A stretch of 64,000 nt of DNA from positions 1 through 64,000 of the IMG/VR virus record IMGVR_UViG_3300009610_000008. One strand, written 5' to 3'. Positions 1-64,000 of this stretch are shown here, in pieces. The DNA comes from a virus. Both the position numbers and the translations under genes were made by a program. How positions within the stretch are numbered: position 1 is the stretch's first letter; every line of letters starts with the position of its first letter. The notes beneath the pieces are model-generated. The model was not told where the DNA came from. It did no database searches and saw only the letters and a program-made list of their open reading frames with translations.

Positions 1-128
1 CTGCACCGGGTACTCTGTGCCTTGTGCTGCCACCCTACCTTCACTGACCAGTGGGGTGGGCAGGAGTGTGGTTGTGGCAAGATCAGCCACGACTAGGCAA
101 TAGGCTAACCAACAAAGGAGAACACAAC

Positions 129-302
129 ATGGGATCGTGGAAAGTTGAAGTCATCTCTGACAACAGCGGCAAGTGGGCAGGCAATGGGATGCGGTACAGC
201 ACTGAGGATGCCGCACGTGAAGCAGGCCAATCACTGGCATCGCGATGGACACTGGTGCAACAGTGGCGGGTGGTGCCAAGTGATGACGCGCCGAACGACT
301 AG
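129..302 (+). CDS. Small hypothetical early protein
   Basis: This 57-residue protein starts at an ATG preceded by AAAGGAGAACACAAC; an in-frame GTG 78 bases upstream has no ribosome-binding site. It is soluble and Trp-rich at the N-terminus, and I recognise no family. It continues the style of the block at 61852-64000 (short genes, hairpin in the gap, GGAGAAC start motif), so it probably belongs to the early accessory set. The 128 bases before it contain a hairpin with stem CCACCC (30-35)/GGGTGG (54-59) and no gene. Confidence 0.7.
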   Translation: MGSWKVEVISDNSGKWAGNGMRYSTEDAAREAGQSLASRWTLVQQWRVVPSDDAPND

Positions 303-339
303 TAGACAGTAGCAAGGTAGACAAAGGAGAACCAATCAC

Positions 340-480
340 ATGACAAAACAGAGAACCAATCAACGCGCCTGTCGCATATGTCGCAGGGGCAAGGCATTGC
401 AGGGCGTGAGATGCAACGCCTGTCAACAACGTCTCAATGATGCCATCACCAAGGCACTGGAGGTACGTCGCAATGGCTAG
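340..480 (+). CDS. Small CxxC...CxxC zinc-ribbon-like protein
   Basis: This basic protein of 46 residues has two Cys pairs, CRIC at about residues 11-14 and CNAC at about 25-28, spaced as in a zinc knuckle or ribbon; a zinc-binding nucleic-acid or protein adaptor is the natural guess. Its start is fixed by the exact motif GGAGAACCAATCAC directly before the ATG. The stop overlaps the start of the next gene by 8 bases, which suggests translational coupling. The function is unknown. Confidence 0.7.
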   Translation: MTKQRTNQRACRICRRGKALQGVRCNACQQRLNDAITKALEVRRNG

Positions 481-772
481 CCAGTACAGTGCGGAAGAGA
501 CGATCATCAACATGCTGCCCCGCTTGACCAGCCCCGCCCAGTTTGCGGCAATCATCCAGGCGGCATGGCCCAAGCCGTACTTTGGTGCCATCCCCTACAT
601 CCAGGCCATGGCCTACCTCGATACCATCGCCAGTTACTATGGCCTGGATGATGGGCGCGACATCGTCAACCGCTTCCTGGCCAATGCCCAGACATGGCGT
701 GGACCACTGGCCAAGGCAGTGAAGGCACGGCTCAACCAGTTACTACGCCACCCAGTATCGAGCATGGACTAG
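473..772 (+). CDS. Hypothetical protein, 99 aa
   Basis: The protein is largely helical and starts MASQYSAEE. The chosen ATG overlaps the end of the zinc-ribbon gene; an ATG 36 bases upstream is in frame but lies deep inside that gene. No family is recognised. It lacks transmembrane segments and Cys clusters. Its position in a run of short co-directional genes suggests an accessory, host-takeover role, but that is inference only. Confidence 0.65.
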   Translation: MASQYSAEETIINMLPRLTSPAQFAAIIQAAWPKPYFGAIPYIQAMAYLDTIASYYGLDDGRDIVNRFLANAQTWRGPLAKAVKARLNQLLRHPVSSMD

Positions 773-775
773 ATC

Positions 776-1009
776 ATGGCATCGCATCTCTACTGGGTAA
801 CGGTCGAGGGTATGGGCATGGTGCATCGTGGACGGGATGAGGCCAGGGCCAAGAAGATATTCAACGAGTACCGCACCTACTCAAGACAAGAGTCTAGCTC
901 ACTCGCTGGGCTGGATGTGACATTGGTGAAGGATGGCGTGGAGGTGGAGACCCACTTCGCCCCCCGTCCATACCCCAAGGGGAGTGCAGGGGACGACAGC
1001 ATACAGTAA
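776..1009 (+). CDS. Hypothetical protein, 77 aa
   Basis: This small protein begins MASHLYWVTVEG, with a beta-strand-like start followed by a charged helix (GRDEARAKKIFNEYRTY), an arrangement seen in many uncharacterised phage proteins. It starts three bases after the preceding stop and has no strong Shine-Dalgarno, so it is probably translationally coupled. No domain is recognised. Confidence 0.6.
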   Translation: MASHLYWVTVEGMGMVHRGRDEARAKKIFNEYRTYSRQESSSLAGLDVTLVKDGVEVETHFAPRPYPKGSAGDDSIQ

Positions 1010-1092
1010 CATGGGCTGAGCACCGACCACGTGGATAGTGGATAGTTAGTAACCAACTACTGTCACCTATCCACACTGGTGGAGGTTCGACT
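1010..1092 (+). other. Intergenic hairpin with diverged palindrome in its loop
   Basis: GTGGATAG (1031-1038) pairs perfectly with CTATCCAC (1067-1074). The enclosed bases include GTTAGTAACCAAC (1045-1057), a diverged copy of the genome-wide palindrome. The hairpin sits just before the GGTGGAGG ribosome-binding site of the next gene. Confidence 0.5.
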
Positions 1093-2292
1093 ATGGCTAG
1101 ACTAACGCAAGCAGACTTACTGCACCAGTGGTGTAACCGGGGGGTAACTGAGCATCAACACTCGGGTAACCTTGCCATCACCACCAACGGCAGGGTAATG
1201 ACCTACGATGGCACAGTGGTAGGCGTGCATCTCAACATAGGCGGGGTACTAATCACACTCTATGCCGACTATGTGGACACCCCATCCCGCTCCCGTGTCT
1301 CACCCCACTGGATACCAGGGGAGATACGGCGCGGCATGCCCACTGACCAGCATCATGCGGTGCGGGTATCCAAGCATGTCCTGGGGTACCAGTTGTACTG
1401 GCTCAATGGACGGGATGACCATGCATTACTACGCCACCTGGGGTATCGCATGGTGTCGCAATGGGGTGGGCTGGAGCGGGATGATGCCAAGCTGGCACGC
1501 ATGAAGGGCAGGCGGTACGGCGCAATGGTTGCCCACCAGGGGGAATGCGAGGAACGGGCTGAGACGCTGGCCCGGCTGGACACTCTAACTAATGGCACGG
1601 TGGGTGAGTTGGCCACCTATCGCAAGGCCCTGCTCGATTCACGATGGACAGACAGTGAGATGGAGGTGGCCAAGGTCTACAGCGACAAGTGGCAGGAGGT
1701 GGACAGTGACCGGGTCCACAGGCATGGGGCATTTGGCCGTGTCTCCTGGGAGGAACAGCAGCGGCGGCGTCGGCAACGTGACATAGAGAGGCAGGCCAAG
1801 GAGGAGAAGGACAGTGAGTACTGGACAGCGGATCGCATTGCTGAACTCATCCAGCAGTGGAAGGCCGGGTCCAACAGTGGCCTGTCATACAGCAGTACTG
1901 TCCCCCAGTGGGTACTCACCAGTGTCGGTGTGACTACCTATCTACGCATCGTAGGCAACGAGGTCGAGACATCACGTGGCGCACGCATAGGTATACGGGC
2001 GGCGGCACGGCTGTTGCAACTGTGTGATGCCACATGGGCAGGCGGGGTGGAGTTGGTCTACGACTATGCCAACCCCGGCCCACAGATTGGACCGTACCAA
2101 CTGCAATGCATCACCATGGACAAGGTCGTCATAGGATGTCATACTCTGTTACGCACCACCATCAATGAATTTAGACCCGTGTTCATGGAGCACGCGGCCA
2201 AGCTACGGCAACGGGATGCGCGGGAAGATGACATCCTCGCCGAGGAACTGCGACCCATACTGGACACAGTGGACGGCGCGGTTAGTCACTAA
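1093..2292 (+). CDS. Hypothetical protein, 399 aa
   Basis: This is the largest gene of the left accessory block. The N-terminal 110 residues look beta-rich, the middle (about 140-260) is a strongly charged helical stretch with an Arg-rich segment near 225-240, and the C-terminus is mixed. I recognise no catalytic motif. It starts at an ATG behind TGGTGGAGG. The last three codons and stop (Val-Ser-His-stop) are encoded by a perfect copy of the GTTAGTCACTAAC palindrome. Confidence 0.75.
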   Translation: MARLTQADLLHQWCNRGVTEHQHSGNLAITTNGRVMTYDGTVVGVHLNIGGVLITLYADYVDTPSRSRVSPHWIPGEIRRGMPTDQHHAVRVSKHVLGYQLYWLNGRDDHALLRHLGYRMVSQWGGLERDDAKLARMKGRRYGAMVAHQGECEERAETLARLDTLTNGTVGELATYRKALLDSRWTDSEMEVAKVYSDKWQEVDSDRVHRHGAFGRVSWEEQQRRRRQRDIERQAKEEKDSEYWTADRIAELIQQWKAGSNSGLSYSSTVPQWVLTSVGVTTYLRIVGNEVETSRGARIGIRAAARLLQLCDATWAGGVELVYDYANPGPQIGPYQLQCITMDKVVIGCHTLLRTTINEFRPVFMEHAAKLRQRDAREDDILAEELRPILDTVDGAVSH

Positions 2293-2293
2293 C
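2281..2293. repeat. GTTAGTSACTAAC palindrome
   Basis: Perfect copy; encodes the last codons and stop of the 1093 gene. Confidence 0.85.
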
Positions 2294-2311
2294 AACAAAG
2301 GAGAACATCAC

Positions 2312-2659
2312 ATGGAAAAGACATCACGACGCACCGCCAGTGCCACAATGGCTGACCCCAAGGCCAAGGAGCCGGTGCCCACCGAGGCCAGGGTCATTGC
2401 CCCGGATGGCACCATCACTGAGGTGCAACCAGTCAATGGACATGACTTCAAGCTGGAGGAATTGTATACCCATACCCAGTCCACCACCGTCCAGATGATC
2501 GACATGCCCGACGGCCGCATCATGTGGATGGATGAGGAAGGGAAGTTGAATGGCAAACCACCAAACCCCACGGCTACTGCACTGGTGGCCAAGTGGCTAA
2601 TGGCTGGTGATTACATTGCCGGTCATGCCCTGGTGTGTACGAAACGGATGGTGAGATAG
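2312..2659 (+). CDS. DUF3846-like protein
   Basis: This 115-residue protein matches the pattern I associate with DUF3846: a GxxFxLEELY segment (about 49-57), then a DGRIMWMDEEGKLNG stretch (about 70-84), Asn and Ala-Thr residues, and a final GDYIAGHALV strand. The family is found in phages and conjugative elements and has no established function. The start follows AAAGGAGAACATCAC, 6 bases after the palindrome at 2281, and a longer in-frame extension lies inside the previous gene. Confidence 0.65.
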   Translation: MEKTSRRTASATMADPKAKEPVPTEARVIAPDGTITEVQPVNGHDFKLEELYTHTQSTTVQMIDMPDGRIMWMDEEGKLNGKPPNPTATALVAKWLMAGDYIAGHALVCTKRMVR

Positions 2660-2706
2660 GCACCGTCGCACAGCAACCTATTGATTCGCAAGGAGAGATG
2701 AACAAC

Positions 2707-3174
2707 ATGAAGAACACCGCATCGACATCTAAACTATCCAACTTCCTGGCCGAGCTTAACCTCGTGCTGGCCGGTAGCCACAACCTGCCACTGGACGACG
2801 ACTGCACTGGTGGCATTGCCATACTGGGCGAGGATGAGAAGTTGGTAGGCACTGTCCCAGAAGGGTTGACACGTGTCCTGTACCTTGTCTCACGGTACTA
2901 CGATCTCCTCGCCGCCGAACACCACCTCGCCTATCAGTTCACCGCCGATGGCAGCAAAGCGGAGACTGTCGCCCAGTCTATGAGTATCCTGTGTAAGGAA
3001 CGTGCCGACACCTACCGTGCCATGTTCTGGTGCAGTGTCCACGACACCTACCCCCCAGGTAAGGGATACCAGGGGTTGACACTGAGACAGGGGTGGGCAA
3101 TCACTGAAACCCCCGAGGAGGATGCGACAACCATTGTGTCCCTACTCAATCTACTCAAGGGTGGAAGGAGGTGA
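2707..3174 (+). CDS. Hypothetical protein, 155 aa
   Basis: The sequence is soluble, starts MKNTASTSKLSNFL and is mixed alpha/beta, and no family is recognised. Two ATGs are possible: 2698 lies only 4 bases from AAGGAG, and 2707 lies 11 bases from it. I prefer the second because other genes here use 8-11 base spacing. The gene is followed by a 107-base gap with a strong hairpin before the helicase gene. Confidence 0.6.
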   Translation: MKNTASTSKLSNFLAELNLVLAGSHNLPLDDDCTGGIAILGEDEKLVGTVPEGLTRVLYLVSRYYDLLAAEHHLAYQFTADGSKAETVAQSMSILCKERADTYRAMFWCSVHDTYPPGKGYQGLTLRQGWAITETPEEDATTIVSLLNLLKGGRR

Positions 3175-3203
3175 TGGGATAGCGGACAACTAGCCAGTCA
3201 CGA

Positions 3204-3239
3204 GGTGGTGTACTTGGGTCAACCGCTTGGTACACCACC
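3204..3239 (+). other. 10-bp stem hairpin upstream of helicase gene
   Basis: GGTGGTGTAC (3204-3213) and GTACACCACC (3230-3239) form a perfect 10-bp stem with a 16-base loop. No U-tract follows, so it is more likely an mRNA processing or stability element than an intrinsic terminator. It matches the pattern of a hairpin in nearly every longer gap on the plus strand. Confidence 0.5.
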
Positions 3240-3281
3240 GCCACCACCAATGATAATGAAACGCAAGGGAGTAAGCATTGT

Positions 3282-5147
3282 ATGGCATTGAAACTAAACA
3301 ACAAGAGACAACAACAACAACCAATCACCACAGTTAGTAACCAACCACCGGCTGACCGCTCGGCGGAGCTTGAGGGTCGCGACACCAGCAACGACGCCAT
3401 CTACTGGCAGGCAGAGATGCTCGACAGCTTGACACGGGAGATGCACGCCTCGATCCCCGCCATTACCTCTATCCGCTACGTGGCATTCGGCGCGGATGCA
3501 CGTGACGAGGAACGTGAGAAGTTGCTCACCCTCATGGACCGGCCGAGGTTACAACTCACAGGCCAACAGCTTGCGGTACTCCGGGAGTTAGTCACTAACC
3601 CACGCCACATCATGGTACGTGCACGCGCAGGCACGGGTAAGACTACCATGATCAATGAGTGCATTGCTTGGCTTGTCCTACTGGCACGGGCACGCGGCGC
3701 AGTGGCCCCAACGTATAGCGCACTCAGCTATCACCAGCTTGGCATCGAGTTTATGAGAGACAATGGCATCGAGGGGCGTGACATAGGCAGGCTCATCGAA
3801 CTGGGCAAGAGCAATGCGGGTGGCATCTGGGCAATGCTTGACGCACTGGGTATCAAGGCCAACCCCAACGACGACCAGTTAACCAAGGCACGGGTACGGA
3901 AGTTACGTGTCAACCTGCGCCGCCTCCTTGGGTACTGCAAGAACGAGTGGCGCACCCCGACCGACGCCAATGTCAAGGCCCTATGTGACCGCTATGATGT
4001 GACACTGGACAACGGCACACTAGACGAGGTGTGTGCTGCACTGCGGGAGTTGCTCGTCATGTCATTGGACCTACGCAAGTGGGGGATCGGCTTTGATGAC
4101 CAACTCTGGTGGCAAGCGGAGACACGCGCCGAGTTGACCACTGCACCATCACTCGTATTCGTTGATGAGTACCAGGATACCAACCAACCCCAGGCCGAGA
4201 TGGTGAGGAAGTTAGTACTGGCCGGGGCACGGGTGGTGGTGGTAGGGGACGAGAGACAGGCGATCTTTGGATTCCGCGGAGCCGACACCCGTGCCATGGA
4301 CAATGGGGAGGTACTGCTACGTGGCACCGATGATAGAGGGTTGACTGTACTGCCACTGACACAGACGAGGCGCTGTTCCGAGATGGTGGTGCGCCTCACC
4401 CAGGCGATAGTACCAGACTTCGAATGCCTCCCCGGCACTGCCAAGGGTGGGCTGGGCGTGGTGCAGGACACTGAGCTAATCGCATGGCTGAAACCCGGTG
4501 ACGTGGTACTCTGCCGCAACAACGCTGACTTGGTTGCACTCGCCTACAGGTTACTGTCTAAGTCAATCCCCTGCATGATCAAGGGGCGGGACATTGGCGA
4601 TAAGCTATGCGACCTCGTCGATGAGGTCAACGCTGGTGGTGAACTGGGTAGGGTGGAGGAGTTTGGTATATCACTGCGGGATTGGTACATGGCCAAGCGG
4701 AAGCCACTGCTCATGGAGGGGGATGATGCCGAGCGACGCCTTGCCACCCTCCAGGACCAGTACGACTGCTTGAACATACTCGCAATGGAAGGCATGGACG
4801 CGGGTAAGATCAAGAATACAATACGCTTTGTCTTTGGCGACGGGGCAAGGAATGGGAAGGTAACACTCAGCACTGGCCACAAGTTCAAGGGCTTGGAAGT
4901 AGAGACAAGTGATAACAGACTGGTACTGCTACGCCCCGATAGGCTGGGGTTAACTGGCCGTAACCAGGAGGACACCATGCAGGAGAGCAATGTATTGAAT
5001 GTCATGTTGACACGTGCCAAGGGTGGGCTGTACTTTGTCCCATTCGTTGGCAAGAAGGGCACGATGGTCACCATCCCACGGGTACTGGAGGGCCGGTGGT
5101 TGGAACTGATAGCCGAGACAAAGGAGGTGATTGACAATGCCGATTGA
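3282..5147 (+). CDS. UvrD/PcrA-like superfamily 1 DNA helicase
   Basis: This 621-residue protein is an ATP-dependent DNA translocase for replication or recombination. Visible motifs are Walker A GTGKTT (about 117-122), Walker B VFVDEYQDT (about 290), motif III GDERQAIFGFRGAD, motif IV-like LTQTRR, motif V GHKFKGLE and motif VI VMLTRAKGGL. About 110 residues precede the Q-motif and have no clear homology. A perfect palindrome copy lies inside the gene (3587-3599), read as Leu-Val-Thr-Asn just before the Walker A loop. The start uses GGGAG spaced 11 bases. The N-terminus MALKLNNK resembles that of the small-terminase candidate (MALKLNSR), probably by chance. Confidence 0.9.
   Translation: MALKLNNKRQQQQPITTVSNQPPADRSAELEGRDTSNDAIYWQAEMLDSLTREMHASIPAITSIRYVAFGADARDEEREKLLTLMDRPRLQLTGQQLAVLRELVTNPRHIMVRARAGTGKTTMINECIAWLVLLARARGAVAPTYSALSYHQLGIEFMRDNGIEGRDIGRLIELGKSNAGGIWAMLDALGIKANPNDDQLTKARVRKLRVNLRRLLGYCKNEWRTPTDANVKALCDRYDVTLDNGTLDEVCAALRELLVMSLDLRKWGIGFDDQLWWQAETRAELTTAPSLVFVDEYQDTNQPQAEMVRKLVLAGARVVVVGDERQAIFGFRGADTRAMDNGEVLLRGTDDRGLTVLPLTQTRRCSEMVVRLTQAIVPDFECLPGTAKGGLGVVQDTELIAWLKPGDVVLCRNNADLVALAYRLLSKSIPCMIKGRDIGDKLCDLVDEVNAGGELGRVEEFGISLRDWYMAKRKPLLMEGDDAERRLATLQDQYDCLNILAMEGMDAGKIKNTIRFVFGDGARNGKVTLSTGHKFKGLEVETSDNRLVLLRPDRLGLTGRNQEDTMQESNVLNVMLTRAKGGLYFVPFVGKKGTMVTIPRVLEGRWLELIAETKEVIDNAD
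3587..3599. repeat. GTTAGTSACTAAC palindrome
   Basis: Perfect copy inside the helicase gene, read as Leu-Val-Thr-Asn. Confidence 0.85.
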
Positions 5148-5337
5148 TTGGAATGAGGACGACTGGCGCAGTGTATGGATGGCGGATGGCTCACACTGGA
5201 TAGGGTATGCCTATGGTGGGGAGTTTGTCCAGACACGTGATGGACACATCCAGTTGCGCTTCCCCATGTGTGAGGCATGTAACGCACACTGCAAGTCATT
5301 GAAAGCAAAGGAGATACTGCATGACATGGGTGGATAG
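5137..5337 (+). CDS. Small Cys-containing hypothetical protein
   Basis: The protein has 66 residues with Trp-rich N-terminus and a C-terminal MCEACNAHC cluster that could bind a metal. It overlaps the helicase stop by 11 bases and starts at an ATG behind AAAGGAGGTG; a TTG 6 bases upstream is an alternative. The domain is unknown. Confidence 0.6.
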   Translation: MPIDWNEDDWRSVWMADGSHWIGYAYGGEFVQTRDGHIQLRFPMCEACNAHCKSLKAKEILHDMGG

Positions 5338-5362
5338 ATGGAGGTCCAAGTGGAGGAGGGGG

Positions 5363-5623
5363 ATGTCACTCATCGGTGGTCGCCCAGTCTTTGATGGTGA
5401 CCTTGTCTACTGGCGGGGTGATCATACATTCCGCCACCGTGGCTGGGTCTATGCCATGCCGGTCCCACCCGGTGACCCCATGTACCGCGCTGGTGTCAAT
5501 GCCACATTACTATTGCTCCCCACTAGTGGTGACTGTATACTGGTACGGCCATTGGCACTGGATGAGATACACAATGCCGGTGTCGTCTATGGGTTGGTGG
5601 TGGAAAGGGAACAACAACAATGA
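5363..5623 (+). CDS. Hypothetical beta-rich protein, 86-100 aa
   Basis: The sequence includes FDGDLVYWRGDHTFRHRGW and looks like a small beta barrel. Two starts are possible: ATG 5321 overlaps the preceding gene, and ATG 5363 lies behind GGAGGAGGG at good spacing; I chose the latter. It ends in Gln-rich residues overlapping the next start codon by 4 bases (AATGA type), which implies coupling to the peptidase gene. No family is recognised. Confidence 0.55.
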   Translation: MSLIGGRPVFDGDLVYWRGDHTFRHRGWVYAMPVPPGDPMYRAGVNATLLLLPTSGDCILVRPLALDEIHNAGVVYGLVVEREQQQ

Positions 5624-6093
5624 CAATCAGCGAGAACTTCGACAGCGAGGAGTTTGCCTGTAGCTGTGGCTGTGGGCAGGGTGCTGGGTGGGCGGACGAG
5701 GCGGTGCCCGAGAACCTGTATGACATGGACGACCGCCTCATCGAGGGCCTGCAACTGCTACGTGACAACACGGGGGTGCCGGTAATTATCGTCAGTGGGG
5801 CGAGATGTCAAACATCCAACGACGCCATCCCCAATAGTGCGCCGGGATCAAAGCACCTGGAGAATCTGGCGGCGGACATCGCCATGCCGGGGTGGACGAT
5901 GGCCATGATCTACGACGAGTTGATCAAGATCCCCCAATTCAATCACGGCGGTATTGGCATAGGCCACGGCATCGTACACGTAGACGTTAGTGATGAACGG
6001 CGTTGGTCATACGATTGTCACGGCCAACAGTGTGACTTCATCGACCCACGGGGGGAGGACGGCATTGCCAGCACAGCCGACGACCTTGCCTGA
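5620..6093 (+). CDS. M15A-type zinc D,D-peptidase, putative endolysin
   Basis: This 157-residue protein carries the M15A (YcbK/phage endolysin) pattern: SGARCxxxN near residue 60, SKHLENLAADI (about 84-94) supplying the His and Asp zinc ligands, and HVDV (about 124-127) supplying the second His. The expected role is cleavage of peptidoglycan cross-bridges during lysis. The N-terminus has a CSCGCG cluster and no signal peptide. It lies in the early plus-strand block, far from the virion genes, so export would need a holin (candidates at 41226, 18731 and 18906). A non-lytic wall-remodelling role is possible. Confidence 0.75.
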   Translation: MTISENFDSEEFACSCGCGQGAGWADEAVPENLYDMDDRLIEGLQLLRDNTGVPVIIVSGARCQTSNDAIPNSAPGSKHLENLAADIAMPGWTMAMIYDELIKIPQFNHGGIGIGHGIVHVDVSDERRWSYDCHGQQCDFIDPRGEDGIASTADDLA

Positions 6094-6316
6094 TGGTTCA
6101 CCACAATGCGAACACCGGTGGACAATCGACCACCTCAGCGGGGAACGTGAACGTTGTAGTAGTCCCGCCACCCACTACTGCGCGAATTGCGACAAAGCCC
6201 TCTGTCTCACCGACGTGCTGGTGTGCGGGGACTTTGGTTTCAATGGTGGTTGCGACGCCAAGTTGGGAGGTCGACCACTGTTGCCCCCGCCTGCGGGGCG
6301 GTTGGTGACTAACTGA
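6086..6316 (+). CDS. Putative zinc-finger protein
   Basis: From a TTG overlapping the peptidase stop by 8 bases, this frame gives 76 residues with CEH, CSS, HYCANCDKALC and further Cys spaced like one or two zinc sites. No Shine-Dalgarno is seen, so translation would be coupled. The frame is open further upstream, but that part overlaps the peptidase. It ends Leu-Val-Thr-Asn-stop inside a one-mismatch palindrome copy (6301-6313). Confidence 0.5.
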   Translation: MPDGSPQCEHRWTIDHLSGERERCSSPATHYCANCDKALCLTDVLVCGDFGFNGGCDAKLGGRPLLPPPAGRLVTN

Positions 6317-6338
6317 AATTTTATTTTACATTTTTCAG

Positions 6339-6367
6339 TTGACACGCCGCGTCAATCGTTGTATATT
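6339..6367 (+). promoter_or_regulatory. Sigma70-type promoter overlapped by 17-bp operator
   Basis: TTGACA (6339-6344), a 17-bp spacer and TATATT (6362-6367) form a near-consensus promoter. The -35 and half of the spacer are the dyad TTGACACGCCGCGTCAA (6339-6355), which recurs with one change at the late promoter (57989-58005). The predicted start of transcription, 7 bases past the -10, is the GTG of the repressor gene. Confidence 0.75.
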
Positions 6368-6373
6368 CAAATA

Positions 6374-6598
6374 GTGGCGCACGACTTCGCAACCCTCGCT
6401 CAACATATAGGAATATCCACTCGCCACCTATACCGCATACTCAATGAGGGTAGTAGACCTAGTGTCGCAGTGCTAGGCAGGTTGGCGGCAGCCATGGATG
6501 TAACCATGGATGAACTATTGAACACTATAGACGGCGCGGCAGATGTACAGTTAAGGAAACGTGCTGGCCGTGGCAAGCGACGTAGAGTTAGTAACTAA
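6374..6598 (+). CDS. XRE-family repressor, probably from a leaderless mRNA
   Basis: The 74-residue protein is a Cro/CI-type helix-turn-helix (FATLAQHIGISTRHLYRILNE, then SVAVLGRLAAAMDVTMDELL) with a basic tail. A TTG at 6359 is in frame but lies within the promoter's -10 region, so the true start is GTG 6374, which coincides with the expected transcription start. That implies a leaderless mRNA, as for lambda CI from PRM. It is a good candidate for the protein that binds the dyad over its own -35 and over the late promoter, or the dispersed palindrome. It ends Val-Ser-Asn-stop, encoded by a palindrome copy. Confidence 0.8.
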   Translation: MAHDFATLAQHIGISTRHLYRILNEGSRPSVAVLGRLAAAMDVTMDELLNTIDGAADVQLRKRAGRGKRRRVSN

Positions 6599-6599
6599 C
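6587..6599. repeat. GTTAGTNACTAAC palindrome
   Basis: Perfect arms with central A; covers the repressor gene stop. Confidence 0.8.
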
Positions 6600-6624
6600 C
6601 AATCAAGGAGAACAGTTAACTCGT

Positions 6625-7857
6625 ATGGCAACCGAACAAGTAGCAGTAACCAAGACACCCAAGGCCCCGCCCGTGGCACCATCCAAGGGCAGCAAGGGTA
6701 CCACGGTGGACCTCACCGCCACACCCCTGGTCATCACCTCAGCCCAACAGTTGGACGTCAAATCCATTGTCCTGGTTGACAACCCCGGCCGAATGGATGG
6801 CGATAACAAGTTGGAGACCCTACGCCATGCCATTGAGCAGGCTGGCCAAGTCCTCAACCCCATCACTATTAGACCTACCACCGAAGATGATGGCGACCTC
6901 CACGCTGATGGCAAGTATGCAGTGGTAGATGGCAGACGACGCTTTCGATGCGCCAAGTCCATTGGATTCAAAACTGTACCCGTTGTCTTGTGGAACCCCG
7001 GCAAGGGCAAGGAGCGTATCACCAGTGTGCAGGGTGCGATACTTGCCAACCTCGCCAACCGCTCTCTCACTGCCCCTGAAATGTTAAATGCATTCCTGGC
7101 CCTGGCTGACGACATGGACTGGGATGTCAAGGTCCCCAAGCTGGGCGAGAAGGGCATTGGGACATGTGGCAAGGACGTCGAGAAGTTGGCCCGTTACACT
7201 GAGACATCCAAGGCCACCATCTACAGGACATTACGTCTCGGTCTACTGGACAAGGACATCCTCAAGAAGGTCCACAACAAAGAAGTTGGTGCCGACGCCG
7301 CCCGTGACATGGGTGGGCTGGTGCAAAATGGGTACCTCACCGAGGAGCAGGCAACGCTTGTCTTCGAGGAAGCCCTGGACATGAATGCCAAGAAGGCGAA
7401 GATCGACAATCGCCGTGACCCCAACGCCCCAGACACCCGTACCCCCGATCAAATACGGCTCGACAACCTGGAACGTAAGCGTAAGAAACTCAAGCGCGCC
7501 GCCGCCGCCAAGGCCAACGGGGGTGGTGGTGAGGTTGAGGAAGAGGAGGTCATCGCAGTGTCAAAGGCTGACCTCAAAGTTGCTGCCGCCAAGCTGGAGA
7601 AGGAGGGGAAGTTGACCACCAAGGCCAGTGCTGCTGTCGCTGAGGCCAGTGCCAAGGGTGCGGGGATCTCGGCTGATGCCAAGCAGATGGCCATGCGATT
7701 GAAACATCTCGATGACGTATGTGAGGATCTCATTAACGATGAAAATCCCCACATCGCCAAGCTGGGTGCGGCTCTCACCAAGTTCATGGAAGGACAACTC
7801 CTTGCCCCCGAGTTGGTGAAACAATTCGAGAAGCACTGCCTCCCCGCCACTGAGTAG
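6625..7857 (+). CDS. ParB-like nuclease/HTH-domain protein
   Basis: This 410-residue protein has a ParB/Srx-type N-terminal fold: VDNPGRMDGDNKLETLRHAI, PITIRP, and YAVVDGRRRFRCAKSIGF (about 98-115), followed by a predicted HTH (TSKATIYRTLRLGLL, about 190-204) and a long charged, Lys- and Glu-rich C-terminal half with low-complexity runs. ParB proteins bind short palindromes and spread; phage ParB-like proteins serve in partition, transcription or as nucleases. No ParA is visible. It is one of two natural candidates to bind the dispersed 13-bp palindrome. The RBS GGAGAACAG lies just after a palindrome copy. Confidence 0.75.
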   Translation: MATEQVAVTKTPKAPPVAPSKGSKGTTVDLTATPLVITSAQQLDVKSIVLVDNPGRMDGDNKLETLRHAIEQAGQVLNPITIRPTTEDDGDLHADGKYAVVDGRRRFRCAKSIGFKTVPVVLWNPGKGKERITSVQGAILANLANRSLTAPEMLNAFLALADDMDWDVKVPKLGEKGIGTCGKDVEKLARYTETSKATIYRTLRLGLLDKDILKKVHNKEVGADAARDMGGLVQNGYLTEEQATLVFEEALDMNAKKAKIDNRRDPNAPDTRTPDQIRLDNLERKRKKLKRAAAAKANGGGGEVEEEEVIAVSKADLKVAAAKLEKEGKLTTKASAAVAEASAKGAGISADAKQMAMRLKHLDDVCEDLINDENPHIAKLGAALTKFMEGQLLAPELVKQFEKHCLPATE

Positions 7858-7887
7858 CCCACAGTAGCCCACAGTAGACAACAGTTC

Positions 7888-7975
7888 CCCTGGTCATGGC
7901 CTACACGTCCCCCCTGGGGACTACAGCGTGGCCAGGGTAACGCCGGGTGGTAGGGACGGCATACTTGCCACCCGG
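7888..7975 (+). other. Structured leader with GTCCCC hairpin
   Basis: CCCTGGTCAT (7888-7897) pairs with GTGGCCAGGG (7928-7937), 10 bp including two G-U, and encloses GTCCCC/GGGGAC (7907-7912/7916-7921). A second stem CCGGGTGG/CCACCCGG follows. The inner hairpin and its flanks (ACAC...ACTAC) recur at 13330-13350, so this is a repeated RNA motif rather than random pairing. A palindrome variant (7978) and the start motif GGAGAACCAATC (7995) follow. Confidence 0.55.
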
Positions 7976-8006
7976 TAGTTAGTGACCAACAACTGGAGAA
8001 CCAATC

Positions 8007-9287
8007 ATGGCATTACGTTTCCGCCCACACGAATCCCTATCATCCATCACCCGTGTCTTGCGCCAGTACCTCCATCTCCCTGACCCCCAGGTGTTGTATG
8101 TCGTACTTGGCACAGTCGCAGGTAACCATCTCCCTGGCCCACCCATCTGGACAATGTTAATCGGTGGCCCCAGTGCCGGTGGCTCGACACTCATCAATGC
8201 CTTACTTGGCTACACTGACGAGGAGAGTGGTGAACATCTCGTCACCCCAGTTAGACATACATACGGTCTCGACAGTGTCAAGGGTGAGGCCGCATTCTTA
8301 TCTGGTACACCCAAGCGGGACAAGGCCAAGGATGCGACAGGTGGTGTACTGAAACAGATCGAACGCGCTGGCGGCAATGGCCTACTGGTCATGAGTGATT
8401 TCACCAACATCCTCAACCTCAGGCCAGAACAACTCAACGAGGTGGTGGCCTGCCTGCGTATGATTTATGATGGCAAGTTCTACCGCGCCGTGGGCACTGA
8501 TGGTGCTCGAATGTTACAGTGGCAGGGCAAGGTTGGGTGTATCACTAAATCCACTGGTGCCATTGAATCCCATCACGGTGTCATGGGTGAGATGGGCCAA
8601 CGGTTTATTATGTGGAGGTATACGACAACCTGGGGCCACAGTGAGAACCTCAAGGCATTGGCGGTACGTAGTAAACGTGACATGGCTATCGACATTGCCC
8701 GCGCCGTAAGTGACCACCTCAATCGCACACTGGACATTGTCGACAAGGGTGATACACCGTTTGAACTGGAGGTGTACGAGAACCAGTGGACAAACTTTGC
8801 CGCCCAGTTTATATGCAGAGCACGCAGTATCATCCGCCGCGACAAGTTCAAGAGCGACATTGTCGAGTTCGTCCCACCCCCCGAAGGTCCAATGAGACTA
8901 TCACAGGAGTTCAAGTCCCTGTTCCTGGGGATGCAGGCCGCTGGCGTGGATGATAGTGATGCCCACCGTGCCTTGAATGCCATGCTATGGGGGTCGATGC
9001 AAAGTGTCCGTGGTCTCACATTGCAAGTGATGCTGTCCATCCTGCGTGACAAGGGCGCACCCACCGCGAAACATAGCTTCAACAGTGAGGAGATAGACAA
9101 GGGGATGGATGTGCAGTTCGAGGCTATGGGTTACCGCATGACTAGCCCCACGACGATACATCGCACTATGGATGACATTGAACATCTCGGTCTCATACGA
9201 CGCACTGCCGGGAGACGGGGTAAGAAGTTGGAATGGAAACTTGCCGACGACACCGCCGAGTTGTGCAAGGGATTACGCATACTGTAG
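8007..9287 (+). CDS. P-loop-like ATPase with C-terminal winged helix
   Basis: This 426-residue protein resembles the ATPase module found in phage primase/helicase-like proteins: a P-loop region GGPSAGGSTLINALLG (about 53-68), then LVMSDFTNILNL (Walker B-like) and a sensor-like region. The usual P-loop Lys is replaced by Gly (AGGST rather than GKST), so ATP hydrolysis is doubtful. The last 70 residues (TIHRTMDDIEHLGLIRRTAGRRGKK) look like a winged helix. It lies between ParB-like and DinG-like genes, consistent with replication. The start motif GGAGAACCAATC directly abuts the ATG. Confidence 0.6.
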   Translation: MALRFRPHESLSSITRVLRQYLHLPDPQVLYVVLGTVAGNHLPGPPIWTMLIGGPSAGGSTLINALLGYTDEESGEHLVTPVRHTYGLDSVKGEAAFLSGTPKRDKAKDATGGVLKQIERAGGNGLLVMSDFTNILNLRPEQLNEVVACLRMIYDGKFYRAVGTDGARMLQWQGKVGCITKSTGAIESHHGVMGEMGQRFIMWRYTTTWGHSENLKALAVRSKRDMAIDIARAVSDHLNRTLDIVDKGDTPFELEVYENQWTNFAAQFICRARSIIRRDKFKSDIVEFVPPPEGPMRLSQEFKSLFLGMQAAGVDDSDAHRALNAMLWGSMQSVRGLTLQVMLSILRDKGAPTAKHSFNSEEIDKGMDVQFEAMGYRMTSPTTIHRTMDDIEHLGLIRRTAGRRGKKLEWKLADDTAELCKGLRIL

Positions 9288-9303
9288 AAGGAGAATGGAA
9301 CCA

Positions 9304-9966
9304 ATGACAATCAATCGAGACGAAGTACCAACAGTGGCAGAGCAAGTGTCCTCGCTGGAGAATGGGTATGCTGACCTGCTGTTGGAGAACAAGGCTCTTG
9401 GTGAGTCGATCCAGTTACTAACCAAGCAGGTGCATGAACTGGAGGATCAACAGGCGATCACGCGGCAGGCATACCAGAACCTACTGGCTGAGAAGGATGG
9501 CACTATCGCTGGGCTGGACGCCATTGTCGCCGAGAAGAACGCAGAGATCAAAGCCTGTCATGAGACGATCAGGCACAGCAACGAGACGATCAAGGGATTA
9601 GACGCGGCACTGGCCCAGGCGCGGGAATGCAATGCTCGGCTCGACCACCAGTTGGAACAGCAGGGTCGCCGCACGGCCACCAGTGTACGCATCGAGGGGT
9701 GGGATAAGCAGGACAACATGGTGAGGGCGAACAGCAGTACCTGCGACTGTGACCACCCAGGCCCGTTCGACAGCAACAACCACTGCGTCAAGTGTGGGCG
9801 CAAGTACAACGCACCCAACCCTGGCCTCAAGTTTGGCGAGATCCAATTGGCCAAGCGCATCTACCATAACATCCACTACCCGGCGATACGGGCATTGCTT
9901 GGGTACGAGACGTGCCGCATACTGGACATCGTGCTGGACCTGGACCAGCCGGGGGTTAGTGACTAA
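9304..9966 (+). CDS. Coiled-coil protein with C-terminal zinc ribbon
   Basis: Residues about 10-125 form a long amphipathic coiled coil, followed by a zinc ribbon CDC-(16)-CVKC (about 146-170) and a compact C-terminal helix region; the total is 220 residues. This fits an oligomeric scaffold or loader, but no family is recognised. ATG 9304 has GGAG at proper spacing, whereas ATG 9295 lies too close to it. It ends Val-Ser-Asp-stop encoded by a perfect palindrome. Confidence 0.65.
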   Translation: MTINRDEVPTVAEQVSSLENGYADLLLENKALGESIQLLTKQVHELEDQQAITRQAYQNLLAEKDGTIAGLDAIVAEKNAEIKACHETIRHSNETIKGLDAALAQARECNARLDHQLEQQGRRTATSVRIEGWDKQDNMVRANSSTCDCDHPGPFDSNNHCVKCGRKYNAPNPGLKFGEIQLAKRIYHNIHYPAIRALLGYETCRILDIVLDLDQPGVSD

Positions 9967-9967
9967 C
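9955..9967. repeat. GTTAGTSACTAAC palindrome
   Basis: Perfect copy over the stop of the coiled-coil gene. Confidence 0.85.
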
Positions 9968-9968
9968 C

Positions 9969-10178
9969 ATGACCATCACATTCCACGAGAAGGGCAAGGA
10001 CCCTATCACCCAGCCGTACACCATTGACGTCATGATTGCCATGGGTACCATCAACGAGGACAACGACTCACCCGGCGTACTCATGGCCATGCCGGATGGC
10101 GAGTGGCAACTCACTGTGTCCAACCATAGTGAGGTGTACCTTGGGACGATCACTGTCGACGACGAGAGGGGTACATAG
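9969..10178 (+). CDS. Hypothetical beta-rich protein, 69 aa
   Basis: This small acidic protein (MTITFHEKGKD) contains predicted beta strands only. It starts just after the palindrome that ends the previous gene and lacks a clear Shine-Dalgarno. No family is recognised. Spacing on both sides is minimal, which supports an operon with the helicase that follows. Confidence 0.55.
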   Translation: MTITFHEKGKDPITQPYTIDVMIAMGTINEDNDSPGVLMAMPDGEWQLTVSNHSEVYLGTITVDDERGT

Positions 10179-10181
10179 CCT

Positions 10182-11804
10182 ATGCCACTACTTACCCCAT
10201 CTAAACTGGATCTCCCGCAGTTCGACAGTTGGCGGGACCAGCAACCCGGTGCCATTGTCGAACTCATCGAAGCCCTCACCCCACTAGACGATGGTGGTGG
10301 GGGCTATGATACTGCGGTACTACCCGACCAAGCAGGGTTTGGTAAATCTGGCGTCTACCTGGGCCTGTCCCAACTAATGCGCCGCAGCGGTAGTGTACGC
10401 CGCACCATCATCATGACGCAATCCCGTGGCCTACAGGACCAGGTGGGCCGCGATGCGACATTTAGCCAGGACATGAAGGGCAGGGCAAATTATCCCTGTA
10501 AGTACAGCGGGTCGCGCACCAAGTTCCTCACCTGCAAGACTGGGCCAGATCATGGGTGTGACGTAGGTGATACGTGTACCTACAACAATCGCAAGAACAT
10601 CTGTGCCAACCACCACACGGTAGTCACTAACTATGCCTGCCGCCTATCGATGTCACTGTATCCAAATGCTAAGGGTCTTGGTGACTTCGATCTCAATGTA
10701 TTAGATGAGGCCCACTTAGTCCCAGATGAAATCACCCGTGCCCTAGCTGTCGAGCTGGATGGTGGCGAACAGGCCAGGGTACTGAATGACATAGACATGC
10801 CCACCCCCGCCACCCCCAACGGCTGGCAACCCGTCGCACGCAAGTGGCTGCACTGGTACGCCAGTGAGTACACCAGTATGGATGGCAATGGTGCTGTCCA
10901 GGACGACGCCGATAGTGAGGCCAAGGATCTCAAGGACAAGCTGGTCAAGGTCGCCACCTGTAGTGGGCATGAGAACTGGCTGACATACCACAAGGAAGGC
11001 GACGGCACCCTGTACATGGACGTCATCTGGCCAGGGTTATATGCTAAGAGTGCCTTGTATCCAACTGGCAAGGTACTGCTCACCAGTGCGACCATTACAG
11101 CCAAGTCCCTGTCCCAGCTTGGCATAGCTAGAGACAAGGTCTACTGGCGTAACACTGGTGGGCAGTTTGATCCCCGGCGTTGGCCAGCAGTGTGGATCAA
11201 GACATGCCAAGTGAAACAGTCCATGCCATCCCACGCCAAGTCTAAGTTACTCAACACCATTGATCAAATCATCCGCACCCGCGCCGTCGAGGGTAATCGC
11301 AATGGGATAATCATTACGCCCAGTTACGATCTGGCCAAGTGGATTAAACAGGAGTCAATGTATGGACAACGCATTGTCGTGCCTACAACCGCTACTACCC
11401 GAATGGAGGTGGACAGGTTCAAATCCCCCACATCTCTACACCGTGGGGCAGTTCTGTGTAGTCCCGCTATCGGCACAGGTTATGACTTCCCAGGGGACAC
11501 TAGTAGGTGGGTTATTGTTCCTAAAGTTCCATACACGTACCATGGAGATCCACTGACGCGAGCTAGACAGGAACGGGATGGGCGTTACAGTGATGGGCTG
11601 GTGGCACAGGAGTTGGCCCAGATGGTGTCACGTTGTATGCGGGGGCCAGCCGACTGGTGTGAGGTGTTTGTGCTGGATGACCTCATCGCCCCGTTCCTCA
11701 ATAGAAATAGGGATCTAATGGTGGACTGGTTCCCCTTGTTTGAACATCGTGGTATACGCAGTGTCGACTGGTTGCCCAAGCTGATGGAGGTGCCAAGTGC
11801 CTAG
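10182..11804 (+). CDS. DinG/XPD-like superfamily 2 helicase
   Basis: This 540-residue protein has Walker A DQAGFGKSG (about 48-56), DEAH box LDEAHLV (about 172-178) and, between them, Cys residues (C at about 107, 117, 125, 132) spaced like the Fe-S cluster domain of XPD/DinG helicases. Late motifs include ITPSYDLAKW and GTGYDFPGDTSRWVIVPKVPY followed by QMVSRCMRG (motif VI). These helicases unwind DNA 5'-3' in repair or recombination. A one-mismatch palindrome (10619) is read through as Val-Val-Thr-Asn. The protein is shorter than E. coli DinG (716 residues). Confidence 0.8.
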   Translation: MPLLTPSKLDLPQFDSWRDQQPGAIVELIEALTPLDDGGGGYDTAVLPDQAGFGKSGVYLGLSQLMRRSGSVRRTIIMTQSRGLQDQVGRDATFSQDMKGRANYPCKYSGSRTKFLTCKTGPDHGCDVGDTCTYNNRKNICANHHTVVTNYACRLSMSLYPNAKGLGDFDLNVLDEAHLVPDEITRALAVELDGGEQARVLNDIDMPTPATPNGWQPVARKWLHWYASEYTSMDGNGAVQDDADSEAKDLKDKLVKVATCSGHENWLTYHKEGDGTLYMDVIWPGLYAKSALYPTGKVLLTSATITAKSLSQLGIARDKVYWRNTGGQFDPRRWPAVWIKTCQVKQSMPSHAKSKLLNTIDQIIRTRAVEGNRNGIIITPSYDLAKWIKQESMYGQRIVVPTTATTRMEVDRFKSPTSLHRGAVLCSPAIGTGYDFPGDTSRWVIVPKVPYTYHGDPLTRARQERDGRYSDGLVAQELAQMVSRCMRGPADWCEVFVLDDLIAPFLNRNRDLMVDWFPLFEHRGIRSVDWLPKLMEVPSA

Positions 11805-12102
11805 TTATGTCGCCTACTGGCGTGCGATTAGTAAACAGGCAGTCCACCGTGGTGATGAGACCCCCATGGGGATTGGCAAGTCGTCACCATTTAGTCACCG
11901 GGAGGATGCCGAGAAGTGGTTGGATGCAATATGTCATGAGTACCACACTGACCCAGCTCACGTGGCCGAGGGTGTGTCCTGCATTGGGCAGATAGTCGCC
12001 ACTACCATCCCACCACTAGTGATCAGGCATTGTCATACCCTGGTACTGGTGGACAACCGGTGCCCGAAGTGCAACTCGTTAGTGACTAACCGCGACCGTT
12101 GA
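11797..12102 (+). CDS. Hypothetical protein with CPKC motif
   Basis: This 101-residue protein starts at a GTG overlapping the helicase stop by 8 bases, with ATGGAGG upstream. The C-terminal CPKC suggests half of a metal site. Leu-Val-Thr-Asn near the end is encoded by a perfect palindrome (12078-12090), and the stop codon overlaps the first of three 11-bp repeats. Confidence 0.6.
   Translation: MPSYVAYWRAISKQAVHRGDETPMGIGKSSPFSHREDAEKWLDAICHEYHTDPAHVAEGVSCIGQIVATTIPPLVIRHCHTLVLVDNRCPKCNSLVTNRDR
12078..12090. repeat. GTTAGTSACTAAC palindrome
   Basis: Perfect copy near the end of the 11797 gene, read as Leu-Val-Thr-Asn. Confidence 0.85.
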
Positions 12103-12129
12103 CGCAACGTTGACGCAACGTTGACGCAA
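12097..12129 (+). repeat. Three tandem 11-bp iterons
   Basis: CGTTGACGCAA is repeated exactly three times with no gap, 14 bp upstream of a -35 box. Each unit contains the imperfect dyad GTTG-ACG-CAAC across the junction. One unit per DNA turn places all three on the same helix face, typical of activator or iteron-type binding sites. Confidence 0.7.
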
Positions 12130-12142
12130 AGTAAAATCTCAC

Positions 12143-12171
12143 TTGACACCAGCCTTTGATTTTGGTAACAT
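12143..12171 (+). promoter_or_regulatory. Sigma70-type promoter
   Basis: TTGACA (12143-12148), 17-bp spacer, TAACAT (12166-12171). The -35 is perfect. The predicted leader is about 100 bases, holds a small AGGG/CCCT hairpin and ends with GGAGAATAGC before the 12276 gene. The three iterons directly upstream suggest activation or repression at this site. Confidence 0.7.
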
Positions 12172-12275
12172 AGTAGAGGCCCAACTCTATGAAAACGCAG
12201 GGGTTACGTTCCCTTGTGTGTGGCAATCAACCAACTAACTAATGTACCTAATAGGGTACTGGAGAATAGCTCAAC

Positions 12276-13250
12276 ATGGCATTGAAAGCAAGAGTCGAAG
12301 ATCAAGTACTAGGTGGTGGGTTCCAAATCACCGCCGACGACACCGTGTATAAGTTACAACTCGGCGGCGCCCTCCGTCATTACGAACCCAAGCCGGGTGA
12401 CAAAGCCTTTGATGGCAGTGCCGCCCAACCAGCCGACGCCCCGTACATCTTTGTCACCGCCACCCCCGTCAATCCCAAGACGCACAAGCCCATCACTGGT
12501 GCCGATTCCATGACCCAGTACTACCGCGCCGGTTGGGACCTCACCCACTTTGTCCCGGCCAATGTTGTCGACGGTGACCTGGATAAACTCGCCGCCAAGG
12601 TACAAGTAAGTGACAAGACATTGGTGGGGTACCGTACACTCGCCACTCAAAAGGGGGAAGACACTGGGTTCCTCAAGGGGAGTGAAGCTGGACTATTGAT
12701 GGCGGCAATACAAATGGGGGTCGACTTTAACGTTGACTTCCTCGATGAGTTGACCGGCATCGTCTGCACATTCACCCAGGTCGACACCGGCAAGAAGGAC
12801 AAGCTCAACAAGCCCAAGCTGTTGTCGGTCCCCAGCAAGATTCTCGCCGGTCCGGGGGGTGAGAGTGTTAATGGGCAACCCGGTGGTGCCAAGGCGACGG
12901 CAGAGGAGGAGGAAGTAGAGGAGGTTGCCCCAGTCAAGGCCAAGGTGGCAACCAAGAAGAAGGCTGCTGTTGTCGAGGAAGAGGAAGAACCCGCACCAGT
13001 CAAGGGCAAGGTCACTGGTGGCAAGGCGAAGGTGACACTCACTGCCGAATCCATCGCCACCCGCATTGTCGAGGAGACCATTGAATCACTCAATGCCAAG
13101 GGGACTGAGTACGATGCGGCGAAGTTGGCCAAGTCATCGAAACGCAATGCGACAATGGACGACCAGCTGGAGGCCAACCCCGACCTCAACGATGACGTCA
13201 TGGACCTGCTTGGCAACCTCAAGTGGATCACCAAGCAGATGCCCGAGTAG
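12276..13250 (+). CDS. Hypothetical DNA-metabolism protein, 324 aa
   Basis: Residues 1-190 form a beta-rich domain; residues about 205-260 are a low-complexity linker alternating Glu runs and Lys-rich VKAKVATKKK segments; residues about 262-324 are a helical domain. This arrangement of globular domain, charged linker and C-terminal module, together with the neighbours (exonuclease, Sak4-like ATPase) and its own strong promoter, would fit a single-strand DNA-binding protein, but no OB-fold signature can be named from the sequence, so this is a guess. Confidence 0.6.
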   Translation: MALKARVEDQVLGGGFQITADDTVYKLQLGGALRHYEPKPGDKAFDGSAAQPADAPYIFVTATPVNPKTHKPITGADSMTQYYRAGWDLTHFVPANVVDGDLDKLAAKVQVSDKTLVGYRTLATQKGEDTGFLKGSEAGLLMAAIQMGVDFNVDFLDELTGIVCTFTQVDTGKKDKLNKPKLLSVPSKILAGPGGESVNGQPGGAKATAEEEEVEEVAPVKAKVATKKKAAVVEEEEEPAPVKGKVTGGKAKVTLTAESIATRIVEETIESLNAKGTEYDAAKLAKSSKRNATMDDQLEANPDLNDDVMDLLGNLKWITKQMPE

Positions 13251-13259
13251 TGCATAGCA

Positions 13260-13272
13260 GTTAGTCACTAAC
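13260..13272. repeat. GTTAGTSACTAAC palindrome
   Basis: Perfect copy in the gap before the MazG-like gene leader. Confidence 0.85.
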
Positions 13273-13277
13273 CACAT

Positions 13278-13369
13278 GGTCCCGGTCCAAGCCAGGGGTA
13301 AGGGCGCAACCGTAGACGCTGGCTTCTTAACACGTCCCCCATGGGGACTACTGGGTCGCCGCCGGGACC
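13278..13369 (+). other. Three-way-junction-like leader with GTCCCC hairpin
   Basis: An outer 8-bp helix GGTCCCGG/CCGGGACC (13278-13285/13362-13369) encloses AAGCCAG/CTGGCTT (13289-13295/13319-13325) and GTCCCC/GGGGAC (13334-13339/13343-13348). The last hairpin with flanks ACAC and ACTAC repeats the element at 7903-7925. A perfect palindrome (13260) lies just upstream and the MazG-like gene's GGAGA ribosome-binding region just downstream. Confidence 0.6.
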
Positions 13370-13396
13370 ACCACCAAGGAGAATGGAGATACAAAG

Positions 13397-13777
13397 TTGG
13401 GATACCAATACACAATCAATGACCGCGTTGACCAAGTCGTCAAGGCCAATGCCAAGTGGTGGACCGACCCCACGACCGGCCAACCCAAAGACCGCAACCG
13501 CGCCGAGATGCTCATGCTCACCGTAAGTGAACTAGCCGAAGCCATGGAGGGGGATCGCAAGTCCCTCATGGACGACCACCTGCCGCACTACCCCATGTAT
13601 GTGGTGGAACTGGTCGATGCCATGATACGTATATTCGACCAGCTTGGCAATGCCACCATGCCGGACGGCAAGCCAGTGAATGTGGAGCAGATCTTCATCG
13701 ACAAGATGGAATACAATGCCCAGCGGCACGACCACACCATTGATGGTCGCCTCGCCGCTGGCGGAAAGAAGTACTAA
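13397..13777 (+). CDS. MazG-like nucleotide pyrophosphohydrolase
   Basis: This 126-residue protein shows the all-alpha NTP-PPase pattern: LTVSELAEAMEGDRK (about 42-56, ExxE metal ligands) and VELVDAMIRIFD (about 73-84, ExxD). It would hydrolyse NTPs or dNTPs to monophosphates, altering pools or alarmones. The start is TTG with GGAGATACAAAG before it; no in-frame ATG gives a complete domain. It follows the three-way-junction leader. Confidence 0.75.
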   Translation: MGYQYTINDRVDQVVKANAKWWTDPTTGQPKDRNRAEMLMLTVSELAEAMEGDRKSLMDDHLPHYPMYVVELVDAMIRIFDQLGNATMPDGKPVNVEQIFIDKMEYNAQRHDHTIDGRLAAGGKKY

Positions 13778-13785
13778 AGGACATA

Positions 13786-14004
13786 ATGGAACCCATCATG
13801 CAGTTCTTTGCCTACGCCCACCTACCGGCCCATCTCCAGGAGGTGAGTGCGCCATTCGGTGTACTCGCCGAGACCATTGTCAACATGTTGCCTCGTAACC
13901 CCGAGCGCACTGTGGCATTGCGTAAGTTGCTCGAAGCCAAGGACGCAGCAGTACGCGCGCGGCTATACACCGATGACGGCTACTCAAAAGTGCCGGGTAG
14001 TTAG
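13786..14004 (+). CDS. Acb2/Tad1-like hairpin-domain protein, candidate anti-CBASS
   Basis: This 72-residue protein matches the two-helix pattern of Acb2-like phage proteins: FAYAHLPAHLQEVSAPF (about 8-24), then a helix AETIVNMLP and the characteristic NPERTVALRKLLEAKDAAVRA (about 37-57). Acb2 is a sponge that binds cyclic nucleotides and blocks CBASS; related domains act against Thoeris signals. Assignment is by remembered pattern, without alignment. The neighbours are MazG-like (9 bases upstream) and exonuclease genes, and a perfect palindrome overlaps the region just before the stop. Confidence 0.6.
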   Translation: MEPIMQFFAYAHLPAHLQEVSAPFGVLAETIVNMLPRNPERTVALRKLLEAKDAAVRARLYTDDGYSKVPGS

Positions 14005-14012
14005 TCACTAAC
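14000..14012. repeat. GTTAGTSACTAAC palindrome
   Basis: Perfect copy over the stop of the Acb2-like gene. Confidence 0.85.
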
Positions 14013-14030
14013 GCCACACAGGGGGACAGA

Positions 14031-14765
14031 ATGAAAGTAGTACTAGTAGAAACCATACCAACCGTCAACCCTGTCCCCTACACCTACACGCCATACGCCA
14101 TCCGCAGTGGTGGGTGGCACATGAAGGCAGTACTCCAAGCCATTGGTGAACAAGCCGGTCTACTCGACCCATGGGAACGCCCCGCCAGTGGGTGGAGTGA
14201 GACCAGCGGTGATGATGGCAATGGCGGGGTGGGTGTCGCCTGTACCTGGGCCGCGCCCCTCTGGCCATTGATGGGCCTCGCCTGGGAGGCAATGATATTA
14301 CCGGCCACTGCCCCCAATGGCCACCCCATACCAGAACAGTCATACGAATTTGACTGCGGCGAGACGGTGTACTTTAGTCCAGACTGGGCCGTGAAACTTG
14401 ACGAGTGGCCAGTCGATGGCAAGTTAGTCACTACCGGTCGTCGCCGTGTCCCCTGCCTCGACGAATGCAAATGCACCTGGAGGAGTGCCAATAAAACAAT
14501 CGCCGACTGGTGGCTAGCCATTACTCAACTCAAGTCGTACTGCATGGCCATGGGGGTATTTCGTGGGCGTCTCACTGTCGTCTATGTCAATGGGCATTAT
14601 GAGAAAAACGTCGTGGGTGTACCAGTACTGAAACGTCATTGGATCGAGTTCACCCGCGCAGACTTCGATATGCAAGAGGAACTAATAAACACGTGGCTAC
14701 AAGAACGCGCAACACTACGCAAGGCTTTTCACAATCATCGGCGGCAACGAGTGACACTAGACTAG
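14031..14765 (+). CDS. PD-(D/E)XK (Cas4/RecB-like) exonuclease
   Basis: This 244-residue protein has the core of a PD-(D/E)XK nuclease: an upstream acidic residue in FSPDWAVKLDE (about 114-124), the ExK motif in CLDECKCTW (about 142-150), and a following helix WWLAITQLKSYCMAMG (about 159-174) matching the QxxxY helix of Cas4/RecB nucleases. It probably resects DNA ends to feed the adjacent Sak4-like recombinase. A diverged palindrome (14423) is read as Leu-Val-Thr-Thr. Its end overlaps the probable start of the next gene. Confidence 0.65.
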   Translation: MKVVLVETIPTVNPVPYTYTPYAIRSGGWHMKAVLQAIGEQAGLLDPWERPASGWSETSGDDGNGGVGVACTWAAPLWPLMGLAWEAMILPATAPNGHPIPEQSYEFDCGETVYFSPDWAVKLDEWPVDGKLVTTGRRRVPCLDECKCTWRSANKTIADWWLAITQLKSYCMAMGVFRGRLTVVYVNGHYEKNVVGVPVLKRHWIEFTRADFDMQEELINTWLQERATLRKAFHNHRRQRVTLD

Positions 14766-15751
14766 CTGGCTTCTGGGATGACCAGGAGGACATACCCAAT
14801 GAGAAACCACGATTGAAGTTGGCCATTGCCGGTCTGTCTGGCAGTGGCAAGACACGTATTGCACTAACAGCCGAGGAAGCCATAGGCGCCATACTCGTCG
14901 ACCCTAATGGACGCAGTACTGTCATGGATGCGGTGCATGGGCGGGGTGAGTGGAAGGGTAAACCACGTCGTATATTTATCCCAAAGGACGACCTGCGTGC
15001 CCCGCTGTTTAATCCACTACGTCTTGGTCAACTCATCAAGGAGGCCGAGGCCGCTGTCGCCCGGGGTGAGAAGGACCCCACTCAACTTGTCCACAAGGAA
15101 CACATGATGCGGGTCCAGGCGGCGGTGGGTGCCCTATGTGTGGATGACAGGGTACGCACAATACTCATTGATGGGGCCAATAAGATCCACCAATCGGCAT
15201 CATTCGCCGAGCATGGCCGTATCGAGAAGGTCATGCAACGTGAGAGAGGAGAGATGAACCGCATACTCACCGACATCATGCAAGCCCCCGACCTTGCCGG
15301 TAAACATACAATCATCACTGCTGAAGCCGGGTCACGTTACGTTGATGTCACCAGTCGTGGTCGTGACGGCCAATCACAGGTCAAGAGTGTCGAGACCCAG
15401 TTCTTGAAACGTGGCGGCTGGTCTGGACTTGGTGGCACAGTGAGAGTGGAGGCGATGTCCATGTTCTGCAATGACAACCAGATGGTGGACAGGGCCAACT
15501 TCATCCTGGAGGATCACTTCGACGGCTTTACCGCCAGTGGGGGTGAGTTTTGGAAACGGGTACGCAAACGCAATCCCAGGAGTGTAGACAGTTGTGTCGT
15601 GGGTGACTTCCTCCTCATCCTCCAGCAAAGCAAGGACAACGTCGATCTACTCATTGGCGAGCGGGAATGGTCGGTCTTTGTCAACAAGGAGATCACCTTC
15701 CCAGAACTGTATCGCCGTATATGGGACAGGGAGTTGGATGATGACGAGTAG
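14693..15751 (+). CDS. Sak4-like RecA-fold ATPase
   Basis: The core starts KLAIAGLSGSGKTR (Walker A, about 45-55 from this start), followed by TILIDGANK (Walker B) and a basic C-terminal part. This fits the Sak4 group of phage single-strand annealing or recombination ATPases that pair with a PD-(D/E)XK exonuclease. The start is uncertain: GTG 14693 overlaps the exonuclease by 73 bases; TTG 14639 and a TTG just before the Walker A are alternatives, and none has a convincing ribosome-binding site at ideal spacing. Confidence 0.7.
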   Translation: MATRTRNTTQGFSQSSAATSDTRLAGFWDDQEDIPNEKPRLKLAIAGLSGSGKTRIALTAEEAIGAILVDPNGRSTVMDAVHGRGEWKGKPRRIFIPKDDLRAPLFNPLRLGQLIKEAEAAVARGEKDPTQLVHKEHMMRVQAAVGALCVDDRVRTILIDGANKIHQSASFAEHGRIEKVMQRERGEMNRILTDIMQAPDLAGKHTIITAEAGSRYVDVTSRGRDGQSQVKSVETQFLKRGGWSGLGGTVRVEAMSMFCNDNQMVDRANFILEDHFDGFTASGGEFWKRVRKRNPRSVDSCVVGDFLLILQQSKDNVDLLIGEREWSVFVNKEITFPELYRRIWDRELDDDE

Positions 15752-16142
15752 TAGTTCACCATCATTACCACCGTCACCGCCAACACGTGAACTAACACTG
15801 GATGAGTTCGACAACCTAGTGGTACTACTCTACGCCGACCCCACCAAGCCCACAGTGGGTTATCTCGCCGACTACTTGGGGGTGGGTTACAGTGTCGTCT
15901 ACCGGGCATTGAAACGCCAGGGAGTGCGCCGTCGCCTGCAAGGCCCATCGAGGGTTGACTTCATACCGGGGAGTAAGAGTGCCAAGGCCGCCACGCTGTT
16001 GGTCACTAACTCGTATCGCAAGAAGAGTGATCCACAGTGGGTGTCGCAAGCAAAGATAGCTAGACAGGTTGGATGTACCAGGGAGCTGGTCAAGAAGGTG
16101 CTGGACAAACTTAGAGAGCGAGGAAGGATAACCAACAAATGA
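15741..16142 (+). CDS. Protein with two helix-turn-helix motifs
   Basis: The 133-residue protein has a Ser/Pro-rich N-terminus, then an HTH TVGYLADYLGVGYSVVYRALKRQG (about 33-55) and a second one QAKIARQVGCTRELVKKVLDKL (about 104-125). It may be a regulator or a replication-initiation accessory protein. The start overlaps the ATPase end by 11 bases with GGGAG at 7 bases. A one-mismatch palindrome between the HTHs is read as Leu-Val-Thr-Asn. Confidence 0.6.
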   Translation: MTSSSSPSLPPSPPTRELTLDEFDNLVVLLYADPTKPTVGYLADYLGVGYSVVYRALKRQGVRRRLQGPSRVDFIPGSKSAKAATLLVTNSYRKKSDPQWVSQAKIARQVGCTRELVKKVLDKLRERGRITNK

Positions 16143-16648
16143 GTGACAAGCCAGTACCAGCCAAGAAGGCGATGGCCATGTGCCCAGAGTGCAAGGTCAT
16201 CGTCAACATCGTAGTCAAGGAGGGGAACCAGTTGTACCGGGATCACCTCGCCCCCAACGACGTGGACATGTGCAAGGGGTCGTTTGCCATAGTGGGGACG
16301 AATGTAGTAGACCACCCCGTGGAGGCGAAGCGGGTACCAGTAGACTACATCTATCACCAACTCAACTGGGACTTCATCCACGGGATGGCGCAGATTGCAT
16401 CCTATGCCCACGGTAAGTATGGGTCGGTGCAACAGTATGCCGACAGTCGCCTCGCTGGTGAGAAGTCGCCGGTCAACCACATGGCGGCGCACCTCAAGCA
16501 GTACATCACTGGCGAGAAGCATGACCACTTCCAAACCATGGAGGCACACTTACTAGCCATTGCCTACAACGCCATGATGGAATACTACTACTACCAACGT
16601 TATGGACGAGAGGACTACAAACTAAATGTCGATCCAAGGGTTGAATAG
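16139..16648 (+). CDS. DUF5664/MazZ-like dATP/dGTP diphosphohydrolase
   Basis: After a CPEC...C N-terminal knuckle (about 15-46), the protein matches the DUF5664 pattern: HGMAQIASYAHGKYGSVQQYADSR (about 81-104), NHMAAHLKQYITGEKHDHF (about 113-131) and EAHLLAIAYNAMMEYYY. MazZ enzymes of this family hydrolyse dATP/dGTP and in some phages support 2-aminoadenine genomes, but no PurZ is seen in the window. It overlaps neighbours by a few bases on both sides. Confidence 0.6.
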   Translation: MSDKPVPAKKAMAMCPECKVIVNIVVKEGNQLYRDHLAPNDVDMCKGSFAIVGTNVVDHPVEAKRVPVDYIYHQLNWDFIHGMAQIASYAHGKYGSVQQYADSRLAGEKSPVNHMAAHLKQYITGEKHDHFQTMEAHLLAIAYNAMMEYYYYQRYGREDYKLNVDPRVE

Positions 16649-17075
16649 ACCCATAGCCGAGAGGCTGATTGAAACCCCCGCAGGGATAGTGCATATGTAC
16701 ACTGTCGAGAAACCCGACCACAGCCTGGAGGTGACCGCGACACTGAAGGTCAAGGTCACTGTCCATGCCGACGCCCTGCTCATGCACGACAAGATGGGCC
16801 GGGAGTTGGTCAAGGAAGCCGAGGACACCGCAGTGCGGAAGTTAATCTCCACGGTACTCCTCCCCCCGCCGCTGTTGAATATCGTGCGTGAATTGAACGT
16901 CCTGTGTATGGAGTGCCTTGTCACCATGCAGGACACCCCACACCTGGAGTATCTCAAGCTCAAGCGCATGGAACTGACCGACCAGTTGGCCAAGATCCAG
17001 GCCATCGTGCGCCAACCATACCTGGAAGGAACCTATAACCATGGCGACCCTGGAACTACCGACGATCAGGGTTGA
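16626..17075 (+). CDS. Hypothetical protein, 149 aa
   Basis: The N-terminal half is beta-rich (IVHMYTVEKPDHSLEVTATLKVKV), the C-terminal half helical with LEYLKLKRMELTDQLAKIQAI resembling a short coiled coil. No family is recognised. It overlaps the previous gene by 23 bases and the next by 35, so the cluster is compact and probably co-translated. Confidence 0.6.
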   Translation: MSIQGLNRPIAERLIETPAGIVHMYTVEKPDHSLEVTATLKVKVTVHADALLMHDKMGRELVKEAEDTAVRKLISTVLLPPPLLNIVRELNVLCMECLVTMQDTPHLEYLKLKRMELTDQLAKIQAIVRQPYLEGTYNHGDPGTTDDQG

Positions 17076-17850
17076 TATGCGTGAGGGTAGTAAGACGCTG
17101 GTGCCACTGCTGGAGAATACGTGCAATGTCATCAAGGTGCCTCAGCTACCGGCGGGGGATTTTATGTGGAGGTCTCGTCTCCGTGATGGATCAACTGTCA
17201 AGACCCTCTGTGAGTACAAGACCTTCAGTGATTTCCTTACCAGCAAACGTGACGGTCGCCTACTCGAACAGGTCGTCAACATGTTGGAATATGGGGATCG
17301 CAACATCCTCCTCATCGAAGGGGACTGGGGACTTGGACCCAAGGGTCTAGCGGTGGTACGAGGTAAGCCATGGACAAAACCAGGGGCGAGGTTCACCGCC
17401 GAGGGGAGGTATCAAGTACCACTCACCGGCACGGCCCGGTCACCATCATTCGCTGAACTGTCCGGTTTCCTCTGGGAGTTGCAGTACGTTGCCAACTTCC
17501 AAATCTGGCGGTCAATGACAAAGGATGAGTCGGCAGCATTGGTATCACAAGCCTGCCGCCTCGAATGGAAGCCCTGGGATAGTCACGATGCACTGGGGGT
17601 GGGTGGTGTAGTGGGGGCAAGGGTTGAGAAGTCCACGCCCAGTGGTGGTCCGCGGTTTATAACTCCAGGTAAGTGTTGGCGGATGGCCGCACAAATAGAT
17701 GGCCTTGGTGCATTGGCGTCCTATACTCAGCATGGATTTGATACGCCATACGAGATGGTAACAGCTAGTGTCGAGTCATGGGAGGCAGTGTTACCCCCCA
17801 AGCAGAAGTGGAGAGCACGAGACATCCACAAGTGGTTGAGAGAAAGGTAA
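17041..17850 (+). CDS. ERCC4/XPF-type nuclease
   Basis: This 269-residue protein has the ERCC4 signature: IRVDMREGSKTLVPLL (about 9-24), LPAGDFMW (about 36-43), and CEYKTFSDFLTSKRDGRLLEQVVNM (about 57-81), equivalent to the GDx(n)ERKx3D metal motif with Tyr in place of Arg. A C-terminal segment with two turns (AAQIDGLGALASY) suggests helix-hairpin-helix DNA binding. It would cleave branched DNA such as flaps or Holliday junctions and belongs with the recombination set. Confidence 0.75.
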   Translation: MATLELPTIRVDMREGSKTLVPLLENTCNVIKVPQLPAGDFMWRSRLRDGSTVKTLCEYKTFSDFLTSKRDGRLLEQVVNMLEYGDRNILLIEGDWGLGPKGLAVVRGKPWTKPGARFTAEGRYQVPLTGTARSPSFAELSGFLWELQYVANFQIWRSMTKDESAALVSQACRLEWKPWDSHDALGVGGVVGARVEKSTPSGGPRFITPGKCWRMAAQIDGLGALASYTQHGFDTPYEMVTASVESWEAVLPPKQKWRARDIHKWLRER

Positions 17851-17854
17851 AGGA

Positions 17855-17872
17855 GTCCCCGTAGGGGCGACA
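17855..17872 (+). other. Short GTCCCC hairpin in gap
   Basis: GTCCCC followed by GTA and GGGG(CG)AC forms a small hairpin like those at 7907, 13334 and 53552, here with a two-base bulge, directly before the GGAGAATAAC ribosome-binding site of the next gene. Confidence 0.35.
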
Positions 17873-17886
17873 GGAGAATAACAACT

Positions 17887-18336
17887 ATGGCAACCGCATT
17901 GTCAGTGGTTCGGCAATTCTATCCCAATGTCAGGACCATAAGTGATGGGTCCAGGGACATTGAGATCAACGTAGGCGACAAGGATATAGCCAATGCCCAA
18001 CGGCGCAAGCACCCCACCTGTGCATTGGCAGTGGCCTGTAAACGTGAGTACCAAGTCAAGGGCATCATTGTCGCCCTAAGCGTGGCATACCTCATCACCA
18101 AGGATGACGAGGCCATACGGTACATGGTCCCGCAAAGTGCTCGTAACGAGATCATCATCTACGACCGCAACGGCGAATTCGCCCCTGGTGTCTACCACTT
18201 CCTCAAACCAGACAGCCACCACAAGCTGGGGGCGAGGGCACCACGGACTAACCCTAACAAGGGCAAAAATGGCAAGTCTAAGGGGCGGTACCGTCACCTG
18301 ACCGAGAATGTGCGATCATTGCACACCCCCAGTTAG
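17887..18336 (+). CDS. Basic hypothetical protein, 149 aa
   Basis: The C-terminal 40 residues are strongly basic (KGKNGKSKGRYRH), suggesting nucleic-acid binding, behind an alpha/beta N-terminal part. No family is recognised. The start follows GGAGAATAACAACT. The stop TAG is the first half of a perfect palindrome (18332-18344), which in turn abuts the next gene's AAAGGAG. Confidence 0.6.
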   Translation: MATALSVVRQFYPNVRTISDGSRDIEINVGDKDIANAQRRKHPTCALAVACKREYQVKGIIVALSVAYLITKDDEAIRYMVPQSARNEIIIYDRNGEFAPGVYHFLKPDSHHKLGARAPRTNPNKGKNGKSKGRYRHLTENVRSLHTPS

Positions 18337-18344
18337 TGACTAAC
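18332..18344. repeat. GTTAGTSACTAAC palindrome
   Basis: Perfect copy supplying the stop of the 17887 gene and abutting the next RBS. Confidence 0.85.
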
Positions 18345-18360
18345 AAAGGAGTACAGAACT

Positions 18361-18738
18361 ATGAGAACGACATCGACATTGGTTACCGCACATGGTAGAT
18401 GGCTTGAAGTGATGGTCAACGCCCGTCGCCTGTTAAGTAAACCCGGCAAGTGGTCCCGCACCACCCACAACCTCAACAACCGTGGCCTCCCCTGTGTCGT
18501 CACAGAGGCGCAACGCTATAGTCTCATTGGCGCACTCGAATGGGGCCTGGATGATCCCAATGAGTTATACGCAGTATGCGCCTACATGTGTCGCATCCTG
18601 GGGATGAAGGGTAATCTCCACGACTGGCACCGCCGCCTGGAGGAAGCTGGTGAGATGGTGGTATTGGCAGACGTACTGGCACTGCTGGACAAGGCCATCA
18701 AGGCGACAGAGAAAGTGATGGTGACATCTAATGCCTAG
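18361..18738 (+). CDS. DUF6197-like protein
   Basis: The 125-residue protein matches the pattern I associate with DUF6197: an N-terminal helix (LEVMVNARRLLSKPGKW), a central TEAQRYSLIGALEWGL and a C-terminal EMVVLADVLALLDKAIK helix. The family is common in phages and actinobacteria, with unknown function. RBS AAAGGAG at standard spacing. Confidence 0.5.
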   Translation: MRTTSTLVTAHGRWLEVMVNARRLLSKPGKWSRTTHNLNNRGLPCVVTEAQRYSLIGALEWGLDDPNELYAVCAYMCRILGMKGNLHDWHRRLEEAGEMVVLADVLALLDKAIKATEKVMVTSNA

Positions 18739-18916
18739 AAAATACAACCCGGTCCCCGGCCTGGACCCGGCCCCCGGTGATGGGGACTGGGTGGATTGGT
18801 TGAATGGAGTAGTGGCGATTGTTATTAGCATGGGTACTCTACTCATACTCGCGGGAATACTGTTGACCACCGTTGGCTGGGTATGGAGAACGCTGGTGGT
18901 GGCCAATGTCCAATAA
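18731..18916 (+). CDS. Single-span membrane protein, 61 aa
   Basis: The Pro-rich N-terminus (about 1-20) is followed by one long hydrophobic segment, VVAIVISMGTLLILAGILLT (about 27-46). It overlaps the previous gene by 8 bases and the next one by 11, so the two small membrane proteins are probably made together. Candidates include holin/antiholin or superinfection-exclusion proteins; nothing in the sequence decides. Confidence 0.6.
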   Translation: MPRKYNPVPGLDPAPGDGDWVDWLNGVVAIVISMGTLLILAGILLTTVGWVWRTLVVANVQ

Positions 18917-19058
18917 CGGTAACAGTCTGTGGCACACCTGGTTACGCGGTCTCGCCGACATCATCATCCATCTCATGTGGATCATCGCCCTAACCACCTA
19001 TCTAATGCCCCTACTCTGGGAGGTACATAAAGTGGTCAACGTCCAGGGGGCACGGTGA
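18906..19058 (+). CDS. Single-span membrane protein, 50 aa
   Basis: The protein has one hydrophobic segment, IIIHLMWIIALTTYLMPLLW (about 19-38), with a charged C-terminus. It overlaps the preceding membrane-protein gene and lies 3 bases before the glycosylase-exonuclease gene. The paired arrangement suggests a two-component membrane function. Confidence 0.55.
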   Translation: MSNNGNSLWHTWLRGLADIIIHLMWIIALTTYLMPLLWEVHKVVNVQGAR

Positions 19059-19061
19059 ACC

Positions 19062-20531
19062 ATGGCAGTAGACTTTTGGCCGTATTTGACACGCGGTGTC
19101 GGTGGTAGGTGTAACCAGTGCATCTCCCGTCTCGACCACACCCAGGTGTCGCATGTCGTACCCCCATGTGGGCCAAGTGATGCTGAAGTAATATGCATTG
19201 GTGAGGCCCCCGGCGGACAGGAACGTGATGAGCCATTCCAAGGCAATGCCGGGATGGAGTTGGACAACCACTACCTGCCACTGGCTAAGTTGGATCGCAG
19301 TGAGGTGTACATCACCAACGTCTGTAAGTGCCGCCCACCGTCGAACCGCACCCCCAATGCCAGGGAGATCGACGCATGTAGCAGGCACTTCCTGGCACGG
19401 GAGTTGGACAGACTGTCACCACGGCTTGTTGTACTGATGGGCGGTACAGCCAGTTCAATCATTGATGGCGACCCAATAGACCTGGAGAGTGATCATGGAC
19501 GATTGTATAGAGGTACGATACTGGGTCGGGGACCCTACGACATCTTCACCACATATCATCCGGCGCTGGGCCTCCACATCCCAGTACACATCGGCAACAT
19601 CGAAGACGACTTTCGCAGTATCGAGTCGTTCCTCAGGGGGAGGTACACGGAGCCGGTTGACGAATGGGAAGGTGAGGAAGAGTATGTCTACTGGCATGAG
19701 TGGGGCAAGCAGCTATATCCATCGCGCCCAGTATTCATAGACAGCGAGAGTGAGTATGGACAATTGTACTCATGGCAGTGTACACAGTTACCAGGCATGG
19801 GGGTGATGGCTAAGGAGTATGGGGCAACGTCGCATGAGATAGATGATATGAGACGGCACCTGCAACACATTGTCAATACATGTACCACACTGGTGATGCA
19901 GAACGCCATCGTGGAAGTGGCGGCCTTTCGACAGTTGGGTATCCACGTCGACTGGGCCAAGGTGATTGACACCATGCAGATTGCGTATCGCCGGGGGATG
20001 CCCCAAGGGTTGAAGCCATTGGCACGTCGCCACTGTGGCATGAAGATGCAAAGTTACCTGGAGGTGACGAATAGAGCTAGTAAACGTAAAGTACAACAGT
20101 GGATTGTGGATGTTGTCGACCATCTCCCCGACTTAGTCACTAACCGCATTAGTGAGAAGACCGGCAAGTATCTCAAACCCAAACGTTCATCCAACCCAAT
20201 GGTCGCGGTACTGGATGGGATGTTGCGATCCATGACCACCAATCCCAAATATGATCCGTGGAAACGCTGGAGGGAACATCGCGAGGAGTTACCCAGTGCC
20301 GCCACCCCAGCGGCGATTGAGACGAAACGTAAGCAGTGGTATTGGCGGGAGTGGCTACTAGACCATGTTGGCAGTGATATGCCACAGCGGGGGTTACGTC
20401 ACGTGGAGCCATCCATTGCCAAGTGGTATGCGGTACGTGACGCCGATGCCACCTGCCGGGTGTACTATACGATTGGCAAAGACCTGGATAGTCTATGGAA
20501 AGTGAGAGAGTATGACTGGAACAACCGATAG
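19062..20531 (+). CDS. Family-4-type uracil-DNA glycosylase fused to 3'-5' exonuclease
   Basis: The N-terminal ~190 residues carry a family 4 UDG pattern: CNQC (17-20), VICIGEAPGGQERDEPFQG (about 43-61), TNVCKCRPPSNRTPNAREID and a fourth Cys, plausible Fe-S ligands, then YHPAL. From about 220 on it looks like the DnaQ-type exonuclease of PolA: FIDSES (DxE), LVMQNAIVEVAAF, VIDTMQIAYR and a final YAVRDADAT matching YxxxD. No polymerase domain follows; that is a separate gene at 22746. The SPO1 polymerase has a UDG-like domain fused to PolA, so this looks like a split version. Confidence 0.75.
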   Translation: MAVDFWPYLTRGVGGRCNQCISRLDHTQVSHVVPPCGPSDAEVICIGEAPGGQERDEPFQGNAGMELDNHYLPLAKLDRSEVYITNVCKCRPPSNRTPNAREIDACSRHFLARELDRLSPRLVVLMGGTASSIIDGDPIDLESDHGRLYRGTILGRGPYDIFTTYHPALGLHIPVHIGNIEDDFRSIESFLRGRYTEPVDEWEGEEEYVYWHEWGKQLYPSRPVFIDSESEYGQLYSWQCTQLPGMGVMAKEYGATSHEIDDMRRHLQHIVNTCTTLVMQNAIVEVAAFRQLGIHVDWAKVIDTMQIAYRRGMPQGLKPLARRHCGMKMQSYLEVTNRASKRKVQQWIVDVVDHLPDLVTNRISEKTGKYLKPKRSSNPMVAVLDGMLRSMTTNPKYDPWKRWREHREELPSAATPAAIETKRKQWYWREWLLDHVGSDMPQRGLRHVEPSIAKWYAVRDADATCRVYYTIGKDLDSLWKVREYDWNNR

Positions 20532-20790
20532 AGTAATCACGATGGAGGACCTCAACGTCGCCTCCATCAACCGCAAGGGCTTGGCACATGCCACCTACAT
20601 GAAGGTAGACGTGCAACTGGAGGTGTACCTGTTGAGTATCCTGAAGAGGATGGTGGACACCAGGGATAAGACTGACCTGTTTGCCATCCTCCACACGGTG
20701 ATCGAGATTGCCATCCAAGCTGGCATTGACAGTGAGCGTAAACAGGTACATGACGCCATTGCCAAGGCCAGCGATGCTGTGGTAGACTAG
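20512..20790 (+). CDS. Helical hypothetical protein, 92 aa
   Basis: This alpha-helical protein (LEVYLLSILKRMVDTRDK, then LFAILHTVIEIAIQAGI) overlaps the fusion gene by 20 bases. ATG 20512 follows GAGAG closely; ATG 20542 behind CACG is a weaker alternative. No family is recognised; the pairing with the exonuclease gene suggests a replication accessory role, which is inference. Confidence 0.55.
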   Translation: MTGTTDRVITMEDLNVASINRKGLAHATYMKVDVQLEVYLLSILKRMVDTRDKTDLFAILHTVIEIAIQAGIDSERKQVHDAIAKASDAVVD

Positions 20791-20829
20791 TACAGTTAAG
20801 TAGTTGATTCTAAAGGAGAACTAATCACA

Positions 20830-21312
20830 ATGAGAAAAGATACAATAGGCAAACCATTCATCACCCCTACCCCCGTGCGTTCCCTGGAGGAGCTGGCTAA
20901 ACCCAAGGTGGAACTAGCCACTGCTGGCGAGATGGAGAGTTTGATACGCGAAAGACAAGGCTACAAGGCCCAGGAGAAGGTGGCCCTCAACCTCATCGCC
21001 AAAATCAACCCTGTCATCTACTCGCACATGGCCCGGATGGAAGATGGTGTACAAATCCTGGTAGCCGACAGCCGTCTCCCCGAGGGCAAGGTATGGAAGG
21101 CGGTACTGGGGGGTGCGACACGTACCACTGTCAACCTGCCAGCCCTCAAAATGTCAATGCTCGCCCATGGGATACAACCTGCCAAGATCGACACCATTCT
21201 CAACTACGAGGTGCAGGTCGTGGACGAGGAGACCGGGAAGTTGACCCTGACTCAAGTGGTTAAGACGTCTACTAGTGATAGTGTCAACATCCGCATGGTC
21301 AACGCCGGTTAG
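20830..21312 (+). CDS. Hypothetical protein, 160 aa
   Basis: The sequence has a helical first half (MESLIRERQGYKAQEKVALNL) and a beta-rich second half (VQILVADSRLPEGKVWKAVL). No catalytic motif or family is recognised. The start motif AAAGGAGAACTAATCACA is a variant of the GGAGAACCAATCAC box, indicating high translation. The stop TAG is in a diverged palindrome (21308-21320) that also holds the next gene's ATG. Confidence 0.6.
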   Translation: MRKDTIGKPFITPTPVRSLEELAKPKVELATAGEMESLIRERQGYKAQEKVALNLIAKINPVIYSHMARMEDGVQILVADSRLPEGKVWKAVLGGATRTTVNLPALKMSMLAHGIQPAKIDTILNYEVQVVDEETGKLTLTQVVKTSTSDSVNIRMVNAG

Positions 21313-21317
21313 TCACT

Positions 21318-21488
21318 ATGAAGGCAACCGAACTGATCGACAGGCTAAAGCGTCTTGTAGATACCTACGGGGACCAGCCCCTACGGGTAAACACCGAGGA
21401 TGGTTACGCCCAGGTACAGGACGTGGCGCTAACCACTGATGACGACTACGCCTTCTACGGCTTCCAGATAGAAGTAGGCGGTCGTTAG
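21318..21488 (+). CDS. Small hypothetical protein, 56 aa
   Basis: This reading frame (MKATELIDRLKRLVDTYGDQ, then a beta-strand-rich half ending FQIEVGGR) has typical composition of a short phage protein: an N-terminal amphipathic helix followed by strands. It begins 5 bases after the previous stop, with the ATG inside a diverged palindrome, and its stop TAG is in a perfect palindrome. No Shine-Dalgarno is visible, so re-initiation is likely. Confidence 0.55.
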   Translation: MKATELIDRLKRLVDTYGDQPLRVNTEDGYAQVQDVALTTDDDYAFYGFQIEVGGR

Positions 21489-21496
21489 TCACTAAC
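21484..21496. repeat. GTTAGTSACTAAC palindrome
   Basis: Perfect copy supplying the stop of the 21318 gene. Confidence 0.85.
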
Positions 21497-21500
21497 AATT

Positions 21501-21584
21501 CGCTGGATGTCGCGCCCACCTGTGGGCCTTACGCCAGCGCGGGGGCGGTGAGATAAGCCATGTTAAGGGTGGCCGCCGTCCCCA
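21501..21584 (+). other. Structured leader, two stem-loops
   Basis: CGCTGG (21501-21506)/CCAGCG (21534-21539) encloses a GCCCA/TGGGC hairpin, and GGCGG (21544-21548)/CCGCC (21573-21577), with flanking G and C runs, forms a second one. Both lie between the palindrome at 21484 and the ribosome-binding site of the next gene. Confidence 0.45.
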
Positions 21585-21606
21585 ACTATTACCAAGGAGA
21601 ACAACC

Positions 21607-21885
21607 ATGATGAGCAAAACGTGGTCTGGCACGGAAGACATGGACGATGATTTGAATGGAGAACCAATCATGAACGACGAAGAGATATTGAACCGTATGC
21701 GCGAGGCCATCGCCTGCCTGGAGGAAGCCACCTTCGCCATACCCATTGAGGACCGGCAACAGTCTAAGTTGCGTAACCGCATCCAGGACGCCTACTGCCG
21801 GTTGGTGGAGGCACGCGAGGAGATGAGTGTACGTATTACAGTACAGGACAACGCCCGTAAGGCCATCGAAAGGATGTCACGATGA
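21607..21885 (+). CDS. Hypothetical helical protein with two in-frame starts
   Basis: The long form has 92 residues and starts behind AAGGAGAACAACC; an ATG 63 bases later (21670) is in frame and preceded exactly by the genome's best start motif, GGAGAACCAATC, giving a 71-residue form. Both could be made. The common part is helical and acidic (NDEEILNRMREAIACLEEATF). It overlaps the macro-domain gene by 4 bases (ATGATGA). Family unknown. Confidence 0.65.
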   Translation: MMSKTWSGTEDMDDDLNGEPIMNDEEILNRMREAIACLEEATFAIPIEDRQQSKLRNRIQDAYCRLVEAREEMSVRITVQDNARKAIERMSR

Positions 21886-22448
21886 TGACCCCCGCAGAAC
21901 GCGCACATCTAGCTCAGGTTGCCGCCTATGGGGTGAAGCCCACCAATGCCCTGTTCCCTGTGATAGGGGACATGTTCAACGCCCACTGGGAGAGATGTGA
22001 TGCACTGTTAGTCACTACCAACGCCCACAAACGCACCGACCACTCTATCGTCATGGGCCGGGGTGCGGCGAAACAACTGGCCCTGATGGTCGATGGCATA
22101 GACGTGGACTTTGGTAGACAGATTGACCACCTCAAACCCTATGGCATAGTGTGGAGTAAGTTCGAGATCGAGGACGGCGACTGGGTTGTCCCCAACATCG
22201 GCGCATTCCAGGTCAAACGTTCCTTCAAGGACAAGGCCAGCATTGATTTGATCGAGCGTAGTTGTGTCATGCTCGACAAGTGGTGCCGCCAACATCCACG
22301 TGCGAAGGTGCGGTTAAACTACCCAGGTATTGGCAACGGTGGCCTCAGTGAGGATGAGGTGAGACCAATACTTGAGGAGTGCCTGAACATGCGACAGGTA
22401 TCAATCTGGAAATGTCCCGTAGTGGACGAGGTGGTGGTTGGTGACTAA
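21882..22448 (+). CDS. Macro-domain-like ADP-ribose-binding protein
   Basis: This 188-residue protein matches the phage macro-domain pattern: CDALLVTTNAHK (about 39-50, ligand-loop Asn), SIVMGRGAAKQ (about 57-67) and LNYPGIGNGGLSEDEV (about 146-161) forming the glycine-rich phosphate-binding loop. Macro domains bind or hydrolyse ADP-ribose derivatives, so it may counter NAD-based defence or host ADP-ribosylation. The exact activity cannot be read from the sequence. The end overlaps a one-mismatch palindrome. Confidence 0.65.
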   Translation: MMTPAERAHLAQVAAYGVKPTNALFPVIGDMFNAHWERCDALLVTTNAHKRTDHSIVMGRGAAKQLALMVDGIDVDFGRQIDHLKPYGIVWSKFEIEDGDWVVPNIGAFQVKRSFKDKASIDLIERSCVMLDKWCRQHPRAKVRLNYPGIGNGGLSEDEVRPILEECLNMRQVSIWKCPVVDEVVVGD

Positions 22449-22536
22449 CCACTGTGACCCGTGCTTTCTACTGGGGCTTGGCATAGGCATATTGCTCGTC
22501 CACTGGTGGCATTACTGGCATAGAGACAAGAGGTAA
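22441..22536 (+). CDS. Possible 31-residue membrane microprotein
   Basis: A GTG within the palindrome (GTGACTAAC gives Met-Thr-Asn) opens a short frame with one hydrophobic stretch, CFLLGLGIGILLVHWWHYW, and a basic end (HRDKR). It overlaps the macro-domain stop by 8 bases and fills the gap before the next gene exactly. There is no Shine-Dalgarno other than the macro gene's own end, so it is tentative. Confidence 0.35.
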   Translation: MTNHCDPCFLLGLGIGILLVHWWHYWHRDKR

Positions 22537-22542
22537 CCATCC

Positions 22543-22737
22543 ATGCCCATTAAGCGATTCATGCTGTTCGCCTACGACGCCTTCTACCCCAGCGGCGGGT
22601 GGAGTGACTTCCGTGGGTCATTCAATACTCTCGACGAGGCTGTCGCCGCCTGGGTGGCACTACACCGGGAACGCCTGCTCGACTACTACCAGATTGTTGA
22701 CCTGCACACTGGTGAGGAGATTGAGGTTAGGGGTTAG
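22543..22737 (+). CDS. Hypothetical protein, 64 aa
   Basis: This short protein (MPIKRFMLFAYDAFYPSGGW) is aromatic-rich and carries a helix EAVAAWVALHRERLLDY. It may be a small phage protein of the type that follows YDxFYPSGGWxDF, seen commonly but not characterised. RBS AAGAGGTAACC is present. Its stop TAG is the beginning of a perfect palindrome. Confidence 0.6.
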   Translation: MPIKRFMLFAYDAFYPSGGWSDFRGSFNTLDEAVAAWVALHRERLLDYYQIVDLHTGEEIEVRG

Positions 22738-22745
22738 TGACTAAC
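22733..22745. repeat. GTTAGTSACTAAC palindrome
   Basis: Perfect copy between the stop of the 22543 gene and the polymerase ATG. Confidence 0.85.
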
Positions 22746-24263
22746 ATGTACATCCCATCACGAGTACGACACCCGTCGTTCACCAACACCCAGGCCCTCG
22801 ACCGCTTGCCCATGCCCACCATCGAGGACATGATGAACCTCGGCGTGGCCATCGACGTCCCCTACCTTGCCACCCTCGCCGAGGAAATGCGTGATATGAT
22901 GGAGACACTCTCTGCCAAGGTTAGACGACGGGTTCCGGCTGACAAGCTGGCTGAGTTTCTCGGCGCTGATGATGACACCGTTGACGCCGAGAATAGTGGG
23001 GAGGTGACCTCCTGGTCACAGGTGGGGCAACCAGAGTCATTCCTGGGACGCTTTAAAATCACCTCCCCCGAACAGATCGCCTGGTTTTTATTTGACAACC
23101 TGGGCATTGGCAAGGGACGACAGTTAGTCACTACCCCAGATGGCAGTAGGATAAGCACTGGTAAAAAGCAGTTAGAGGCACTCAAGTCTGAGCATGAAGC
23201 GATCCAGGAGATTCTTGCGTTTAGGGAAGTACACAAACTCTACACCACCTACGTCGTCAAACTCCCCCGCATTGCCCGACACCATCCTAAGGGCCGCCAT
23301 TGCCCTGTATGTGGTCATACTCATCGTGAGCCTAGTGATCGAGTACATTCGACAATAGTAGCCACCAGGACCGACACTGGTCGCTTGGCAGGACGACGGC
23401 CCAACCTCATGAACATCGCTGTACGCAGTCCACTAGGCGCGAGGGTACGTGCGGGATTCATCCCCAGCCATGGCATGTCCCTGGTCAGCGCAGACTACAG
23501 CCAGATTGAACTACGTATCCTCGCCAGTGAGAGTGCCGACCCGTTCATGATGAGGTGTTTCCTCGATGGCCGCGACATACACGCGGAGTCCACCCTGGAA
23601 GCGATGGGCATTCGTGACAAGGTAGGGTTTGATCCCAAGTCCAAGGCGATCTATCCACTCACCCCCGGTGCCGCCATCCCCACCATTCAGGAGTTCATGA
23701 CAATGAGGGCAGGGATGAAGAACGCCAACTTTGGCATAGTCTATGGGATTACGTGGATGGGACTCCAGGCTCAACTTGTACTGATAGGTATCTATTGGAG
23801 TAAGGAACAGACAATCGCCTTTATCGAGGAGACATGGCACAAGGTGTTCATGTCCATCCGGCCCTATATGCGTGAGCAGGAGTATCGGGCCAGGAAGTAT
23901 GGGTTCGTCTGGGACCTGATGGGAAGTATCCGGTACATCCACGGCATACGCAGTGCTGTCAAACGAGTCGTCGCCGAGAGTGTCCGCCAAGCTGGTAACA
24001 TGCCCATCCAAAGTGCCGGTTCCGCTTTCCTCAAGATCGCCATGTGGACGTTACGTGGAGTGTACGACAAGTTTAGGGCGGCGGGATATGAGGTGAACTT
24101 TCTTATGCCGGTTCATGACGAGATTGTAAGTGAATGTGACACAGCCATCGCTGAGGAACTCAAGGTTGCCACTGTCAAGTGTATGGCGGATGTCAACCAG
24201 TACACCCAACTGCTGGTACCAGTCATGGCTGAGGGCAAGGTAACCAGTAGATGGACCAAGTGA
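22746..24263 (+). CDS. DNA polymerase I (family A) polymerase domain
   Basis: The protein of about 505 residues has palm/finger motifs A (SADYSQIELRILA, about 248-260), B (RAGMKNANFGIVYG, about 324-337, with Arg, Lys and Tyr in place) and C (PVHDEI, about 460-465). Residues about 180-200 include a CPVCGHTH zinc knuckle not usual in PolA. There is no 3'-5' exonuclease domain; that activity appears to be supplied by the UDG-exonuclease protein. The ATG follows a palindrome directly; a GTG inside the palindrome (22737) is an alternative start. Confidence 0.85.
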   Translation: MYIPSRVRHPSFTNTQALDRLPMPTIEDMMNLGVAIDVPYLATLAEEMRDMMETLSAKVRRRVPADKLAEFLGADDDTVDAENSGEVTSWSQVGQPESFLGRFKITSPEQIAWFLFDNLGIGKGRQLVTTPDGSRISTGKKQLEALKSEHEAIQEILAFREVHKLYTTYVVKLPRIARHHPKGRHCPVCGHTHREPSDRVHSTIVATRTDTGRLAGRRPNLMNIAVRSPLGARVRAGFIPSHGMSLVSADYSQIELRILASESADPFMMRCFLDGRDIHAESTLEAMGIRDKVGFDPKSKAIYPLTPGAAIPTIQEFMTMRAGMKNANFGIVYGITWMGLQAQLVLIGIYWSKEQTIAFIEETWHKVFMSIRPYMREQEYRARKYGFVWDLMGSIRYIHGIRSAVKRVVAESVRQAGNMPIQSAGSAFLKIAMWTLRGVYDKFRAAGYEVNFLMPVHDEIVSECDTAIAEELKVATVKCMADVNQYTQLLVPVMAEGKVTSRWTK

Positions 24264-24269
24264 CACAAC

Positions 24270-24282
24270 GTTAGTGACTAAC
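24270..24282. repeat. GTTAGTSACTAAC palindrome
   Basis: Perfect copy after the polymerase gene, at the convergent terminators. Confidence 0.85.
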
Positions 24283-24316
24283 TGGGGGTACGGGGGCAAG
24301 CCCCCGAGTGACTAAC
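24270..24316 (+). terminator. GC hairpin at the end of the plus-strand operon
   Basis: CGGGGGC (24291-24297)/GCCCCCG (24300-24306) forms a tight GC hairpin flanked by a perfect palindrome (24270-24282) and a half palindrome (24304-24316). There is no U-tract directly after it, so it may work with the larger hairpin that follows. Confidence 0.5.
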
Positions 24317-24321
24317 TAAAT

Positions 24322-24390
24322 AAAAAATGGGTGGGCAACCCAGGGAAGATATGAGGGAAACCTGGATCGCCCACCCGGTCGTTGTTGTTT
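24322..24390. terminator. Bidirectional intrinsic terminator between convergent operons
   Basis: GGGTGGGC (24329-24336) pairs with GCCCACCC (24369-24376), with CCAGG/CCTGG inside. On the minus strand the stem is followed by CCATTTTTTATTTAG, a classical intrinsic terminator for the PEP-CTERM gene. On the plus strand GTTGTTGTTT follows at 24380-24389, which could end transcription from the left block. Confidence 0.75.
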
Positions 24391-24424
24391 AGAAATCTCC
24401 TGGAGGGGAGATGGTTGGACTATA

Positions 24425-25123
24425 CTACACTACTCGACGGCGTTTTGCAAGGTAAATTCCAACCAGCCCAACCCCCATGAGTGCATACGTCCCCGGCTCG
24501 GGCACCTCCGGTTCACAGTTCTCGGTGCAGAACGGGTCAATCCCCGGCCCCACGTAGAACTGGTCAATGAGTGAGATACTCGCATACCCCAGCCCATCGG
24601 TGTCACTGCCCACCAGGAAGATATCCTTGGTGATCTTGAGGAAATGGTAGGCGTTGTCGAGGAGGATCGCATCGGCGAGGGGTCCGCTGGGTGCATCGAC
24701 CTGCCCTTGCCCCGCAACGTGGAGAAACGGCGTAATGGCAATGACGGTCTCGACGACCTGGGCAAACGACGAGTCACCGACGACTGCCCCATTAAACAAC
24801 AACCCCACTGCCCCAATCGCCGGCACCGACAGCAGGTCATAGCCTACCAGGAAGTCGGCAGTGGCAAACCCACCACCCGGATTAAGTGCGGTGAACCCAC
24901 CGGCAAAGTGGAGTTGATTGCCCACCAGCGTGACATCAATGCCACTCGCATCAAGTGGCGCACACACGCCGGTCCCGCCGCAGGTGCGGATGAACGTGAA
25001 GTTATCGACGGTGATGTTGGCATTCGACAAGCTACCCCCGGCCACCAGGGTGGACAATAGCGTCGCCCCCAGGTTGAGACTGGACAAGGCCAGTATCGCG
25101 GACACAAGCACAAAGCGTTTCAT
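24425..25123 (-). CDS. Secreted PEP-CTERM surface protein
   Basis: The protein has 232 residues: signal peptide MKRFVLVSAILALSSLNLGA, a beta-rich mature domain with one Cys pair (CGGTGVC) and a second Cys pair near 200, then the sorting tail VPEPGTYALMGVGLVGIYLA followed by KRRR. That tripartite tail (PEP, membrane span, basic end) is the substrate signal of exosortase in Gram-negative bacteria. An upstream in-frame extension lacks a signal and is ignored. It lies last in the minus-strand direction, with its own terminator and a 134-base gap before it, which is typical of a lysogenic-conversion (moron) gene that would alter the host surface. Confidence 0.8.
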   Translation of the reverse strand: MKRFVLVSAILALSSLNLGATLLSTLVAGGSLSNANITVDNFTFIRTCGGTGVCAPLDASGIDVTLVGNQLHFAGGFTALNPGGGFATADFLVGYDLLSVPAIGAVGLLFNGAVVGDSSFAQVVETVIAITPFLHVAGQGQVDAPSGPLADAILLDNAYHFLKITKDIFLVGSDTDGLGYASISLIDQFYVGPGIDPFCTENCEPEVPEPGTYALMGVGLVGIYLAKRRRVV

Positions 25124-25257
25124 ACAGTAACTACATTTCCCTTCTAGATTGCCGCCGGTCCTGGAAACCGAACGTTCATGGGCCTCCAGGCAGACAGCTG
25201 ATATAGTGTACCACAACGTATCAAAATGGTGAGAGTGAGTCACTAACTGGGGTCCAC

Positions 25258-28200
25258 CTACTGCAACTTCCCCGCCCCGGTAATGGTTGCCCCACCGGTA
25301 ATAGCCGTCCCTGTACCAACCGGTGCCGCTGACACGACTATTGACAGTGCCGCCGTATCGGCTGGTGCGGCAATACTATCAGTGCAACTCACGGTGAAGT
25401 TGGACGTCCCCGCCGTGGTAGGTGTGCCGCTAATGGTTGCCACACTAATGGTCAACCCGTTAGGTAAACTACCCACGGGGATGGAACAGTTGTATGGGGG
25501 ATTCCCCCCGGTGATGGCCAGTGTCTGCGAATACCCGCTCCCCACTGTGCCGTCAGGTAGGCTGGTGGTGGTAATATCAATCGCCGCCGCCACTGTCCCC
25601 GCAGTAATCGACCCAGCCGGTACCCCAGGGCAAAACATGGTCCTGTCCGTCCCCAGTGTCATGGTCTCGCAGCCGGTTACCACCACCCCGTTCCTATACA
25701 TGGCATAGGAACCCGCCGCCGCACCGCTCACCAGTATGTCGTTGGTGGCGGTAGTGGTAAACGCAGGCACTGTCGTGGGCGAGGCGTCCGCCCTGGCTAC
25801 CAGGAACGCCTGCCCATGACATTCCTTGCCCATCCAGCCGGTAGGGTTCAACGCATTGCACGATATGGTTGTCGTCCCCGTGCCATTGAGTAGTCGATGC
25901 GCGGCCACCACCTCCATGATGTTGACATTCCCATTTGGCCCGTAGGTGAAGCGGGAGGTATAGCCGAATCCACCAGGATAACTGCCGCTGGCATTGTCCA
26001 CCCGCAGTGTCCCGGCCGATGGAAAGCTGTAGTCCGAGATGATCGTATTCACCGGACTCTGCGACAGGATCTGCCCACTGGGGCAATCAAGCGAGACTAG
26101 TCCGCCAATGCATGACGTATTCCCTTCCGTATACGAGGGGGTGGTACCGGCAGTCTGGCCATTTTGTGTGTAATGGGTATACCCCACCATGGGGATTGAG
26201 GTGGACGCCGCCGCATCCGCGATGACAAACACCATCCCCGGTCCACCGGCCTTGCCCATGTGCGCCACCCATTGGTACTCCCGTGTCAATGTCGCCGCAG
26301 TGGTGGACCCGCGCATATTGGCCCTCCATGTCACATACCGGTTACTGGCATCCACCTTGTACCTGTCCATGTACGCCCCTGTCTCGCCCACATCCCCCAG
26401 GAACTGCTTGACGGCCCCAATATTGAGCGTAGACATACGTCCATTGGGAAACTGCCCATTGGTGCCATCATCACAATCCGGGCTATCATCGCCGACTAAG
26501 CAGTTGCCTATGTTCCGCACCGCCCCACCCTGGATGTGGAGGTCACCATGTTGGGCGCTGTCGTGGTCGACAAAAAACACTGCCGAGATCATGCTGATTA
26601 GCCAATCCGTATTCGCAGCGGCAATGGAGAACCCAGTGCGTGACGCGGCCCACGCCAACGCTGGAGTAGACACAGTTGGTGGACAGTACTTCATCCCCAC
26701 TGCCGAGCAACCGGCGAACCCCTCGTTGGTAAATACCCGCCCAGTCAACGGTGGGTCCTCATACGCGGGGGCGTTGGGGTTCCAACCCATGAATCCCATC
26801 CACGGATACCTACCGGAACTATACCCAAAGTAGAGGGCGTTCAAGCCCTGCGACTGTCTAAATAACCATGCTCTCCACCACTTGTCCTGCGGGGTACCCT
26901 CGATTAACCGGGGGATGATGTATATCTCGGGATTATGCACGGCTCTCATATCATCTGGTGCCTGCCCATAGAGGAGCCAATACCTGCCATAATTTTGGGC
27001 CGCACCGCCATTGCCTGTCTCATTCGGCGATGCGCCATAGACAGCCGCTTCCGCCAGGGAGTTGACAAAAGGAGTCCACCCAATATCCGGGTAGTCAGTG
27101 TAGTTCTTGAGAATGAATATCGGCTCCAGCAACATGGGGTACGACCTACCCCTGCCGTAGAGAGAACCGTGAGTGAGACCGCTGCGGGACATGAAGAACG
27201 CCATGGCATTGTCGTAGTACGCCGCCCATGATCTCTGTGCAAAATCCCTGGCGGTGGGCGAGATGTCCACGAACGTCATGCTTACCACGAACGTTCCCCA
27301 TAGCTGGGTGAGGATCAGGTTATTGGTCTGGCCCCAAAGGGACTGGGCATTGGCAAAGTTACTATACTTCCCGCCCGGTGTGCCATAGCTTAGGGTGGTG
27401 TTATTGTGGTGCTGCTGCCACTCGATGATCCCGCAGTTAAGGGCGGTCATGCGGGGAACCCAACTCCAACTGGACGTGGTAGTGGACTTGGGTTGCGTGG
27501 ACGTTAATGTCGGGGTGTTGGTGCCCCCGCCTGTCGATATCCTGCTCATGTCGCCCTCGTCGGTGGAGGTTGACCAGAAGATGAGGTCGCCATTGGACAG
27601 GGCAGACAGGTTGGAGCCATTGCCGGTCAGCGAGGTGCCAGCCGCCGTGATCGACCCGCTACCCACTGTCTTGGTTGGGTACACACAACCCTCGGCTTCC
27701 TGGGCGAATACTTTACGCTCCCATAATGTGAACTCGGCGGAGGTGCATTGCCCCGCAATGTTGACAAATGTCCCCAGTGGCGCACATAGTATCCGTACCG
27801 CTTTGGCCGCTTGATCCATGGAGGTGCGGCTATAGTCCAGGGACGAGCGGTTGTTGGGTTCGCACAGGTTCTGCGTCTTGTCACAGAACGTATTGCCAAA
27901 CACCACGTCCTCGACTTGTAACAGGGCAATGCGTGCCTTGGTCAATGCCGTGGCATCACGGGTAATGAACCACTTGATGGCCGCGCCCAACTGGTTGGCC
28001 ATATAGGTACTGCCATCGGGTGCGGTGTCGGCATTGTAGGTAGCCGGGGTCCAGCTAGTGACTTGGTCTGACATTTGCGTCCAGAGTGTGTTATTTGTCT
28101 GGGCGTACTTGGAGAGGGTTAATCCAGTCTCGGTGTAGACCCCGTTGCCCACGCTGGCGGTATTGATGGTGAAGGTGTTGGCAGTATCATTCTTGGACTG

Positions 28201-28800
28201 GACGATATATGTCCCATTGAGATCCACATCACCAGTGGCTAACCATATGCCAATCCTGGATGTAGTAGGCGTCAATTCATCAGTGTACCCATCGGCGACA
28301 GTGATGGTTGCGACGTTGCTAGTCACCGAGATGGAGACGAGACAGGGGTCGGCGGTATCAATGGCACAGCGTAAACGTCTGGTCATCGTCCCACCGGGGC
28401 CATCGAGCAATCCAAACTTAGTCACTAACGTCGCCCTGGCCTTGCCGTTGACATAGTTACGATTGGGTTCTGTCCAACTGCCGCAACCAGTACCCGCCAC
28501 GTTGACATCACCAGTGGTCTTGAGATCCAGGGTGGTGGTGGTGACTGCGGCCACCTTGAATAGACCAGTAAGGACAGTGCAATTCTTGTCCTCATTACTA
28601 GTCACCCAATAATCATTCACTGCCAAGCCGGTCCAGGCGGCATTAGTAGTGAGGCGTATGGGTGTAGTGGTAGATACTCCAGTGACTCTCACTGCCCCCG
28701 CCGGTGTGCCGTATCGCAGGTAGATGGTCACCGGGTCGGCCACCAGGGGCTTGGCCATGAGGAGTAGGCACAGGTTAGTGACTAACTTGATATTGGTCAT
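25258..28800 (-). CDS. Large exported adhesin/fibre-like protein with Ig-like domain
   Basis: This 1,180-residue protein begins with a signal peptide (MTNIKLVTNLCLLLMAKPLV). The mature part has beta-rich modules, a helical central region, and at about 1,070-1,160 an He_PIG-type Ig domain (SLPDGTVGSGYSQTLAITGG ... GLTISVATISGTPTTAGTSN), a module frequent in acidobacterial surface proteins. It may be a tail fibre or spike, or a host-surface protein encoded by the phage. The start overlaps the preceding stop (TAATG). Four of the first ten residues (Leu-Val-Thr-Asn) come from a perfect palindrome. Confidence 0.65.
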   Translation of the reverse strand: MTNIKLVTNLCLLLMAKPLVADPVTIYLRYGTPAGAVRVTGVSTTTPIRLTTNAAWTGLAVNDYWVTSNEDKNCTVLTGLFKVAAVTTTTLDLKTTGDVNVAGTGCGSWTEPNRNYVNGKARATLVTKFGLLDGPGGTMTRRLRCAIDTADPCLVSISVTSNVATITVADGYTDELTPTTSRIGIWLATGDVDLNGTYIVQSKNDTANTFTINTASVGNGVYTETGLTLSKYAQTNNTLWTQMSDQVTSWTPATYNADTAPDGSTYMANQLGAAIKWFITRDATALTKARIALLQVEDVVFGNTFCDKTQNLCEPNNRSSLDYSRTSMDQAAKAVRILCAPLGTFVNIAGQCTSAEFTLWERKVFAQEAEGCVYPTKTVGSGSITAAGTSLTGNGSNLSALSNGDLIFWSTSTDEGDMSRISTGGGTNTPTLTSTQPKSTTTSSWSWVPRMTALNCGIIEWQQHHNNTTLSYGTPGGKYSNFANAQSLWGQTNNLILTQLWGTFVVSMTFVDISPTARDFAQRSWAAYYDNAMAFFMSRSGLTHGSLYGRGRSYPMLLEPIFILKNYTDYPDIGWTPFVNSLAEAAVYGASPNETGNGGAAQNYGRYWLLYGQAPDDMRAVHNPEIYIIPRLIEGTPQDKWWRAWLFRQSQGLNALYFGYSSGRYPWMGFMGWNPNAPAYEDPPLTGRVFTNEGFAGCSAVGMKYCPPTVSTPALAWAASRTGFSIAAANTDWLISMISAVFFVDHDSAQHGDLHIQGGAVRNIGNCLVGDDSPDCDDGTNGQFPNGRMSTLNIGAVKQFLGDVGETGAYMDRYKVDASNRYVTWRANMRGSTTAATLTREYQWVAHMGKAGGPGMVFVIADAAASTSIPMVGYTHYTQNGQTAGTTPSYTEGNTSCIGGLVSLDCPSGQILSQSPVNTIISDYSFPSAGTLRVDNASGSYPGGFGYTSRFTYGPNGNVNIMEVVAAHRLLNGTGTTTISCNALNPTGWMGKECHGQAFLVARADASPTTVPAFTTTATNDILVSGAAAGSYAMYRNGVVVTGCETMTLGTDRTMFCPGVPAGSITAGTVAAAIDITTTSLPDGTVGSGYSQTLAITGGNPPYNCSIPVGSLPNGLTISVATISGTPTTAGTSNFTVSCTDSIAAPADTAALSIVVSAAPVGTGTAITGGATITGAGKLQ
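28774..28786. repeat. GTTAGTSACTAAC palindrome
   Basis: Perfect copy in the signal peptide region of the 25258 gene, read as Leu-Val-Thr-Asn. Confidence 0.85.
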
Positions 28801-30326
28801 TATCGTGCCGCTAGGATGGCTGGCATGAACGTTCCATTGGTGGTCAATGCTGTCGCCGTGCCACAACTGGCCGGTAGCAATAGTGATGCCCCACTGCCTG
28901 TCGATGGATTGGAACATGACACCATGCGCGGCACGCTGGCCACAAACCCCTGGATAATAAACGGCGACAACGACAACCCGGTCTCGCCACTGCCATAATA
29001 CTGTGATAGTACACCCTCGCTGGAGATGGCGATCCAATGGACCCCGGCGGCAATGGTCGACCCACCCCCCACGGCCCATGTACCGGTCTTTTGAGTAATA
29101 CCACTGGAGTCGCCATTGACAAACCTTGCTTCCAGTGCCCCCGGCGTATCACTGCTGTCGGCGTATATGCCAACCGTAGTGCCGTCAGTGGATGCACCCC
29201 CTGTGTTCTGGTAGTAGACCCACTTGTTGAGTACCAGTGGTCCGGGTAAGTACGCCTGCATCATCACCACCCCCTTGTTCTGGGCGGCGGAGACCAGGAT
29301 GGCTCGATTACTGATCTGCGGCTGGGTGCAATTGGTAAACAGGAAACAGGACGACATATTGGGCGTGCTACCCGCACTGGGAGTGAATGTCTCCATCACC
29401 CTACAGGTCTTGGTGGCAATGGTCACGGTGGTGGCCGACCCGCGCCATGATTCCCCATTACCCAGTGCGCCGGTGAACACGACACATCCATCGACAGTTT
29501 GATTAGCCGCCCCATAGACGCGGAAGTCGTTGGTGCCGTTGGCAGTAAGTTCCGGGAGTACCAGCCCACTCTGTGCCGTGCCGTCCCCAGCCGTGAATCC
29601 ACCAGTGCAGGTAATGTTATTGGACGCATACGAGCACCCCGTCCCCTGCGTCACTGTCCCCGCCGACGAGACAATCACCACCCTGGTAGCCGTGGTGAGG
29701 TTGGACCCGCCCAGCACATCCCCACTACCACCCCCTGGTGCCACACTGGTTCCATCTACCCGCACAAGGTTGGTACCCGCCCCCGTAACGACACTCGATA
29801 TCCCGGCGGTCTGCTTGATTACCCCGGTGAGGGTACTACGGGTCAACACCGTCCCTGCCGCATTGATGTTGGTATCCTCGCCACCAGTGCCAGCCGAGGG
29901 GCCAGTGACATTGCCCCCACCACCCCCCGCCGCACTTGTACCGTCGACCCGTACAAAGTCAGTAGCAGTACCAGTCACCACACTTGGCACGCCGCCAGCG
30001 GTCTTGATCACCCCGGTCAATGCGGATCGTGTCAGTGCCGTACCCGCCGCATCCACGGTGGTGATCGCCCCAGCGGTACCGGGAGCCGGACCAACCACAT
30101 TACCTGTCCCAGCCCCACCAGCACCGCTAAGTACAGTCCAGGTATTATTCGCGGTACATGAGGCGAGACGTAATGCATCGGCGACACCAACAGTAGTGTT
30201 TAGCCAAAAGTCACGCCCAGCCACACAGTTAACGGGTGCAGTAGGTCCAGTATAGTACCGGGCAGTGCCACTTGTCTGGGCCAGGATGGGCAGTGCCACC
30301 AGGATGGATAGAATGAGATGTCGCAT
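28800..30326 (-). CDS. Exported fibre-like protein with tandem ~53-residue repeats
   Basis: This 508-residue protein starts with the signal peptide MRHLILSILVALPILAQ behind AAAGGAAAAC. Residues about 70-180 contain two to three repeats of the form GxxGGxxTxxxAAGTxLTRSxLTGVIK ... VRVDGTS, with Gly-rich joints, typical of a fibrous shaft. The C-terminal part is beta-rich and could be a receptor-binding tip. It overlaps the next gene in TAATG fashion. Phage fibres normally lack Sec signals, so its role as virion part or exported protein is open. Confidence 0.6.
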   Translation of the reverse strand: MRHLILSILVALPILAQTSGTARYYTGPTAPVNCVAGRDFWLNTTVGVADALRLASCTANNTWTVLSGAGGAGTGNVVGPAPGTAGAITTVDAAGTALTRSALTGVIKTAGGVPSVVTGTATDFVRVDGTSAAGGGGGNVTGPSAGTGGEDTNINAAGTVLTRSTLTGVIKQTAGISSVVTGAGTNLVRVDGTSVAPGGGSGDVLGGSNLTTATRVVIVSSAGTVTQGTGCSYASNNITCTGGFTAGDGTAQSGLVLPELTANGTNDFRVYGAANQTVDGCVVFTGALGNGESWRGSATTVTIATKTCRVMETFTPSAGSTPNMSSCFLFTNCTQPQISNRAILVSAAQNKGVVMMQAYLPGPLVLNKWVYYQNTGGASTDGTTVGIYADSSDTPGALEARFVNGDSSGITQKTGTWAVGGGSTIAAGVHWIAISSEGVLSQYYGSGETGLSLSPFIIQGFVASVPRMVSCSNPSTGSGASLLLPASCGTATALTTNGTFMPAILAAR

Positions 30327-30386
30327 AGTTTTCCTTTCACGCTGTTGGTCCACAGGTGGACCCTGTTGGTCACTAACTGTCGTTAA

Positions 30387-33300
30387 CTACTGTGGATTGA
30401 GGTCCAGCATCCTCTGCCAGTAGTCCGCCCGTCTGCTGGGGTCCAGTTTACCACTCCGGGTAGTAAGTCTGCCCAGGAACCGCTGTGCCCGTTTGGCCAC
30501 TTGTGTATCAAGTACTTCCTTCTGTTGGGCGGCAGTCATCCGTGCCCACGATGGATCGTTCATGGCATCGGTCATAAAGTTGCGTATCATCCTGCCCTTG
30601 AGTTGTTGGCGTATAGCAATCACCGCATCACTATCCCCAGCTAGTGGCTTCACGGGCGGCACCCCCATGCCAAACTGTTTCAATACCTCTCTATGCGCTG
30701 GCGTCAACTCCGCTGATAGACCTTGGTACGACACATCCTGCTTGGCCCTGGCCTCAGTCAAATCAATATCCTTCACCCGTCCGCCACGTCCCTGGACGAA
30801 ACGGTTCTTCAGTGCCGTGACCGTATCGACTCCCCCACTCTTGCCCTCGGGTAATAACCCCACCGCTGTCCCCGCCCAGTCAAGCGCATTCAACACCAGC
30901 GGTATCCCCTGTCCACCACCCGCCGTGATCCTCCCGTGCCACTTCGCGGGTGACGCCCCCGCAGCTTGGGCCAGGGCAGTGATGGTCTTACTCGTATCCT
31001 TGTCAATCTGCTCTGTCTCGGGTAGACCTTCCAACTTCTTACTCACAAATGGCCGTCCACTAAACTGGTGCGTCCCGCTCCTAATGTCGCTAACCACCTT
31101 GAACAGTTGCGGGTTGATCGTGTCCAGCATGGTTTCAAGCGCATCACCAGCCGTGCCATACTGTGTCGCATACTTGGGATCGGTGGCGGGTGCAAAGTTG
31201 GCGTTGATGCCCAGGTCGTCGGCAATAGATTGTAATGACGCGGGGTCATCTCTCCACATGGTCTCTATCGCCATACGGATGGGGCGTGACAGGTTGTTGA
31301 ATGGCTGGGCGAGTGGGATTTTGCCCATCCAATGTTTCCCATCCTCGTTGACCAGCCCATCGCCCGACATGAATGCAATATTGTCATCCAACTCATGGTC
31401 GGGTGTGTCGGCGTATTGCTTCTGTCGATCGGGGGAGGACAGGTTGTAGATAGTGGCGGCAATCTGGGGCATGACTACCCAAAAGGCGGTGCGGGCGGCA
31501 AATTTAGCAGGATCATTTTTCAATGTGTCCCAACTCGACGCTGTCCCCTCGATGGCCGCATTGAGGTATGGCGTCACCTGGACGATATCCCCCATCTTGG
31601 ACCCCACCCGCCGGTAGTTGGCCATCTGATTACGTGCCGCTTCAAATGCCGCCGCCTCGGCCTCTTGCAGTGACTTCCCTGCCTTGATCTCAGTGGCCTT
31701 CACGTCAAGGTAAACCCGTAGCCGCCCCATCTCCTCCGACTTGGATGCCACGTCCTCCAGCCACGAGAAGAACTGCTTGGACGCCTCCTTCTTGTTGGTG
31801 GCCGCGTACTTGCCAACCGACGTCAACTTGTTAGTCACTCCCTCGCGCGACTTGGCAATCATGTAGTCAATCTGCGTCCGGGGACGATTGCGAAACTGTT
31901 CTGCACTGATAAACGCCCCACCACCCTCACGTAGACGGTCCAGGTTCTTGGACCACTTCTTGATCCCCAGCGTACTGGCCAGTACCTCCCCTGTCGCCTG
32001 CGGGGCCTTGAGTAGAGACAATGACCCGGTGTTGATGGCGTTGGTCCATATGTCCCTGACGAGGTTGGCCGCTTGAAATGGGGGATTGTACAACCCGGTA
32101 GCCGTGGCACGTAATAGCCGCGCCCCGGCCTTCATCACCGTGATGGCGACGTGGGTCTCACGCGGGGTCAGTTGTTTCGCGGCCATCGCCATCACGTCAG
32201 GCACCGCTAGTGTAACCTTACGTCCATCCTCCAGGAAGTTGACATGGTTGTTGTCGGTCGGCTTGAACCGCCCCGCCTCGATGTCTTGCGGCGATACCCT
32301 GTAGATCAGCTTGTCCCACCCAGGGTAGAGAGTGGCGACCCGCTCGAACTCCCGGCCGACCTTGTTACGGGATGCTTCACGGGTATCTTGGAATGTCCTG
32401 GTGACTAGTGACTTCCACATGTCCTCGGTCGCCAGATCACTACCCCCCTCGCTTAACTTCTTGACTGTCTGTTGTTTAGACAATGACCCAGGTTGCGTAC
32501 TGCCCCAGGGGTTACCGTCTTGGATGGCGTCCAGTATGCGGTTGATGGGGACATATTTGTCATACATGTTCTTGAGCGTGGCATTCAATTCCTTGGAGAT
32601 GCGCCCATCGGCGGTGGCATCATCGAGCATTGTTCTAAAGTAATCCTGCACCTCCTTGACTGCCGCCCCGTGGTGGGGCATCCCCCGGGCTACCAGTGCG
32701 TCGATGTCGGCCAGCTTCTCCGCTGTGTAGTGGACACCTTTCTCACCGGCGGCAGACTTGGCTTGGTACTCCTGTATCCCCATGATCTTCATGTGGTTGG
32801 ATCTCATCTGCATGGCGACGGGATCACTCTTGTTGGCATTGGCATTGATGGTGGCCAGGGCCGGGTCGGTCTTGATGGCCTCATTCCACTTAGCCTCGCC
32901 CATTTGGTTGACCTCGATCTGCTGCTTCTGCAATGCCTGCGCGAGGATACCCGTGTCGGCCACCTTTTGCACCGCTTGGTCGTAGGTCATGCCCGCTGTG
33001 TGGTTTTTCAAGAAGGTATCGATAGTGCGATTCACCTTGGCCTCGGCCCGGTCGTCACTAGCCGTCGCATCATCCAATATGTTGCCATACCTGTCACTGG
33101 CTGCGGCCATCTTGCCAACCGCTTGGCGGGGGCGGGGACCTATGGCGGACTTGTCGACCTTGTTTTGCAGGGTTTGTGTCGCCCGGACAGGGGATACCCA
33201 GTTGGCGACGGGGTTGGCCATGTGCTTGTTGATAATGGTTGCCGCCCACGAGGGTTGCTTTGATTGGGCAATAGCTTGGTTGGCCCGTGCAGCACTGTAA

Positions 33301-33569
33301 ACCTGGTTGTACAGTTGGTCACTAACCCAGGCTGGTGGTGGTTGCGGGGGACCAGGGGGTGTGTTGAGGTGGTTCCACAGACGCTTGGCATTGGTGGCAA
33401 TAGCTTGCGATCCAAGGAAACCTAGTGATCCAGATGTTGGTCCACCACTGCTGGGGTCGCTTGGGTCCAGTTCGCCAAAGCTGAACCCCTGCTTGCCTAC
33501 CGGTGGTGGTGGTGTGGTAACCGGTGGGGTAGTGACTAACTCGCCACCCTCGCCGCTAGTCTCTACTTT
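30387..33569 (-). CDS. Frameshift-encoded C-terminal part of giant internal virion protein (LPD38-like)
   Basis: This frame has no convincing start of its own: the first ATG (33221) lacks a ribosome-binding site, while the frame is open and protein-like back to the A9 tract at 33567-33575, where it joins the upstream gene by -1 shift. It encodes 1,060 residues. AFEAARNQMANYRRVGSK ... YLNAAIEGTASSW (about 665-715 of this part) fits the large polyvalent protein domain LPD38 of phage ejection proteins. The expected role is an internal or ejected virion protein. Fused length is about 1,797 residues. Confidence 0.7.
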   Translation of the reverse strand, partial: KVETSGEGGELVTTPPVTTPPPPVGKQGFSFGELDPSDPSSGGPTSGSLGFLGSQAIATNAKRLWNHLNTPPGPPQPPPAWVSDQLYNQVYSAARANQAIAQSKQPSWAATIINKHMANPVANWVSPVRATQTLQNKVDKSAIGPRPRQAVGKMAAASDRYGNILDDATASDDRAEAKVNRTIDTFLKNHTAGMTYDQAVQKVADTGILAQALQKQQIEVNQMGEAKWNEAIKTDPALATINANANKSDPVAMQMRSNHMKIMGIQEYQAKSAAGEKGVHYTAEKLADIDALVARGMPHHGAAVKEVQDYFRTMLDDATADGRISKELNATLKNMYDKYVPINRILDAIQDGNPWGSTQPGSLSKQQTVKKLSEGGSDLATEDMWKSLVTRTFQDTREASRNKVGREFERVATLYPGWDKLIYRVSPQDIEAGRFKPTDNNHVNFLEDGRKVTLAVPDVMAMAAKQLTPRETHVAITVMKAGARLLRATATGLYNPPFQAANLVRDIWTNAINTGSLSLLKAPQATGEVLASTLGIKKWSKNLDRLREGGGAFISAEQFRNRPRTQIDYMIAKSREGVTNKLTSVGKYAATNKKEASKQFFSWLEDVASKSEEMGRLRVYLDVKATEIKAGKSLQEAEAAAFEAARNQMANYRRVGSKMGDIVQVTPYLNAAIEGTASSWDTLKNDPAKFAARTAFWVVMPQIAATIYNLSSPDRQKQYADTPDHELDDNIAFMSGDGLVNEDGKHWMGKIPLAQPFNNLSRPIRMAIETMWRDDPASLQSIADDLGINANFAPATDPKYATQYGTAGDALETMLDTINPQLFKVVSDIRSGTHQFSGRPFVSKKLEGLPETEQIDKDTSKTITALAQAAGASPAKWHGRITAGGGQGIPLVLNALDWAGTAVGLLPEGKSGGVDTVTALKNRFVQGRGGRVKDIDLTEARAKQDVSYQGLSAELTPAHREVLKQFGMGVPPVKPLAGDSDAVIAIRQQLKGRMIRNFMTDAMNDPSWARMTAAQQKEVLDTQVAKRAQRFLGRLTTRSGKLDPSRRADYWQRMLDLNPQ

Positions 33570-35779
33570 TTTTTTACCCTTCCACCCTTGCCGCCCCGGC
33601 CCACGACAAGTGGGGTTGGCAATGGCTCCTCAATGATGGGAGGTTGCTCAATAGTGGCACCAGCAGCGGCGGCGGCGTCATCCATCTCCTGGATAATCAA
33701 TCCCTCGGGGGTGGGTGGGCCGGTGGTGGTCATCTTGGGACGGGTGCCACGTTTACCCTTACCTTTGGGTTTGTTAGTCACTAACGGGGTGAGTTCCCCA
33801 CTTTTGAACATCTCGGCTACTGCGGCATCCTCACCCTCATCGGCCTGTGATCGCCACGGTCTACCCAGTGTCCCCTCGCGTGCACGTTGGATGGCCTCCT
33901 GCGATTCTTGAGCTGACTTCCATGGGGTACGCAGTCCCAGTGATGCCCCGGTTGTCGGCCCCATAGGTAGTGGTGGGGCACCGGCAGGGGTACCGGGGTA
34001 ACCAGTGGTGCCTAGTCCCATGCGCCCAACATCACCCTTTGTCCCTGGACCCTCACGCCCAACGCCAAACCCGGCGAGTGGTACTGGTGGGATGTCATGG
34101 GTGGGTGGTGGGTTTTGGGTATCGTACAACCCCTGCATCTGTCCCACCAGTGGGTCGGGTGGCGGGACGGGGCGTGGTGGGAGTAGTGGTCTAGTGGGTG
34201 GGATGTAGGTGGGTTGCGGCTTGGCAATAGAGGACAGGTCAACAGGTGGCGTGGATGATGGCCCACCACCTGGACCCAGGTAGGGGGGACCTTCGGTTGG
34301 ACCTAGACGTGGTGGACCCTCGGCTGGGCCAAGGAGTGGCGGCTGTTCCATCGGCCCCTGGATGGGGGGTTGGGGTTGTGGACCCTGTAGTGGTGGTTGT
34401 GGCTCTGGACCATATGGGAGATCCATCTCAGTCACACCTTCACCCACCTTGGTGACAGTTGGGGTAATGGGGGGTTCGCCGGGGGCACGGCGAATGGGTG
34501 GTATATAGCCCAGGTTTGGTGGTCCGGGGGGTGGTTGATTCACTTCGCCTGCCAATGGTACAGGCGGAGTGTAACCGGGAGTGGATACTGGGCGTCCACC
34601 GGGGGCTGGGGATGGGCGCAGCGGGGTGGGTCCAGCGGGGGCCTGTGGGAAAAATGCGCCCATCAGGTCAGCGCCGGTGTTAGTCACTAACGGGGTGGGT
34701 CGGGGTGCTGGTCCCTGGAGTGGGGGTTGTGGTTCCGGCCCATACATTGGCCCAACTGGTGGTGTCGCCGCTGGTGGTGTCGCCTCACCCGGCACAAAGT
34801 TCTTCCACCACGCATCCTCTCCCGGCGCAAATGCCTGCCACCAGGGGGCAGTGGGGGATGGACGTAACGGGGCACTGGTGGCGGGTGCACCACGGGGGAC
34901 AGTGGTGATGGGGGAATGGGGCAATACCGCACCCACCCCGCCCTGGATCGCCGCGCTGGCCAACCTGTCCTTTGACCCCCAGTCACCCTCGCCGCCAAGG
35001 TAGCCTAGACCAGTTTGCAATGCGGTACGCACCGCCCGTCCCTTAGCCGCCCCGGCCCAGTCACTGAGACCCCCGACAACAGCTTGTGTCACACCCTCAG
35101 TGCCGGGATCACGTCTCTCCACCCCAGGGACAGGCGTCTCCATGGCACGCTTGGCCGCAGCCAGCCCACCCTGTGCGGCACCACTGGTGATCATGGCCCC
35201 CAGCTTGGTGGCGGGACGGACGATACCGCGTGCGACACCTGTTGCCCCGGCATATTGGGCAATCTCGGGGATAAGTTCACCGACGAATTGACCAGTCTGT
35301 GAACTCATGGACGGCTGGGGCTTCTCACCAGTGACGAGGTTGGACAGGCCCATGGATGGCTGACCGGTGATCCAATCCCCCGCCGATTGAATGTCCTTGC
35401 CTACCCATGATGGATGGGCGTAGGATGGCGCATACTCGCGTAGACCGGCGGCGATAGTGTCCTCTAGGTCACCCACTGTCCGCCCAACCCCAGTAATGGC
35501 CCCACCAACCACACCCCGTCCAAAGTCGCTAGACCCGGTAATGAGGTCACGTGAGAGTTGTGCCCCCCTGCCAATGATACCGGGACTAGCCTTGGGTTTG
35601 GCAGTAGTGGTACGTGGGGCATCCTTGGCACCTTGTGGCACCACGTAGTCGTCATATCTACCGGGGAACTTGGCCTGCATCTTGCGGACGAGGTCGGCAT
35701 CATCTGGGAATTGAGTATCCAGCTTCCCCCCGGCGGCGGCGCGGAGTTTGCTTGCTAGCTCGTGGTAATCCTGTGCCAT
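33563..35779 (-). CDS. Internal virion protein, N-terminal (zero-frame) product
   Basis: The zero-frame protein has 738 residues. Residues 1-250 are helical and Gly-rich with possible amphipathic segments (FGRGVVGGAITGVGRTVGDL); residues 290-560 are a long Pro-rich region with repeats like GPEPQPPLQGP; the end is basic and stops at VKKK-TAG immediately after the slippery A AAA AAG. Two perfect palindromes (33773, 34679) are read through as Leu-Val-Thr-Asn. The gene overlaps the upstream one (TAATG). A -1 shift would add 1,060 residues. Confidence 0.7.
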   Translation of the reverse strand: MAQDYHELASKLRAAAGGKLDTQFPDDADLVRKMQAKFPGRYDDYVVPQGAKDAPRTTTAKPKASPGIIGRGAQLSRDLITGSSDFGRGVVGGAITGVGRTVGDLEDTIAAGLREYAPSYAHPSWVGKDIQSAGDWITGQPSMGLSNLVTGEKPQPSMSSQTGQFVGELIPEIAQYAGATGVARGIVRPATKLGAMITSGAAQGGLAAAKRAMETPVPGVERRDPGTEGVTQAVVGGLSDWAGAAKGRAVRTALQTGLGYLGGEGDWGSKDRLASAAIQGGVGAVLPHSPITTVPRGAPATSAPLRPSPTAPWWQAFAPGEDAWWKNFVPGEATPPAATPPVGPMYGPEPQPPLQGPAPRPTPLVTNTGADLMGAFFPQAPAGPTPLRPSPAPGGRPVSTPGYTPPVPLAGEVNQPPPGPPNLGYIPPIRRAPGEPPITPTVTKVGEGVTEMDLPYGPEPQPPLQGPQPQPPIQGPMEQPPLLGPAEGPPRLGPTEGPPYLGPGGGPSSTPPVDLSSIAKPQPTYIPPTRPLLPPRPVPPPDPLVGQMQGLYDTQNPPPTHDIPPVPLAGFGVGREGPGTKGDVGRMGLGTTGYPGTPAGAPPLPMGPTTGASLGLRTPWKSAQESQEAIQRAREGTLGRPWRSQADEGEDAAVAEMFKSGELTPLVTNKPKGKGKRGTRPKMTTTGPPTPEGLIIQEMDDAAAAAGATIEQPPIIEEPLPTPLVVGRGGKGGRVKKK
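33566..33576 (-). other. A AAA AAG slippery site with immediate stop (-1 frameshift)
   Basis: On the coding strand the bases are GTA AAA AAA AAG TAG in the zero frame. A AAA AAG is the most efficient bacterial -1 slippery heptamer (as in dnaX), and the zero-frame stop follows at once. After slipping, reading continues AAA GTA GAG into 1,060 codons. Nine consecutive A also allow polymerase slippage. A homopolymer sequencing error giving one A too few would mimic this. Confidence 0.6.
33773..33785. repeat. GTTAGTSACTAAC palindrome
   Basis: Perfect copy inside the internal virion protein gene, read as Leu-Val-Thr-Asn. Confidence 0.85.
34679..34691. repeat. GTTAGTSACTAAC palindrome
   Basis: Second perfect copy inside the same virion gene, again Leu-Val-Thr-Asn. 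Confidence 0.85.
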
Positions 35780-37428
35780 TATTGATTCCCTTCCAATAGC
35801 TCGTTGACATCGGCAAATATCTGCTCGTCCTCAGCCGCCTCGTCACCCCCACCACCACCAAGTAATGCGGCGACATCGGCCTGCATCTGCGGGGTGAAGT
35901 TAGCAGTAGTACCGGGACGGGTGGGGGTGGTGGTACCAGGGGTGGTGGTGCGGGTGGCGGTGTCTGGTACACCCTTGGGAGTTTGACGGTCCCGTATAAA
36001 GCCAATGGCTGTCCCCAGGTCTATGTCACGCACATTGCGCTGTCCGGGGGCGTTGGCCAAATCACGTTGCAATAGACCCCGATTGGCATCACTAATGAAC
36101 CGTGGCCAGTCGACATCACCCGTAGTTGGGTTAGTGTACCGGTGAGCGTTGTACTGGATGATGTCGCCAATGTGACCGGCGGCGAGGCGATTGGCGGCGG
36201 CAACCCCAGCACCAGCACCAGCTTGACGAGGCGGCCGCATGGAGTTGACAATGGCCCCCGCACGCCTGATCTCCGCGATGGCCGCATCACCCCTTGCCTT
36301 GTCGGGGTCAGCCAGTGCCCGTAGGATCTTATCCATAGTGGAACCAGCGGGAACATTTGGTGGGTTTGCGCCATTGTACGCACGGTGGATGGCCGCCTGT
36401 TGGGCCGGGGTTAGCTGGCCACCAGATAAGTCATTGAGTATGCCGACTAGCTTTTTGCCTGCTTCGAGCTTGGCTTCCGGGGTACTGAGGACAGGGGCCT
36501 TGGGGTTGGCGTATGACTCTGGTGGTTGCCCAGGCTTGCCACGGATGGCTACCCCACCTTCTGGGATGTTATGCCACTTGTCGCGTGCAGTTTCAGCGAT
36601 AATCTTCTTGGTCTGGGCGTCTATACCCTCGTTGACACCACGTTTTTGATAGTACGCACCACGTTGTCTCAAATAGTCGGCATAGGCCAATGCCCGTTGA
36701 CCCTCGGCACTGCGCTTCTCACCCTCAGTGAGTTTGTCGTAGTACTTCAGCCAGTACTCCTCACCAGCGGCGATTTGACTAATCACCTGCCCCGCGTATT
36801 GGCCTTGAGTGGCTCTATCGTAGTCCTTGAGACCCAGGTATGTATCTAGTCCCTGGGCGTAACCGCGTGCGGCGTCCTTGAATGTATCACCGGTACCGGG
36901 TTGCGAGGCGCTGTGGAAGGCACTGGATAGCATACGTGACATCTTCTCACTACGGGACATACCGGGGTAGGGGCGGAGTTGTTGATACAGAGCGGCGCGG
37001 TCAACTGGTGTTGGCGGCTGGAGACGGCGTGCCGGTGGTGGTGGGGTGGTGGTAGGGAGTTGACCACTACCCCTGACTGGTGGGGTGGTGGGTAGTACCT
37101 GGTCCTGGGCCTCGCGGGTAGCTTGGGCATATTCACCGGCAGTGTCCCCACCACCACCACCACCCTTACCCATGGGCGGGATGGTTGTCGATGTTGGCGA
37201 TGGTGGTGGGACAACTTGGGCACTGGCCTGTCTATAACTTACAGGGGTTGGCGGTAACAGGACATTGGGGGATGAGACGCCACTTGGTTCATCGCCCTCG
37301 GACATTGACTCCAACTGGTCATCACCACCACTATAGCCGAACCCACCTGGGTATAGCTGTTGCAACATGGCCAGGGAGTTGTCTTGGTCGTCGTCAGTGT
37401 AGATGCCGCGCCTGTAGTCAATGGCCAT
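35779..37428 (-). CDS. Virion-associated protein, 549 aa
   Basis: The protein has a disordered, Pro/Gly-rich first third (with a poly-Gly run and Pro-rich repeats), a helical middle (about 150-330, e.g. EEYWLKYYDKLTEGEKRSAEGQRALAY split across a helix) and a Thr/Pro-rich tail. Between the giant internal protein and another internal-type protein, it probably forms part of the ejectosome. No enzymatic motif is recognised. Its stop overlaps the next start. Confidence 0.6.
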   Translation of the reverse strand: MAIDYRRGIYTDDDQDNSLAMLQQLYPGGFGYSGGDDQLESMSEGDEPSGVSSPNVLLPPTPVSYRQASAQVVPPPSPTSTTIPPMGKGGGGGGDTAGEYAQATREAQDQVLPTTPPVRGSGQLPTTTPPPPARRLQPPTPVDRAALYQQLRPYPGMSRSEKMSRMLSSAFHSASQPGTGDTFKDAARGYAQGLDTYLGLKDYDRATQGQYAGQVISQIAAGEEYWLKYYDKLTEGEKRSAEGQRALAYADYLRQRGAYYQKRGVNEGIDAQTKKIIAETARDKWHNIPEGGVAIRGKPGQPPESYANPKAPVLSTPEAKLEAGKKLVGILNDLSGGQLTPAQQAAIHRAYNGANPPNVPAGSTMDKILRALADPDKARGDAAIAEIRRAGAIVNSMRPPRQAGAGAGVAAANRLAAGHIGDIIQYNAHRYTNPTTGDVDWPRFISDANRGLLQRDLANAPGQRNVRDIDLGTAIGFIRDRQTPKGVPDTATRTTTPGTTTPTRPGTTANFTPQMQADVAALLGGGGGDEAAEDEQIFADVNELLEGNQ

Positions 37429-37438
37429 GTGGTCCTCT

Positions 37439-37451
37439 GTTAGTGACTAAC
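37439..37451. repeat. GTTAGTSACTAAC palindrome
   Basis: Perfect copy in the short gap between two virion genes. Confidence 0.85.
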
Positions 37452-37468
37452 AATTGTACCGCCATTGC

Positions 37469-39172
37469 CTAGTCGTTGCCATAATAGCCCTCGCCGTAGG
37501 GGTCATCGCTTGGCATCCTGGTGCGGTTGGACCCAGTAGTGGTACCACCACCTGCCTGCCCAGTGCGGCGGTTCTTGAAATAATCACTCGCCGCCCCACC
37601 AACACTACCGGCTAGGTTGCTCACTAGGCTGGAGAATGACCCACTGTTGGCGTTGGCGCGGTTGGCATTGGCATTGTAACCAGCGGCGGCTTGATTACCG
37701 GCACCAAGGGCGGTACGGATACGGTCGAGGTTGCGTTGAAATGCATCATTGGAGGCTTGACCAATGCGATCTGTGCCACGGTCTTTACGTGCGAGATCAG
37801 CGGTGGTGAACCCCATGCCGACATTGTACTGGCGTTCACGTAACTGGTTTTGATATTCGCGGTCCTGGTTACGCCGGTCAGCCAGTCCAGTAGCAATGGC
37901 AAGGTCACCACGGCTATTGGTCAACCTGTCGGTGGCGGCGGCAATACGTCCCGCGTAGACCTCGTTGGCCTTGTCCTGGTAGCGGTAGGTGTTGTTGAGA
38001 TTGAGGTTGGTGTTGCGGGTGTCCTCGGCAATGCGGCGGGTGGCGGCAGTGTCGACCGTGCCACGATCAATGGCACCGCGATCCAGTATCAACCCACGCC
38101 GTATTGCCTCGTCTGCTGTAGACAAGTTGATGTCCTTGCCCATCTCGTCCCTGCTAATGCCCAACCCGGTGTCAAGCACATTCTTGGATATCCCCAGTCC
38201 AGTGTCGAGCACCCTGTTGCCGATACCTAGTCTAGTGTTGAGTACATTGCCAGCAAGGTCGTAACGCAGGCCAGCCTGTTTCTCGGCACCAGCGGCGAGT
38301 GCATCGTCTACGGCACGACTACGGCTTGCCTCGACCCGGCTGGCCATCGCATTGTAGGTGGGGTCAGTGGATGATAACCCCGCGCGGCGTGCTCTGAATG
38401 CGGCATCGGCGGCGGCAGGGGCAAATGCACGACCCACTCTCGCACTGGTGGCATCGGGGGCGAAGGCGCGGTCGATGGCGGCGTTGGCGTCGACCTTGTA
38501 CTCATTCTCCAGGGCACCAGTGGCACCGGTTTCGTACTTTTTCAGGGCACCCGTGGCGTCGGTTTTGTATTGCCCAAGCTGACCACGCTGTTCCTTGAAA
38601 CCCTCGCCCATGCGACCGCGTAGTTCGCCGTAGAGTTTCTCGTGAATTGCTCCTGCGGCGTCGAAAGTGGACCCCGTCATCTCCAGGATCTTCTTCTCGA
38701 CGTCGTTGATGGTGCCTATGACACGGTTATTGGAGTCACGTATTAGACCCTCTGCCGCATCAAATGTGGCACCTGCCCCAATGCCCATCTGGTCGAGAAT
38801 GCTTGACACATCCCCCCAGGTGGTCTCGGCGTTGGGACCGTTTTGGAACCGCTCCTGTAACTGGGTCGTCTCCTGTCGCCGCGCATCACTTTGCCCGGTG
38901 TCTTGGATGACCTCACTACCCCGCTGGACAATGTCGCCGGGAGTGCCATACCCCTGGTCAGACATTTCCTGGATCTTGGTGGTATAGGTTCCCCACAGTT
39001 GTCGGGCACTCTCCTCATCGAGGTTGGCGTCGCCCAGGAGTTGCTTCATGATGGCATGAAACTCGGCGGGCATGGCCTCGGCCTGTTGGGTCTCCTTGTT
39101 CTTGCCCCCGCCAAAGAGCTTGAACAGGAATGGCACGGCGGCGGTGATGATGGGGATTACGGCAGCGGCCAT
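37469..39172 (-). CDS. Internal virion (ejection) protein candidate, 567 aa
   Basis: The N-terminus has a hydrophobic helix (AAAVIPIITAAVPFLFKLF, about 2-20) followed by Gly-Gly-Gly-Lys. Repeated helices and NTRLGIGNRVLDTGLGISKN-type short repeats (about 300-330) follow, with Arg-rich helices and a Gly/Thr-rich tail. Such all-helical proteins with a single membrane-active helix are typical of podoviral ejection proteins. The RBS AAGGAGTCC is good. A palindrome lies 20 bases past the stop of the gene upstream in this order. Confidence 0.6.
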   Translation of the reverse strand: MAAAVIPIITAAVPFLFKLFGGGKNKETQQAEAMPAEFHAIMKQLLGDANLDEESARQLWGTYTTKIQEMSDQGYGTPGDIVQRGSEVIQDTGQSDARRQETTQLQERFQNGPNAETTWGDVSSILDQMGIGAGATFDAAEGLIRDSNNRVIGTINDVEKKILEMTGSTFDAAGAIHEKLYGELRGRMGEGFKEQRGQLGQYKTDATGALKKYETGATGALENEYKVDANAAIDRAFAPDATSARVGRAFAPAAADAAFRARRAGLSSTDPTYNAMASRVEASRSRAVDDALAAGAEKQAGLRYDLAGNVLNTRLGIGNRVLDTGLGISKNVLDTGLGISRDEMGKDINLSTADEAIRRGLILDRGAIDRGTVDTAATRRIAEDTRNTNLNLNNTYRYQDKANEVYAGRIAAATDRLTNSRGDLAIATGLADRRNQDREYQNQLRERQYNVGMGFTTADLARKDRGTDRIGQASNDAFQRNLDRIRTALGAGNQAAAGYNANANRANANSGSFSSLVSNLAGSVGGAASDYFKNRRTGQAGGGTTTGSNRTRMPSDDPYGEGYYGND

Positions 39173-39205
39173 AGGGGATGTGGACTCCTTGGGGTTAAGT
39201 ATATA

Positions 39206-39499
39206 CTACTTAGTCACTAACTTGGGGTTGCGGTCCACCCACGTGCCGCTGTGGATGTCGATCTCGAACGTGTCGCCGACCTTGTATTCGAGACGCTTGG
39301 CATTAATGTATCTAGTGTACTCATCCATCTTGGCCTGCTGCTCGGCCTGAAGCCGGAGGATGGTGATCTCGATGACACGTATGCGGTCAATGAGTAGTAG
39401 ATGTTTAATCTGATCATTAGGCGAGACGGCAACAGGTTTAGGGTCACCACCCTCCTGGGCAAGCAGGGCAACAGTGGCCAGTAACAGTAGCGGTCGCAT
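39206..39499 (-). CDS. Small exported coiled-coil protein, spanin-like
   Basis: This 97-residue protein has a signal peptide (MRPLLLLATVALLAQEGG) and then a helix with heptad character (IDRIRVIEITILRLQAEQQ), ending in a short beta part. The layout suits a periplasmic coiled-coil such as a spanin component, but no lipobox Cys is present. ATG 39499 is preferred over a GTG inside the palindrome (39511); no Shine-Dalgarno is seen, so coupling to the preceding gene is likely. Confidence 0.5.
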   Translation of the reverse strand: MRPLLLLATVALLAQEGGDPKPVAVSPNDQIKHLLLIDRIRVIEITILRLQAEQQAKMDEYTRYINAKRLEYKVGDTFEIDIHSGTWVDRNPKLVTK

Positions 39500-39510
39500 A
39501 CAGTTGGTCA

Positions 39511-40590
39511 CTAACAGGTGCGGTTGATGACAATCCCACCCCGCATGGTGAGGGTACAGCCACTGACACTAAAGACGCCATCTATGCCCACATAATTGGT
39601 ACCACTCTGGGTGATGGAGTAGTAGGTGGTGAAGTTGGCAGTGCCGCTCGATATCGTATTACCACTGCTGCTGGTGATGCTGAACGTAGTGGTGCCTGCG
39701 CCGGTAGAGCCGGGGTCCACGGCATTGCGTATCGTAAGCCCCCCGGCAGATAGAGTACCCCGTAACAGTGCCGTGGGGCCGGTGCTGGCATAGACGTAGT
39801 AGGCGCTGGTGGCGTGGACGCTGTTGGGACGGCCACTGGTTGGTAGTCCAATATCGCCACCGCCATCAGTCGTCCAGCGGAGGTTGCCGTTGACTTCCAG
39901 CTCACTGTTGATCAGCACGTCGTTCTCGACCAGGATCTTGTCAAAAGGAGTGCCGCTTGAATCGTAGGTACTCAACCTCCAGTTAGCCGAAGAGGTGGCG
40001 GTGTCGGTAGAGCGGTTGACGGTGATGGCGACTAGGTTTTTGTTGGCCCCGCCGATACGGGCTTGATAGGATTCGCGCGAGACGGCATCCCCAGTGACGA
40101 CATTAGCGGGGACGGCTTCAGTACCACGAGCACGTCGTACCGCCCATTCTACAAGGTCAGTGGCAGTGTTGGACCACACGCTGGACTGGTGGATGTTGTA
40201 GCCGTCGTGGGTGGCGGTGATCCACTCACTACCACCGGATGGTGCACAGATGTCGAAGCGTAACGGGATAGAGTTGACGCCATCGCCATCGACGACAGTG
40301 GCCCCACGCTTGAGACAGTAGTCGACCACGCCAATAGATGGTGGGAGTACCATGCGGTACGACGTGGACTGTGAGACGACAGCACGGATGGAGGCGTACT
40401 CCAGGCCAAATGTCTTGCTCTCGCGAAAGCGCAGTTCCCCCGTGTTTGACCCCAGTGGTGGTGGGTCAGGTAATATCTCCACTGGTCCCTGCCACGAGTA
40501 CTTCACTGTCCCTTGCGAGTAGATGGGGTTAGTGACTAACAATGCCAATGCCACTATGGCACATAGCCGCGATAACTTAACATGGTCCAT
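39511..40590 (-). CDS. Exported fibre-like protein, 359 aa
   Basis: The signal peptide LCAIVALALLVTNPIYSQG (about 9-27) includes Leu-Val-Thr-Asn from a perfect palindrome (40528-40540). The mature part is beta-rich with Ser/Thr/Gly repeats and a Cys-containing end (SGCTLTMRGG), similar to short fibre or head-fibre tips. The stop TAG lies in a palindrome variant. Its start overlaps the end of the 40554 gene by 37 bases. Confidence 0.6.
   Translation of the reverse strand: MDHVKLSRLCAIVALALLVTNPIYSQGTVKYSWQGPVEILPDPPPLGSNTGELRFRESKTFGLEYASIRAVVSQSTSYRMVLPPSIGVVDYCLKRGATVVDGDGVNSIPLRFDICAPSGGSEWITATHDGYNIHQSSVWSNTATDLVEWAVRRARGTEAVPANVVTGDAVSRESYQARIGGANKNLVAITVNRSTDTATSSANWRLSTYDSSGTPFDKILVENDVLINSELEVNGNLRWTTDGGGDIGLPTSGRPNSVHATSAYYVYASTGPTALLRGTLSAGGLTIRNAVDPGSTGAGTTTFSITSSSGNTISSGTANFTTYYSITQSGTNYVGIDGVFSVSGCTLTMRGGIVINRTC
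40528..40540. repeat. GTTAGTSACTAAC palindrome
   Basis: Perfect copy in the signal peptide of the 39511 gene, Leu-Val-Thr-Asn. Confidence 0.85.
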
Positions 40591-41210
40591 TTGAGTCCTA
40601 TTGCTGTAAAGAAGAATAAGTTCCGCGCCCCGGGTACATCATTGATTGTAATGGGGACACTGGTATCAAACGTCCCACCCCATTGTAACCAGTACGACGC
40701 GGTGGGGGATGCGCCAATGGGGATGGTGATGTCGACAGTGAGGAAATCCCCGTTCTGGGCCGGTGCAGCATGGGTGATGGTGGTCATCCCGGCGGCGAGG
40801 AGGATAGTGAGGGAGTAGAGGCTAGTACTATAAATGGTTGGGGGTGGGGCAGTGATGGGGACTAGTGAGCCAATCATGGGGATACGGGCAGACTCACTAC
40901 CGGTGGTGGCGTTGTAGGTCGACACAAACACACTGTCCCCAACCAAGCCGTCGTTGATGTACAGTTGGTCGGCGTGGACCTGTCTCACTAACTTGTCGTC
41001 ACCGTCACCGGGGGCATAGACCCTAAAGTGCGTGTACATTCCTGGATGTGATGGGTGAGGTGGGGTCCAGCTTAGTATTTGGCCACTACCACGTACTTCA
41101 CGCGGCTCACTGGGGGCGACACGGGACAGACGGGCGGCGCGGTCGAGTTCAGCCAGTTGCCGTTCGACCTGTCCCCGTTGACTCTGTGTGTAGCCTCGCT
41201 CGGTTGGCAT
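40554..41210 (-). CDS. Virion-region protein, 218 aa
   Basis: A charged coiled-coil start (TQSQRGQVERQLAELDRAAR) precedes a fibronectin-like stretch (ILSWTPPHPSHPGMYTHFRV) and a beta-rich C-terminal domain. It may be a tail-associated or decoration protein. The end overlaps the next gene, and the start follows a perfect palindrome with a weak RBS. Family not recognised. Confidence 0.55.
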   Translation of the reverse strand: MPTERGYTQSQRGQVERQLAELDRAARLSRVAPSEPREVRGSGQILSWTPPHPSHPGMYTHFRVYAPGDGDDKLVRQVHADQLYINDGLVGDSVFVSTYNATTGSESARIPMIGSLVPITAPPPTIYSTSLYSLTILLAAGMTTITHAAPAQNGDFLTVDITIPIGASPTASYWLQWGGTFDTSVPITINDVPGARNLFFFTAIGLKWTMLSYRGYVP

Positions 41211-41213
41211 GTG

Positions 41214-41226
41214 GTTAGTGACTAAC
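41214..41226. repeat. GTTAGTSACTAAC palindrome
   Basis: Perfect copy between the holin candidate and the 40554 gene. Confidence 0.85.
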
Positions 41227-41432
41227 TACGGGCGGTGTGGGAGGATACTGCCGCCGCCGCTGCCGACTCCCAGTTGGCGCGACAGGAATAGCAGGATAAC
41301 GATTAGTAATATCCCGCCCACGATCCAACGGATGGGCTGCGGTATGGCATAGGTAATACACACCCAGTTGAGTCCATAGGCGACTACACAGAACAGGATG
41401 ATGTAGACGATGAGCATGATAAGTTGATCCAT
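41226..41432 (-). CDS. Two-span membrane protein, holin candidate
   Basis: The 68-residue protein has two hydrophobic segments, LIMLIVYIILFCVVAYGLNW (about 4-23) and WIVGGILLIVILLFL (about 36-50), with a Gly/Ser-rich, basic tail. That size and topology match class II holins. Its ATG overlaps the stop of the tail nozzle gene (TAATG), so it is made with late proteins, which fits a lysis role. The matching endolysin would be the M15 peptidase at 5620. Confidence 0.6.
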   Translation of the reverse strand: MDQLIMLIVYIILFCVVAYGLNWVCITYAIPQPIRWIVGGILLIVILLFLSRQLGVGSGGGSILPHRP

Positions 41433-43516
41433 TACTGTAACCTGATCCTTCCTTTTGACAACACAAAGCCAATCTTCCCCACGATGCCTACCATGGTTTT
41501 GACTAATGGCAACCGCCCGTATTGATACATGGTGGGGTAGTGGGTTTCCACGGCGTCGGCGACGAGACGTATACGCAGTTTCAATGTGAAGACAGAGCCA
41601 AGTAGGGCTTTCCCCACTGCCACCATGTAGTTGGCCGCACTGAAGATGGCGCTGGTCATCACATTGGGTATACCAGTGGCATCTAGTGGCTCCTGGTGGT
41701 CGCGCCACGCGTGGATGGTGAGGTTGCCACTTCGCACATCACCATGAACGTGGGTCTCGGCCACATTGCCAATAGAGGACGGGTCGCCAAAGTCCATCCA
41801 ATGTGATTCGTATTCACCAGTACGGCGGGTGGGTGTACCGGTGACGCCGACCACGACATCATCACGTACCAGTTCACGTCCCATGGGGTCATCTGGTTGA
41901 CCAGCGGCAGTGAACAGGTCACGGTTGCCCAGCATGTGGTACCGCTTTGTTCCCTGATCCATGAGGGACTTGCCACCAGTGAAGTCGCCATCCGCACTAT
42001 ACCCTTGCCCTGTCACAAAGTCATGCACCCACTCGGTGCCGTCGTCAAAGAACAACTCGTACCTGTCGATCATGTTTGGCGGGTCGAAGGTGTGGGTGGC
42101 GAAACGGGATACTTTGCCGCGTAGTTTGTCCTGGTATGGGCGAGAGAGGATGTCGATGGCGCCGCTCTCGTTGAGGACGACGATCTCACCATTCTGTGTC
42201 TCCCAGATTGAGCCGTGGGGTGTCCGCTCACAGTAGGTGTAGAGGTTGTAGATGCCATAGCGGCCAGGGATTTCGGTGAATGAATGGCGCTCGTCAATGT
42301 CCTCGTAGACGATGTAGTTGGTGGTTTGCGTAACGACATGCAGTGACCTCCCCTCTGGTGAACGGGCACCCCAGATGGGTTGTTCACTGTTGGGGGTGGC
42401 CCTAAAGTTGTCGAGTGGCCATGCGTGCTCAGGCGCACCTAGAAAGAAGGTTTCACTGACATCACTGGCGGCCGCAGACCATACAATACCTGCTAGATAA
42501 TGTGTTGGCGGCACATAGCTGAAGTCGGGCATCAGGGGCGACTCCCCAGCGCCCGGTAACAGTGCCCCATAGATGCGACCTTCTACATATGCTATCCAGC
42601 GCATAGGCCGTGGTGGGAAGTTATCTACTGGGGCCTCCTTGAATACATCCAGCACGTAGTTGGGTATCTGCTTGGACAACTCGGTGATGTCCTGGGTAAT
42701 CGGCATGGTGGGGTTGGCCGGGTCCATCATGAGGTAGCCGACCTCGGCGTTTTGCAGGTCGACTGTCGCATAGAACACAAACTTCTGCGCCCCCTGCTCG
42801 TAGGCAGAGTGGAAGTTCATGTGGATGCCGTTGAGGAAGTTGAATTGGATGCCTAAGCTGGTCCCTGGGCCAAGGGTACCGGCGTAGACGACGTTGGAGA
42901 AATGATATGTACGGGTGTTGAACAAGCCAACATAGAATGAGACGCTGTTGACGATAGTGACACCACCAGCGACATAGGTTGATACTACTGGTGGGACAGA
43001 GATGTCACTGACGTAGCAGTCCAGGCCAAGGAACATTAGCTGGTTGACGTCGACGAGGTAGATGCTGAATGGGGGGTAGGAGCCGCTGGTTTCGTGGCGC
43101 AGACCCAGGCCATTGTACAGGACGATACCCTCGTTGGTGTTACAGGTGGGGGCCGGGTTGGTGCGGCAGTAGGACCCACCGAATAACTGGTTGATGTTGA
43201 GTATCAATGTCCCGCCCCAGGTTTCCAGTACTATGGACCACCACTCGACGACGGTACCGGTCACCTTGAGCATGAGGTGGTGCAGGTAACCGACCACGCG
43301 CGGATCGCGGTACTCCTGGAATTGCTTCCATAGGCCACCCGCGAAGGTCGCACGCCACTTACGCCCACCAAATAGGCGTAACCACAGTGAGCCATCGACG
43401 CTGGGCATGATGCGGAAGTTGTGGCAGTGGACGGCGGCGGGGAGTGGGGCACTGGGGTTGACTTGGGTGACGACGCCAGTGAGGGGGATGTAGACGGGCG
43501 GTTTGGAGTCAGCCAT
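41432..43516 (-). CDS. Tail nozzle-like (tail tubular protein B-like) protein
   Basis: This 694-residue protein is beta-rich with evenly spaced Trp/Tyr motifs and segments such as WGARSPEGRSLHVV and GSIWETQNGEIVVLNESG, consistent with the beta-propeller of podoviral nozzle proteins (T7 gp12 class). Its place after the adaptor candidate supports this. The assignment is by architecture and gene order, without a diagnostic motif. Its N-terminal start is preceded by a perfect palindrome rather than a strong Shine-Dalgarno. Confidence 0.5.
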   Translation of the reverse strand: MADSKPPVYIPLTGVVTQVNPSAPLPAAVHCHNFRIMPSVDGSLWLRLFGGRKWRATFAGGLWKQFQEYRDPRVVGYLHHLMLKVTGTVVEWWSIVLETWGGTLILNINQLFGGSYCRTNPAPTCNTNEGIVLYNGLGLRHETSGSYPPFSIYLVDVNQLMFLGLDCYVSDISVPPVVSTYVAGGVTIVNSVSFYVGLFNTRTYHFSNVVYAGTLGPGTSLGIQFNFLNGIHMNFHSAYEQGAQKFVFYATVDLQNAEVGYLMMDPANPTMPITQDITELSKQIPNYVLDVFKEAPVDNFPPRPMRWIAYVEGRIYGALLPGAGESPLMPDFSYVPPTHYLAGIVWSAAASDVSETFFLGAPEHAWPLDNFRATPNSEQPIWGARSPEGRSLHVVTQTTNYIVYEDIDERHSFTEIPGRYGIYNLYTYCERTPHGSIWETQNGEIVVLNESGAIDILSRPYQDKLRGKVSRFATHTFDPPNMIDRYELFFDDGTEWVHDFVTGQGYSADGDFTGGKSLMDQGTKRYHMLGNRDLFTAAGQPDDPMGRELVRDDVVVGVTGTPTRRTGEYESHWMDFGDPSSIGNVAETHVHGDVRSGNLTIHAWRDHQEPLDATGIPNVMTSAIFSAANYMVAVGKALLGSVFTLKLRIRLVADAVETHYPTMYQYGRLPLVKTMVGIVGKIGFVLSKGRIRLQ

Positions 43517-43520
43517 GGGG

Positions 43521-43533
43521 GTTAGTCACTAAC
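43521..43533. repeat. GTTAGTSACTAAC palindrome
   Basis: Perfect copy between adaptor and nozzle genes. Confidence 0.85.
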
Positions 43534-43539
43534 TGTCGC

Positions 43540-44295
43540 CTAGTTTGACCCCACCATGTGGTAGCCGCGTGGGGAGGCTTGCATAACTGGGTCTAATGTC
43601 TCCAGCGCGGCATAGAAACGTTTCATCTGCCGCTCGAAACGGGTGTCATTATTCCCTGCCTCCCTATCCCCGTAGATGTAGGCGCGGTGGAAGATGGACA
43701 GGATGGGGATGAGTTGATTGGGAATGTAGAGAGATAGGTTGGTGTCGGCCCAGACGCCTAATGGGTGGGCGGGGATCATCGGGCGCTGGACGTAGGTGAT
43801 ACGCAATGTCAACCCAGCCACGGCGGGACAGTTGAATACAATGACTTTGTAGTCACCCTCAGAGTCATCACCTGGGGGAAGTTCTGGGATCAGGGCGGCG
43901 GCAATGCGATATGAGGATGGGTAACCTGGCTGTGGGTGCGGGAAGTCGGCGTGGGCGTTGTGCTCTGTGACTGCGGCAATGGCGGGTATCCCATTGTTGG
44001 GGACAATCTCGTACCCGGCCCACTGGATGTTGTTGCCCAGGATGGGGGCACCGGTGATGAATGCGCCATGCGGCTCGATGGTGAGGACATCCTGTGGTAG
44101 GACGATGCGGTTGTCATTGACTGGGATGGGGATGGAGAGGGTGGTGGTGTTGAAGTAGCCCTTGCCGTGCCGGTTGTAGACCTCATTGGCAAACTGGGGC
44201 AGGATGAGGTACCAGAATTGCCAATCATGGGGGTAGCCGCCAACCGCGGATTCGTCGTAGTTGACGAGATTCTTCCAGTAGGACGAGTAGAGCAT
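43540..44295 (-). CDS. Head-to-tail adaptor-like protein
   Basis: The 251-residue protein has the length and gene position (between capsid and nozzle genes) of podoviral adaptor (tail tubular protein A) proteins. The N-terminus (YWKNLVNYDESAVGG) is followed by a beta domain with VNDNRIVLPQDVLTIEPHG and a C-terminal helix pair (FERQMKRFYAALETLDPVM). RBS GGGAGGTAG is clear. Function by position. Confidence 0.45.
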   Translation of the reverse strand: MLYSSYWKNLVNYDESAVGGYPHDWQFWYLILPQFANEVYNRHGKGYFNTTTLSIPIPVNDNRIVLPQDVLTIEPHGAFITGAPILGNNIQWAGYEIVPNNGIPAIAAVTEHNAHADFPHPQPGYPSSYRIAAALIPELPPGDDSEGDYKVIVFNCPAVAGLTLRITYVQRPMIPAHPLGVWADTNLSLYIPNQLIPILSIFHRAYIYGDREAGNNDTRFERQMKRFYAALETLDPVMQASPRGYHMVGSN

Positions 44296-44335
44296 TGACG
44301 GCTACCTCCCGCGTGACATTAACTTGCCTATTGTA

Positions 44336-45061
44336 CTACTTGCGTTTACCTGCCTTGGATCTACGGGCCTCCTCCAGCATGACATTGTCGTTGTCATCAT
44401 CCTGGGGTGGGCGCATGAGTTTGGTGGGGTCGGCTACGGCGTCACCAGCTTCACCAAGGGCGTCACCACTAGACATGGCGTCCAGGTCGACATCCGGGTC
44501 AACCGCAATGTTGGCAGTCTTGTCGCCACTGAGTTTGGCAACCATGGTGCGGAGGCGCGATAGTTCGGTCTCCTGGGCGGCGAGTTGCTGTTTCTGCTGG
44601 CGAATAAGTGGGTTCAATGTTGCTGAGACGTCGCCAACTATTTTGTCAGCCATCCGTTGGGCCTGGGTCTTGGTGGCCTCGACCATCTCTTCGGCGATGA
44701 GGATGGAGGCGACCCCACCTTCGGCAATCTCGGCCTCGCGGGAATCGTCCAGGGCCTTGATCCACAGCGGGTTGTTGGTACGCAGGACGCCCAGTGAGAC
44801 ATTGTGGCCGGGGGCGATGGTTTTGGGGACCGTCATGAATCTCATTTGTGCCGTAATGATGGAGTCCTTGCCTTGCGGGGTGGGCTTGGGGTTGACGAAG
44901 TGGACCTGCTTAGTGAGACCGGGGTATGTCAGTGAGTAGTATTCACGCATGGGTAGACTACGCCCATGGATCATGGGGTCGACCAGAGACAATATTGACA
45001 ATCCATACGACGGGTTGGCCAAGTAGTCGGCGACGACGGTGTCTGGGATGGTGGCGGTCAT
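44336..45061 (-). CDS. Virion-region protein, 241 aa
   Basis: The first 130 residues are alpha/beta, and a coiled coil (LIRQQKQQLAAQETELSRLR, about 155-174) and an acidic disordered tail follow. Such tails occur in scaffold-like or head-completion proteins. It follows a long hairpin-rich gap downstream of the capsid gene. RBS AAAAGGAGCACC is good. Family not recognised. Confidence 0.55.
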   Translation of the reverse strand: MTATIPDTVVADYLANPSYGLSILSLVDPMIHGRSLPMREYYSLTYPGLTKQVHFVNPKPTPQGKDSIITAQMRFMTVPKTIAPGHNVSLGVLRTNNPLWIKALDDSREAEIAEGGVASILIAEEMVEATKTQAQRMADKIVGDVSATLNPLIRQQKQQLAAQETELSRLRTMVAKLSGDKTANIAVDPDVDLDAMSSGDALGEAGDAVADPTKLMRPPQDDDNDNVMLEEARRSKAGKRK

Positions 45062-45132
45062 GAGTTGCGGTGCTCCTTTTAGTGACTAACTGTTGCGGTG
45101 ATTGATTGCCATTGAATGCCATTGAAACATCT

Positions 45133-45168
45133 GGGGGCGGGTCGGCACCGCATATACCTCCCGCCCCC
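45133..45168 (-). terminator. GC-rich hairpin downstream of capsid genes
   Basis: GGGGGCGGG (45133-45141) pairs perfectly with CCCGCCCCC (45160-45168) over an 18-base loop. It lies after the major capsid and its small companion gene, where podoviruses such as T7 place a partial terminator. No U-tract follows on the minus strand, so it may act as a pause or RNA-end stabiliser. Confidence 0.45.
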
Positions 45169-45176
45169 GCTCGAAA

Positions 45177-45231
45177 CGTGACTGGCACTGGGGAGAACAG
45201 AACCACGTGTTGCCAGTGTCGCCCAGTCACG
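45177..45231 (-). other. Long hairpin exposing GUUCUCC in its loop
   Basis: CGTGACTGG (45177-45185) pairs with CCAGTCACG (45223-45231), and CACTGG (45186-45191) with CCAGTG (45213-45218): 15 bp in all, with a small bulge. On the minus transcript the 21-base loop ends with GTTCTCC, complementary to GGAGAAC, the core of the start motif. The second such case is at 57867. Confidence 0.5.
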
Positions 45232-45255
45232 GCGAGATGGTGACTACGCCATTGT

Positions 45256-45390
45256 CTACTTCTTGGACTTACCCTTGCCCGCCTTGTTCATGGCGATGGC
45301 AACCGATTGCTTGCCTGGGTAGCCCTCGTGGCGTAGTTTGGATATGTTACTGGAGACTGTCGATTTGGACGACCCTTTCTTGAGTGGCAT
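45256..45390 (-). CDS. Small basic protein, DUF6496-like
   Basis: The 44-residue protein ([20 protein letters not shown], then [17 protein letters not shown]) resembles the short DUF6496-type phage proteins with a QAxAIAL-like segment. A slightly longer form from 45402 is possible; neither has a clear Shine-Dalgarno. It follows the capsid gene by 17 bases and probably has a structural or DNA-associated role. Function unknown. Confidence 0.55.
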
Positions 45391-45407
45391 GATGTGTACC
45401 ATGTACT

Positions 45408-46646
45408 CTAGAACGGGGCCGTGTAGTCGGTGACGTTTTGCAGCACGCCGTGCTTCTTTTCGTGGCGCACTTTGAGTCCACAAATCATGCGGGTTTGATC
45501 GACCCAACGTCCCGCGCCGTCCTTGATGACATCTTCCATGACGGTGGGTTCGCCGTAGGAGGCGCCATTGCCTTGGAGGAAGACGATTTCGACATTGGCA
45601 AAGTCGACCGCAAAGGCGATGTGACCAAAACCACGGGTTTGTCCAGTGAGGGTCTCAAGGGTCTTGTCGTGAATGAGACGTAGATCGCCAAAGCCGGTTT
45701 GAACCATCCTGGTCTTGACGCCGTACATCTTCTCGGTGGGGCCGACCATCAAGAACTGGTGTTGCCATGCGTTGATGGCGTTGATGATCATGGCGGGGCA
45801 GAGGAGACCCAGTTCAGATTGGGAGTCGTGGTATTGGAAGACACGTTCGCAAAAGCCCAGGAAACCCTTGTAGGTCAACAGCCCACCGGCGTCGACGACA
45901 TTGGTGACAATCTCACTGCGGAGGCCGGCCATCGACCGCATTTCACCGTTGACGTCATTGAGGTCCTGGAATGCCTTACCCCAATACGCGGTGCGGTTGT
46001 AGTCCAGCTTCATCTCGTTCATCATCTTGGACTGGAGGTCGTCGCGTAGACCTTGGGGGGAGGCGTACTGGTTTGATGCCGCCTGTTCCAACGTAATGCG
46101 CTTCGTCTTGCTGAAGTGCTGCATGTACGTGGTCTTGGTCATGGCGATGGTGGACTTGCTGTCGGGAGCAGCCGCACCTTCGTTCATGGCCGGGCCGTTG
46201 ATGGACAGGGCACTGCCGTTGGCGATGGCCGCCGGGGTGGTGCCAGCGAAACCGCGTGTCACGGTAAGGACATTGGTGGCGGGGTTGTTGGCGGTGACCC
46301 GTACCAGTTCCCCGTGGGCGACAGTGGCATTGGCCGGTGGGAAGTAGAGGACATCACCGGGGACGACAACCTTGCTGTCTACGAGGGTGAACGAGGTGGC
46401 CACACCGTCGGCGACAGCCGCCCCCATGATCACCCACTGGGTCATCCAGTCGTCTTCTTTCCACTCGATGAGGGTGGAGGACTGGCCCTTTTTGCGGGAC
46501 TTTTTGAGGCCCTCGATGAGGAGAGTGGTCAATGGGGCGATATCGGGGCGAATGAGCATTCCGTCTACTCCGACGACACGCACGTTGTCGGATGCGGCAA
46601 ACATCTGCTGGGTATGGCGATTACCCAGGGCGTAAGAGATGGGCAT
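45408..46646 (-). CDS. Major capsid protein, SU10/DUF5309 type
   Basis: The 412-residue protein matches the SU10-like HK97-fold capsid family: N-terminal [14 protein letters not shown], an insertion with [18 protein letters not shown], the helix [13 protein letters not shown], and a C-terminal [14 protein letters not shown]-like region. It follows the scaffold candidate and the portal, as expected. No start ambiguity: ATG behind AGGAGTCC. The downstream hairpins suggest boosted expression of this gene. Confidence 0.7.
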
Positions 46647-46674
46647 GGAGGACTCCTGTGATGAGAGATTTGGC

Positions 46675-46687
46675 GTTAGTAACTAAC
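46675..46687. repeat. GTTAGTNACTAAC palindrome
   Basis: Perfect arms with central A, over the scaffold stop and before the capsid gene. Confidence 0.8.
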
Positions 46688-47966
46688 TAAAAATGCTGGT
46701 CGACTTGTTCGCAGCGATACGGAGGCGTTCCGCATCGGGGTTAGCGAATCGGCGCTGACTGGATGTCGCACTGGCATTGGCACCACCATTGGCGACACCG
46801 GCACTACGTTTGGCAATGATACTCGCGGCGGCTTTGGCGGCGGCAGTGGAGACAGTGGCACCTTTGCGTACCAGGGCTGTGGCGGCGGCGACCTTGGCGG
46901 TACGGGATTGCGACGAGGCGGCGTTACTGCGGGCTGAACGTGGCGCGAGATCGTGGGCTAGACGAATACGGTCAATCTCTAGCAACACTGCGCGGCGCTC
47001 GGCAGGAAGGTCAGCGTATTCCGGGTTTTCACTCAACCGGGAGACGCGCTGAGCAATCCTTGGATCAGACTTGAGGACTGCGACATACGCGGAGGGCCTG
47101 CCGTCCTTGGAGGGCTTGACGAACTCGGCGATGTCGGGGTCTGTCTTTTCCAACTTACTGAGTTGCACTATAGCAGACCTCTCGGCGGCTTGTCTACCGC
47201 GATAGTGGGCGGCGGTGGCATTGAGATGGTCGAATTGGGCAAGTTTTGGGGTGACGTCAGCGAGGAGTTTCTCACGCAGCCAGTCCAGGACAACGGGCGA
47301 CTTCATGTTGTGGACGAAGTCCTTGGCGAACTCGTAACGTCGGTGTTCCCGTAGTTCTTCAAAGGCACGGCGGCGCTGGGGTGCGCTGAGATTGGCATCC
47401 ATCGAGTCACTGTAGAGTTGTGCCTCCACGGTGTAGTGTTGCGCGGGGTCCATCACGATGGGGTCGGCATTGTCATCGGATGGCGCAGGGCGGGTGGGTG
47501 GTGGCGGGGTGGTGGTGGGGGTAGTGGGGGCGGTCAACTTGGCACGTTCGGCCTTGATTTCCCGTTCCAACTCGGTGAGGCGGCTGTCGTCGGGGGTGTC
47601 ACTGGGGGTGTCGTCGACAGAGGTTTCAGCAATGGTGGCCATCACCTCCTCGATCACCTTGACCTGCTTGGGGGTGAGGTTGTCGAGATCGTACCCTAAT
47701 TCGTCGGCGATGGTGGCGCGCTGGGTGTCGGCAGTGTCAGGGTCACCAGTGGGGGTGGCGGTGGCGGGCTTGGATGGCTTGGTTGCGAGTTCCTCCTCAC
47801 CATCTATGGGTTCACCATCACCAGTAGTGCCATCACCATCATCGTCCTGTTGTACCGCCCCTGTCCCCTCCTCCTGGGGGTCTTCCAACACGTTGTCGCC
47901 GCCGACTTGCTTGATCTCATCCATCGTGGTGGTACCCGTGGGATTGCCAAATGTTTGCATTGCCAT
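46683..47966 (-). CDS. Putative scaffolding protein
   Basis: This 427-residue protein is acidic and disordered up to about 120, has a coiled coil TELEREIKAERAKL (about 135-148), a helical middle and an Ala/Ser-rich basic C-terminus, the typical composition of phage scaffolds. It sits between portal and capsid genes. The start ATG 47966 follows AAGGAGAACAGAG; a longer frame beginning 33 bases upstream lacks a site. The palindrome at 47991 lies just before the RBS. Confidence 0.65.
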   Translation of the reverse strand: MAMQTFGNPTGTTTMDEIKQVGGDNVLEDPQEEGTGAVQQDDDGDGTTGDGEPIDGEEELATKPSKPATATPTGDPDTADTQRATIADELGYDLDNLTPKQVKVIEEVMATIAETSVDDTPSDTPDDSRLTELEREIKAERAKLTAPTTPTTTPPPPTRPAPSDDNADPIVMDPAQHYTVEAQLYSDSMDANLSAPQRRRAFEELREHRRYEFAKDFVHNMKSPVVLDWLREKLLADVTPKLAQFDHLNATAAHYRGRQAAERSAIVQLSKLEKTDPDIAEFVKPSKDGRPSAYVAVLKSDPRIAQRVSRLSENPEYADLPAERRAVLLEIDRIRLAHDLAPRSARSNAASSQSRTAKVAAATALVRKGATVSTAAAKAAASIIAKRSAGVANGGANASATSSQRRFANPDAERLRIAANKSTSIFS

Positions 47967-48023
47967 AATGTGTCTCTGTTCTCCTTGATACTTAGTCACT
48001 AACTGTCGCTTACTGTAACACGA

Positions 48024-48425
48024 TTACAATATCCCGCGTATGGCCAGTTCTTGCGCCATATACATCTCCAGGTCCTCCAACAACTCGCCCAGGAGGTCGA
48101 ACTTGGCGGCGTGGACAGTGGCCTTGTTGTGGTCGCCCGACAATGCGGCGGTGGCCATCTCGGCAACGGCTTGGCTACTACGGGACTGGATATAGTCGTC
48201 CAGGAACGGTCTAAGTGAGCGGTACACCTCCCCGACTCGCAAGCTGTCCCTCCAGTTCGACCCCACCCCCTGCGACATTGCCTGGGAGTTGTAGTCCTGG
48301 GACAGTGATTGGTGGTATCCCATTGGGTTTGCCGCCGCCTCCTCCGCCGGGTACAGGGGAAGTGGGATTTGTATTGGCCGGTCCCTGTCCAGGTTCACTG
48401 GGTGGACCACTGTTTTGTTTGCCAT
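48024..48425 (-). CDS. Head-region protein overlapping the portal C-terminus
   Basis: The 133-residue protein starts behind a strong GTAAAGGAGG and overlaps the portal gene by 215 bases in another frame. The first 45 residues are Pro-rich; the rest is a helical bundle (VGEVYRSLRPFLDDYIQ; LLGELLEDLEMYMAQELAI). The RBS and the conserved-looking C-terminal helices support it. The portal's overlapping end is low-complexity. Function unknown, perhaps head assembly. Confidence 0.6.
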   Translation of the reverse strand: MANKTVVHPVNLDRDRPIQIPLPLYPAEEAAANPMGYHQSLSQDYNSQAMSQGVGSNWRDSLRVGEVYRSLRPFLDDYIQSRSSQAVAEMATAALSGDHNKATVHAAKFDLLGELLEDLEMYMAQELAIRGIL

Positions 48426-50571
48426 CGGCTGGGCCTCCTTTACCGCCCATTAGACCTTGTAATGCAGCCATGGGGTTGGCTTGAGCAGGTGAGCCGGGGG
48501 GTGGGGGCGGGATCATCAGGCGTTCGATATCCTTGCCCTTACCCATAGCCTTCAACACATCCTTGATCGCCTCGTCGATGTGCATCTTGTCCGGGTTTTC
48601 CTTGGCCAAGCCGTAGACCAAGTTGGCCTCGTTGACCTTGTTCATCTTGGCGTCGGGGAACATGGAGGTGGAGTCGACAATGATTTCCCCATCATCCTCG
48701 TAGTCCTCGGGTTCCATGGTGACCATTGAGGTTTCGACGTCTTCTAGCTGGGACGACTGACCTGTCATGAGATGGTATTGGCCAAGATCCAATGCGAGAT
48801 CCTCGTTGAGTTCACTACGTAACAATTCGCGCATCATCTCGCAATCTTCGCCGATCTTTTGGACAAACATCGATGTCGTCTGCCCAGACATTATCGCGGC
48901 ATTGCGGTCCATGATACGGGCACCCGTGGCGGTGTCGTTTTGGTTGGGTTGCAACTCAGCCATGTTGCTCAAGTTGTTGTCACCCACTGTGGATGAGATC
49001 AACTTCATGGACGACTCGTCAGTGTTCATGGACGACAGGGCAGAGGCAATGGCTGGACCAGATTGCTCGAAGCCGAATGACTTGCCACCGCCACGGGTGT
49101 AGACGACCCGGAAGCCGCTGGTGTTGCGGGTGAAGAACTCGGGGTTTGACCATAGGGCGGCGTCATCAGTCCACAGCAATGGTCTACTAATGGCGTCGAT
49201 GAGGTCGTGGCGTTGGAAGAACGACTGGGCATACATGTCGGCCAGGGAGACGATGTGATGCGCGGGAGAGTCACCAGGACCCCCAAGGATGTTGTCGACA
49301 ATGCGGAGTTCGGTACGTGCAATCTTGCCATCGCCAATTAGATAGGGGTAATAGAAGTGGCCTAGCCAGATGTCGCCGCATTTGTATTCGACAGTGGCAT
49401 CGTCACCACCACGGCCAGGGTATTCGATTTTATGGATGGACCACCGCACCTCGATGTCGTCACTGTTGACACTCTCATTCGCGGGGTTGGTGGCCGCAGA
49501 ACGTTTGACAAGGTTGTACATGTTGAGACGTAGGCGTTCACTTTGTGTGCCAATGCCACGGGGTTCACCGTTCGGCTTGTCGGTCATCACCAGTTCAATC
49601 CGACGGGCGAGGTCGGGATCGTAGTTGCCATCTGGGAGTTTATGTCGCTCGTACAGTTCCTGGAACCACTCAATGCCGACACGCATGTACTCACCCACGT
49701 AGGCACAGGTAGAGAGGGTGTCGAACTCTGGCTCGGGGAAGATGTCGCCGGGGAAGGTGTACTTGACACTGGGGCCAACGTAACCGCGTTCGTCGTAGAT
49801 AATGCGTAGCCTACCCTTATGTCCATATTGTTGGGCGAGGACAGGGATCGCTTGCAATGCGGCATCATCCATGGCCTCCTCGTCATTGGGGTCGAGACTG
49901 GCGGCATTGGCAATGTCTTCAATAATAGGTACCAATTGAGGTTCGTAGGTTTCCAGGACTGCCGCAATCATGTCGTCGGTCATGCGCTCTGGACGTACTA
50001 GGCGTACCCGTTTGATGGTCGTATCATCCCAGCCCCAGCTATTGGGACCCCAACCGGTGATCCAGGCACTAGTGAGGGTCTTGTTGACGACACGTGACTT
50101 GCGTTGGGCCTTGTCGTAGAAGTACATGTATGAGGCAGAGAGACGGTCGGCACGTGCAGTGTCTTGGGATCGACAGGTGATGATGGGGACGTTGGCGTTG
50201 ACACGGGCGACCATGCGCTGGCAGGCATTCCATAGGACGGGTAGACCATCTGTGCGATCCTGGCGCTTGATACGGGATGAGGCTTGGCGTAGAATGGCGA
50301 CACTGTCACTGGCGAATGCCCCGTCTAAATTCATGGGTGGGGCAATGGTGGGGTCATTGAGTGTGATGGGTTGGCGATAACCACTATACGACTCCCAGGT
50401 TCTCTCCCACATTGGCCAGTAGTTCAACTCCAGCCATGACTCACTACGGTGGATGCGGTCATCCATATTGCGGGCGCGGTCCTCGTCGTGGTCCTTGGTG
50501 GAGAAGTCACTGTTACCCGTGGGAGTATATGGCCCACCACCGGCGACATCTACTTGTTCTTGTGTTGTCAT
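48211..50571 (-). CDS. Portal protein
   Basis: The 786-residue protein is placed between large terminase and scaffold. The N-terminal half includes SWLELNYWPMWERTWES and LPVLWNACQRMVARVNAN, the central part long helices (IMDRNAAIMSGQTTSMFVQKIG), and the end is a Gly/Pro-rich disordered tail (GGGGGGKPNGIPP) that overlaps the next gene. Size and order match podoviral portals. Start behind GGAGACCACATG. Confidence 0.7.
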   Translation of the reverse strand: MTTQEQVDVAGGGPYTPTGNSDFSTKDHDEDRARNMDDRIHRSESWLELNYWPMWERTWESYSGYRQPITLNDPTIAPPMNLDGAFASDSVAILRQASSRIKRQDRTDGLPVLWNACQRMVARVNANVPIITCRSQDTARADRLSASYMYFYDKAQRKSRVVNKTLTSAWITGWGPNSWGWDDTTIKRVRLVRPERMTDDMIAAVLETYEPQLVPIIEDIANAASLDPNDEEAMDDAALQAIPVLAQQYGHKGRLRIIYDERGYVGPSVKYTFPGDIFPEPEFDTLSTCAYVGEYMRVGIEWFQELYERHKLPDGNYDPDLARRIELVMTDKPNGEPRGIGTQSERLRLNMYNLVKRSAATNPANESVNSDDIEVRWSIHKIEYPGRGGDDATVEYKCGDIWLGHFYYPYLIGDGKIARTELRIVDNILGGPGDSPAHHIVSLADMYAQSFFQRHDLIDAISRPLLWTDDAALWSNPEFFTRNTSGFRVVYTRGGGKSFGFEQSGPAIASALSSMNTDESSMKLISSTVGDNNLSNMAELQPNQNDTATGARIMDRNAAIMSGQTTSMFVQKIGEDCEMMRELLRSELNEDLALDLGQYHLMTGQSSQLEDVETSMVTMEPEDYEDDGEIIVDSTSMFPDAKMNKVNEANLVYGLAKENPDKMHIDEAIKDVLKAMGKGKDIERLMIPPPPPGSPAQANPMAALQGLMGGKGGPADGKQNSGPPSEPGQGPANTNPTSPVPGGGGGGKPNGIPPITVPGLQLPGNVAGGGVELEGQLASRGGVPLT

Positions 50572-50582
50572 GTGGTCTCCTT

Positions 50583-50595
50583 GTTAGTGACTAAC
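50583..50595. repeat. GTTAGTSACTAAC palindrome
   Basis: Perfect copy over the terminase stop, before the portal gene. Confidence 0.85.
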
Positions 50596-52402
50596 TCGCC
50601 AGACGGGATGTTGCAAAGTGTTCGGTTGTGGTAAAGCGGGCCGAGGCCATCATCTCGGTGTAGAATATGTTACCACTCAGTAGATATCTACAGTTGTCCA
50701 GCATGTGGGTGCGGAATTGAGACACCCGCTGGGTGAGGTCCTTAGATGGGGATGACGACGTCTCGGCGTAGCGATGATTACGGAACTCGGCGCGCAGCTC
50801 AAGTAGGGATTCGGCAATAAATAGCCTGGGCCTAACAGTATGACGCCAGGGCTTGGGTTCCAATAGTTCGTCGATCTTGTCATTACCAACCGCATGTGAC
50901 TTGCGCGGGTCCTGGCAGTAGATGCCATATTTGCGGTACTCGTCATAGATAAATAAATCTGGCGTCCCTTCCCCTGATATGCGAAACCCCTTGCCGGCCT
51001 GGTCCATAAGACGCGATACGATGCGTTCACCACCATCCCGGTGAGTGTAGGTGTACATTTCGTATGGGGTGCCGACGTGTTGACCCACAATTTCGTTGCC
51101 TTCTAGAAATGCTAGATACTCGGCGTAGGTGCGGACAGTGTAACGGTTACATTCATCTTCATCTCGGAGCCGTCGTCCAGTGCCGTAAACGTTACTGGGC
51201 CAGGATTCCCGATAAAAGTAGAAGTCATAATCTCTAGTAACCAACATCCATAGGGAGGCATGCTCAGTGCGTGGATGAGGATCAATGGACATGTATAGAC
51301 AACCGTATTCGGGGATGGCGGTGTCTTTGATGACGTGGATTTGCTCATTGTATTTTGGGTGGACGAGTGCTCCACCTAATGCCTCGGCCTCAATCTCCAT
51401 CTCACGTCTCCACATGGGTGAGCCACGCCCACCGAAGACCTTGGAGACACGTTTGAGTTTGGCCTCGTCGCGCATGGAGGGGTCACAGGAGTAGTGGACA
51501 CGCAGGAATACCCAGCCTTGGGGAGAGAGATGTTTGGTTAGGCCGGGGATTGGCCCGGTGACTTCACCACCAAGCGATGGGGTTGGGACGAGTAGGCCAC
51601 TGAGTCCAACCTTAGATAGATCACTGCGGTCGAAGAGATGGGCATAGTTGTAGTCGTCCTGGTGTAGTAATTGATTGTACGACCATGGTACTTGGCGGCA
51701 CTCTTTCCATACCTCGTTGAGTGGGCCGGGTTTGGCGGTGGCGATGAGCCAGATGTAGGGGGTTTTGGCGGCCAGGGCATTGGTGACACACTCCAATAGC
51801 TCATCCTCTAGGGATGCCTCGTCAAAAATATATACTGTACCGTGCTCGAAACGTATCTTGTCACTACCACTGGCGAAGGCGGCAGCACTACTGCCATTGG
51901 GGAGATTGCATTCCGCGTATGACTGGCTGTAGAGGTCAAGGGTCAGGTCGCCCAGCCAGTGTTTGCGTAGACGGTCCGTGGAGTTCATGAACAACACCTT
52001 GATCTTCTCGATGATCTTGGCGGCACGGGGTTGGTCGGCACTTTGGACGACTACACGGGTGTCGGGTTGGGTGGCCATCATATGGGCGGCGAGACCGGCG
52101 GCGGTCCAGGACATCATGAGGGTGCGGGACTTGTAGGCGGCATGGATGATGGACTCGCCACGTGGGGGTCTAACCATGAGGTCGTCGGCGATGTAGTCAA
52201 AATAGGGGGAGAGTGGGAAACCTTTACGACTGTTGGAGTCCTGTTCGTCGACGGTTTTGGTGCCATTGCGTAGCCAATACATGGCCGATTTGGCACTATT
52301 GTCCAATGACTCGCGGTAGATGAGTTCATCGGTTAACTCGGCAATGCTGGTGGCTAGCCGTACGTTGTCGAGCGCCGGGAGTGGGATGAAGGTGTCGGCC
52401 AT
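50591..52402 (-). CDS. Terminase large subunit
   Basis: The 603-residue protein shows an ATPase with a divergent Walker A (HAAYKSRTLMMSW, about 87-99), Walker B VYIFDEAS (about 190-197), coupling motif IWLIATAKPG, and a nuclease domain beginning YMSIDPHPR (about 367-375) with a later acidic region GNDKIDELLE. It packages DNA into proheads using the portal. It follows the small terminase candidate directly, with the start codon next to a palindrome variant. Confidence 0.8.
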   Translation of the reverse strand: MADTFIPLPALDNVRLATSIAELTDELIYRESLDNSAKSAMYWLRNGTKTVDEQDSNSRKGFPLSPYFDYIADDLMVRPPRGESIIHAAYKSRTLMMSWTAAGLAAHMMATQPDTRVVVQSADQPRAAKIIEKIKVLFMNSTDRLRKHWLGDLTLDLYSQSYAECNLPNGSSAAAFASGSDKIRFEHGTVYIFDEASLEDELLECVTNALAAKTPYIWLIATAKPGPLNEVWKECRQVPWSYNQLLHQDDYNYAHLFDRSDLSKVGLSGLLVPTPSLGGEVTGPIPGLTKHLSPQGWVFLRVHYSCDPSMRDEAKLKRVSKVFGGRGSPMWRREMEIEAEALGGALVHPKYNEQIHVIKDTAIPEYGCLYMSIDPHPRTEHASLWMLVTRDYDFYFYRESWPSNVYGTGRRLRDEDECNRYTVRTYAEYLAFLEGNEIVGQHVGTPYEMYTYTHRDGGERIVSRLMDQAGKGFRISGEGTPDLFIYDEYRKYGIYCQDPRKSHAVGNDKIDELLEPKPWRHTVRPRLFIAESLLELRAEFRNHRYAETSSSPSKDLTQRVSQFRTHMLDNCRYLLSGNIFYTEMMASARFTTTEHFATSRLAS

Positions 52403-53032
52403 TTAGTCACTAACTGGTGTGACATCAATTATACCTTTGACCCCCGATGCACGTAACGTCCCACCGGCTTGTTGGACGAGTTCGAGGAGCCGTAACTTCA
52501 GGTCGTCGGTGGAGAGGGCGGCTAGTTTGTCGCCGATTTCGTGCTCGACAACAGCCTTGGATGGGTGGTTGGCACCGAGGACATCGAGTAGTTTGGCTGC
52601 GGCCATTGTCCTAGTTCTATGATCGGCTGTGAAATGGGGGTTGCCACCCCTGTCATAGGTCACACGCTCGGCAATCATGGCGTCGTCCAGGACAGCGAAT
52701 GCCCGTGCAATACGTACCCCAACGAGTGCCGCCACCTCCTGGGCCTTGAGGAACATGGCACGTTCCATGGTGGCCTGGGCGACCAGACGTCCATTGCGAA
52801 TACGTTCACGTAGATAAGTGGAGAGTTCGGCTTCTGGGATACGAAAGCGGATGGCGAGGGCGGCGATGTATTCGTCAATGTTATCGGCGGCTGGCGGGTA
52901 GGCGGCAGTGAAGTCGTCAATGGTGCGTGACCACCTGGGACTAGATGACCCCACTGCCTTACCCGCCCCGTTGGTGGACACCGTGGGGGAGGTGACCAGG
53001 AGAGAGTTACGAGAGTTGAGTTTAAGTGCCAT
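52403..53032 (-). CDS. Probable terminase small subunit
   Basis: The 209-residue helical protein lies directly before the large terminase. The N-terminal 40 residues are disordered; IDEYIAALAIRFRIPEAELSTYL (about 51-73) could be an HTH, followed by oligomerisation helices (TMERAMFLKAQEVAALVGVR) and a C-terminal beta hairpin. It ends Val-Ser-Asp-stop in a palindrome variant. Either ATG 53032 or GTG 53044 could start it, and neither has an RBS. Confidence 0.55.
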   Translation of the reverse strand: MALKLNSRNSLLVTSPTVSTNGAGKAVGSSSPRWSRTIDDFTAAYPPAADNIDEYIAALAIRFRIPEAELSTYLRERIRNGRLVAQATMERAMFLKAQEVAALVGVRIARAFAVLDDAMIAERVTYDRGGNPHFTADHRTRTMAAAKLLDVLGANHPSKAVVEHEIGDKLAALSTDDLKLRLLELVQQAGGTLRASGVKGIIDVTPVSD

Positions 53033-53055
53033 GCGGTGGACCACTTAGTGACTAA

Positions 53056-53496
53056 CTATGCCGATTTGCCAAATACAAGCTCCTGGTGAACCACCATCCG
53101 TGGGCCAAGTTCCACCTCACCAGTGCCGACATCATACATATAAGTACGGCCATACATGTCGGGGCCTTGCGAGTAGGCGACGTGGGTGGGGGTGATGGCT
53201 TCGATCTCGCAGTAGTCGTACATCCCACTGCACATCTCGCCATTCCCATTGCCATTCTTGCCCTTGGCCTTTTTAGACTTCGCCTGGGCGCGTGCCTCCT
53301 CCATCAGGGCCTCCTGGACTTTAGCGGTCTTGGTGGCCTGATTCTCCTTGTCGGTGATGCGGACCCCGTTGGACGCATTGCTGGTGGAGGCACGCTTGGC
53401 CTCACGCCGTTCATTGCTGTACACCTCGGCCTTGGACCCAGTGGGCTTGAGACCCATGTACAGCACTTTCTCGTTCATGTCCATTTTGCTGGGCAT
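53056..53496 (-). CDS. Hypothetical basic protein, 146 aa
   Basis: The N-terminus (MPSKMDMNEKVLYMGLKPTG) precedes a Lys/Ala-rich helical region (EEARAQAKSKKAKGKNGNGNG) and a Tyr-rich beta end. It may be a nucleic-acid-binding head or packaging accessory. The start is behind GGGAGTATCAACAC; a longer in-frame start at 53538 has no site. It is upstream of terminase in the late operon. Confidence 0.55.
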   Translation of the reverse strand: MPSKMDMNEKVLYMGLKPTGSKAEVYSNERREAKRASTSNASNGVRITDKENQATKTAKVQEALMEEARAQAKSKKAKGKNGNGNGEMCSGMYDYCEIEAITPTHVAYSQGPDMYGRTYMYDVGTGEVELGPRMVVHQELVFGKSA

Positions 53497-53525
53497 GTGT
53501 TGATACTCCCTAGACGATAGAGTAC

Positions 53526-53567
53526 AGGAGAGTGACACGAGATGTCAACAGGTCCCCCAAGGGGGAC
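53526..53567 (-). promoter_or_regulatory. Possible internal promoter with GTCCCCC hairpin
   Basis: On the minus strand, GTCCCCC/GGGGGAC (53567-53552) forms a 7-bp hairpin like those in plus-strand leaders, followed by TTGACA (at 53548-53543) and a weak TACTCT-like -10 about 18 bases on. The -35 is perfect, the -10 poor; low confidence as a promoter. Confidence 0.35.
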
Positions 53568-53608
53568 GCAACGACAAAGTGAGACGACAGTATTGTAACG
53601 TTTCAATC

Positions 53609-53968
53609 CTATGCCGGGTTAGTGACCAACTCCAGTTTGGGATGGCGCAATTGGAATACCAGATTCACTAACCATGCGGCATCGGCGACACGCACGGGGG
53701 TGGCGGTTTCGATAGCGGCGGCAAGTGCAGCGGTTTCATCAACTTCCAGGTTGACGTCGCGGGTGCCGTAGCCGTTGGGCATTTGTTGCCAACTGTACTG
53801 CTGGCCAACAATGGTGAACCCAGTCTCCACCTGTTCCTGGTCGGTCAGGCGCACCTTGTCGAGGATACGTAAATAGATACTCGCGTCCTTGAGGCTGGTG
53901 GCGTTGTGGTTGCCCACCATGTTCCACAGGATGATGCGCTGGGGGAAGGTGACGGTGATGGACTGCAT
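53609..53968 (-). CDS. Hypothetical virion-region protein, 119 aa
   Basis: This beta-rich 119-residue protein (MQSITVTFPQRIILWNMVGN) has no recognised family and ends with Leu-Val-Thr-Asn-Pro-Ala from a palindrome variant (53618). Its ATG overlaps the preceding stop (TAATG), so it is coupled to the 53968 gene. A minor structural role is likely because of the operon. Confidence 0.55.
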   Translation of the reverse strand: MQSITVTFPQRIILWNMVGNHNATSLKDASIYLRILDKVRLTDQEQVETGFTIVGQQYSWQQMPNGYGTRDVNLEVDETAALAAAIETATPVRVADAAWLVNLVFQLRHPKLELVTNPA

Positions 53969-54255
53969 TAGAGTATCTTATTCACCACTCCCTCTACTGC
54001 CGCCTGCAATGCCTCGTCTGTGACCGCACTGCCAGCCGTTTGTACTGCGGGGTCCATGACGGTGGGTGGTTGGATCTGACCGGCGATGGCGTCCGGGTTC
54101 TGCATGGCCAGGACGGCCCACTTTTCGCGGGTATTGTGAGCTGGCACACTACTGGCTTCGATCATAATGCTGTCGGCGTACTTGAGCACCGCCACCTTGA
54201 CCCTGCCCCTGAAGGTCATGTCTGACATGAGGGCTGCCGATTCTGTATAAGTCAT
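53968..54255 (-). CDS. Hypothetical virion-region protein, 95 aa
   Basis: The protein is helical: TYTESAALMSDMTFRGRVKV, then ADSIMIEASSVPAHNTREKW and a hydrophobic C-terminus AAVEGVVNKIL. The ESxxLxxDxxFRxRV...H..R..WA layout recalls small head or tail proteins of several phages that I cannot name. RBS AGAGAGGAAA is present. It is coupled to the next gene. Confidence 0.55.
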   Translation of the reverse strand: MTYTESAALMSDMTFRGRVKVAVLKYADSIMIEASSVPAHNTREKWAVLAMQNPDAIAGQIQPPTVMDPAVQTAGSAVTDEALQAAVEGVVNKIL

Positions 54256-54269
54256 GATATATTTCCTCT

Positions 54270-56270
54270 CTAAGTTGCTTTGACGAAACCACTGCCGTCA
54301 ACCGATAGTGTCTTCAACGTCCCGCCCAGATACATCTTGATCACGGTATCGCTGACAGTGAACATGGCACGGGCGGCGGTGACATTGAATAACGTCCAGA
54401 CACCCATTCCCGACGCTCCGACATTGATCCCCATTTTGTACTCCCTAGACACATCCTTGATGGTGATCCCCATGTCGGCGTTGCCCACGGTGCTAACGAG
54501 CCTCATCGACGCATACTGGTCCAGGATGTCCAACTTCACCCCAGGGGTGTCGGTGCCGATACCGAAGTTACCGCCGATGACATTAGTGGCAATGTTGCGC
54601 CATGCCACGTAGGCACTGACGCACTCTAGCCTCCCGCAGTTGGCAATGCCGTCGTAGTATATGCCAAAGCCGGTCTCCCCTGATGCTATGATGTGGTCGC
54701 CCCTGGCCCCCAGGACGACGTGTGAGGAGCCGACTGAGGAGATTATGGTGCCGCTTACCTCCAGCTTGTTGTTGGCCTGGGCTGGGACCGTGCCGATACC
54801 AACGTTGCCATCCGTCCCCAGGTAGAGTTGACGGACGACGCCGCCGTTGCTGTTGGCCGAGAAATCCAGGACACCGTTAGCCGAGTGCAGGCGAAACCCG
54901 GTAGGTGAGGTCGTGGTCTCGATGGTAAACACGTTGAGCAGGCCGCTGTCTTCGACTGTGAAGCGGGTGGTACCGGCGAGGTTTCTACGCACGGTGGCCT
55001 GATTCATGATGCAGATACCGGCAGCCATGTAGAGGGTTCTATCGGGATTGCTGCCGCTGTCGATATGGATCACCCTGCCCGCGGTGATGTGGTCGTAGAG
55101 GATGAAGTTGTTGGAGCCGCTGTCGCCGACGCCGATGCCGAACGACCACTTGGAACTGCTGCTGGCCGACAGGCGGATGTAGGTGCCGCCACCGCCTGGG
55201 GCGTTCATGAATAGACCTTCCGGGCCGGTGGTGGCGAGGCTGTAGGCGTTGGACAGGGAGAAGCCGTTGCCGTCGATGTTGGCGATCCAGGGGTTGTTGC
55301 CGGGGATGGTGACGTTGGTACGGCCATTGGCGATGTCGTCTACAGCGGTGACACCAGGACCCACGAGGTTGACGACGCCACGGAGAGGTAATGGGATACC
55401 GTCGTCCTGGACAATAGAGGCACCACCGGCGGGACCGATGGGACCGGGGATACCTGGGGGGCCTGGGGGGCCGGTGGCACCCTTTGCCAGGATGAGGATG
55501 TCGACGTCGGTGTTATTGGAGAAGGTGCCCGCACCACTAGATGAGACAAATTCAACGGGGGCGTAGAACCAGTCGGGCATGTTGACGGCGGGGCCGACGA
55601 GACGCCAGATTTGATAGTTGGTGGTGAGGTCCCTGGCCTGGATCATGAACTCGTCGGGCGGGGTCATCGCCATGAAGATGTTGACGACGTCGAAGCCGTC
55701 CTGGGTGATCCAGTCGATGATCAGGTTGGTGGACAGGGACTGGGTGGGGTTGTCGTATTTGAATTTGCCGGTGCCGGGGTCGCTGAGGGCGTTGTTGGTG
55801 GTGTCGACGCTGTAGGAGAAGATCGAGGCCGATGCGCCGGGAGGTCCAACTTCACCTTGTGGGCCAGCGGGGCCAGCTGGGCCTGGGGCACCGGTGGGGC
55901 CGGTGTTGTCGGCATCCGGGGTGAGCATTTGGAACGACGGTCCCCACGGGTAGTAGGCGAGTTGGACGTACTGGTGGGTGACGATGTCACCAGGAGCTAA
56001 TGACACATTTATGGCGTGATCGACCTTGTAGATGGGGAGTGGCGGGAGGCCGTTGAGACTGAGGGTGACTGGGCCAGTGTTGATACCGGAGGCAAAGAAG
56101 GCGACTTGGACGTAGGGTAGTTGTTCGGTGAGTTGGTCGTAACTGGATAGGGCAGGGGATGGGTTGCCCGTGATGGTAGTCGTCCCTACGGGGGTAAAGG
56201 TGATGACACCTTGGGGGCGGGCTGGTTCTTCGACGCTGGTGGTCTCGATGGAACGGGTGTGGATACTCAT
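54270..56270 (-). CDS. Tail fibre with collagen-like repeats
   Basis: The 666-residue protein has two collagen-like Gly-X-Y runs, GPTGAPGPAGPAGPQGEVG (about 124-142) and GATGPPGPPGIPGPIGPAG (about 269-287), separated by a beta domain, then a long beta-helical C-terminal half with NVGIGT-type repeats (LYLGTDGNVGIGTVPA, GGNFGIGTDTPG). This is typical of trimeric tail fibres or spikes that bind the host surface. The start codon is next to a palindrome copy (56271) without a strong RBS. Confidence 0.75.
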   Translation of the reverse strand: MSIHTRSIETTSVEEPARPQGVITFTPVGTTTITGNPSPALSSYDQLTEQLPYVQVAFFASGINTGPVTLSLNGLPPLPIYKVDHAINVSLAPGDIVTHQYVQLAYYPWGPSFQMLTPDADNTGPTGAPGPAGPAGPQGEVGPPGASASIFSYSVDTTNNALSDPGTGKFKYDNPTQSLSTNLIIDWITQDGFDVVNIFMAMTPPDEFMIQARDLTTNYQIWRLVGPAVNMPDWFYAPVEFVSSSGAGTFSNNTDVDILILAKGATGPPGPPGIPGPIGPAGGASIVQDDGIPLPLRGVVNLVGPGVTAVDDIANGRTNVTIPGNNPWIANIDGNGFSLSNAYSLATTGPEGLFMNAPGGGGTYIRLSASSSSKWSFGIGVGDSGSNNFILYDHITAGRVIHIDSGSNPDRTLYMAAGICIMNQATVRRNLAGTTRFTVEDSGLLNVFTIETTTSPTGFRLHSANGVLDFSANSNGGVVRQLYLGTDGNVGIGTVPAQANNKLEVSGTIISSVGSSHVVLGARGDHIIASGETGFGIYYDGIANCGRLECVSAYVAWRNIATNVIGGNFGIGTDTPGVKLDILDQYASMRLVSTVGNADMGITIKDVSREYKMGINVGASGMGVWTLFNVTAARAMFTVSDTVIKMYLGGTLKTLSVDGSGFVKAT

Positions 56271-56283
56271 GTTAGTAACTAAC
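56271..56283. repeat. GTTAGTNACTAAC palindrome
   Basis: Perfect arms with central A directly before the tail fibre ATG. Confidence 0.8.
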
Positions 56284-56310
56284 CGGTGCTATCGTCGCTT
56301 ATTGTACTAC

Positions 56311-56422
56311 GCCGGTCCACTGGTCGCCCGTCGACAGGACAAGATGGAAGAGAGATCCTGCCGTAACCGAGTGGACCGGCGTGTAGTTGGCCAGTGTGGT
56401 CGTCCACTCCAACACTGGCCAA
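56311..56422 (-). other. Two long perfect hairpins in gap
   Basis: GCCGGTCCACT (56311-56321)/AGTGGACCGGC (56370-56380) is an 11-bp stem enclosing CAGGA/TCCTG; TTGGCCAGTGT (56387-56397)/ACACTGGCCAA (56412-56422) is a second 11-bp stem with a 14-base loop. No U-tract. They lie between two virion genes on one transcript and may be processing sites or partial terminators. Confidence 0.5.
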
Positions 56423-56441
56423 GATGGTGACTAGTAAGTGA

Positions 56442-57161
56442 CTAGCGGTTCTTACGTGCGTAGAGCGAGGTGCCCACGGTGGACTTGGGGGTCGTGGTGC
56501 TGGAGGCGGTGGCGGTGACAGGGGCATCACCGGCTGGGGGTGTGGCCGGTTGGACGGTGTGGGCGACATCGATGGATAGGGTACCATCACCGCCAATGAG
56601 GGAGCCACCAGACATGGAGAGGGTGAGGGGCATGTCGACAATGGGAGTGACACCGGGGAGGGCGGCGAAGGTGGCGGTACCGCCAGTGGCAGAGGTGAGG
56701 AAGGTGACCGGGACATCACTGGAGACGACAGTGTCGCCGCATTTGATTTGCAACATCCCACTCCCGGTATAGGTGGTGGTGCCGTAGGTGTAGGTGGCAA
56801 GGGCACTTTGGAATACCAGGGCCTCACCAGCGGCGGGTGCTGGGACGAGAGTGAGTGGGGTGGTGGATAGGGCAAGGATGTCGCTGGATGTGACCGGGGC
56901 AGTGACAGTGACTGGAGGCAATGGGGGCACTGGTGGTACATCTACTGGGGGGATGTAGTTGGTCGAGATGGTGCGCGACCCTGACACATCCTGGGTGATC
57001 ATGACGGGCGGGACGGTCTCGCCCTCGCGCGGGGCCGGGATGATATACGGGTCGTCGCCGTCGCCGGTACGGGTCTGTGGGAACGGGGCGAGAGGGGTGG
57101 CGGTGACCGTGGGTGGTGCAGTGACCACTGGGGTATGGGTGGTGGAAGTGGTGCTAGGCAT
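56442..57161 (-). CDS. Thr/Pro-rich decoration-like protein
   Basis: The 239-residue protein has a Thr/Pro-rich first 90 residues and an Ig-like beta domain (about 95-210: ALSTTPLTLVPAPAAGEALV ... GGTATFAALPGVTPIVDMPL), followed by a Thr/Ala-rich tail ending ARKNR. It may be a head decoration or tail accessory protein. Starts behind GGAGCG. No family is recognised. Confidence 0.55.
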   Translation of the reverse strand: MPSTTSTTHTPVVTAPPTVTATPLAPFPQTRTGDGDDPYIIPAPREGETVPPVMITQDVSGSRTISTNYIPPVDVPPVPPLPPVTVTAPVTSSDILALSTTPLTLVPAPAAGEALVFQSALATYTYGTTTYTGSGMLQIKCGDTVVSSDVPVTFLTSATGGTATFAALPGVTPIVDMPLTLSMSGGSLIGGDGTLSIDVAHTVQPATPPAGDAPVTATASSTTTPKSTVGTSLYARKNR

Positions 57162-57180
57162 GATGGTAGAACGCTCCTAC

Positions 57181-57248
57181 GGAGGAGTATACACTATTAC
57201 ACTATTACACGGAGTAGACACTATTACACGGAGTAGACACTATTACAC
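57181..57248 (-). repeat. 19-bp tandem repeat
   Basis: GGAGTAGACACTATTACAC occurs twice without gap (57211-57229, 57230-57248), preceded by a degenerate copy from 57181. It covers the stop of the upstream gene and the leader of the next one on the minus strand. Possibly a slippage product or a binding site. Confidence 0.6.
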
Positions 57249-57782
57249 GCTGAAACCGGCGGCTTTTAGTTCTGCGTTGCGTTGCTGGAAGGCGGCGGCG
57301 TCACCGTCCTTGTCGTAGTCGAATGCCCACCACCCGGCACTGTACACTTCATACAAGCTGGAGCCGTTAGTGACTAACAGCCAGAACTGTGGGACAGTGA
57401 CGTAGCCATCTGGGGTCGGGGCGTAGATGTCGAATATCAACTGCGGCCAGTAGTTCCTGGCCCACTGTAGTACTGCGTCTGCCGTCTCGGGGGTGCAGTA
57501 GTCAACTGGGTTAAGGGGGTAGACGGGACGTTCAAAGCTGTAGCCTAAATTCACACTCCAGGGCCGCTCAAATGTCGATGGACCCACTGGTTGGAGGTTG
57601 TTGACATAGTAGATGCACTTGGTCACCGGGCTGTAGAGGTAACCGGGCATGGCGCGGACGAGGATTTTGGATAGGTCGATGGCGCGGGCGACAGCCTGCT
57701 GGTTGGGGGCAACGCCCTGAGGACCGGGTGCCGCAGGCACAGTAACAGTAGATGGTGTAGATGGCGTAGATGAGGTAGACAT
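57243..57782 (-). CDS. First gene of the late operon, hypothetical, 179 aa
   Basis: After a Ser/Thr/Pro-rich 25 residues, the protein has Tyr/Trp-rich alternating segments (PGYLYSPVTKCIYYVNNLQP; WARNYWPQLIFDIYAP). Its start follows CCAGGAGAACCACATAGTCC, a variant of the start motif. A perfect palindrome inside is read as Leu-Val-Thr-Asn. As the promoter-proximal gene it should be made early in the late phase; function unknown. Confidence 0.55.
   Translation of the reverse strand: MSTSSTPSTPSTVTVPAAPGPQGVAPNQQAVARAIDLSKILVRAMPGYLYSPVTKCIYYVNNLQPVGPSTFERPWSVNLGYSFERPVYPLNPVDYCTPETADAVLQWARNYWPQLIFDIYAPTPDGYVTVPQFWLLVTNGSSLYEVYSAGWWAFDYDKDGDAAAFQQRNAELKAAGFSV
57366..57378. repeat. GTTAGTSACTAAC palindrome
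   Basis: Perfect copy inside the first late gene, Leu-Val-Thr-Asn. Confidence 0.85.
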
Positions 57783-57829
57783 GGACTATGTGGTTCTCCT
57801 GGGGTAGTGGTCAACAGTGGTCAACATAA

Positions 57830-57929
57830 CCATGCGCCCAGCGGTGGGACAAGGGAGGAAGGTGGGGGAGAACCAATCACTGAACCACCCCACCCCACTA
57901 CTCCCCTGTAACCACTACTGGACGCATGG
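57830..57929 (-). ncRNA. Structured late leader with antisense copy of start motif
   Basis: On the minus transcript, CCATGCGTCCAG (57929-57918) pairs with CTGGGCGCATGG (57841-57830), 12 bp with one G-U, and inside it GGTGGGG/CCCCACC (7 bp). The inner loop region contains GTGATTGGTTCTCC (57880-57867), the exact complement of GGAGAACCAATCAC, which precedes genes at 340 and 62409 and, in part, several others. Whether it acts in trans is untested. Confidence 0.5.
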
Positions 57930-57975
57930 CCTGCTCGTATGGCATCAACGTGACTAGAACAACACTACACTATAT

Positions 57976-58005
57976 ATGGTAGCAGATGTTGACGTGGCGT
58001 GTCAA
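57976..58005 (-). promoter_or_regulatory. Late operon promoter overlapped by 17-bp operator
   Basis: On the minus strand TTGACA (58005-58000), an 18-bp spacer and TACCAT (57981-57976) form a promoter. The dyad TTGACACGCCACGTCAA (58005-57989) over the -35 differs from the one at 6339-6355 in a single central base, so one protein probably controls both. The leader to the first gene is about 185 bases. Confidence 0.65.
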
Positions 58006-58116
58006 GTAGTGGGTGGAGTGACTAACTTTTTAATCCTTGACAAATGCGACATCCTGTGGTACGCGCGTGCGCGCCCGTTTCCTTTATATGTTTCATTTCA
58101 ACTTTTCACCAGCGTT

Positions 58117-58782
58117 TCATTTCAACGTTGCGCCAAACTTCGCATCCATCCGTTGTTTGACCAGTGGCAGTGCCTTGTACAGGGGGAGGTAGTCGCCGGT
58201 GGTGGGGTCGCGCCACGTGTCGGGCTTGATACCTACCCGCCATCCCGCTTGGTGCATGACGACGCGCCAGTCGATGATGCGATGCATTGACAGGTAGAGG
58301 GTCAGGTCATGGATGGTGGTCATCAGGACGTTGTTGGGGAGTTGGAATGACGGGAGTTCACCACTAGACATTAACAGGGCGGCACTGCGGGGAGTGATGT
58401 TGAGAATAGTGGCTACTGACTCAGTGTCGATGAACACCGCATTGAGCACATCACTTAGCCCACCGTGGACCGGCACATCCCACCAGTCGATTGGCAGGTT
58501 GTGCTTTGTGGCCAAGCGGTGGCGGTATTGGATGGCTTGGGAGTAGCGGCACATTTGGGCGAAGTATCGACGCCAGCTGGGGGGTAGTGGTTCCACTGGG
58601 GGTAGTGGTCGGACGGCTGCGGCCAACACTGGCGCACTGGCTAGGATCTCGTCACGTGTGAGGCCGATGTCGTCGCGCATCGCTTGAGGTAACTTGTACC
58701 TGCGTGACACCAGGGTGCGGTTGCGGCGTGGTTGGGTTGGCTTGGCCTTTGGGGTGCCATTGACAGTGATGGTCCTAGCCAT
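58117..58782 (-). CDS. Excisionase-like HTH protein
   Basis: This 221-residue protein has a basic N-terminus and, at about 115-155, SVATILNITPRSAALLMSSGELPSFQLPNN, the pattern of HTH_17/excisionase-type winged helices. It lies directly after the HTH gene (8-base overlap) and integrase, which fits a recombination directionality factor or a regulator. Residues 60-100 carry a Trp/Tyr-rich helical region of unknown role. Confidence 0.5.
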   Translation of the reverse strand: MARTITVNGTPKAKPTQPRRNRTLVSRRYKLPQAMRDDIGLTRDEILASAPVLAAAVRPLPPVEPLPPSWRRYFAQMCRYSQAIQYRHRLATKHNLPIDWWDVPVHGGLSDVLNAVFIDTESVATILNITPRSAALLMSSGELPSFQLPNNVLMTTIHDLTLYLSMHRIIDWRVVMHQAGWRVGIKPDTWRDPTTGDYLPLYKALPLVKQRMDAKFGATLK

Positions 58783-59149
58783 TGCGGGTCACCCCCAGCG
58801 AGATATTTAATTTACAGGTTCTGGCGATGGCGGCAAGGGTGGTGATGGTAGGGAGACGGCCACGCAGGTAGATGTTGCGGATGGTTTGTTCATTCACACC
58901 ACTACGCTTGGCGAGGGTCGCTATCGAGCGGTTCGGCACGGTGTCGAGACAGGTATTGATGAATTGCTTTATGTCGTCGCGCAGCAAGCCAGTGTGTGGA
59001 GATCCAGGCGCGGTAGTGCGGCGTGGTGATGGTTTCGTTGGTGGTCTCACTGGTGGTGGTGATGGTGATGGGTGGTTGTGGGTACGCAGTGGTGGGGGTG
59101 CGAGGGGTGTTAGTTTCATATCCAAATATCTCCTTATAGAGTGAATCAA
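58775..59149 (-). CDS. XRE-like repressor overlapping integrase end
   Basis: The HTH is at the C-terminus: SIATLAKRSGVNEQTIRNIYLRGRLPTITTLAAIA. The first 50 residues are Pro-rich and overlap the integrase gene by 248 bases in another frame, so the real start may be the TTG at about residue 56 (giving about 69 residues). There is no clear RBS. It could be an immunity repressor or an integrase regulator; a fusion by frameshift with the integrase is another reading. Confidence 0.5.
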   Translation of the reverse strand: MIHSIRRYLDMKLTPLAPPPLRTHNHPSPSPPPVRPPTKPSPRRTTAPGSPHTGLLRDDIKQFINTCLDTVPNRSIATLAKRSGVNEQTIRNIYLRGRLPTITTLAAIARTCKLNISLGVTRNG

Positions 59150-59837
59150 TCTGCGGCTGGACGCCAGCGAGTTCTACTGATAGGGTGCGGTGGGCACGAA
59201 TGGTGGCTGGGAGTGATAGTCCATATACCTCTGGCCATTTGGTGGCGAGACTCATGGCAAACGCGGGTGACATGATGGTGCCATCCATGTTGAGGAATAG
59301 ATAACTACTCGCACGTCGTCGGCCCTGGCCACGTTTTAAGTTGTAACGACGGGTAGCGACGAGCTTGTCAATGTAACTCCACGCCCACTGGGTGTAACAC
59401 CCCAATCGTTTGTAGAGGTCGCGTATTTCCTCCAGGCGGCCGATGTTTAGGGTCGATGCGTCGGCGGGACGGATGCCCAAACCAAGGGCAAACATGAACA
59501 GGGCGTTGCGCCGAATAGTGGAATATCTCATCCGCCGGTCGATCCCGGACAGGGCATGTTCGAGACGGGCACGGGATAGAGATGAGAGTTGGGGTGTGGT
59601 TGGGGAACGGGAGAAGGACCATAAGTCGGCAAATTGCTCGGGAGTAACTAACCCGCGACTTTTGAGCCATAATGCCAACTTCCTCACCACTTGCCGTAGG
59701 GCGCGTTGATCATCGTGGGGTAGTGTGGTGGACCCGGTGGCTAGATTTGTTGCGTTGTAGGTACCGCCAAGGTCCAGCAATGCCCTAACCCCATGATGGT
59801 GGGGGGTGAGGCCGATGATGTCGGGGTCAATTGTCAT
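58902..59837 (-). CDS. Tyrosine-recombinase-like integrase
   Basis: The 311-residue protein has an N-terminal SAM-like helical part (DDQRALRQVVRKLALWLK), then the catalytic-domain pattern: GLGIRPADASTLNIGRL (Arg of box I, about 125), a basic hairpin region (RRRASSYLFLNMDG), LPATIRAHRTLSVELAG (box II, Arg present, His degenerate) and IFGYETNTPRTPTTAY (possible nucleophile Tyr). The last ~60 residues overlap the HTH gene. Box II is atypical, so activity is uncertain. No attachment site was identified. Confidence 0.55.
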   Translation of the reverse strand: MTIDPDIIGLTPHHHGVRALLDLGGTYNATNLATGSTTLPHDDQRALRQVVRKLALWLKSRGLVTPEQFADLWSFSRSPTTPQLSSLSRARLEHALSGIDRRMRYSTIRRNALFMFALGLGIRPADASTLNIGRLEEIRDLYKRLGCYTQWAWSYIDKLVATRRYNLKRGQGRRRASSYLFLNMDGTIMSPAFAMSLATKWPEVYGLSLPATIRAHRTLSVELAGVQPQIDSLYKEIFGYETNTPRTPTTAYPQPPITITTTSETTNETITTPHYRAWISTHWLAARRHKAIHQYLSRHRAEPLDSDPRQA

Positions 59838-59855
59838 TTTGTCAAAACCGGAAAA

Positions 59856-59900
59856 ACACAGTACTGTGTGTCTTATATTTCTTCAAAGTATATACTGTGT
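59856..59900 (-). promoter_or_regulatory. Operator-like palindrome upstream of integrase
   Basis: ACACAGTACTGTGT (59856-59869) is a perfect 14-bp palindrome; its right half TACTGTGT recurs at 59893-59900, 31 bp away, next to GTATATAC which could be part of a -10 (TATACT on the minus strand). Two half-sites three turns apart in front of the integrase suggest a repressor-controlled promoter. Confidence 0.5.
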
Positions 59901-60103
59901 ATTACTGGATTTGAGACGATGTATATGAAAACATTGGGGTTAGGTGCGATTTTGAAATGTTTTGAATTGGGGCAAATGGACGGTTTGGGCCGACGTTGGC
60001 GCAGGACGTAAAAATGACCATTCCGTGTAGGGGAGTACGTGGGATGGTGGAAAATGGTCGTCCTGGGTCAATTGTGTGGGTTTTCGCCATATATTCGCCC
60101 CTT

Positions 60104-60116
60104 GTTAGTCACTAAC
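60104..60116. repeat. GTTAGTSACTAAC palindrome
   Basis: Perfect copy downstream of the leaderless gene, 18 bp from the next copy. Confidence 0.85.
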
Positions 60117-60121
60117 CGCCC

Positions 60122-60134
60122 GTTAGTCACTAAC
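60122..60134. repeat. GTTAGTSACTAAC palindrome
   Basis: Perfect copy over the stop of the leaderless gene. Confidence 0.85.
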
Positions 60135-60371
60135 TTTCGACATAATTTCCCGTATTTGCGCCATAATCTGGTCCGGGGTCAGCATCCGCGCCCTCGATTT
60201 TGCCACTAATGTACGAATTTGCTGTATTGCCCACAACTTCTGGTCCACTTTTGGCCGTTTCCCCAACTTATTGTAGTCAACGTTCATCCAGATGCCATAT
60301 TTTGGCTCTGGTGTCGGGTTCACTGTCACCTCGTAGCCTGCAATCCACGGTTTCAGCGGTATTTTTGCCAT
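60123..60371 (-). CDS. Small leaderless-gene product, 82 aa
   Basis: The protein (MAKIPLKPWIAGYEVTVNPT ... QKLWAIQQIRTLVAKSRARM) is basic and mixed beta/alpha with a helical C-terminus; no family is recognised, but size and charge suit a regulator. A -10 TATAAT ends 6 bases before the ATG, so the mRNA should start at the A of ATG. It ends Val-Ser-Asp-stop, encoded by a perfect palindrome (60122-60134), with another palindrome 5 bases further on. Confidence 0.65.
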   Translation of the reverse strand: MAKIPLKPWIAGYEVTVNPTPEPKYGIWMNVDYNKLGKRPKVDQKLWAIQQIRTLVAKSRARMLTPDQIMAQIREIMSKVSD

Positions 60372-60377
60372 GTTTCC

Positions 60378-60412
60378 ATTATACCATATTTAATTATGGT
60401 GGCAAACGTTTG
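60378..60412 (-). promoter_or_regulatory. Strong promoter of leaderless gene
   Basis: On the minus strand TTGCCA (60405-60400), 16-bp spacer, TATAAT (60383-60378). A 10-bp palindrome CAAACGTTTG (60403-60412) overlaps the -35 and could be an operator. Transcription start coincides with the start codon at 60371. Confidence 0.75.
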
Positions 60413-60810
60413 AAAATTGGTCTCGTTCAGAATCCCGTATGGGACCCAGTGGCCCCGCCCCCTGGCCACGTCGGGGTGGTGGTGGTCACCCCATGTGAGG
60501 GTATCGCCGTGTCCCGTATGGGGGTATCGACAGGCAGTACGTACCAAGAAACGGCCGATGTCAACGTCGTCCACATTAGAGAATGCGATTTTGTGGCGTC
60601 CTTTATATAAGGTTTGCCCCCATTATTGCCCAATTGTCGAAATAGCCTAGGATCATCCGGTAGACATTGGCACGTACCTTGGGACGGTGGCAGAATCAGC
60701 CGCGCTAAATTGATCCTAGGCGCAATGACGGCATATGTGGACGTTGTCAACTTTCGAGCATTTTTGACCGCGCTATATAAAGGTTGCGCTGGCCGCACTG
60801 GCCGCTAATC

Positions 60811-60823
60811 GTTAGTCACTAAC
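60811..60823. repeat. GTTAGTSACTAAC palindrome
   Basis: Perfect copy in the divergent non-coding region. Confidence 0.85.
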
Positions 60824-60973
60824 CTATAGCTATCGCTTATGGGGTATCGCTGGCCGCTATGACACTGTCTATAGGATGTTGCGCTACCACATGCGAAATG
60901 ATCAATTAAGTACCCCCCGCTACAACATATTGTCTTCATTACACTTGCCAGTACCGCCTATTGGACGTCGATG

Positions 60974-61001
60974 TTGACACTGTCCACAATAATACTTTAT
61001 T
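60974..61001 (+). promoter_or_regulatory. Possible plus-strand promoter for ncRNA/early operon
   Basis: TTGACA (60974-60979) with a 16-bp spacer and TTTATT (60996-61001). The -35 is perfect, the -10 is moderate. It is the best-looking plus-strand promoter upstream of the structured region and the early genes, so transcription would include the whole structured stretch. Confidence 0.4.
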
Positions 61002-61079
61002 TGCCTTGTTATCATACACTTACGATGGGTACTGAATTATTTGTTTTACATCTCTAAAAAATTATGGTTAGATAGTTAT

Positions 61080-61815
61080 GTCAGTTCGATGTTTGATAGC
61101 TTAACGGTTCGATGGCGCGGGGGGACGCAAGTCCCGCGTAAGGCGCGATTGAGACCGCGGGAAACGGTCCCGCGTTAGGCTAATTTGGCTGATAGATCTT
61201 TGACATATTCGACGTATCAAGCGAGAATCCAAACGGGCGTTAGCTAGGTAACCTAGCCATAGTCAATACGCAACCATGTGGGAGTAAGGCGGACGGTAGT
61301 CAATCCGTTGTCGGTCTAGTTAGGTCTCGTAGGCCACCTTGTAGGGCGGTACGTTTAGGAGCGACTGCGGAAAACGTCACGTGAACTGTCGAGACGATAG
61401 TTTAGAGACGCGACGGTCGCAAAGGTTAAATGACATAAGCTAGTCGACGATACGTGTGTCCGAAACTCTAGCTGGTAGGCGTGGAATTAGTATATCTCCC
61501 ATCCATAGCCCTAGCAATGACGGCGCGGCATACGTTGTCCCTAACAATTCCAGCGTATTGGTATGACCACTGGTAGGCGCGTCGATGCTTGAGCGAACGG
61601 TCAGTGGTAAAACGATTTAGTGGCCTAGGGTGCGTCCGCCGATACACCCATGGTTTCACAACATAGACAATACCGCCTGACGGTTAGTCACTAACGAACA
61701 GAACGCGATAACTCCGCGAGAGTTGCGTCCCTGCGACGGTGGCTAGGCATGTCGGGCGGTACGGCTATGGCGATATAGATGCTATAAGTGTATCTGTACC
61801 GCCATAGCCGTCCTG
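61080..61815 (+). ncRNA. Candidate large structured RNA or long early leader
   Basis: About 735 bases without a plausible gene contain closely packed hairpins: GGGAC-GCAA-GTCCC with GNRA loop (61122-61135), CGCGGGA/TCCCGCG (61156-61174), GCTAGG/CCTAGC (61243-61257), GCGACTG/CGGTCGC (61361-61420) enclosing AACTGTCG-AGA-CGATAGTT (61384-61402), ACCACTG/CAGTGGT (61566-61608), GGGTG/CACCC, ACGC-AACTC/GAGTT-GCGT (61703-61728) and a 12-bp stem ACGGCTATGGCG/CGCCATAGCCGT (61761-61811). It resembles in size and setting the large ornate phage RNAs (GOLLD, ROOL), but I cannot match it to either. Strand is inferred from the early operon. Confidence 0.5.
61683..61695. repeat. GTTAGTSACTAAC palindrome
   Basis: Perfect copy within the structured RNA candidate; the last one before the early genes. 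Confidence 0.85.
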
Positions 61816-61851
61816 GTATACAGGGAATGCGCTATTGGAGAATCAATCACA

Positions 61852-62280
61852 ATGGCTATCAATTTCGTTCAGAAGACCAATGGCTCCGCCAAGGTTGCGA
61901 CAGTACCGTCAGCAGTCCCGCCGATGGACATCTCGGCTCTCATCGCTGCTGCCGTGGCCGACGCCATGGCCAAGGTAATGGCACCGTCCCACGTGGCCGC
62001 ACCCAAAGCCCAAGCTGTCGATCCGGCCATGGTTGCCGAGATTGCACGCCTGAAGGCTGAGAATGCCAAACTTGCCGCAGCCAAGCCCGTCGCCAAGGTC
62101 AAGCGCCCATTGGTTTTCAAGGTCTCGGAGAAACGCGCCATGTCCATCTACAACCTGGGCGCTCGGTTTCCCGTCACGCTGTACAAAGAGCAGATGTTGG
62201 CCTTACTCGATGCCGAGAAGGACATCCGCGCCTTCCTCAAAGACAACGACGCCCTACTAGCCAACAAGGGCGATAACTAG
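61852..62280 (+). CDS. First early gene, hypothetical, 142 aa
   Basis: An Ala-rich helical N-terminal half (ISALIAAAVADAMAKVMAPS), a coiled-coil AEIARLKAENAKLAAAKP (about 63-80) and a basic C-terminal domain (KRPLVFKVSEKRAMSIYNLG) suggest a DNA- or RNA-binding oligomer. The C-terminal half resembles no family I can name. The start box GGAGAATCAATCACA precedes the ATG, 37 bases after the large 12-bp hairpin. Confidence 0.65.
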   Translation: MAINFVQKTNGSAKVATVPSAVPPMDISALIAAAVADAMAKVMAPSHVAAPKAQAVDPAMVAEIARLKAENAKLAAAKPVAKVKRPLVFKVSEKRAMSIYNLGARFPVTLYKEQMLALLDAEKDIRAFLKDNDALLANKGDN

Positions 62281-62324
62281 TACCATCTAGCGGCCTGGGG
62301 TAGAGCCGGAATCTACCCTCACGA

Positions 62325-62359
62325 TTAGGCCATACACGGGAGAACTGTGTGTGGCCTAA
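62325..62359 (+). other. 13-bp hairpin with GGGAGAACT loop
   Basis: TTAGGCCATACAC (62325-62337) pairs with GTGTGTGGCCTAA (62347-62359) with one G-U. The 9-base loop GGGAGAACT presents the core of the start motif and is complementary over 8 bases to the late leader at 57873-57866. A second hairpin GGGTAGA/TCTACCC lies just upstream. Confidence 0.5.
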
Positions 62360-62408
62360 CCGTGTTTTGGATGACTAGTCCATCACGGTAGTAGGAGAAC
62401 CAATCACC

Positions 62409-62573
62409 ATGTCCATGTTCCAAGTCATGTTCACGCCCGTCAAGGGTGTCGCTGTCCTAGCCACGACTCCGCTAGGTGCCCGTCGCAAGGCGGAACGCAT
62501 CTACTACCGCGAAGGCAAGGCTATCAGTGTCGATCCTATCCCGCAGGATAGCGATTGGACCAACGAGGACTAA
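62409..62573 (+). CDS. Small early protein, 54 aa
   Basis: This short basic-then-acidic protein (MSMFQVMFTPVKGVAVLATT, ending QDSDWTNED) is preceded by the exact box GGAGAACCAATCAC plus one base. No family is recognised. The beta-strand-rich start and helical middle (GARRKAERIYYREG) look like a folded small protein. Confidence 0.65.
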   Translation: MSMFQVMFTPVKGVAVLATTPLGARRKAERIYYREGKAISVDPIPQDSDWTNED

Positions 62574-62585
62574 GCTAGCTACACC

Positions 62586-62619
62586 GCCGACAGGCCCACC
62601 AATCACACGGCCTGTCGGC
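62586..62619 (+). other. 10-bp perfect hairpin between early genes
   Basis: GCCGACAGGC (62586-62595) and GCCTGTCGGC (62610-62619) form a perfect stem; a weaker GTTCGCT/AGTGAAC hairpin follows before the next RBS. No U-tract, so an RNase III-type processing site is more likely than a terminator. Confidence 0.5.
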
Positions 62620-62666
62620 GTCATAGTTCGCTTGACCTAACGAGTGAACACAGGAGAACTGTATCT

Positions 62667-62927
62667 ATGAAACTACTCGTGTCCCTTATCCTGGCTGCTG
62701 GCCTGTGCCTTGCCGAGCCTGTCTACTTCACCAAATCTGGCAAGAAGTTCCACAAGGCCACCAAGTGTGGGCAGATGACGCCCGACAAGGCCATGACGGC
62801 TGATCGCACAGAGGCTACGTCACATGGCCTGTCCCAGTGTGGGCGCTGCTACCGTGTCACGACAGGTAAGTCCAGTGGCAGCGACAAATCGTGGGCCAAG
62901 CCAGTAACGCCCACACCCGCCAAGTAG
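62667..62927 (+). CDS. Secreted small protein with three-Cys metal-site motif
   Basis: The signal peptide MKLLVSLILAAGLCLAE is followed by YFTKSGKKFHKATKCGQM and SHGLSQCGRCY, which together give the HxxxxC...CxxC pattern seen in small exported Zn-binding modules (the fold found after thermonuclease or ComEA domains). The tail is Pro/Lys-rich. An exported protein among early genes may alter the host envelope, for example to exclude superinfection. RBS GGAGAAC. Confidence 0.65.
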   Translation: MKLLVSLILAAGLCLAEPVYFTKSGKKFHKATKCGQMTPDKAMTADRTEATSHGLSQCGRCYRVTTGKSSGSDKSWAKPVTPTPAK

Positions 62928-62943
62928 GCGGACAGCTAGTAGG

Positions 62944-62973
62944 CAGGGCGAATGCGACAATCGTATCGCCCTG
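62944..62973 (+). other. Hairpin between early genes
   Basis: CAGGGCGA (62944-62951)/TCGCCCTG (62966-62973) is a perfect 8-bp stem, extended by CGA/TCG pairs in the loop; CTGGG/CCCAG hairpin follows at about 62986-63000. Confidence 0.5.
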
Positions 62974-63028
62974 GCCCGTTAGCTGGGTTAACCCCAGTGA
63001 TATCAACAACTTAGGAGAGAACCAATCC

Positions 63029-63316
63029 ATGCGATACTTCAACTCGCTCATCCGGGCCATGGCCTACGCGACAGTCGCCACCTATGCCTTGTACACAGTA
63101 GGCGACATGCATACCAAGCATCTCGCGGTCGAACTGGCCGACATCCAGGCCAAGGCCGACCAAGTACGGTACGACAGTGAGTTTGCCGTGACCCTCGGTG
63201 GCTGCGCAACCGACACCGAGTGTGCCATGGCGGAAGCCGCTGCTGTCAAGGCTGTGGCTAAAGAGCGTAGCCTGGGTAGCAACGGTGGTGGCGGACGGCT
63301 AATGGCTGGACGATAG
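63029..63316 (+). CDS. Early membrane-anchored protein, 95 aa
   Basis: The N-terminus (FNSLIRAMAYATVATYALYT, about 4-23) is a membrane anchor or signal; the rest is a helix-rich acidic domain with two Cys (GGCATDTECAMAEA) and a Gly-rich end. An in-frame upstream extension lacks a start site; AGGAGAGAACCAATCC precedes this ATG. Function unknown. Confidence 0.6.
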   Translation: MRYFNSLIRAMAYATVATYALYTVGDMHTKHLAVELADIQAKADQVRYDSEFAVTLGGCATDTECAMAEAAAVKAVAKERSLGSNGGGGRLMAGR

Positions 63317-63328
63317 ACTGCTAGGATT

Positions 63329-63360
63329 CACGGTCAATGCCTTACCGGGTAGTGACCGTG
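63329..63360 (+). other. Hairpin between early genes
   Basis: CACGGTCA (63329-63336)/TGACCGTG (63353-63360) is a perfect 8-bp stem; a GTTGGC/GTCAAC hairpin follows before GGAGAACTAGACT. Confidence 0.5.
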
Positions 63361-63405
63361 TCCCTTAGTTGGCTGACGTCAACGACATGCAAGGAGAACT
63401 AGACT

Positions 63406-63888
63406 ATGACAATGCAACAGGCCGCTCAACAGGCCATCGACATACAGGACGCCTGTAACCTGTCGGGTGTGGTGTACAGTTTCGCTCGGGTAATGGACAC
63501 GCTCTGTGCCAACACCACGGCCACCCGTGACAGGAATAGCCATCCCATCGTGACGATGTTTCTGCTCAAGCTGTGTGAACTCAATGGCTGCGGCAGTACC
63601 CTGCACGAGACCTATGAGGCGGCAGAGAAGGCGTGCCATGAACTGGCGCAGTCAACTGGGGATGGGCATCACCACTACGAGGTTGTAGTGAGCAACATTG
63701 GCCACGTCTACAACGGCATGGACCAGGGGATAGCCGAGACCAAGTACGACAGCTATGTCAAGCTCAGTGCCGCCGGGTATGGCATCACTGGGTACGAGCA
63801 TGTAACCATGCTGCGGGATGGCGACGTGGCCAAGGACTACGACGGCGGGGAACAGCGGTTGATAGACATCGAGAGCCGCATGGAGTAG
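63406..63888 (+). CDS. Hypothetical early protein, 160 aa
   Basis: The protein starts with a helix (MTMQQAAQQAIDIQDACNL), then SGVVYSFARVMDTLC and HPIVTMFLLKLCELNG, a layout that recurs in uncharacterised phage proteins, followed by a beta-rich GHHHYEVVVSN domain. Cys and His residues might bind metal, but are not in a known order. RBS GGAGAACTAGACT. Confidence 0.65.
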   Translation: MTMQQAAQQAIDIQDACNLSGVVYSFARVMDTLCANTTATRDRNSHPIVTMFLLKLCELNGCGSTLHETYEAAEKACHELAQSTGDGHHHYEVVVSNIGHVYNGMDQGIAETKYDSYVKLSAAGYGITGYEHVTMLRDGDVAKDYDGGEQRLIDIESRME

Positions 63889-63988
63889 CGTAGCGCAGAC
63901 AACTAGACAGCGCATGGGTAGTGACAGTATCCATGCTCTGGCGTAGCTGCCTGGGATACAGGGACAGTGACAAGGGAGAACTAAACAC

Positions 63989-64000
63989 ATGGATTACGGT
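63989..64000 (+). CDS. Partial gene at window end
   Basis: ATG behind AAGGGAGAACTAAACAC begins a gene (Met-Asp-Tyr-Gly) that runs out of the window. The start motif and preceding hairpin GCATGG/CCATGC match its neighbours. Nothing can be said of its function. Confidence 0.5.

What the first reader, a model, noticed from the sequence alone, without database searches (positions are those of the whole stretch)
24425..25123. Phage-encoded PEP-CTERM protein
A complete secreted protein with the exosortase sorting tail (VPEPGTYALMGVGLVGIYLA then KRRR) lies at the end of the virion operon, isolated by its own terminator. PEP-CTERM proteins are made by bacteria with exosortase and extracellular polysaccharide systems. 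On a phage this suggests lysogenic conversion of the cell surface, perhaps superinfection exclusion or biofilm change, and it narrows the host range.
Basis: partly seen in the sequence, partly recalled or inferred. Interest (0 to 1): 0.78.

Follow-up and report, generated by a model that had tools for sequence, protein, structure and literature searches.

The report
Phage moron encoding exosortase-sorted surface protein
A complete soil-type phage genome carries a self-contained gene cassette for a secreted protein bearing the bacterial PEP-CTERM address tag, which suggests that the phage uses its host's own sorting machinery (the host is unknown) to place a viral protein on or outside the cell; similar genes turn out to sit on many other uncultured phages.

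Summary
The gene is on the MINUS strand (24425-25123, 232 aa): signal peptide, beta-rich core, PEP-CTERM tail over the Pfam and TIGRFAM cut-offs. It is phage DNA, not a chimera: the record has a 108-bp terminal repeat, so it is probably complete, and three related phages carry the gene at the same place. Fourteen IMG/VR contigs from three unrelated phage lineages encode it (67-77% identity); no bacterial genome, plasmid or isolate phage gave a homologue. It is a moron cassette: own promoter-like site, leader, terminator, flanked by two copies of a 13-bp palindrome. A related phage without the gene has one copy at the empty junction. Purifying selection (dN/dS about 0.05-0.24) indicates function. 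Most likely it is exported, sorted by the host exosortase, and changes the cell surface or exopolysaccharide, perhaps blocking superinfection (inferred). Lysogeny is uncertain: no integrase here, but about 50 stoperator-like sites and a Cro/CI-type protein. Host and exosortase were not testable. PEP-CTERM tails also occur in about 26 other protein groups on IMG/VR contigs, some beside terminase, portal or capsid genes. I found no paper that describes this.

The parts
24425..25123 (-). PEP-CTERM protein gene, 232 aa, stop codon included
   Evidence: homologues in 14 viral contigs
25064..25123 (-). Signal peptide, residues 1-20 (MKRFVLVSAILALSSLNLGA), predicted by eye
   Evidence: sequence; the pattern is kept in 9 distinct homologues; hydrophobic segment at residues 3-23
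24506..25063 (-). Mature beta-rich core, residues 21-206, with invariant C48, C54 and C199
   Evidence: model pTM 0.61, mean pLDDT 58
24434..24505 (-). PEP-CTERM sorting tail, residues 207-230: VPEP, hydrophobic helix, KRRR
   Evidence: PF07589 at G000:24437-24505
25205..25213 (-). Extended -10-like box TGGTACACT (TGGTATACT/TGGTATAGT/TGGTATGCT in relatives)
   Evidence: the only such box beside any of the 50 sites of the window genome; a consensus match only
25160..25190 (-). Leader hairpin CCTGGA...TGAACGTTC...TCCAGG upstream of the ribosome-binding site
   Evidence: other lineages have a different leader hairpin at the same place
25136..25145 (-). Shine-Dalgarno-like AGAAGGGAAA
   Evidence: sequence
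24395..24412 (-). 3'UTR hairpin, stem ATCTC/GAGAT, loop holding CTCCAG
   Evidence: covariation: 11 cells changed on both sides, 0/500 shuffles reach it; found only behind this gene in the loci scanned
24315..24376 (-). Intrinsic terminator, 16-bp stem (24329-24376) then a U-run
   Evidence: z -5.55
24270..24282 (.). 13-bp palindrome GTTAGTGACTAAC, 3' boundary of the cassette
25235..25247 (.). 13-bp palindrome (GTTAGTGACTCAC on the minus strand, one mismatch), 5' boundary of the cassette

Best explanation
The gene is a phage moron: an accessory, independently transcribed cassette that encodes a substrate for the host's exosortase. The phage protein is made in the infected or lysogenic cell, exported through Sec by its signal peptide, held in the inner membrane by the C-terminal helix, cut at the PEP motif by the host exosortase, and released to the cell surface or exopolysaccharide. 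There its beta-sandwich core probably binds or alters surface polysaccharide, and this most likely keeps competing phages off or changes EPS and aggregation in favour of the infected cell. SHOWN by sequence: phage location, signal peptide and tail, moron anatomy, presence/absence polymorphism, sharing by three phage lineages, purifying selection. INFERRED: export, exosortase cleavage, surface location, polysaccharide binding, superinfection exclusion.
For: PEP-CTERM tail over curated cut-offs here and in 10 other phage records. Record with 108-bp terminal repeat; the same slot between DNA polymerase and the virion genes in relatives L006, L008 and L010. Empty site in L035: polymerase stop, one GTTAGTAACTAAC, virion-gene stop; the gene is also absent from lineage-B relatives L044, L050 and L051. 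Own terminator and a promoter-like box unique among the sites of the genome. 67-77% identity between phages whose capsid proteins are only about 29% alike or not alignable. dN/dS 0.05-0.24 where it can be computed. No homologue found in the GTDB scan, INPHARED phages or plasmids (a tail match only). Core model resembles carbohydrate-binding modules and tailspike domains, weakly. PEP-CTERM proteins are tied to EPS and flocs: PMC1569441, PMC9850573.
Against: No host and no exosortase identified. No integrase in this lineage, so expression from a prophage is unproven. Core function unknown; fold matches have TM below 0.5 on a model of pLDDT 58. The promoter is only a consensus match. No expression or phenotype data. 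The genome scan needs exact 8-residue peptides and would miss distant cellular relatives.
Confidence: 0.6

Rival explanations
1. Lytic-phase EPS function. The protein is made during lytic infection and helps progeny escape: by occupying or loosening EPS it stops new virions from being trapped on debris or matrix. No lysogeny is needed.
For: Lineages A and B lack an integrase; in L006, L008 and L010 a 13-bp site lies where the -35 box should be, so a phage repressor could silence the gene in lysogens; lineage A also encodes a large protein with a likely signal peptide next to it.
Against: The independent promoter-like box and terminator are typical of genes expressed outside the lytic programme; lineage C has an integrase near the gene.
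Confidence: 0.25
2. Exosortase decoy. A well expressed phage substrate competes for the host exosortase and lowers display of host PEP-CTERM proteins, weakening EPS attachment.
For: The tail is the only part recognised as a known family; one copy per phage.
Against: The core is as strongly conserved as the tail or more; a decoy would not need an invariant 180-residue core.
Confidence: 0.08
3. Virion decoration protein that happens to carry a hydrophobic tail.
For: Lies downstream of the virion genes on the same strand; the beta-sandwich resembles tail-fibre and tailspike domains in weak fold matches.
Against: Signal peptide plus PEP motif plus basic cluster; separate transcription unit; missing from close relatives; elsewhere it sits beside an integrase or early genes.
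Confidence: 0.05
4. Chimeric assembly or bacterial DNA in a viral contig.
For: PEP-CTERM genes are normally bacterial.
Against: Terminal repeats of 108, 108 and 127 bp in three collinear genomes, the same junctions in independent contigs, 13-bp phage sites on both sides, GC like each host phage, no bacterial match.
Confidence: 0.01

Closest known systems
PEP-CTERM/exosortase (EpsH) substrates, Haft et al. 2006 (PMC1569441)
   Same: Signal peptide, C-terminal PEP motif, hydrophobic helix and basic cluster; single-gene transcription unit.
   Different: Encoded by phages; no exosortase or EPS locus on the replicon; upstream gap to the next gene here about 134 nt, not over 200; no shared sigma-54-like site among the nine copies; core unrelated to the NCBIfam PEP-CTERM families.
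Flocculation proteins PepA (NF033554; Aquincola and Zoogloea, PMC9850573)
   Same: The tail matches (31.2 bits, residues 206-230).
   Different: Far below the family cut-off of 80 bits; the core does not match, so it is not a PepA.
Phage morons / lysogenic conversion genes (general knowledge)
   Same: Accessory cassette with own promoter-like site and terminator between phage transcription units; absent from close relatives; surface-directed product.
   Different: Uses a C-terminal sorting tag that depends on a host enzyme; phage lifestyle and phenotype unknown.
TIGR03118 proteins in Yellowstone virus contigs (PMC11003980)
   Same: The only mention I found of virus-borne proteins with a putative exosortase-interaction tail.
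   Different: Listed there as horizontally acquired genes, without family, cassette or mechanism; a different core family by name.
Cluster A mycobacteriophage stoperators (PMC6550527)
   Same: 13-bp sites spread over the genome, mostly not promoter-associated.
   Different: Here palindromic and about 50 rather than 20 to 30; the binding protein is unknown; host not a mycobacterium as far as known.

Membership tests
PEP-CTERM proteins | C-terminal PEP motif, hydrophobic stretch and basic cluster over curated cut-offs | tested here: met
   PF07589 31.3 vs 20.7; TIGR02595 25.9 vs 16; 11 phage records over cut-off
PEP-CTERM proteins | N-terminal signal peptide | tested here: met
   Judged by eye and hydropathy; n-, h- and c-regions kept in all complete homologues; no dedicated predictor was available
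PEP-CTERM proteins | Exosortase present in the same cell | not testable with these tools
PEP-CTERM proteins | Single-gene operon with a large upstream intergenic region | tested here: inconclusive
   Own terminator and promoter-like box; upstream gap about 134 nt
PEP-CTERM proteins (proteobacterial) | Conserved sigma-54 site upstream | tested here: not met
   No shared GG-N10-GC site at a common position in nine leaders; expected only in Proteobacteria
Phage moron | Extra gene present or absent between otherwise collinear phage genes | tested here: met
   L035 empty site; lineage B relatives without it
Phage moron | Own promoter and terminator | tested here: inconclusive
   Terminator strong in all nine leaders and tails; promoter is a consensus match only
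Phage moron | Expressed from the prophage and dispensable for growth | not testable with these tools
   No isolate, no expression data
Phage moron | Base composition unlike the phage | tested here: not met
   Gene GC 0.591, genome 0.565; similar in relatives, consistent with long residence
Flocculation protein PepA NF033554 | Whole-protein score over 80 bits | tested here: not met
   31.2 bits, tail only

The most novel reading that the evidence does not exclude
Exosortase substrates are a general, so far undescribed class of phage cargo. Many phages of exosortase-bearing bacteria carry PEP-CTERM morons that make the host display phage-encoded polysaccharide-binding proteins as superinfection-exclusion or EPS-remodelling agents. 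In this family the cassette also carries a 3'UTR RNA hairpin with an anti-Shine-Dalgarno-like CUCC loop that may act as a small RNA.
Probability: 0.3. Interest if true: 0.85.

Novelty: new variant of a known kind. Interest (0 to 1): 0.62.

Why it matters
It would be a route by which phages put their own proteins on a Gram-negative cell surface through the exosortase system, whose purpose is still poorly understood and which is tied to EPS and flocs. It gives concrete testable genes, and it suggests a way to predict exosortase-positive hosts for uncultured phages. The wider scan (79 IMG/VR stretches, about 27 protein groups from one strict motif) suggests that the phenomenon is common.

Tried and rejected
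Chimera or host contamination: rejected. Phage-borne exosortase: none. Integrase in this phage: none. Cellular homologues: none in two GTDB scans. Isolate phages with similar tails: none convincing (the Shewanella phage hit at E=2 was not pursued beyond its annotation). Host: attempts to reach Acidobacteriota genomes failed, since a plasmid record or a virus record cannot serve as centre; terminase and capsid searches gave only remote isolates. Rfam: no match at the cassette or in the lineage B and C loci searched. Structure of the full protein: too poor (pLDDT 45); core alone better but still weak, so the carbohydrate-binding resemblance is only a lead. TGAACGTTC as a genome-wide site: not over-represented. 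Gene trees: the protein tree does not resolve the lineages; the DNA tree groups A well and B weakly. A single-origin versus many-transfer history was therefore not settled. PF07589 on a Granulicella plasmid was uninformative.

Full report
WHAT IS THERE. The ORF at 24425-25123 is on the minus strand and encodes 232 aa. It begins with a signal peptide (MKRFVLVSAILALSSLNLGA) and ends VPEPGTYALMGVGLVGIYLAKRRRVV. The tail passes the curated cut-offs of Pfam PF07589 (31.3 vs 20.7 bits) and TIGR02595 (25.9 vs 16). The core matches nothing in Pfam or PHROGs and nothing significant in the PDB by sequence.

PHAGE, NOT CHIMERA. The record is an IMG/VR virus of 64,917 bases with a 108-bp terminal direct repeat, which indicates a complete genome. 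It has a major head protein (weak match to phrog_1328), a weak terminase match, helicases and a family A DNA polymerase. Two other records of 65.9 and 67.1 kb also have end repeats (108 and 127 bp) and are collinear with it; their head proteins are 92% identical to that of the window.

A PHAGE-BORNE FAMILY. Three scans of IMG/VR with different peptide patterns (the later two drawn from alignments) converge on the same 14 contigs. Nine distinct complete proteins align over their whole length with 82% mean column identity. Two scans of about 85,000 bacterial and archaeal genomes found no relative, though that search needs exact short peptides. INPHARED phages have none and plasmids only a tail match. 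The contigs fall into three lineages: A (window, L006-L008, L010-L011), B (L004, L005, L012-L015) and C (L002, L003, L009). A and B capsid proteins are only about 29% identical over part of their length, and the polymerase is found only in A. Only lineage C has a tyrosine integrase. No record has an exosortase. dN/dS is 0.045-0.24 where it can be computed; many dS values are saturated.

MORON ANATOMY. In L035, a lineage A relative (polymerase 86% identical to the window's and 94% to that of L006), the polymerase stop and the last virion gene's stop are separated by a single 13-bp GTTAGTAACTAAC. In the window, L006, L008 and L010 the same junction holds the gene with its leader and terminator between two copies of this palindrome. 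Lineage B relatives L044, L050 and L051 also lack the gene. In all nine distinct copies a strong terminator hairpin follows, and a leader hairpin precedes the ribosome-binding site. In the window the only one of 50 palindromes with an extended -10-like box nearby is the one upstream of this gene. GC of the gene resembles each phage, so residence is old.

A CONSERVED RNA ELEMENT. Just after the stop codon seven of nine copies have a hairpin with invariant CTCCAG in the loop and a changing stem. In six aligned copies 89% of cells pair, with 11 double changes; none of 500 shuffles reaches this, and slid controls are far lower. It occurs only behind this gene in the loci scanned and has no Rfam match. 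The CUCC loop could pair with Shine-Dalgarno sequences; that is a guess.

HOW IT PROBABLY WORKS. By established knowledge of the PEP-CTERM system (Haft et al. 2006, PMC1569441), such proteins pass Sec, are held by the tail and are processed by an exosortase in EPS-producing Gram-negative bacteria; in Aquincola a PEP-CTERM protein ties EPS to cells (PMC9850573). The phage protein should follow that path using the host enzyme. AlphaFold on the core gives a beta-sandwich (pTM 0.61, pLDDT 58.5) with weak Foldseek similarity, TM below 0.5, to carbohydrate-binding modules and tailspike domains. I therefore propose polysaccharide binding at the surface, with superinfection exclusion or EPS change as the benefit. 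Sequence shows the address tags, the cassette and the selection; every later step is inference.

LIFESTYLE. Lysogenic conversion needs a lysogen. Lineage A has no integrase, but has about 50 palindromic 13-bp sites per genome (50, 48 and 47; chance expectation about 1), mostly at gene edges, a conserved Cro/CI-type 79-aa protein and a ParB-domain protein without an identified ParA. This resembles stoperator control in Cluster A mycobacteriophages (20 to 30 sites; PMC6550527), some of which are extrachromosomal prophages. It makes a temperate, plasmid-like state possible, not shown. In L006, L008 and L010 the palindrome lies over the expected -35 region of the cassette, which would argue for repression in a lysogen; in the window the site is degenerate and further upstream.

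WIDER OCCURRENCE. One strict DNA motif for V-P-E-P-x-T-x-A found 79 IMG/VR stretches; in 66 it is the C-terminal tail of an ORF by my rule. They form about 27 sequence groups. Neighbours include terminase, portal and head proteins in the contigs tested (L102, L112, L127, L128), and eight contigs hold two or more tail-like ORFs, one of them (L108) doubtful. Bacterial flanks in IMG/VR are not excluded for the rest. Searches of the held literature found no description of phage PEP-CTERM proteins beyond one passing mention.

VERDICT. Observation confirmed with the strand corrected; interpretation partly supported. This is a new variant of known kinds: a PEP-CTERM protein as a phage moron.

Noticed in passing
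whole window; e.g. 24270-24282, 28774-28786, 37439-37451, 50583-50595: About 50 copies of a 13-bp palindrome GTTAGTNACTAAC, mostly at gene edges (102 both-strand matches with up to 2 mismatches vs 0.96 expected); 48 and 47 in two collinear genomes, none in lineages B and C. Likely stoperator-like regulatory sites of an unknown phage protein.
   Followed up: partly
13260-14012 and other gene-content differences between lineage A genomes: Gene gains and losses often come with one extra 13-bp palindrome: the filled state usually has a site at both ends, the empty state one. Recombination at the sites or a need for one site per transcription unit would both explain it.
   Followed up: partly
24395-24412 minus strand: 3'UTR hairpin with covarying stem and invariant CTCCAG loop, only behind this gene, in three phage lineages; possible 3'UTR-derived small RNA.
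   Followed up: partly
25258-29079 minus strand: Large ORF; an internal start MTNIKLVTNLCLLLMAKPLVA gives a likely signal peptide and an Ig-like C-terminus. A 25%-identical relative in L010 also starts like a secreted protein; absent from L006. Possible secreted EPS-active protein; no family match.
   Followed up: partly
6359-6598 and 6625-7857 plus strand: Cro/CI-type HTH protein followed by a ParB-domain protein, both conserved in lineage A, no integrase and no recognised ParA.
   Followed up: partly
L062, L070, L086, L093, L117, L126, L137 (and perhaps L108): IMG/VR contigs with two or three ORFs ending in PEP-CTERM-like tails.
   Followed up: no
62667-62927 plus strand: Small secreted-looking protein (MKLLVSLILAAGLCLA...) matching the C-terminal end of phrog_14556, unknown function.
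   Followed up: no
L013:4075-4756: The homologue is split over two overlapping frames, a frameshift in the gene or in the assembly.
   Followed up: no

Follow-up and report, generated by a model that had tools for sequence, protein, structure and literature searches.

A late leader hairpin of a metagenomic virus presents a loop antisense to early start boxes: a candidate trans-acting RNA

The late leader of the virus studied here is well supported by sequence comparison as an RNA hairpin which would present, in its loop, a conserved antisense copy of the box found at the start of early genes. Its pairing potential is well supported by the sequence; the leader probably acts in trans as an antisense RNA and represses early translation at the early-to-late switch. 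We infer that the leader is transcribed late, that its RNA is stable and pairs with its targets in the cell, and that repression is the outcome; it might act either by itself, as a small RNA, or within the long mRNA.

By the window we mean the whole stretch of DNA analysed, 64,000 of the 64,917 bases of a virus record. Among the 50,697 phage records of INPHARED we found no nucleotide relative of the region or of the 40–64 kb stretch, and its terminase protein had no match in INPHARED phages. Plus-strand genes occupy both flanks and include two helicases, a ParB-like protein and DNA polymerase segments; a minus-strand block contains the terminase, the major head protein and a tail gene. The labels early and late are deduced from this division between plus-strand flanks and minus-strand block: with a simple script, which is an approximation, we called 68 genes, 41 early and 27 late. 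The window also has 33 copies of an 11-bp palindrome, TTAGTNACTAA (0.01 expected), for example at 2282, 47992 and 56272. Many of them are found directly before genes, on both strands; they are reminiscent of dispersed repeats, or of stoperator-like sites, in some actinobacteriophages. A short tandem repeat with ACACTATTACACGGAGTAG units is present at 57181–57250, between genes 56442–57161 and 57243–57782.

The start box takes two main forms, noticed in a preliminary description of this DNA: the 14-mer GGAGAACCAATCAC before the ATG codons at 340 and 62409, and the 12-mer GGAGAACCAATC before those at 8007 and 21670. All four are confirmed. Every site of these two sequences lies directly before a start codon, except for the one at 57867. 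With up to two mismatches the box is found at 16 sites, while 4.8 are expected, and no shuffle reached 16. The full box is absent from most early genes. Its positions are given in Table 1 together with those of the other features.

Table 1. Start boxes, leader elements and hairpins in the window
Feature	Position	Strand	Remarks
Early start box GGAGAACCAATCAC	326–339	+	before gene 340–480
Early start box GGAGAACCAATCAC	62394–62407	+	before gene 62409–62573
Early start box GGAGAACCAATC	7995–8006	+	before gene 8007–9287
Early start box GGAGAACCAATC	21658–21669	+	before ORF starting at 21670
Early start box, wobble variant GGAGAACTAATCAC	20815–20828	+	before gene 20830–21312
Early start box, wobble variant GGAGAATCAATCAC	61837–61850	+	before gene 61852–62280
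Early start box AGAGAACCAATC (as GGAGAGAACCAATC)	63016–63027	+	before gene 63029–63316
Early start box variant GGAGAACTAAACAC	63975–63988	+	before gene 63989
Putative −35 box TTGACA	58000–58005	−	late promoter; within dyad TTGAC-N7-GTCAA
Putative −10 box TACCAT	57976–57981	−	TATACT in most relatives; 18-bp spacing; consensus reading
Invariant leader block GTTGATGCCATACGAGC	57933–57949	−	
Leader hairpin, 104 nt	57828–57931	−	predicted fold; stem variable between lineages yet paired
Invariant 18-nt loop GTTCAGTGATTGGTTCTC	57868–57885	−	antisense to early start box
RBS of the leader's own gene, GGAGAACCACATAGTCC	57783–57799	−	9 nt complementary to loop (13/14 in relatives)
First gene after leader	57243–57782	−	179 aa; no Pfam or PHROGs match
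Hairpin 2a	45177–45231	−	loop antisense to start box GGAGAACAGA of late gene 46683–47966
Hairpin 2b	45133–45168	−	loop antisense to start of next gene, 44336–45061
Start box GGAGAACAGAGACACATT of gene 46683–47966	47967–47984	−	

The exceptional site, at 57867–57880 on the plus strand, is the single antisense copy of the 14-mer and precedes the first gene after the leader. It lies inside the gap 57783–58116 between two minus-strand genes, so that minus-strand RNA carries its complement there. As had been proposed, this complement is part of a stem-loop: we find it in a long rod hairpin, whose 18-nt loop holds GUUCAGUGAUUGGUUCUC. On the minus strand the leader reads as follows: TTGACA, an 18-nt spacer, a −10-like box, the block GTTGATGCCATACGAGC, the hairpin, the RBS and the gene. 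A putative sigma70-like promoter is thus placed directly upstream of the hairpin. The first-pass fold z-scores for long stretches were poor (0.09 and −2.38), because dinucleotide shuffles fold well too; an arm-shuffle test was used in their place. None of 1000 arm shuffles was as stable as the hairpin in the window, and the same was found for two of its relatives (L013 and L019). We saw no U-run terminator after the hairpin in the sequence. Rfam had no gathering-score match in the window and gave only sub-threshold hairpin look-alikes for the leader.

The block GTTGATGCCATACGAGC offers a weak lead of its own: over 11 nt it is complementary to the beginning of gene 6625–7857, which encodes the ParB-like protein. 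The complement is 10 nt long in G001 and interrupted in G002; as antisense to that gene the block holds in the window and G001 and weakens in G002 and G004, and we have rejected this role. Outside this clade the block has only chance-like matches.

A terminase search of IMG/VR gave 19 loci. Six contigs, those of L013, L024, L009, L012, L019 and L018/L031, have the leader in a syntenic position and represent two lineages in addition to the window; only about three independent leader lineages were found. The loop is identical in the window, in L013/L024 and in L009/L012/L019, while the sequence of the stem differs and its pairing is kept in each lineage. TTGACA, GTCAA and the block GTTGATGCCATACGAGC are also invariant. 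In all six records with the leader, the box occurs in reverse orientation exactly once. In viral_contigs the 18-mer is found only in this leader and in four contigs (L029, L032–L034), where a single unrelated locus has it by coincidence. The leader is absent upstream of the 57243–57782 protein in the more distant carriers L002–L006, L126–L130, L136, L139, L140 and L142–L145. The relatives retain their early start boxes: the main variants are GGAGAACTAATC and GGAGAATCAATC, whose pairing with the loop is preserved by G-U. The AACCAATC part persists even when its distance from GGAG varies (GGAGAGAACCAATC, GGAGAATGAACCAATC, GGAGGAACCAATCAC).

The loop has a clear preference for early genes. When duplex energies are computed over the 68 gene starts, the 13 best partners are all early and the leader's own gene comes 14th; the difference between early and late starts has p = 0.008. 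At −20 kcal/mol or below we find 6 of 41 early starts and none of 27 late ones in the window, and none of 1000 shuffled loops reached six partners at that energy. In the relatives the corresponding early starts are 7/37, 5/56 and 5/14, with one at most for shuffled loops. Box variants with C changed to T keep their pairing as G-U wobbles: −22.7 and −22.4 versus −23.5 kcal/mol. The best partners, several early genes, have no recognised function, and none was recognised as an antirepressor. An invariant loop on a changing but paired stem, the retention of the boxes and the early preference strongly support the antisense relation.

A second site on the minus strand, at 45133–45231 after the major head gene, has two tandem hairpins with changing stems and conserved loops, both in the window and in its relatives. 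The preliminary description had noted GUUCUCC in the loop of a further hairpin on late RNA, at 45192–45212. The hairpin is real, but its best partner is the start of the late gene 46683–47966 and not the CCAATC box. This gene, whose position just upstream of the head gene suggests a scaffold, is the best of the 68 partners of loop 2a, and gene 44336–45061 is the third of 68 for loop 2b. Support for the 2a stem is less firm than for the leader stem: in three lineages, arm shuffles as stable numbered 10, 67 and 23 of 1000. Judging from these sequences, the phage group may rely on several antisense loops, in cis and in trans.

The mechanism which we propose is as follows. The 5' leader of the late transcript would be a regulatory RNA, whose strong stem displays the 18-nt loop. 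The extended start box GGAGAACCAAUCAC, or a G-U-compatible variant of it, stands just before the start codons of a set of early genes, and the loop contains its exact complement. Once the late promoter fires the leader would accumulate, and its loop would pair with early mRNAs over the Shine-Dalgarno sequence and the spacer, so that ribosome loading is blocked. Early translation would then fall while late transcription rises.

The live rival is control in cis, since the loops of the second site are antisense to late gene starts and that of 2b is directed to the gene immediately downstream. The leader loop would pair with the RBS of its own first gene, about 70 nt downstream, as a loop-RBS pseudoknot or an alternative hairpin; the match with early boxes would only reflect a shared type of RBS. 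When the leader is folded with a shorter flank the loop does pair with that RBS, an alternative absent from the preliminary description, and in the relatives this complement rises from the 9 nt of the window to 13/14 (−19 to −20 kcal/mol). We consider this reading rather unlikely. In the window the pairing in cis is weaker than with early boxes (−15.5 versus −23.5 kcal/mol) and ranks 14th, and the 5' half of the loop, GUUCAGUGAU, is invariant yet largely unpaired with the cis box. The cis box of the window has drifted while the loop has not changed, which suggests that it is the early boxes that keep the loop conserved. Furthermore, the gene after the comparable hairpin in K1 mycobacteriophages, described below, lacks the start box of those phages.

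The two actions might also be combined: the loop would repress early genes in trans and tune its own gene in cis, and a slight mismatch retained in the cis box would let the late gene escape. In the relatives a single non-wobble mismatch (U-U) is conserved in the cis box, and the cis box of the window shows five differences from the early box. The mismatch may be neutral, and there are three lineages only; we find such a double role improbable. Still less probable is a site for a phage protein, which would recognise the 14-mer in both orientations, as DNA or RNA, with no RNA-RNA pairing. The sequence is indeed short and repeated, and the gap also contains a dyad in the promoter, but the motif is found immediately before start codons and not in promoters, its one copy in reverse forms the loop on a stem which changes in sequence and remains paired, and the common box variants are those which keep G-U pairs. 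Finally, GGAGAACCAATCACTGAACC on the plus strand resembles a start box whose ATG has been damaged, and the preliminary description would have abandoned its proposal for a relic of a lost plus-strand gene; such a relic, or chance, is hardly credible after the conservation of the loop, the ranking of early partners, the shuffles and the G-U box variants, given that the 18-mer GAGAACCAATCACTGAAC is identical in all leader-bearing relatives, that TGAAC is conserved as part of what is always a hairpin loop with ATG there in none of them, and that chance alone would, by simple arithmetic, yield any particular 14-mer about 0.0005 times in the genome.

Trans repression by the late leader can be compared with several known systems. 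In cis-acting loop-RBS pseudoknot leaders the hairpin loop forms base pairs with an RBS located downstream. Hairpin 2b, and in part the leader hairpin, could pair in the same way; what sets the leader hairpin apart is a loop which matches several distant early genes more closely than the gene downstream of it.

The c4 antisense RNA of P1 and P7 has complementary segments, probably in loops, which block translation around the RBS (PMC12197685). The leader loop is likewise complementary to sequences around the RBS of its targets. However, c4 is directed to the antirepressor gene ant and serves immunity (PMC12197685), whereas here one loop matches a box common to several early genes and sits in the late leader. 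StxS of Stx phages is a small RNA from the leader of a late promoter, which acts in trans and binds the RBS of stx1B (PMC7873438). The leader described here also lies between a promoter-like sequence and the first gene of the late strand; it would be transcribed late, and RNA-seq supports such timing only in the K1 phages. StxS differs in being made by termination during lysogeny, in being bound by Hfq and in its targets, a toxin gene and the host rpoS (PMC7873438). It has no common early start box.

The start associated sequences (SAS) of mycobacteriophage cluster K and of Microbacterium phages of cluster EF are 13-bp boxes at the starts of non-structural genes, which extend past the Shine-Dalgarno sequence (PMC3203893, PMC7302621). 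The consensus is GGGATAGGAGCCC in cluster K and GGGAAAGGACCCC in cluster EF. SAS have been known since 2011 without an assigned function. An antisense RNA is not proposed for them in the passages considered, where Pope 2011 allows for an RNA or a protein as partner and names neither (PMC3203893). One reverse SAS copy is reported in subcluster K1. Paired 17-bp inverted repeats, ESAS, are found upstream of about half of the SAS boxes. A limited search of the literature gave no proposal of an antisense partner for SAS, and a search for antisense RNAs in phage late leaders gave no match.

In the K1 phage Adephagia we find that the reverse SAS, at 58682–58694, is the loop of a strong hairpin between genes 92 and 93. 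RNA-seq places a late transcription start in this gap (PMC11373665). Gene 93 comes next after the hairpin and lacks SAS, so that no target in cis is available at this place and action in trans is favoured. Six K1 phages share the loop GGCCUCCUAUCCC on differing stems; it pairs with SAS at −21.7 kcal/mol, reached by none of 5000 shuffled loops. The stem test is weak for Anaya and Niklas, with 56 and 29 of 1000 arm shuffles as stable. Hammy, Amgine and Unicorn also have the hairpin with a weaker match to SAS (about 1–4% of shuffles are as good); the pairing of the Hammy and Unicorn loops is only modestly better than that of shuffles. No anti-SAS loop was found in the late leaders of Pixie, Hurricane, Kratio, Aminay and ZoeJ, all of which were shown to have SAS with the exception of Hurricane. 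Within cluster K a clear anti-SAS hairpin is found in K1 only. Microbacterium phage AnnaSerena, with its own SAS, was also tried and has no such hairpin. The presence of SAS phages which lack the hairpin indicates that it is not needed for the use of SAS in general.

Two other features of cluster K are worth recording. Fionnbharth (JN831653, L105) has a very strong hairpin at about 45260–45330, between genes 73 and 74 and outside the late leader; its loop, UCCUCCUAUC, is complementary to the SAS core. The late leaders of the cluster (L098–L119) share TTAGACT...GCACAACTGTGCCC, a conserved late promoter and leader element, in most cases followed by a terminator-like hairpin.

A general phage switch is conceivable on these grounds, an idea which we hold only tentatively: a common early start box would let a single late-leader RNA silence the early genes together, and unrelated phages, this soil-type metagenomic group and the K1 mycobacteriophages, would have built it independently, which would explain at least part of the SAS puzzle. 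If this were true, start boxes would be addressable tags, through which the whole early gene set is shut down at translation in one step. The loops at 45133–45231, antisense to other gene starts, would extend the switch to late genes, and such RNAs could be predicted in other phages from a start box that occurs once in reverse, inside the loop of a hairpin. The laboratory strain M. smegmatis mc2 155 supports the growth of Adephagia and other K1 phages, which makes the idea directly testable.

The differences from SAS phages are that the phages are unrelated and that several SAS phages lack the hairpin. The 11-bp palindrome frequent in the window is not the 17-bp inverted repeat of ESAS. The likeness lies in a conserved box which many non-structural genes carry in place of a plain RBS, reaching beyond the Shine-Dalgarno sequence, and in its reverse copy, found in K1 as here in the hairpin loop of the late leader. 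The box of the window, GGAGAACCAATCAC, is neither GGGATAGGAGCCC nor GGGAAAGGACCCC: it appears to work in the same way as SAS and belongs to a different sequence family.

Follow-up and report, generated by a model that had tools for sequence, protein, structure and literature searches.

Covarying hairpins between the first rightward genes of a phage and a conserved leader loop predicted to pair with its start boxes

Why should each of the gaps between the first rightward genes of a phage hold a hairpin, and why should the box at its translation starts reach past the Shine-Dalgarno sequence? These questions are raised by the window analyzed here, i.e., positions 1 to 64,000 (64,000 nucleotides) of the IMG/VR record IMGVR_UViG_3300009610_000008, from a phage that belongs to a little-known group of bacterial viruses. 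In the reading that we prefer, to which we assign a probability of roughly 0.55, two layers of RNA govern the rightward genes, namely, the hairpins in the gaps and an antisense loop directed against the start boxes. The order of the genes suggests that the first rightward genes may be expressed early, and they are called early genes below. The features are collected in Table 1.

Table 1. Positions of the RNA elements, start boxes, promoter-like sites, and leftward leader in the window
Feature	Position	Strand	Details
Candidate promoter of rightward genes	61200..61228	+	TTGACA-17-GAGAAT, 10/12 matches
Leader of gene 61852	61696..61851	+	Long hairpin 61761-61811, 12 bp perfect arms
Gap	62281..62408	+	Hairpins 62298-62318 and 62325-62359, third near 62359-62389
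Gap	62574..62666	+	12-bp hairpin 62585-62620 and 9-bp hairpin
Gap	62928..63028	+	Irregular hairpin, perfect arms 62944-62973, plus small hairpin
Gap	63317..63405	+	Irregular hairpin, perfect arms 63329-63360, plus small hairpin
Gap	63889..63988	+	Hairpin 63912-63936 and small hairpin
Start box GGAGAATCAATCA, gene 61852	61837..61849	+	13 contiguous pairs with anti-box loop
Start box GGAGAACCAATCA, gene 62409	62394..62406	+	
Start box GGAGAACTGTATCT	62653	+	In gap 62574..62666
Start box GGAGAGAACCAATCC		+	In gap 62928..63028
Start box GGAGAACTAGACT		+	In gap 63317..63405
Start box GGAGAACTAAACA	63975	+	In gap 63889..63988
Start box GGAGAACCAATCA, gene 340	326..338	+	
Start box GGAGAACCAATCA, gene 8007	7995..8007	+	
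Start box GGAGAACTAATCA, gene 20830	20815..20827	+	
Leftward leader	57783-58005	-	Carries anti-box hairpin
Promoter-like site of leftward leader	57976..58005	-	TTGACA-18-TACCAT, 10/12 matches in G000
Invariant leader stretch GTTGATGCCATACGAGC	57933..57949	-	Upstream of anti-box hairpin
Anti-box hairpin	57841..57915	-	Stem covaries
Anti-box loop GTTCAGTGATTGGTTCTC	57868..57885	-	18 nt
Gene downstream of anti-box leader	57243..57782	-	179 aa

The coordinates of the five gaps in the initial annotation are exact, and all five lie between called genes. The perfect hairpins of 6 to 13 bp that were described for them have arms of 8, 12, 8, 8, and 6 bp, respectively; arms of equal length were obtained in 0.03, 0, 0.025, 0.04, and 0.305 of the letter shuffles (200 per gap), so that the perfect arm of the last gap, taken alone, is no better than chance. 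The folding z values in this genome (G000) are -4.2 for the 62281 gap, -5.9 to -6.7 for the 62574 gap, -4.1 for the 62928 gap, -1.6 for the 63317 gap, and -1.5 for the 63889 gap, and the gaps of the latter two types fold strongly in the relative G005 (z = -3.8 and -5.1). The 12-bp perfect hairpin in the leader of gene 61852 was reached in 0 of 200 shuffles (z = -4.1) and is accompanied by a small hairpin, CCUG-GUAUA-CAGG, and a sixth gap, outside the window at record positions 64241-64318, has a z value of -6.2. Hairpins are present in all seven of these stretches, i.e., the leader, the five gaps, and the gap just past the window. The proposal that every early gene is preceded by a hairpin holds for the seven genes from 61852 to 64319 but not for the next called genes, 340, 473, and 818 (129 left out), which follow gaps of at most 45 nt; gene 1093 has a folded gap again. 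In G000 and G005, folding is stronger in the early gaps than in the remaining gaps between same-strand neighbors (p = 0.002 in both), and it is also stronger when the controls are restricted to rightward gaps (p = 0.013 and 0.006, respectively). The early gaps are not significantly distinct in G004 (p = 0.09, or 0.27 with rightward controls only), and they are not distinct in the locus L040 (p = 0.45, with only three controls). The loop of hairpin 62585-62620 contains ACCAATCAC at 62598-62606, and the loops of other intergenic hairpins display GGAGAAC.

Five of the seven leader and gap hairpins are RNA elements, because two-sided changes keep their pairing in related phages. The count covers all elements except those of the 62574 and 63889 gaps. 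In the 62281 gap, 10 of 35 pairs have two-sided changes (shuffled mean, 2.7; reached by 0 of 500 shuffles), and the same is true of 7 of 20 pairs in the 62928 gap (reached by 1 of 500 shuffles), 5 of 18 pairs in six sequences of the 63317 gap (covariation score of 0.407 versus 0.252 for shuffled sequences, reached by 0 of 500), and 7 of 17 pairs in the gap past the window (covariation score found in 0 of 500 shuffles). In the leader, two-sided changes affect 6 of 34 predicted pairs across four lineages, the shuffle control covering the other four elements. Further pair types are weak, as they were matched by 330 of 500 shuffles for the 62928 element and by 43 of 500 for the 63317 element. Since the lineages are few (four, with L040 near G004 in these elements), the orthologous boxes and hairpins do not count as independent cases.

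A model built from the 63317 gap, with the start box left out, matches the 62928 gap at 62932-63003 with 23.8 bits when the filters are off and the leader hairpin of G005 with 17.1 bits (E = 0.009). It gives only 9.4 bits (E = 0.8) for the G005 gap corresponding to 62928, it missed the 62928-type gaps of G004 and L040, and a scan of 213 kb with default filters did not return the 62928 gap. A single motif common to all gaps was accepted only in part, the remaining gaps being within the noise of this model, and models that include the start box match many starts, in part through the box alone. No similar gaps were seen on inspection of the distant contigs L045, L046, L062, and L063, which the first model did not match strongly either. 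The Rfam 15 covariance models gave no match at the gathering score in the whole window and none at E values up to 1 in L018 (1000-4500).

In phage T7, the RNase III sites R0.3 to R1.3 are located between the early genes. The elements described here share with them the form of irregular hairpins in the leader and early gaps, just upstream of the starts, and by analogy it is plausible that the gaps are processed by RNase III. The strength of folding is similar: six T7 stretches have z values of +0.9 to -4.0, and the seven stretches here have values of -1.4 to -6.7. A PHROGs scan of 36 proteins, which represent approximately half of the called genes, revealed no recognizable T7-type RNA polymerase. 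Sites resembling the candidate promoter of the rightward genes occur 6 times in the region versus 4.4 expected, and G004 has TTGACA-17-ATGAAT, identified by eye, at the corresponding place.

Two other roles for the gap hairpins were considered. Intrinsic terminators or attenuators are hardly probable at all: the tail of hairpin 62325-62359 has five T in eight letters, but the remaining gap hairpins are without a T run (by eye), terminator-like sites number 4 in the 4.9-kb stretch versus 3.8 expected, and ordinary hairpins with long T runs exist elsewhere, on the minus strands of G004 and G005 (by eye). Intrinsic terminators were rejected because a GC-rich hairpin followed by a T run was not found, with one weak case among the gap hairpins. 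The put sites of phage HK022 are two adjacent stem-loops in the early RNA that serve antitermination. Many gaps here likewise have a large hairpin immediately followed by a small one, as would be expected of antitermination elements in the nascent RNA; however, put occurs once per early operon, near its start, whereas the elements here occur once per gene, and no Rfam match was obtained, which makes such a role very unlikely.

The start box had been annotated as GGAGAAC(C)(AATCA). Its core stands, with GGAGA in all five gaps and GGAGAAC in four, but the AATC extension is present in only two, at 62409 and 63029; gene 63989 has AAACA instead, and the box of gene 63029, GGAGAGAACC, departs from GGAGAAC. 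The box consists of an ordinary Shine-Dalgarno sequence, AAGGAGAA, followed upstream of some rightward genes by YYAATCAC, and several genes do have a box at the start that reaches past the Shine-Dalgarno. Gene 340 contains a second, 12-nt copy of its GGAGAACCAATCA box at 351-362. In the four sequences compared (the whole contigs G000, G004, and G005 and the 10-kb locus L040), all 21 start boxes of the form GGAGAANNAATC are rightward and have C or T at the NN positions, which face two G of the anti-box loop. We rejected a local translational hairpin, in which the extension pairs upstream of the Shine-Dalgarno, because its longest match averages 3.31 versus 3.30 in swapped sequences (85 starts; 154 of 300 upstream swaps reach the value).

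The cluster K phages have a start-associated sequence (SAS), a 13-nt asymmetric box at translation starts that is nearly always in one orientation, contains the Shine-Dalgarno, and is conserved beyond it; about half of these boxes have upstream inverted repeats, for which the authors find no support for RNA pairing (PMC3203893). The likeness to cluster K noted in the initial annotation extends to the position and strand of the box, but not to its sequence or to these inverted repeats. With the SAS defined as GGGATAGGAGCCC at gene starts with at most two deviations (PMC12699233), the window contains 2 matches with up to two mismatches versus 2.0 expected, and neither is in the early block. ESAS elements are imperfect 17-bp inverted repeats with one consensus; no such common repeat is present here, and the hairpin arms, unlike ESAS, vary between gaps and covary in the elements that were counted. 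An antisense loop is not mentioned for cluster K in the available part of PMC3203893. The cluster K authors preferred DNA-binding proteins as an explanation for the inverted repeats (PMC3203893), and the box here might similarly be a DNA site for a phage protein, with hairpins unrelated to it. This is highly improbable given that all 31 copies of GAGAANNAATC in the four sequences are on the plus strand and none is on the minus strand, that the boxes are closely tied to Shine-Dalgarno starts, and that their G-U-compatible variation points to RNA.

A likely reason for the extension of the box lies in a leftward leader, which holds an invariant loop with the antisense sequence of the extension; this match was missed in the initial annotation. 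The anti-box loop is identical in G000, G004, G005, and L040 and is the perfect antisense of GAGAACCAATCAC, and in its stem, six of the eight inner pairs have two-sided changes among three distinct stems. The loop has weak internal pairs, with a mean unpaired probability of 0.53 to 0.58. The TTGACA of the promoter-like site of this leader is the same in the four lineages. The product of the gene downstream had no Pfam or PHROG match, and searches of the genome contigs for the anti-box leader pattern and for a capsid found nothing.

The loop pairs over at least 11 contiguous nucleotides with 5 of 22 GGAGA boxes in G000 (73 called starts in total), 7 of 29 in G004, 3 of 23 in G005, and 6 of 11 in L040, all of which are on the plus strand, and the mean loop-box pairing was reached by 0 of 2,000 permutations of the box letters in each of the four sequences. 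Five start boxes of G000 form 13 contiguous pairs with the loop when G-U is allowed, and the top duplexes in this genome, those of genes 340, 62409, 8007, 20830, and 61852, have energies of -23.2 to -18.9 kcal/mol; among the seven early genes, two have 13 contiguous pairs and three have 9. Loops with a shuffled 5' part did equally well in 1 of 200 cases in both G000 and G005. Because the GGUUCUC of the loop would match any GGAGAAC start, only approximately six bases beyond it are specific.

An improbable alternative is that the extended box simply provides a favorable spacer, rich in A/C and free of structure, behind the Shine-Dalgarno and was spread when start regions were duplicated, and that the minus-strand copy is due to chance or is a decayed start region. 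The information at plus-strand GGAG starts of G000 is indeed low from position +6 (at most about 0.35 bit), and other spacers (TAGACT, TGTATCT) are found before several early genes. However, when the minus-strand copy is read in its sense direction, no ATG, GTG, or TTG follows at the distance of a start codon; the copy consists of 18 invariant nucleotides on a changing stem in four lineages, and the variation of the box is confined to C/T facing G. The main rival is a role in cis only, in which the leader hairpin is autoregulatory, the target of the loop is the Shine-Dalgarno of the gene behind this leader, 57243, located some dozens of nucleotides downstream, and the match to the other boxes follows from a common start style. 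The box of this gene, GGAGAACCA, is invariant in the four lineages and pairs with the loop over 8 to 9 nt in each, and in G004, G005, and L040, GGAGAACCATTCAC forms 12 of 13 pairs with a single U-U mismatch. At the distinguishing base, however, the own box has T and the trans boxes have A, and the loop fits the trans boxes in four of four lineages. The own box of G000 has diverged (CACATAG) without a change in the loop, the own start ranks outside the 12 best duplexes of G000, and the own duplex of G005 (-17.8) is weaker than five trans duplexes (-19.9 to -22.7). We consider pairing in cis only to be unlikely. Five bases of the loop, GUUCA, are accounted for by neither cis nor trans pairing.

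From the complementarity we infer that the anti-box loop may act in trans. In the two-layer reading, the gap hairpins would set the borders of the cistrons through nuclease processing, as T7 R sites do, and would shield or insulate each message. A leader RNA transcribed leftward from the TTGACA promoter would use its loop to pair with the start boxes on approximately five to seven mRNAs of the phage and thus block ribosome entry at the phage's own starts, so that translation of the boxed rightward genes would be lowered while leftward transcription is on. A broader version, to which we give somewhat less than even odds, is that the single loop reads the start-box tag on several genes and so switches translation across an entire regulon, that the intergenic hairpins form a second, kissing-loop layer of this circuit, and that GTTGATGCCATACGAGC may reach the start codon of a ParB-like gene. 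Complements of GTTGATGCCATACGAGC of at least 10 nt occur elsewhere 3 times in G000, 4 times in G004, once in G005, and 0 times in L040, which is approximately the chance level, and in two cases (6620 in G000 and 6244 in G004) the match overlaps the initiation codon of the ParB-like gene.

Among phage antisense RNAs, the c4 RNA of P1 and P7 is thought to hold complementary sequences in loops that pair around the ribosome site of a phage mRNA, and sar of P22 and OOP of lambda act on the phage mRNAs of one target each, ant and cII, respectively (PMC12197685). The predicted pairing here is likewise between a loop and ribosome binding sites of phage mRNAs, and, as in the c4/sar kind, the complementarity is conserved in relatives and the stem covaries; a relation to c4 in sequence was judged by the Rfam scan of the window alone, which gave no match. 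In the available part of that account, c4 targets the ant mRNA and sar and OOP each have a single target gene, whereas here one invariant loop faces an extended box common to several candidate target genes. The literature search, in the parts of the sources available, returned no account of this start-box/antisense-loop system. The 2011 cluster K paper, in its available part, left the extension of the box past the Shine-Dalgarno unexplained (PMC3203893); if the proposed pairing is true, start-associated boxes would gain a testable reason for extending beyond it. A loop directed against a start box common to several phage genes would then be a compact RNA master switch, which differs from the targeting of one gene each by c4, sar, and OOP as described in the available part of PMC12197685.

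The anti-box loop, GTTCAGTGATTGGTTCTC, is the reverse complement of GAGAACCAATCACTGAAC, and G004, G005, and L040, three lineages related to the record under study (G000), have the same 18 letters in the equivalent gap. Outward from this loop, the inner stem pairs are GC GC GC UA GC GC GU GU in G000, GC GC GC GU GC UA GC AU in G004 and L040, and GC GC UA GC AU CG AU GC in G005; across these three distinct stems, read in the same register, both members change in 6 of the 8 inner pairs. A loop that stays invariant while its stem changes has the appearance of an antisense or binding loop. All four lineages have TTGACA 102 to 120 nt upstream of the loop, and in G000 it is part of a promoter-like site. 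The -35 region of this site (58005-57989, minus strand) shows by eye a TTGAC-N7-GTCAA dyad in all four lineages, which is a possible repressor site. A 17-nt stretch between TTGACA and the loop, GTTGATGCCATACGAGC, is also invariant. This stretch (57933-57949) has an 11-nt complement overlapping the start codon of the ParB-like gene 6625 (region 6615-6635) and, in G004, a 10-nt complement at the ParB-like start codon at 6244; the number of such matches across the genomes is at the chance level, and the pairing is possibly due to chance.

Coordinates of the gene blocks, the anti-box loop, and example palindromes
Feature	Coordinates	Strand	Basis or context
Rightward genes	61852-64753 and 129-24263	+	gene calls
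Leftward genes	24425-59837	-	gene calls
Anti-box loop GTTCAGTGATTGGTTCTC	57885-57868	-	loop of long hairpin, leader of leftward gene 57243-57782
TTAGTSACTAA examples	60105-60115, 60123-60133, 60812-60822, 61684-61694		

The loop is complementary to the start box, whose core is a GGAGA-type Shine-Dalgarno sequence. GGAG occurs 8 to 18 nt upstream of 37 of the 73 G000 starts (27 rightward and 10 leftward), as called by a simple gene caller written for this analysis. At the rightward GGAG starts, AA follows strongly (0.7 to 0.8 bit), and the later positions are weak (at most 0.34 bit). The initial annotation described a long box shared by every early gene; a box running past the Shine-Dalgarno sequence does exist in a subset of genes, but the weak information at the later positions makes it a feature of that subset and not a universal one. 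Among the seven early genes (rightward, 61852 to 64319), the AATC part precedes only 61852, 62409, and, shifted, 63029, and the spacers of the others are TAGACT, TAGACAT, TGTATCT, or TAAACAC. The record contains five exact copies of GGAGAACCAATCA, three more with one mismatch, and two more with two mismatches, all of which are rightward; the reversed letter string yields 4 matches on one strand and 1 on the other, and with up to three mismatches the window holds 32 copies versus 15.7 expected. Of the exact copies, three stand before called starts (340, 8007, and 62409), the copy at 21658 lies inside called gene 21607 and is followed by an ATG without a called gene, and the fifth (57867-57879), which has no start codon after it, is the complement of the anti-box. 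GGAGGTGATC, to which the 16S rRNA tail is complementary, does not match the extension, so longer rRNA pairing does not account for it. The start of gene 340 contains a second copy of GAGAACCAATCA (351-362), which G004 (338-349) and G005 (9799-9810) share; this copy could serve as another antisense target or simply reflect conserved protein letters. In L063, a GC-rich contig otherwise unlike the window, AACCTGGAG is common to many starts by eye and is another start-associated box of a different phage.

Contiguous loop-box pairs (G-U allowed) were counted from GAGA onward over 13 positions of the GGAGA boxes. The mean was 7.9 in G000 (22 boxes), 7.7 in G004 (29), 7.2 in G005 (23), and 10.3 in L040 (11), and it fell to approximately 5.0 when the nine following letters were permuted within each box, with 0 of 2,000 permutations reaching the observed value in any of the four sequences. 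All boxes that reach at least 11 contiguous pairs (5, 7, 3, and 6, respectively) are rightward, and GAGAANNAATC occurs 31 times rightward and 0 times leftward in the four sequences, a count that includes the anti-box complement once per sequence and copies inside genes. In the 21 start boxes matching GGAGAANNAATC, NN is CC (10), TC (6), or CT (5), so that 42 of 42 letters facing a loop G are C or T(U), both of which can pair with it. The best predicted G000 duplexes are those of genes 340, 62409, 8007, 20830, and 61852 (-23.2 to -18.9 kcal/mol). When the loop was shuffled except for its last six bases, 1 of 200 shuffles equaled the real loop in G000 and 1 of 200 in G005; these tests show match and not independence, because orthologous boxes share ancestry and the lineages number only four. 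The hairpin at 62585-62620 carries ACCAATCAC in its loop (62598-62606), and a leader hairpin of G004 contains GGAGAACTGTATCT; the anti-box might thus find further partners in loops of the early RNA hairpins.

The loop could also pair in cis with the start of its own downstream gene, whose box reads GGAGAACCACATAG in G000 and GGAGAACCATTCAC in G004, G005, and L040. Two points favor pairing in trans: at the base that separates this own box (T) from the trans boxes (A), the loop base fits A in all four lineages, and the own box of G000 has diverged while the loop is unchanged. By duplex energy, the own start ranks sixth in G005 and is outside the twelve best in G000. Cis and trans pairing could both operate.

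The initial annotation also placed a hairpin in five gaps between the early genes, and these gaps, named here by their start coordinates, are indeed found at 62281, 62574, 62928, 63317, and 63889. Their perfect arms are 8, 12, 8, 8, and 6 bp; letter shuffles seldom reach the arm length in four of the five gaps (0 to 4%) but often do so in the fifth (30.5%). Folding is also seen in the leader (61696-61851) and in a sixth gap, at record 64241-64318, past the window. For gaps of 50 to 260 nt between same-strand neighbors, the median folding z-scores of early versus other rightward versus leftward gaps are -4.1 (6 gaps), -1.1 (9), and -0.9 (8) in G000; -4.4 (6), -1.9 (8), and -0.1 (9) in G005; and -2.4 (7), -0.8 (9), and -1.1 (10) in G004, and those of early versus leftward gaps are -2.0 (6) and -2.6 (3) in L040; random G000 coding stretches (n = 60) give -0.14. 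A z-score below -2.5 is found in 4/6, 6/6, 3/7, and 3/6 early gaps of G000, G005, G004, and L040, and in 3/17, 5/17, 6/19, and 2/3 other gaps, respectively. In rank tests, the comparison of early gaps with all others gives p = 0.002 (G000), 0.002 (G005), 0.09 (G004), and 0.45 (L040), and the comparison with other rightward gaps only gives p = 0.013 (G000), 0.006 (G005), and 0.27 (G004). Strong folding thus marks the early block in two lineages and does so less clearly in the others. It is not exclusive to this block: good folding is also seen at 1010-1092 and 7858-8006 and in the counterparts of both. For 4 of 7 elements in G000 and 6 of 7 in G005, folding is stronger on the sense strand than on the complementary one.

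In orthologous gaps, pairing is kept although the letters differ. By RNAalifold, two-sided changes are present in 5/18 pairs of the 63317 type (six copies, four lineages), 10/35 of the 62281 type (four sequences), 7/20 of the 62928 type (five sequences), 7/17 of the 64241 type (four sequences), and 6/34 of the leader element (four sequences), and they are a better measure than the percentages paired, which are biased upward because the structures came from the same alignments. Shuffle controls covered the four gap types. Their covariation scores are 0.407, 0.352, 0.310, and 0.412 for 63317, 62281, 62928, and 64241, versus shuffled means of 0.252, 0.178, 0.218, and 0.195; they are reached by 0, 0, 1, and 0 of 500 shuffles and exceed every slid version. 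The two-sided pair counts are reached by 5, 0, 1, and 5 of 500 shuffles, and the weaker measure of further pair types by 43, 8, 330, and 10. Gaps 62574 and 63889 are outside these counts: the former has strong hairpins in both G000 and G005 that cannot be aligned by eye, and the latter was compared by eye alone between these two. On this comparative evidence, we regard the hairpins as RNA elements under selection. The 63317 and 62928 elements appear to share a single motif, CUA-hairpin-UUAGYUGG-small hairpin; a 63317 model without the start box finds 62928 in G000 at 23.8 bits (next best, 12.6), and this cross-match was not convincingly repeated in the relatives.

No Rfam family matched the hairpins, and terminator-like sites are not enriched; T-run hairpins are present by eye on the leftward strand of G004 and G005. 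With the same method, six T7 early stretches have z-scores of +0.9 to -4.0, whereas the seven elements here range from -1.4 to -6.7, four of them being stronger than any T7 stretch. It is therefore reasonable to propose that the hairpins may act in processing or stability, as the T7 R sites do.

The full IMG/VR record comprises 64917 bases, of which the window covers 1-64000. G000 and G004 both have exact direct terminal repeats of 108 bases (window 1-108 and bases past 64000 in G000), the first and last 40 bases of which are identical between the two; this common place suggests true physical ends, lying within the rightward gene block. The rightward arm contains helicase-like, ParB-like, and DNA polymerase genes, and the leftward arm contains capsid-like, tail-like, and weakly terminase-like genes. 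The DNA polymerase is seemingly split (19062-20531 and 22737-24263), with several small genes between. The small protein of 62667-62927 has a signal-peptide-like N terminus by eye, and its cysteine-rich end matches the C-terminal end of phrog_14556. The phages collection contains no near relative: 58000-64000 has no nucleotide match there, and the capsid protein matches two records at 25 and 40% identity. The relatives are IMG/VR contigs, and the region of interest is kept in four lineages: G000, G004, G005 (near copies, G001 and L043), and L040, which is a locus on a 19-kb contig. Scans of viral_contigs, which may omit the window's own record, with the leader pattern and each of two gap-element patterns returned the same five contigs and no others.

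The palindrome TTAGTSACTAA has 48 copies with at most one mismatch in the whole window versus 0.30 expected. It is found at 33/72, 32/70, and 31/68 gene junctions of G000, G004, and G005, and in none of the five G000 gaps within 62281-63988. In this phage group, it could act as an operator or a stoperator-like site, and the product of gene 6625-7857 (Pfam ParB_N; PHROG ParB-like) is a candidate to bind the 48 copies. A long noncoding leader (61040-61851) precedes the first rightward gene; G004 and L040 conserve approximately its last 350 bases, G005 does so in part, and CTAACAANTCCAGCGT ... TGACCACTGGTAGGCG is present in all lineages. The leader may be a larger structured RNA.

The closest known relatives in kind are phage antisense RNAs directed at a ribosome site, namely c4 of P1 and P7 and also sar of P22, which acts against ant (review PMC12197685). 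A single loop aimed at a start box common to several phage genes was not found in a limited search of open papers. The structures, their conservation, and their complementarity are observed; from them, we infer expression, timing, repression, and any processing. In the most likely scheme, rightward early transcription would yield messages with hairpin-bounded cistrons, each translated from a strong AAGGAGAA site. Once transcription begins at the leftward promoter near 58005, the leader would display the anti-box loop, which would pair with the extended boxes and keep ribosomes off genes 61852, 62409, 340, 8007, and 20830, with a weaker effect on genes 63029 and 63989.
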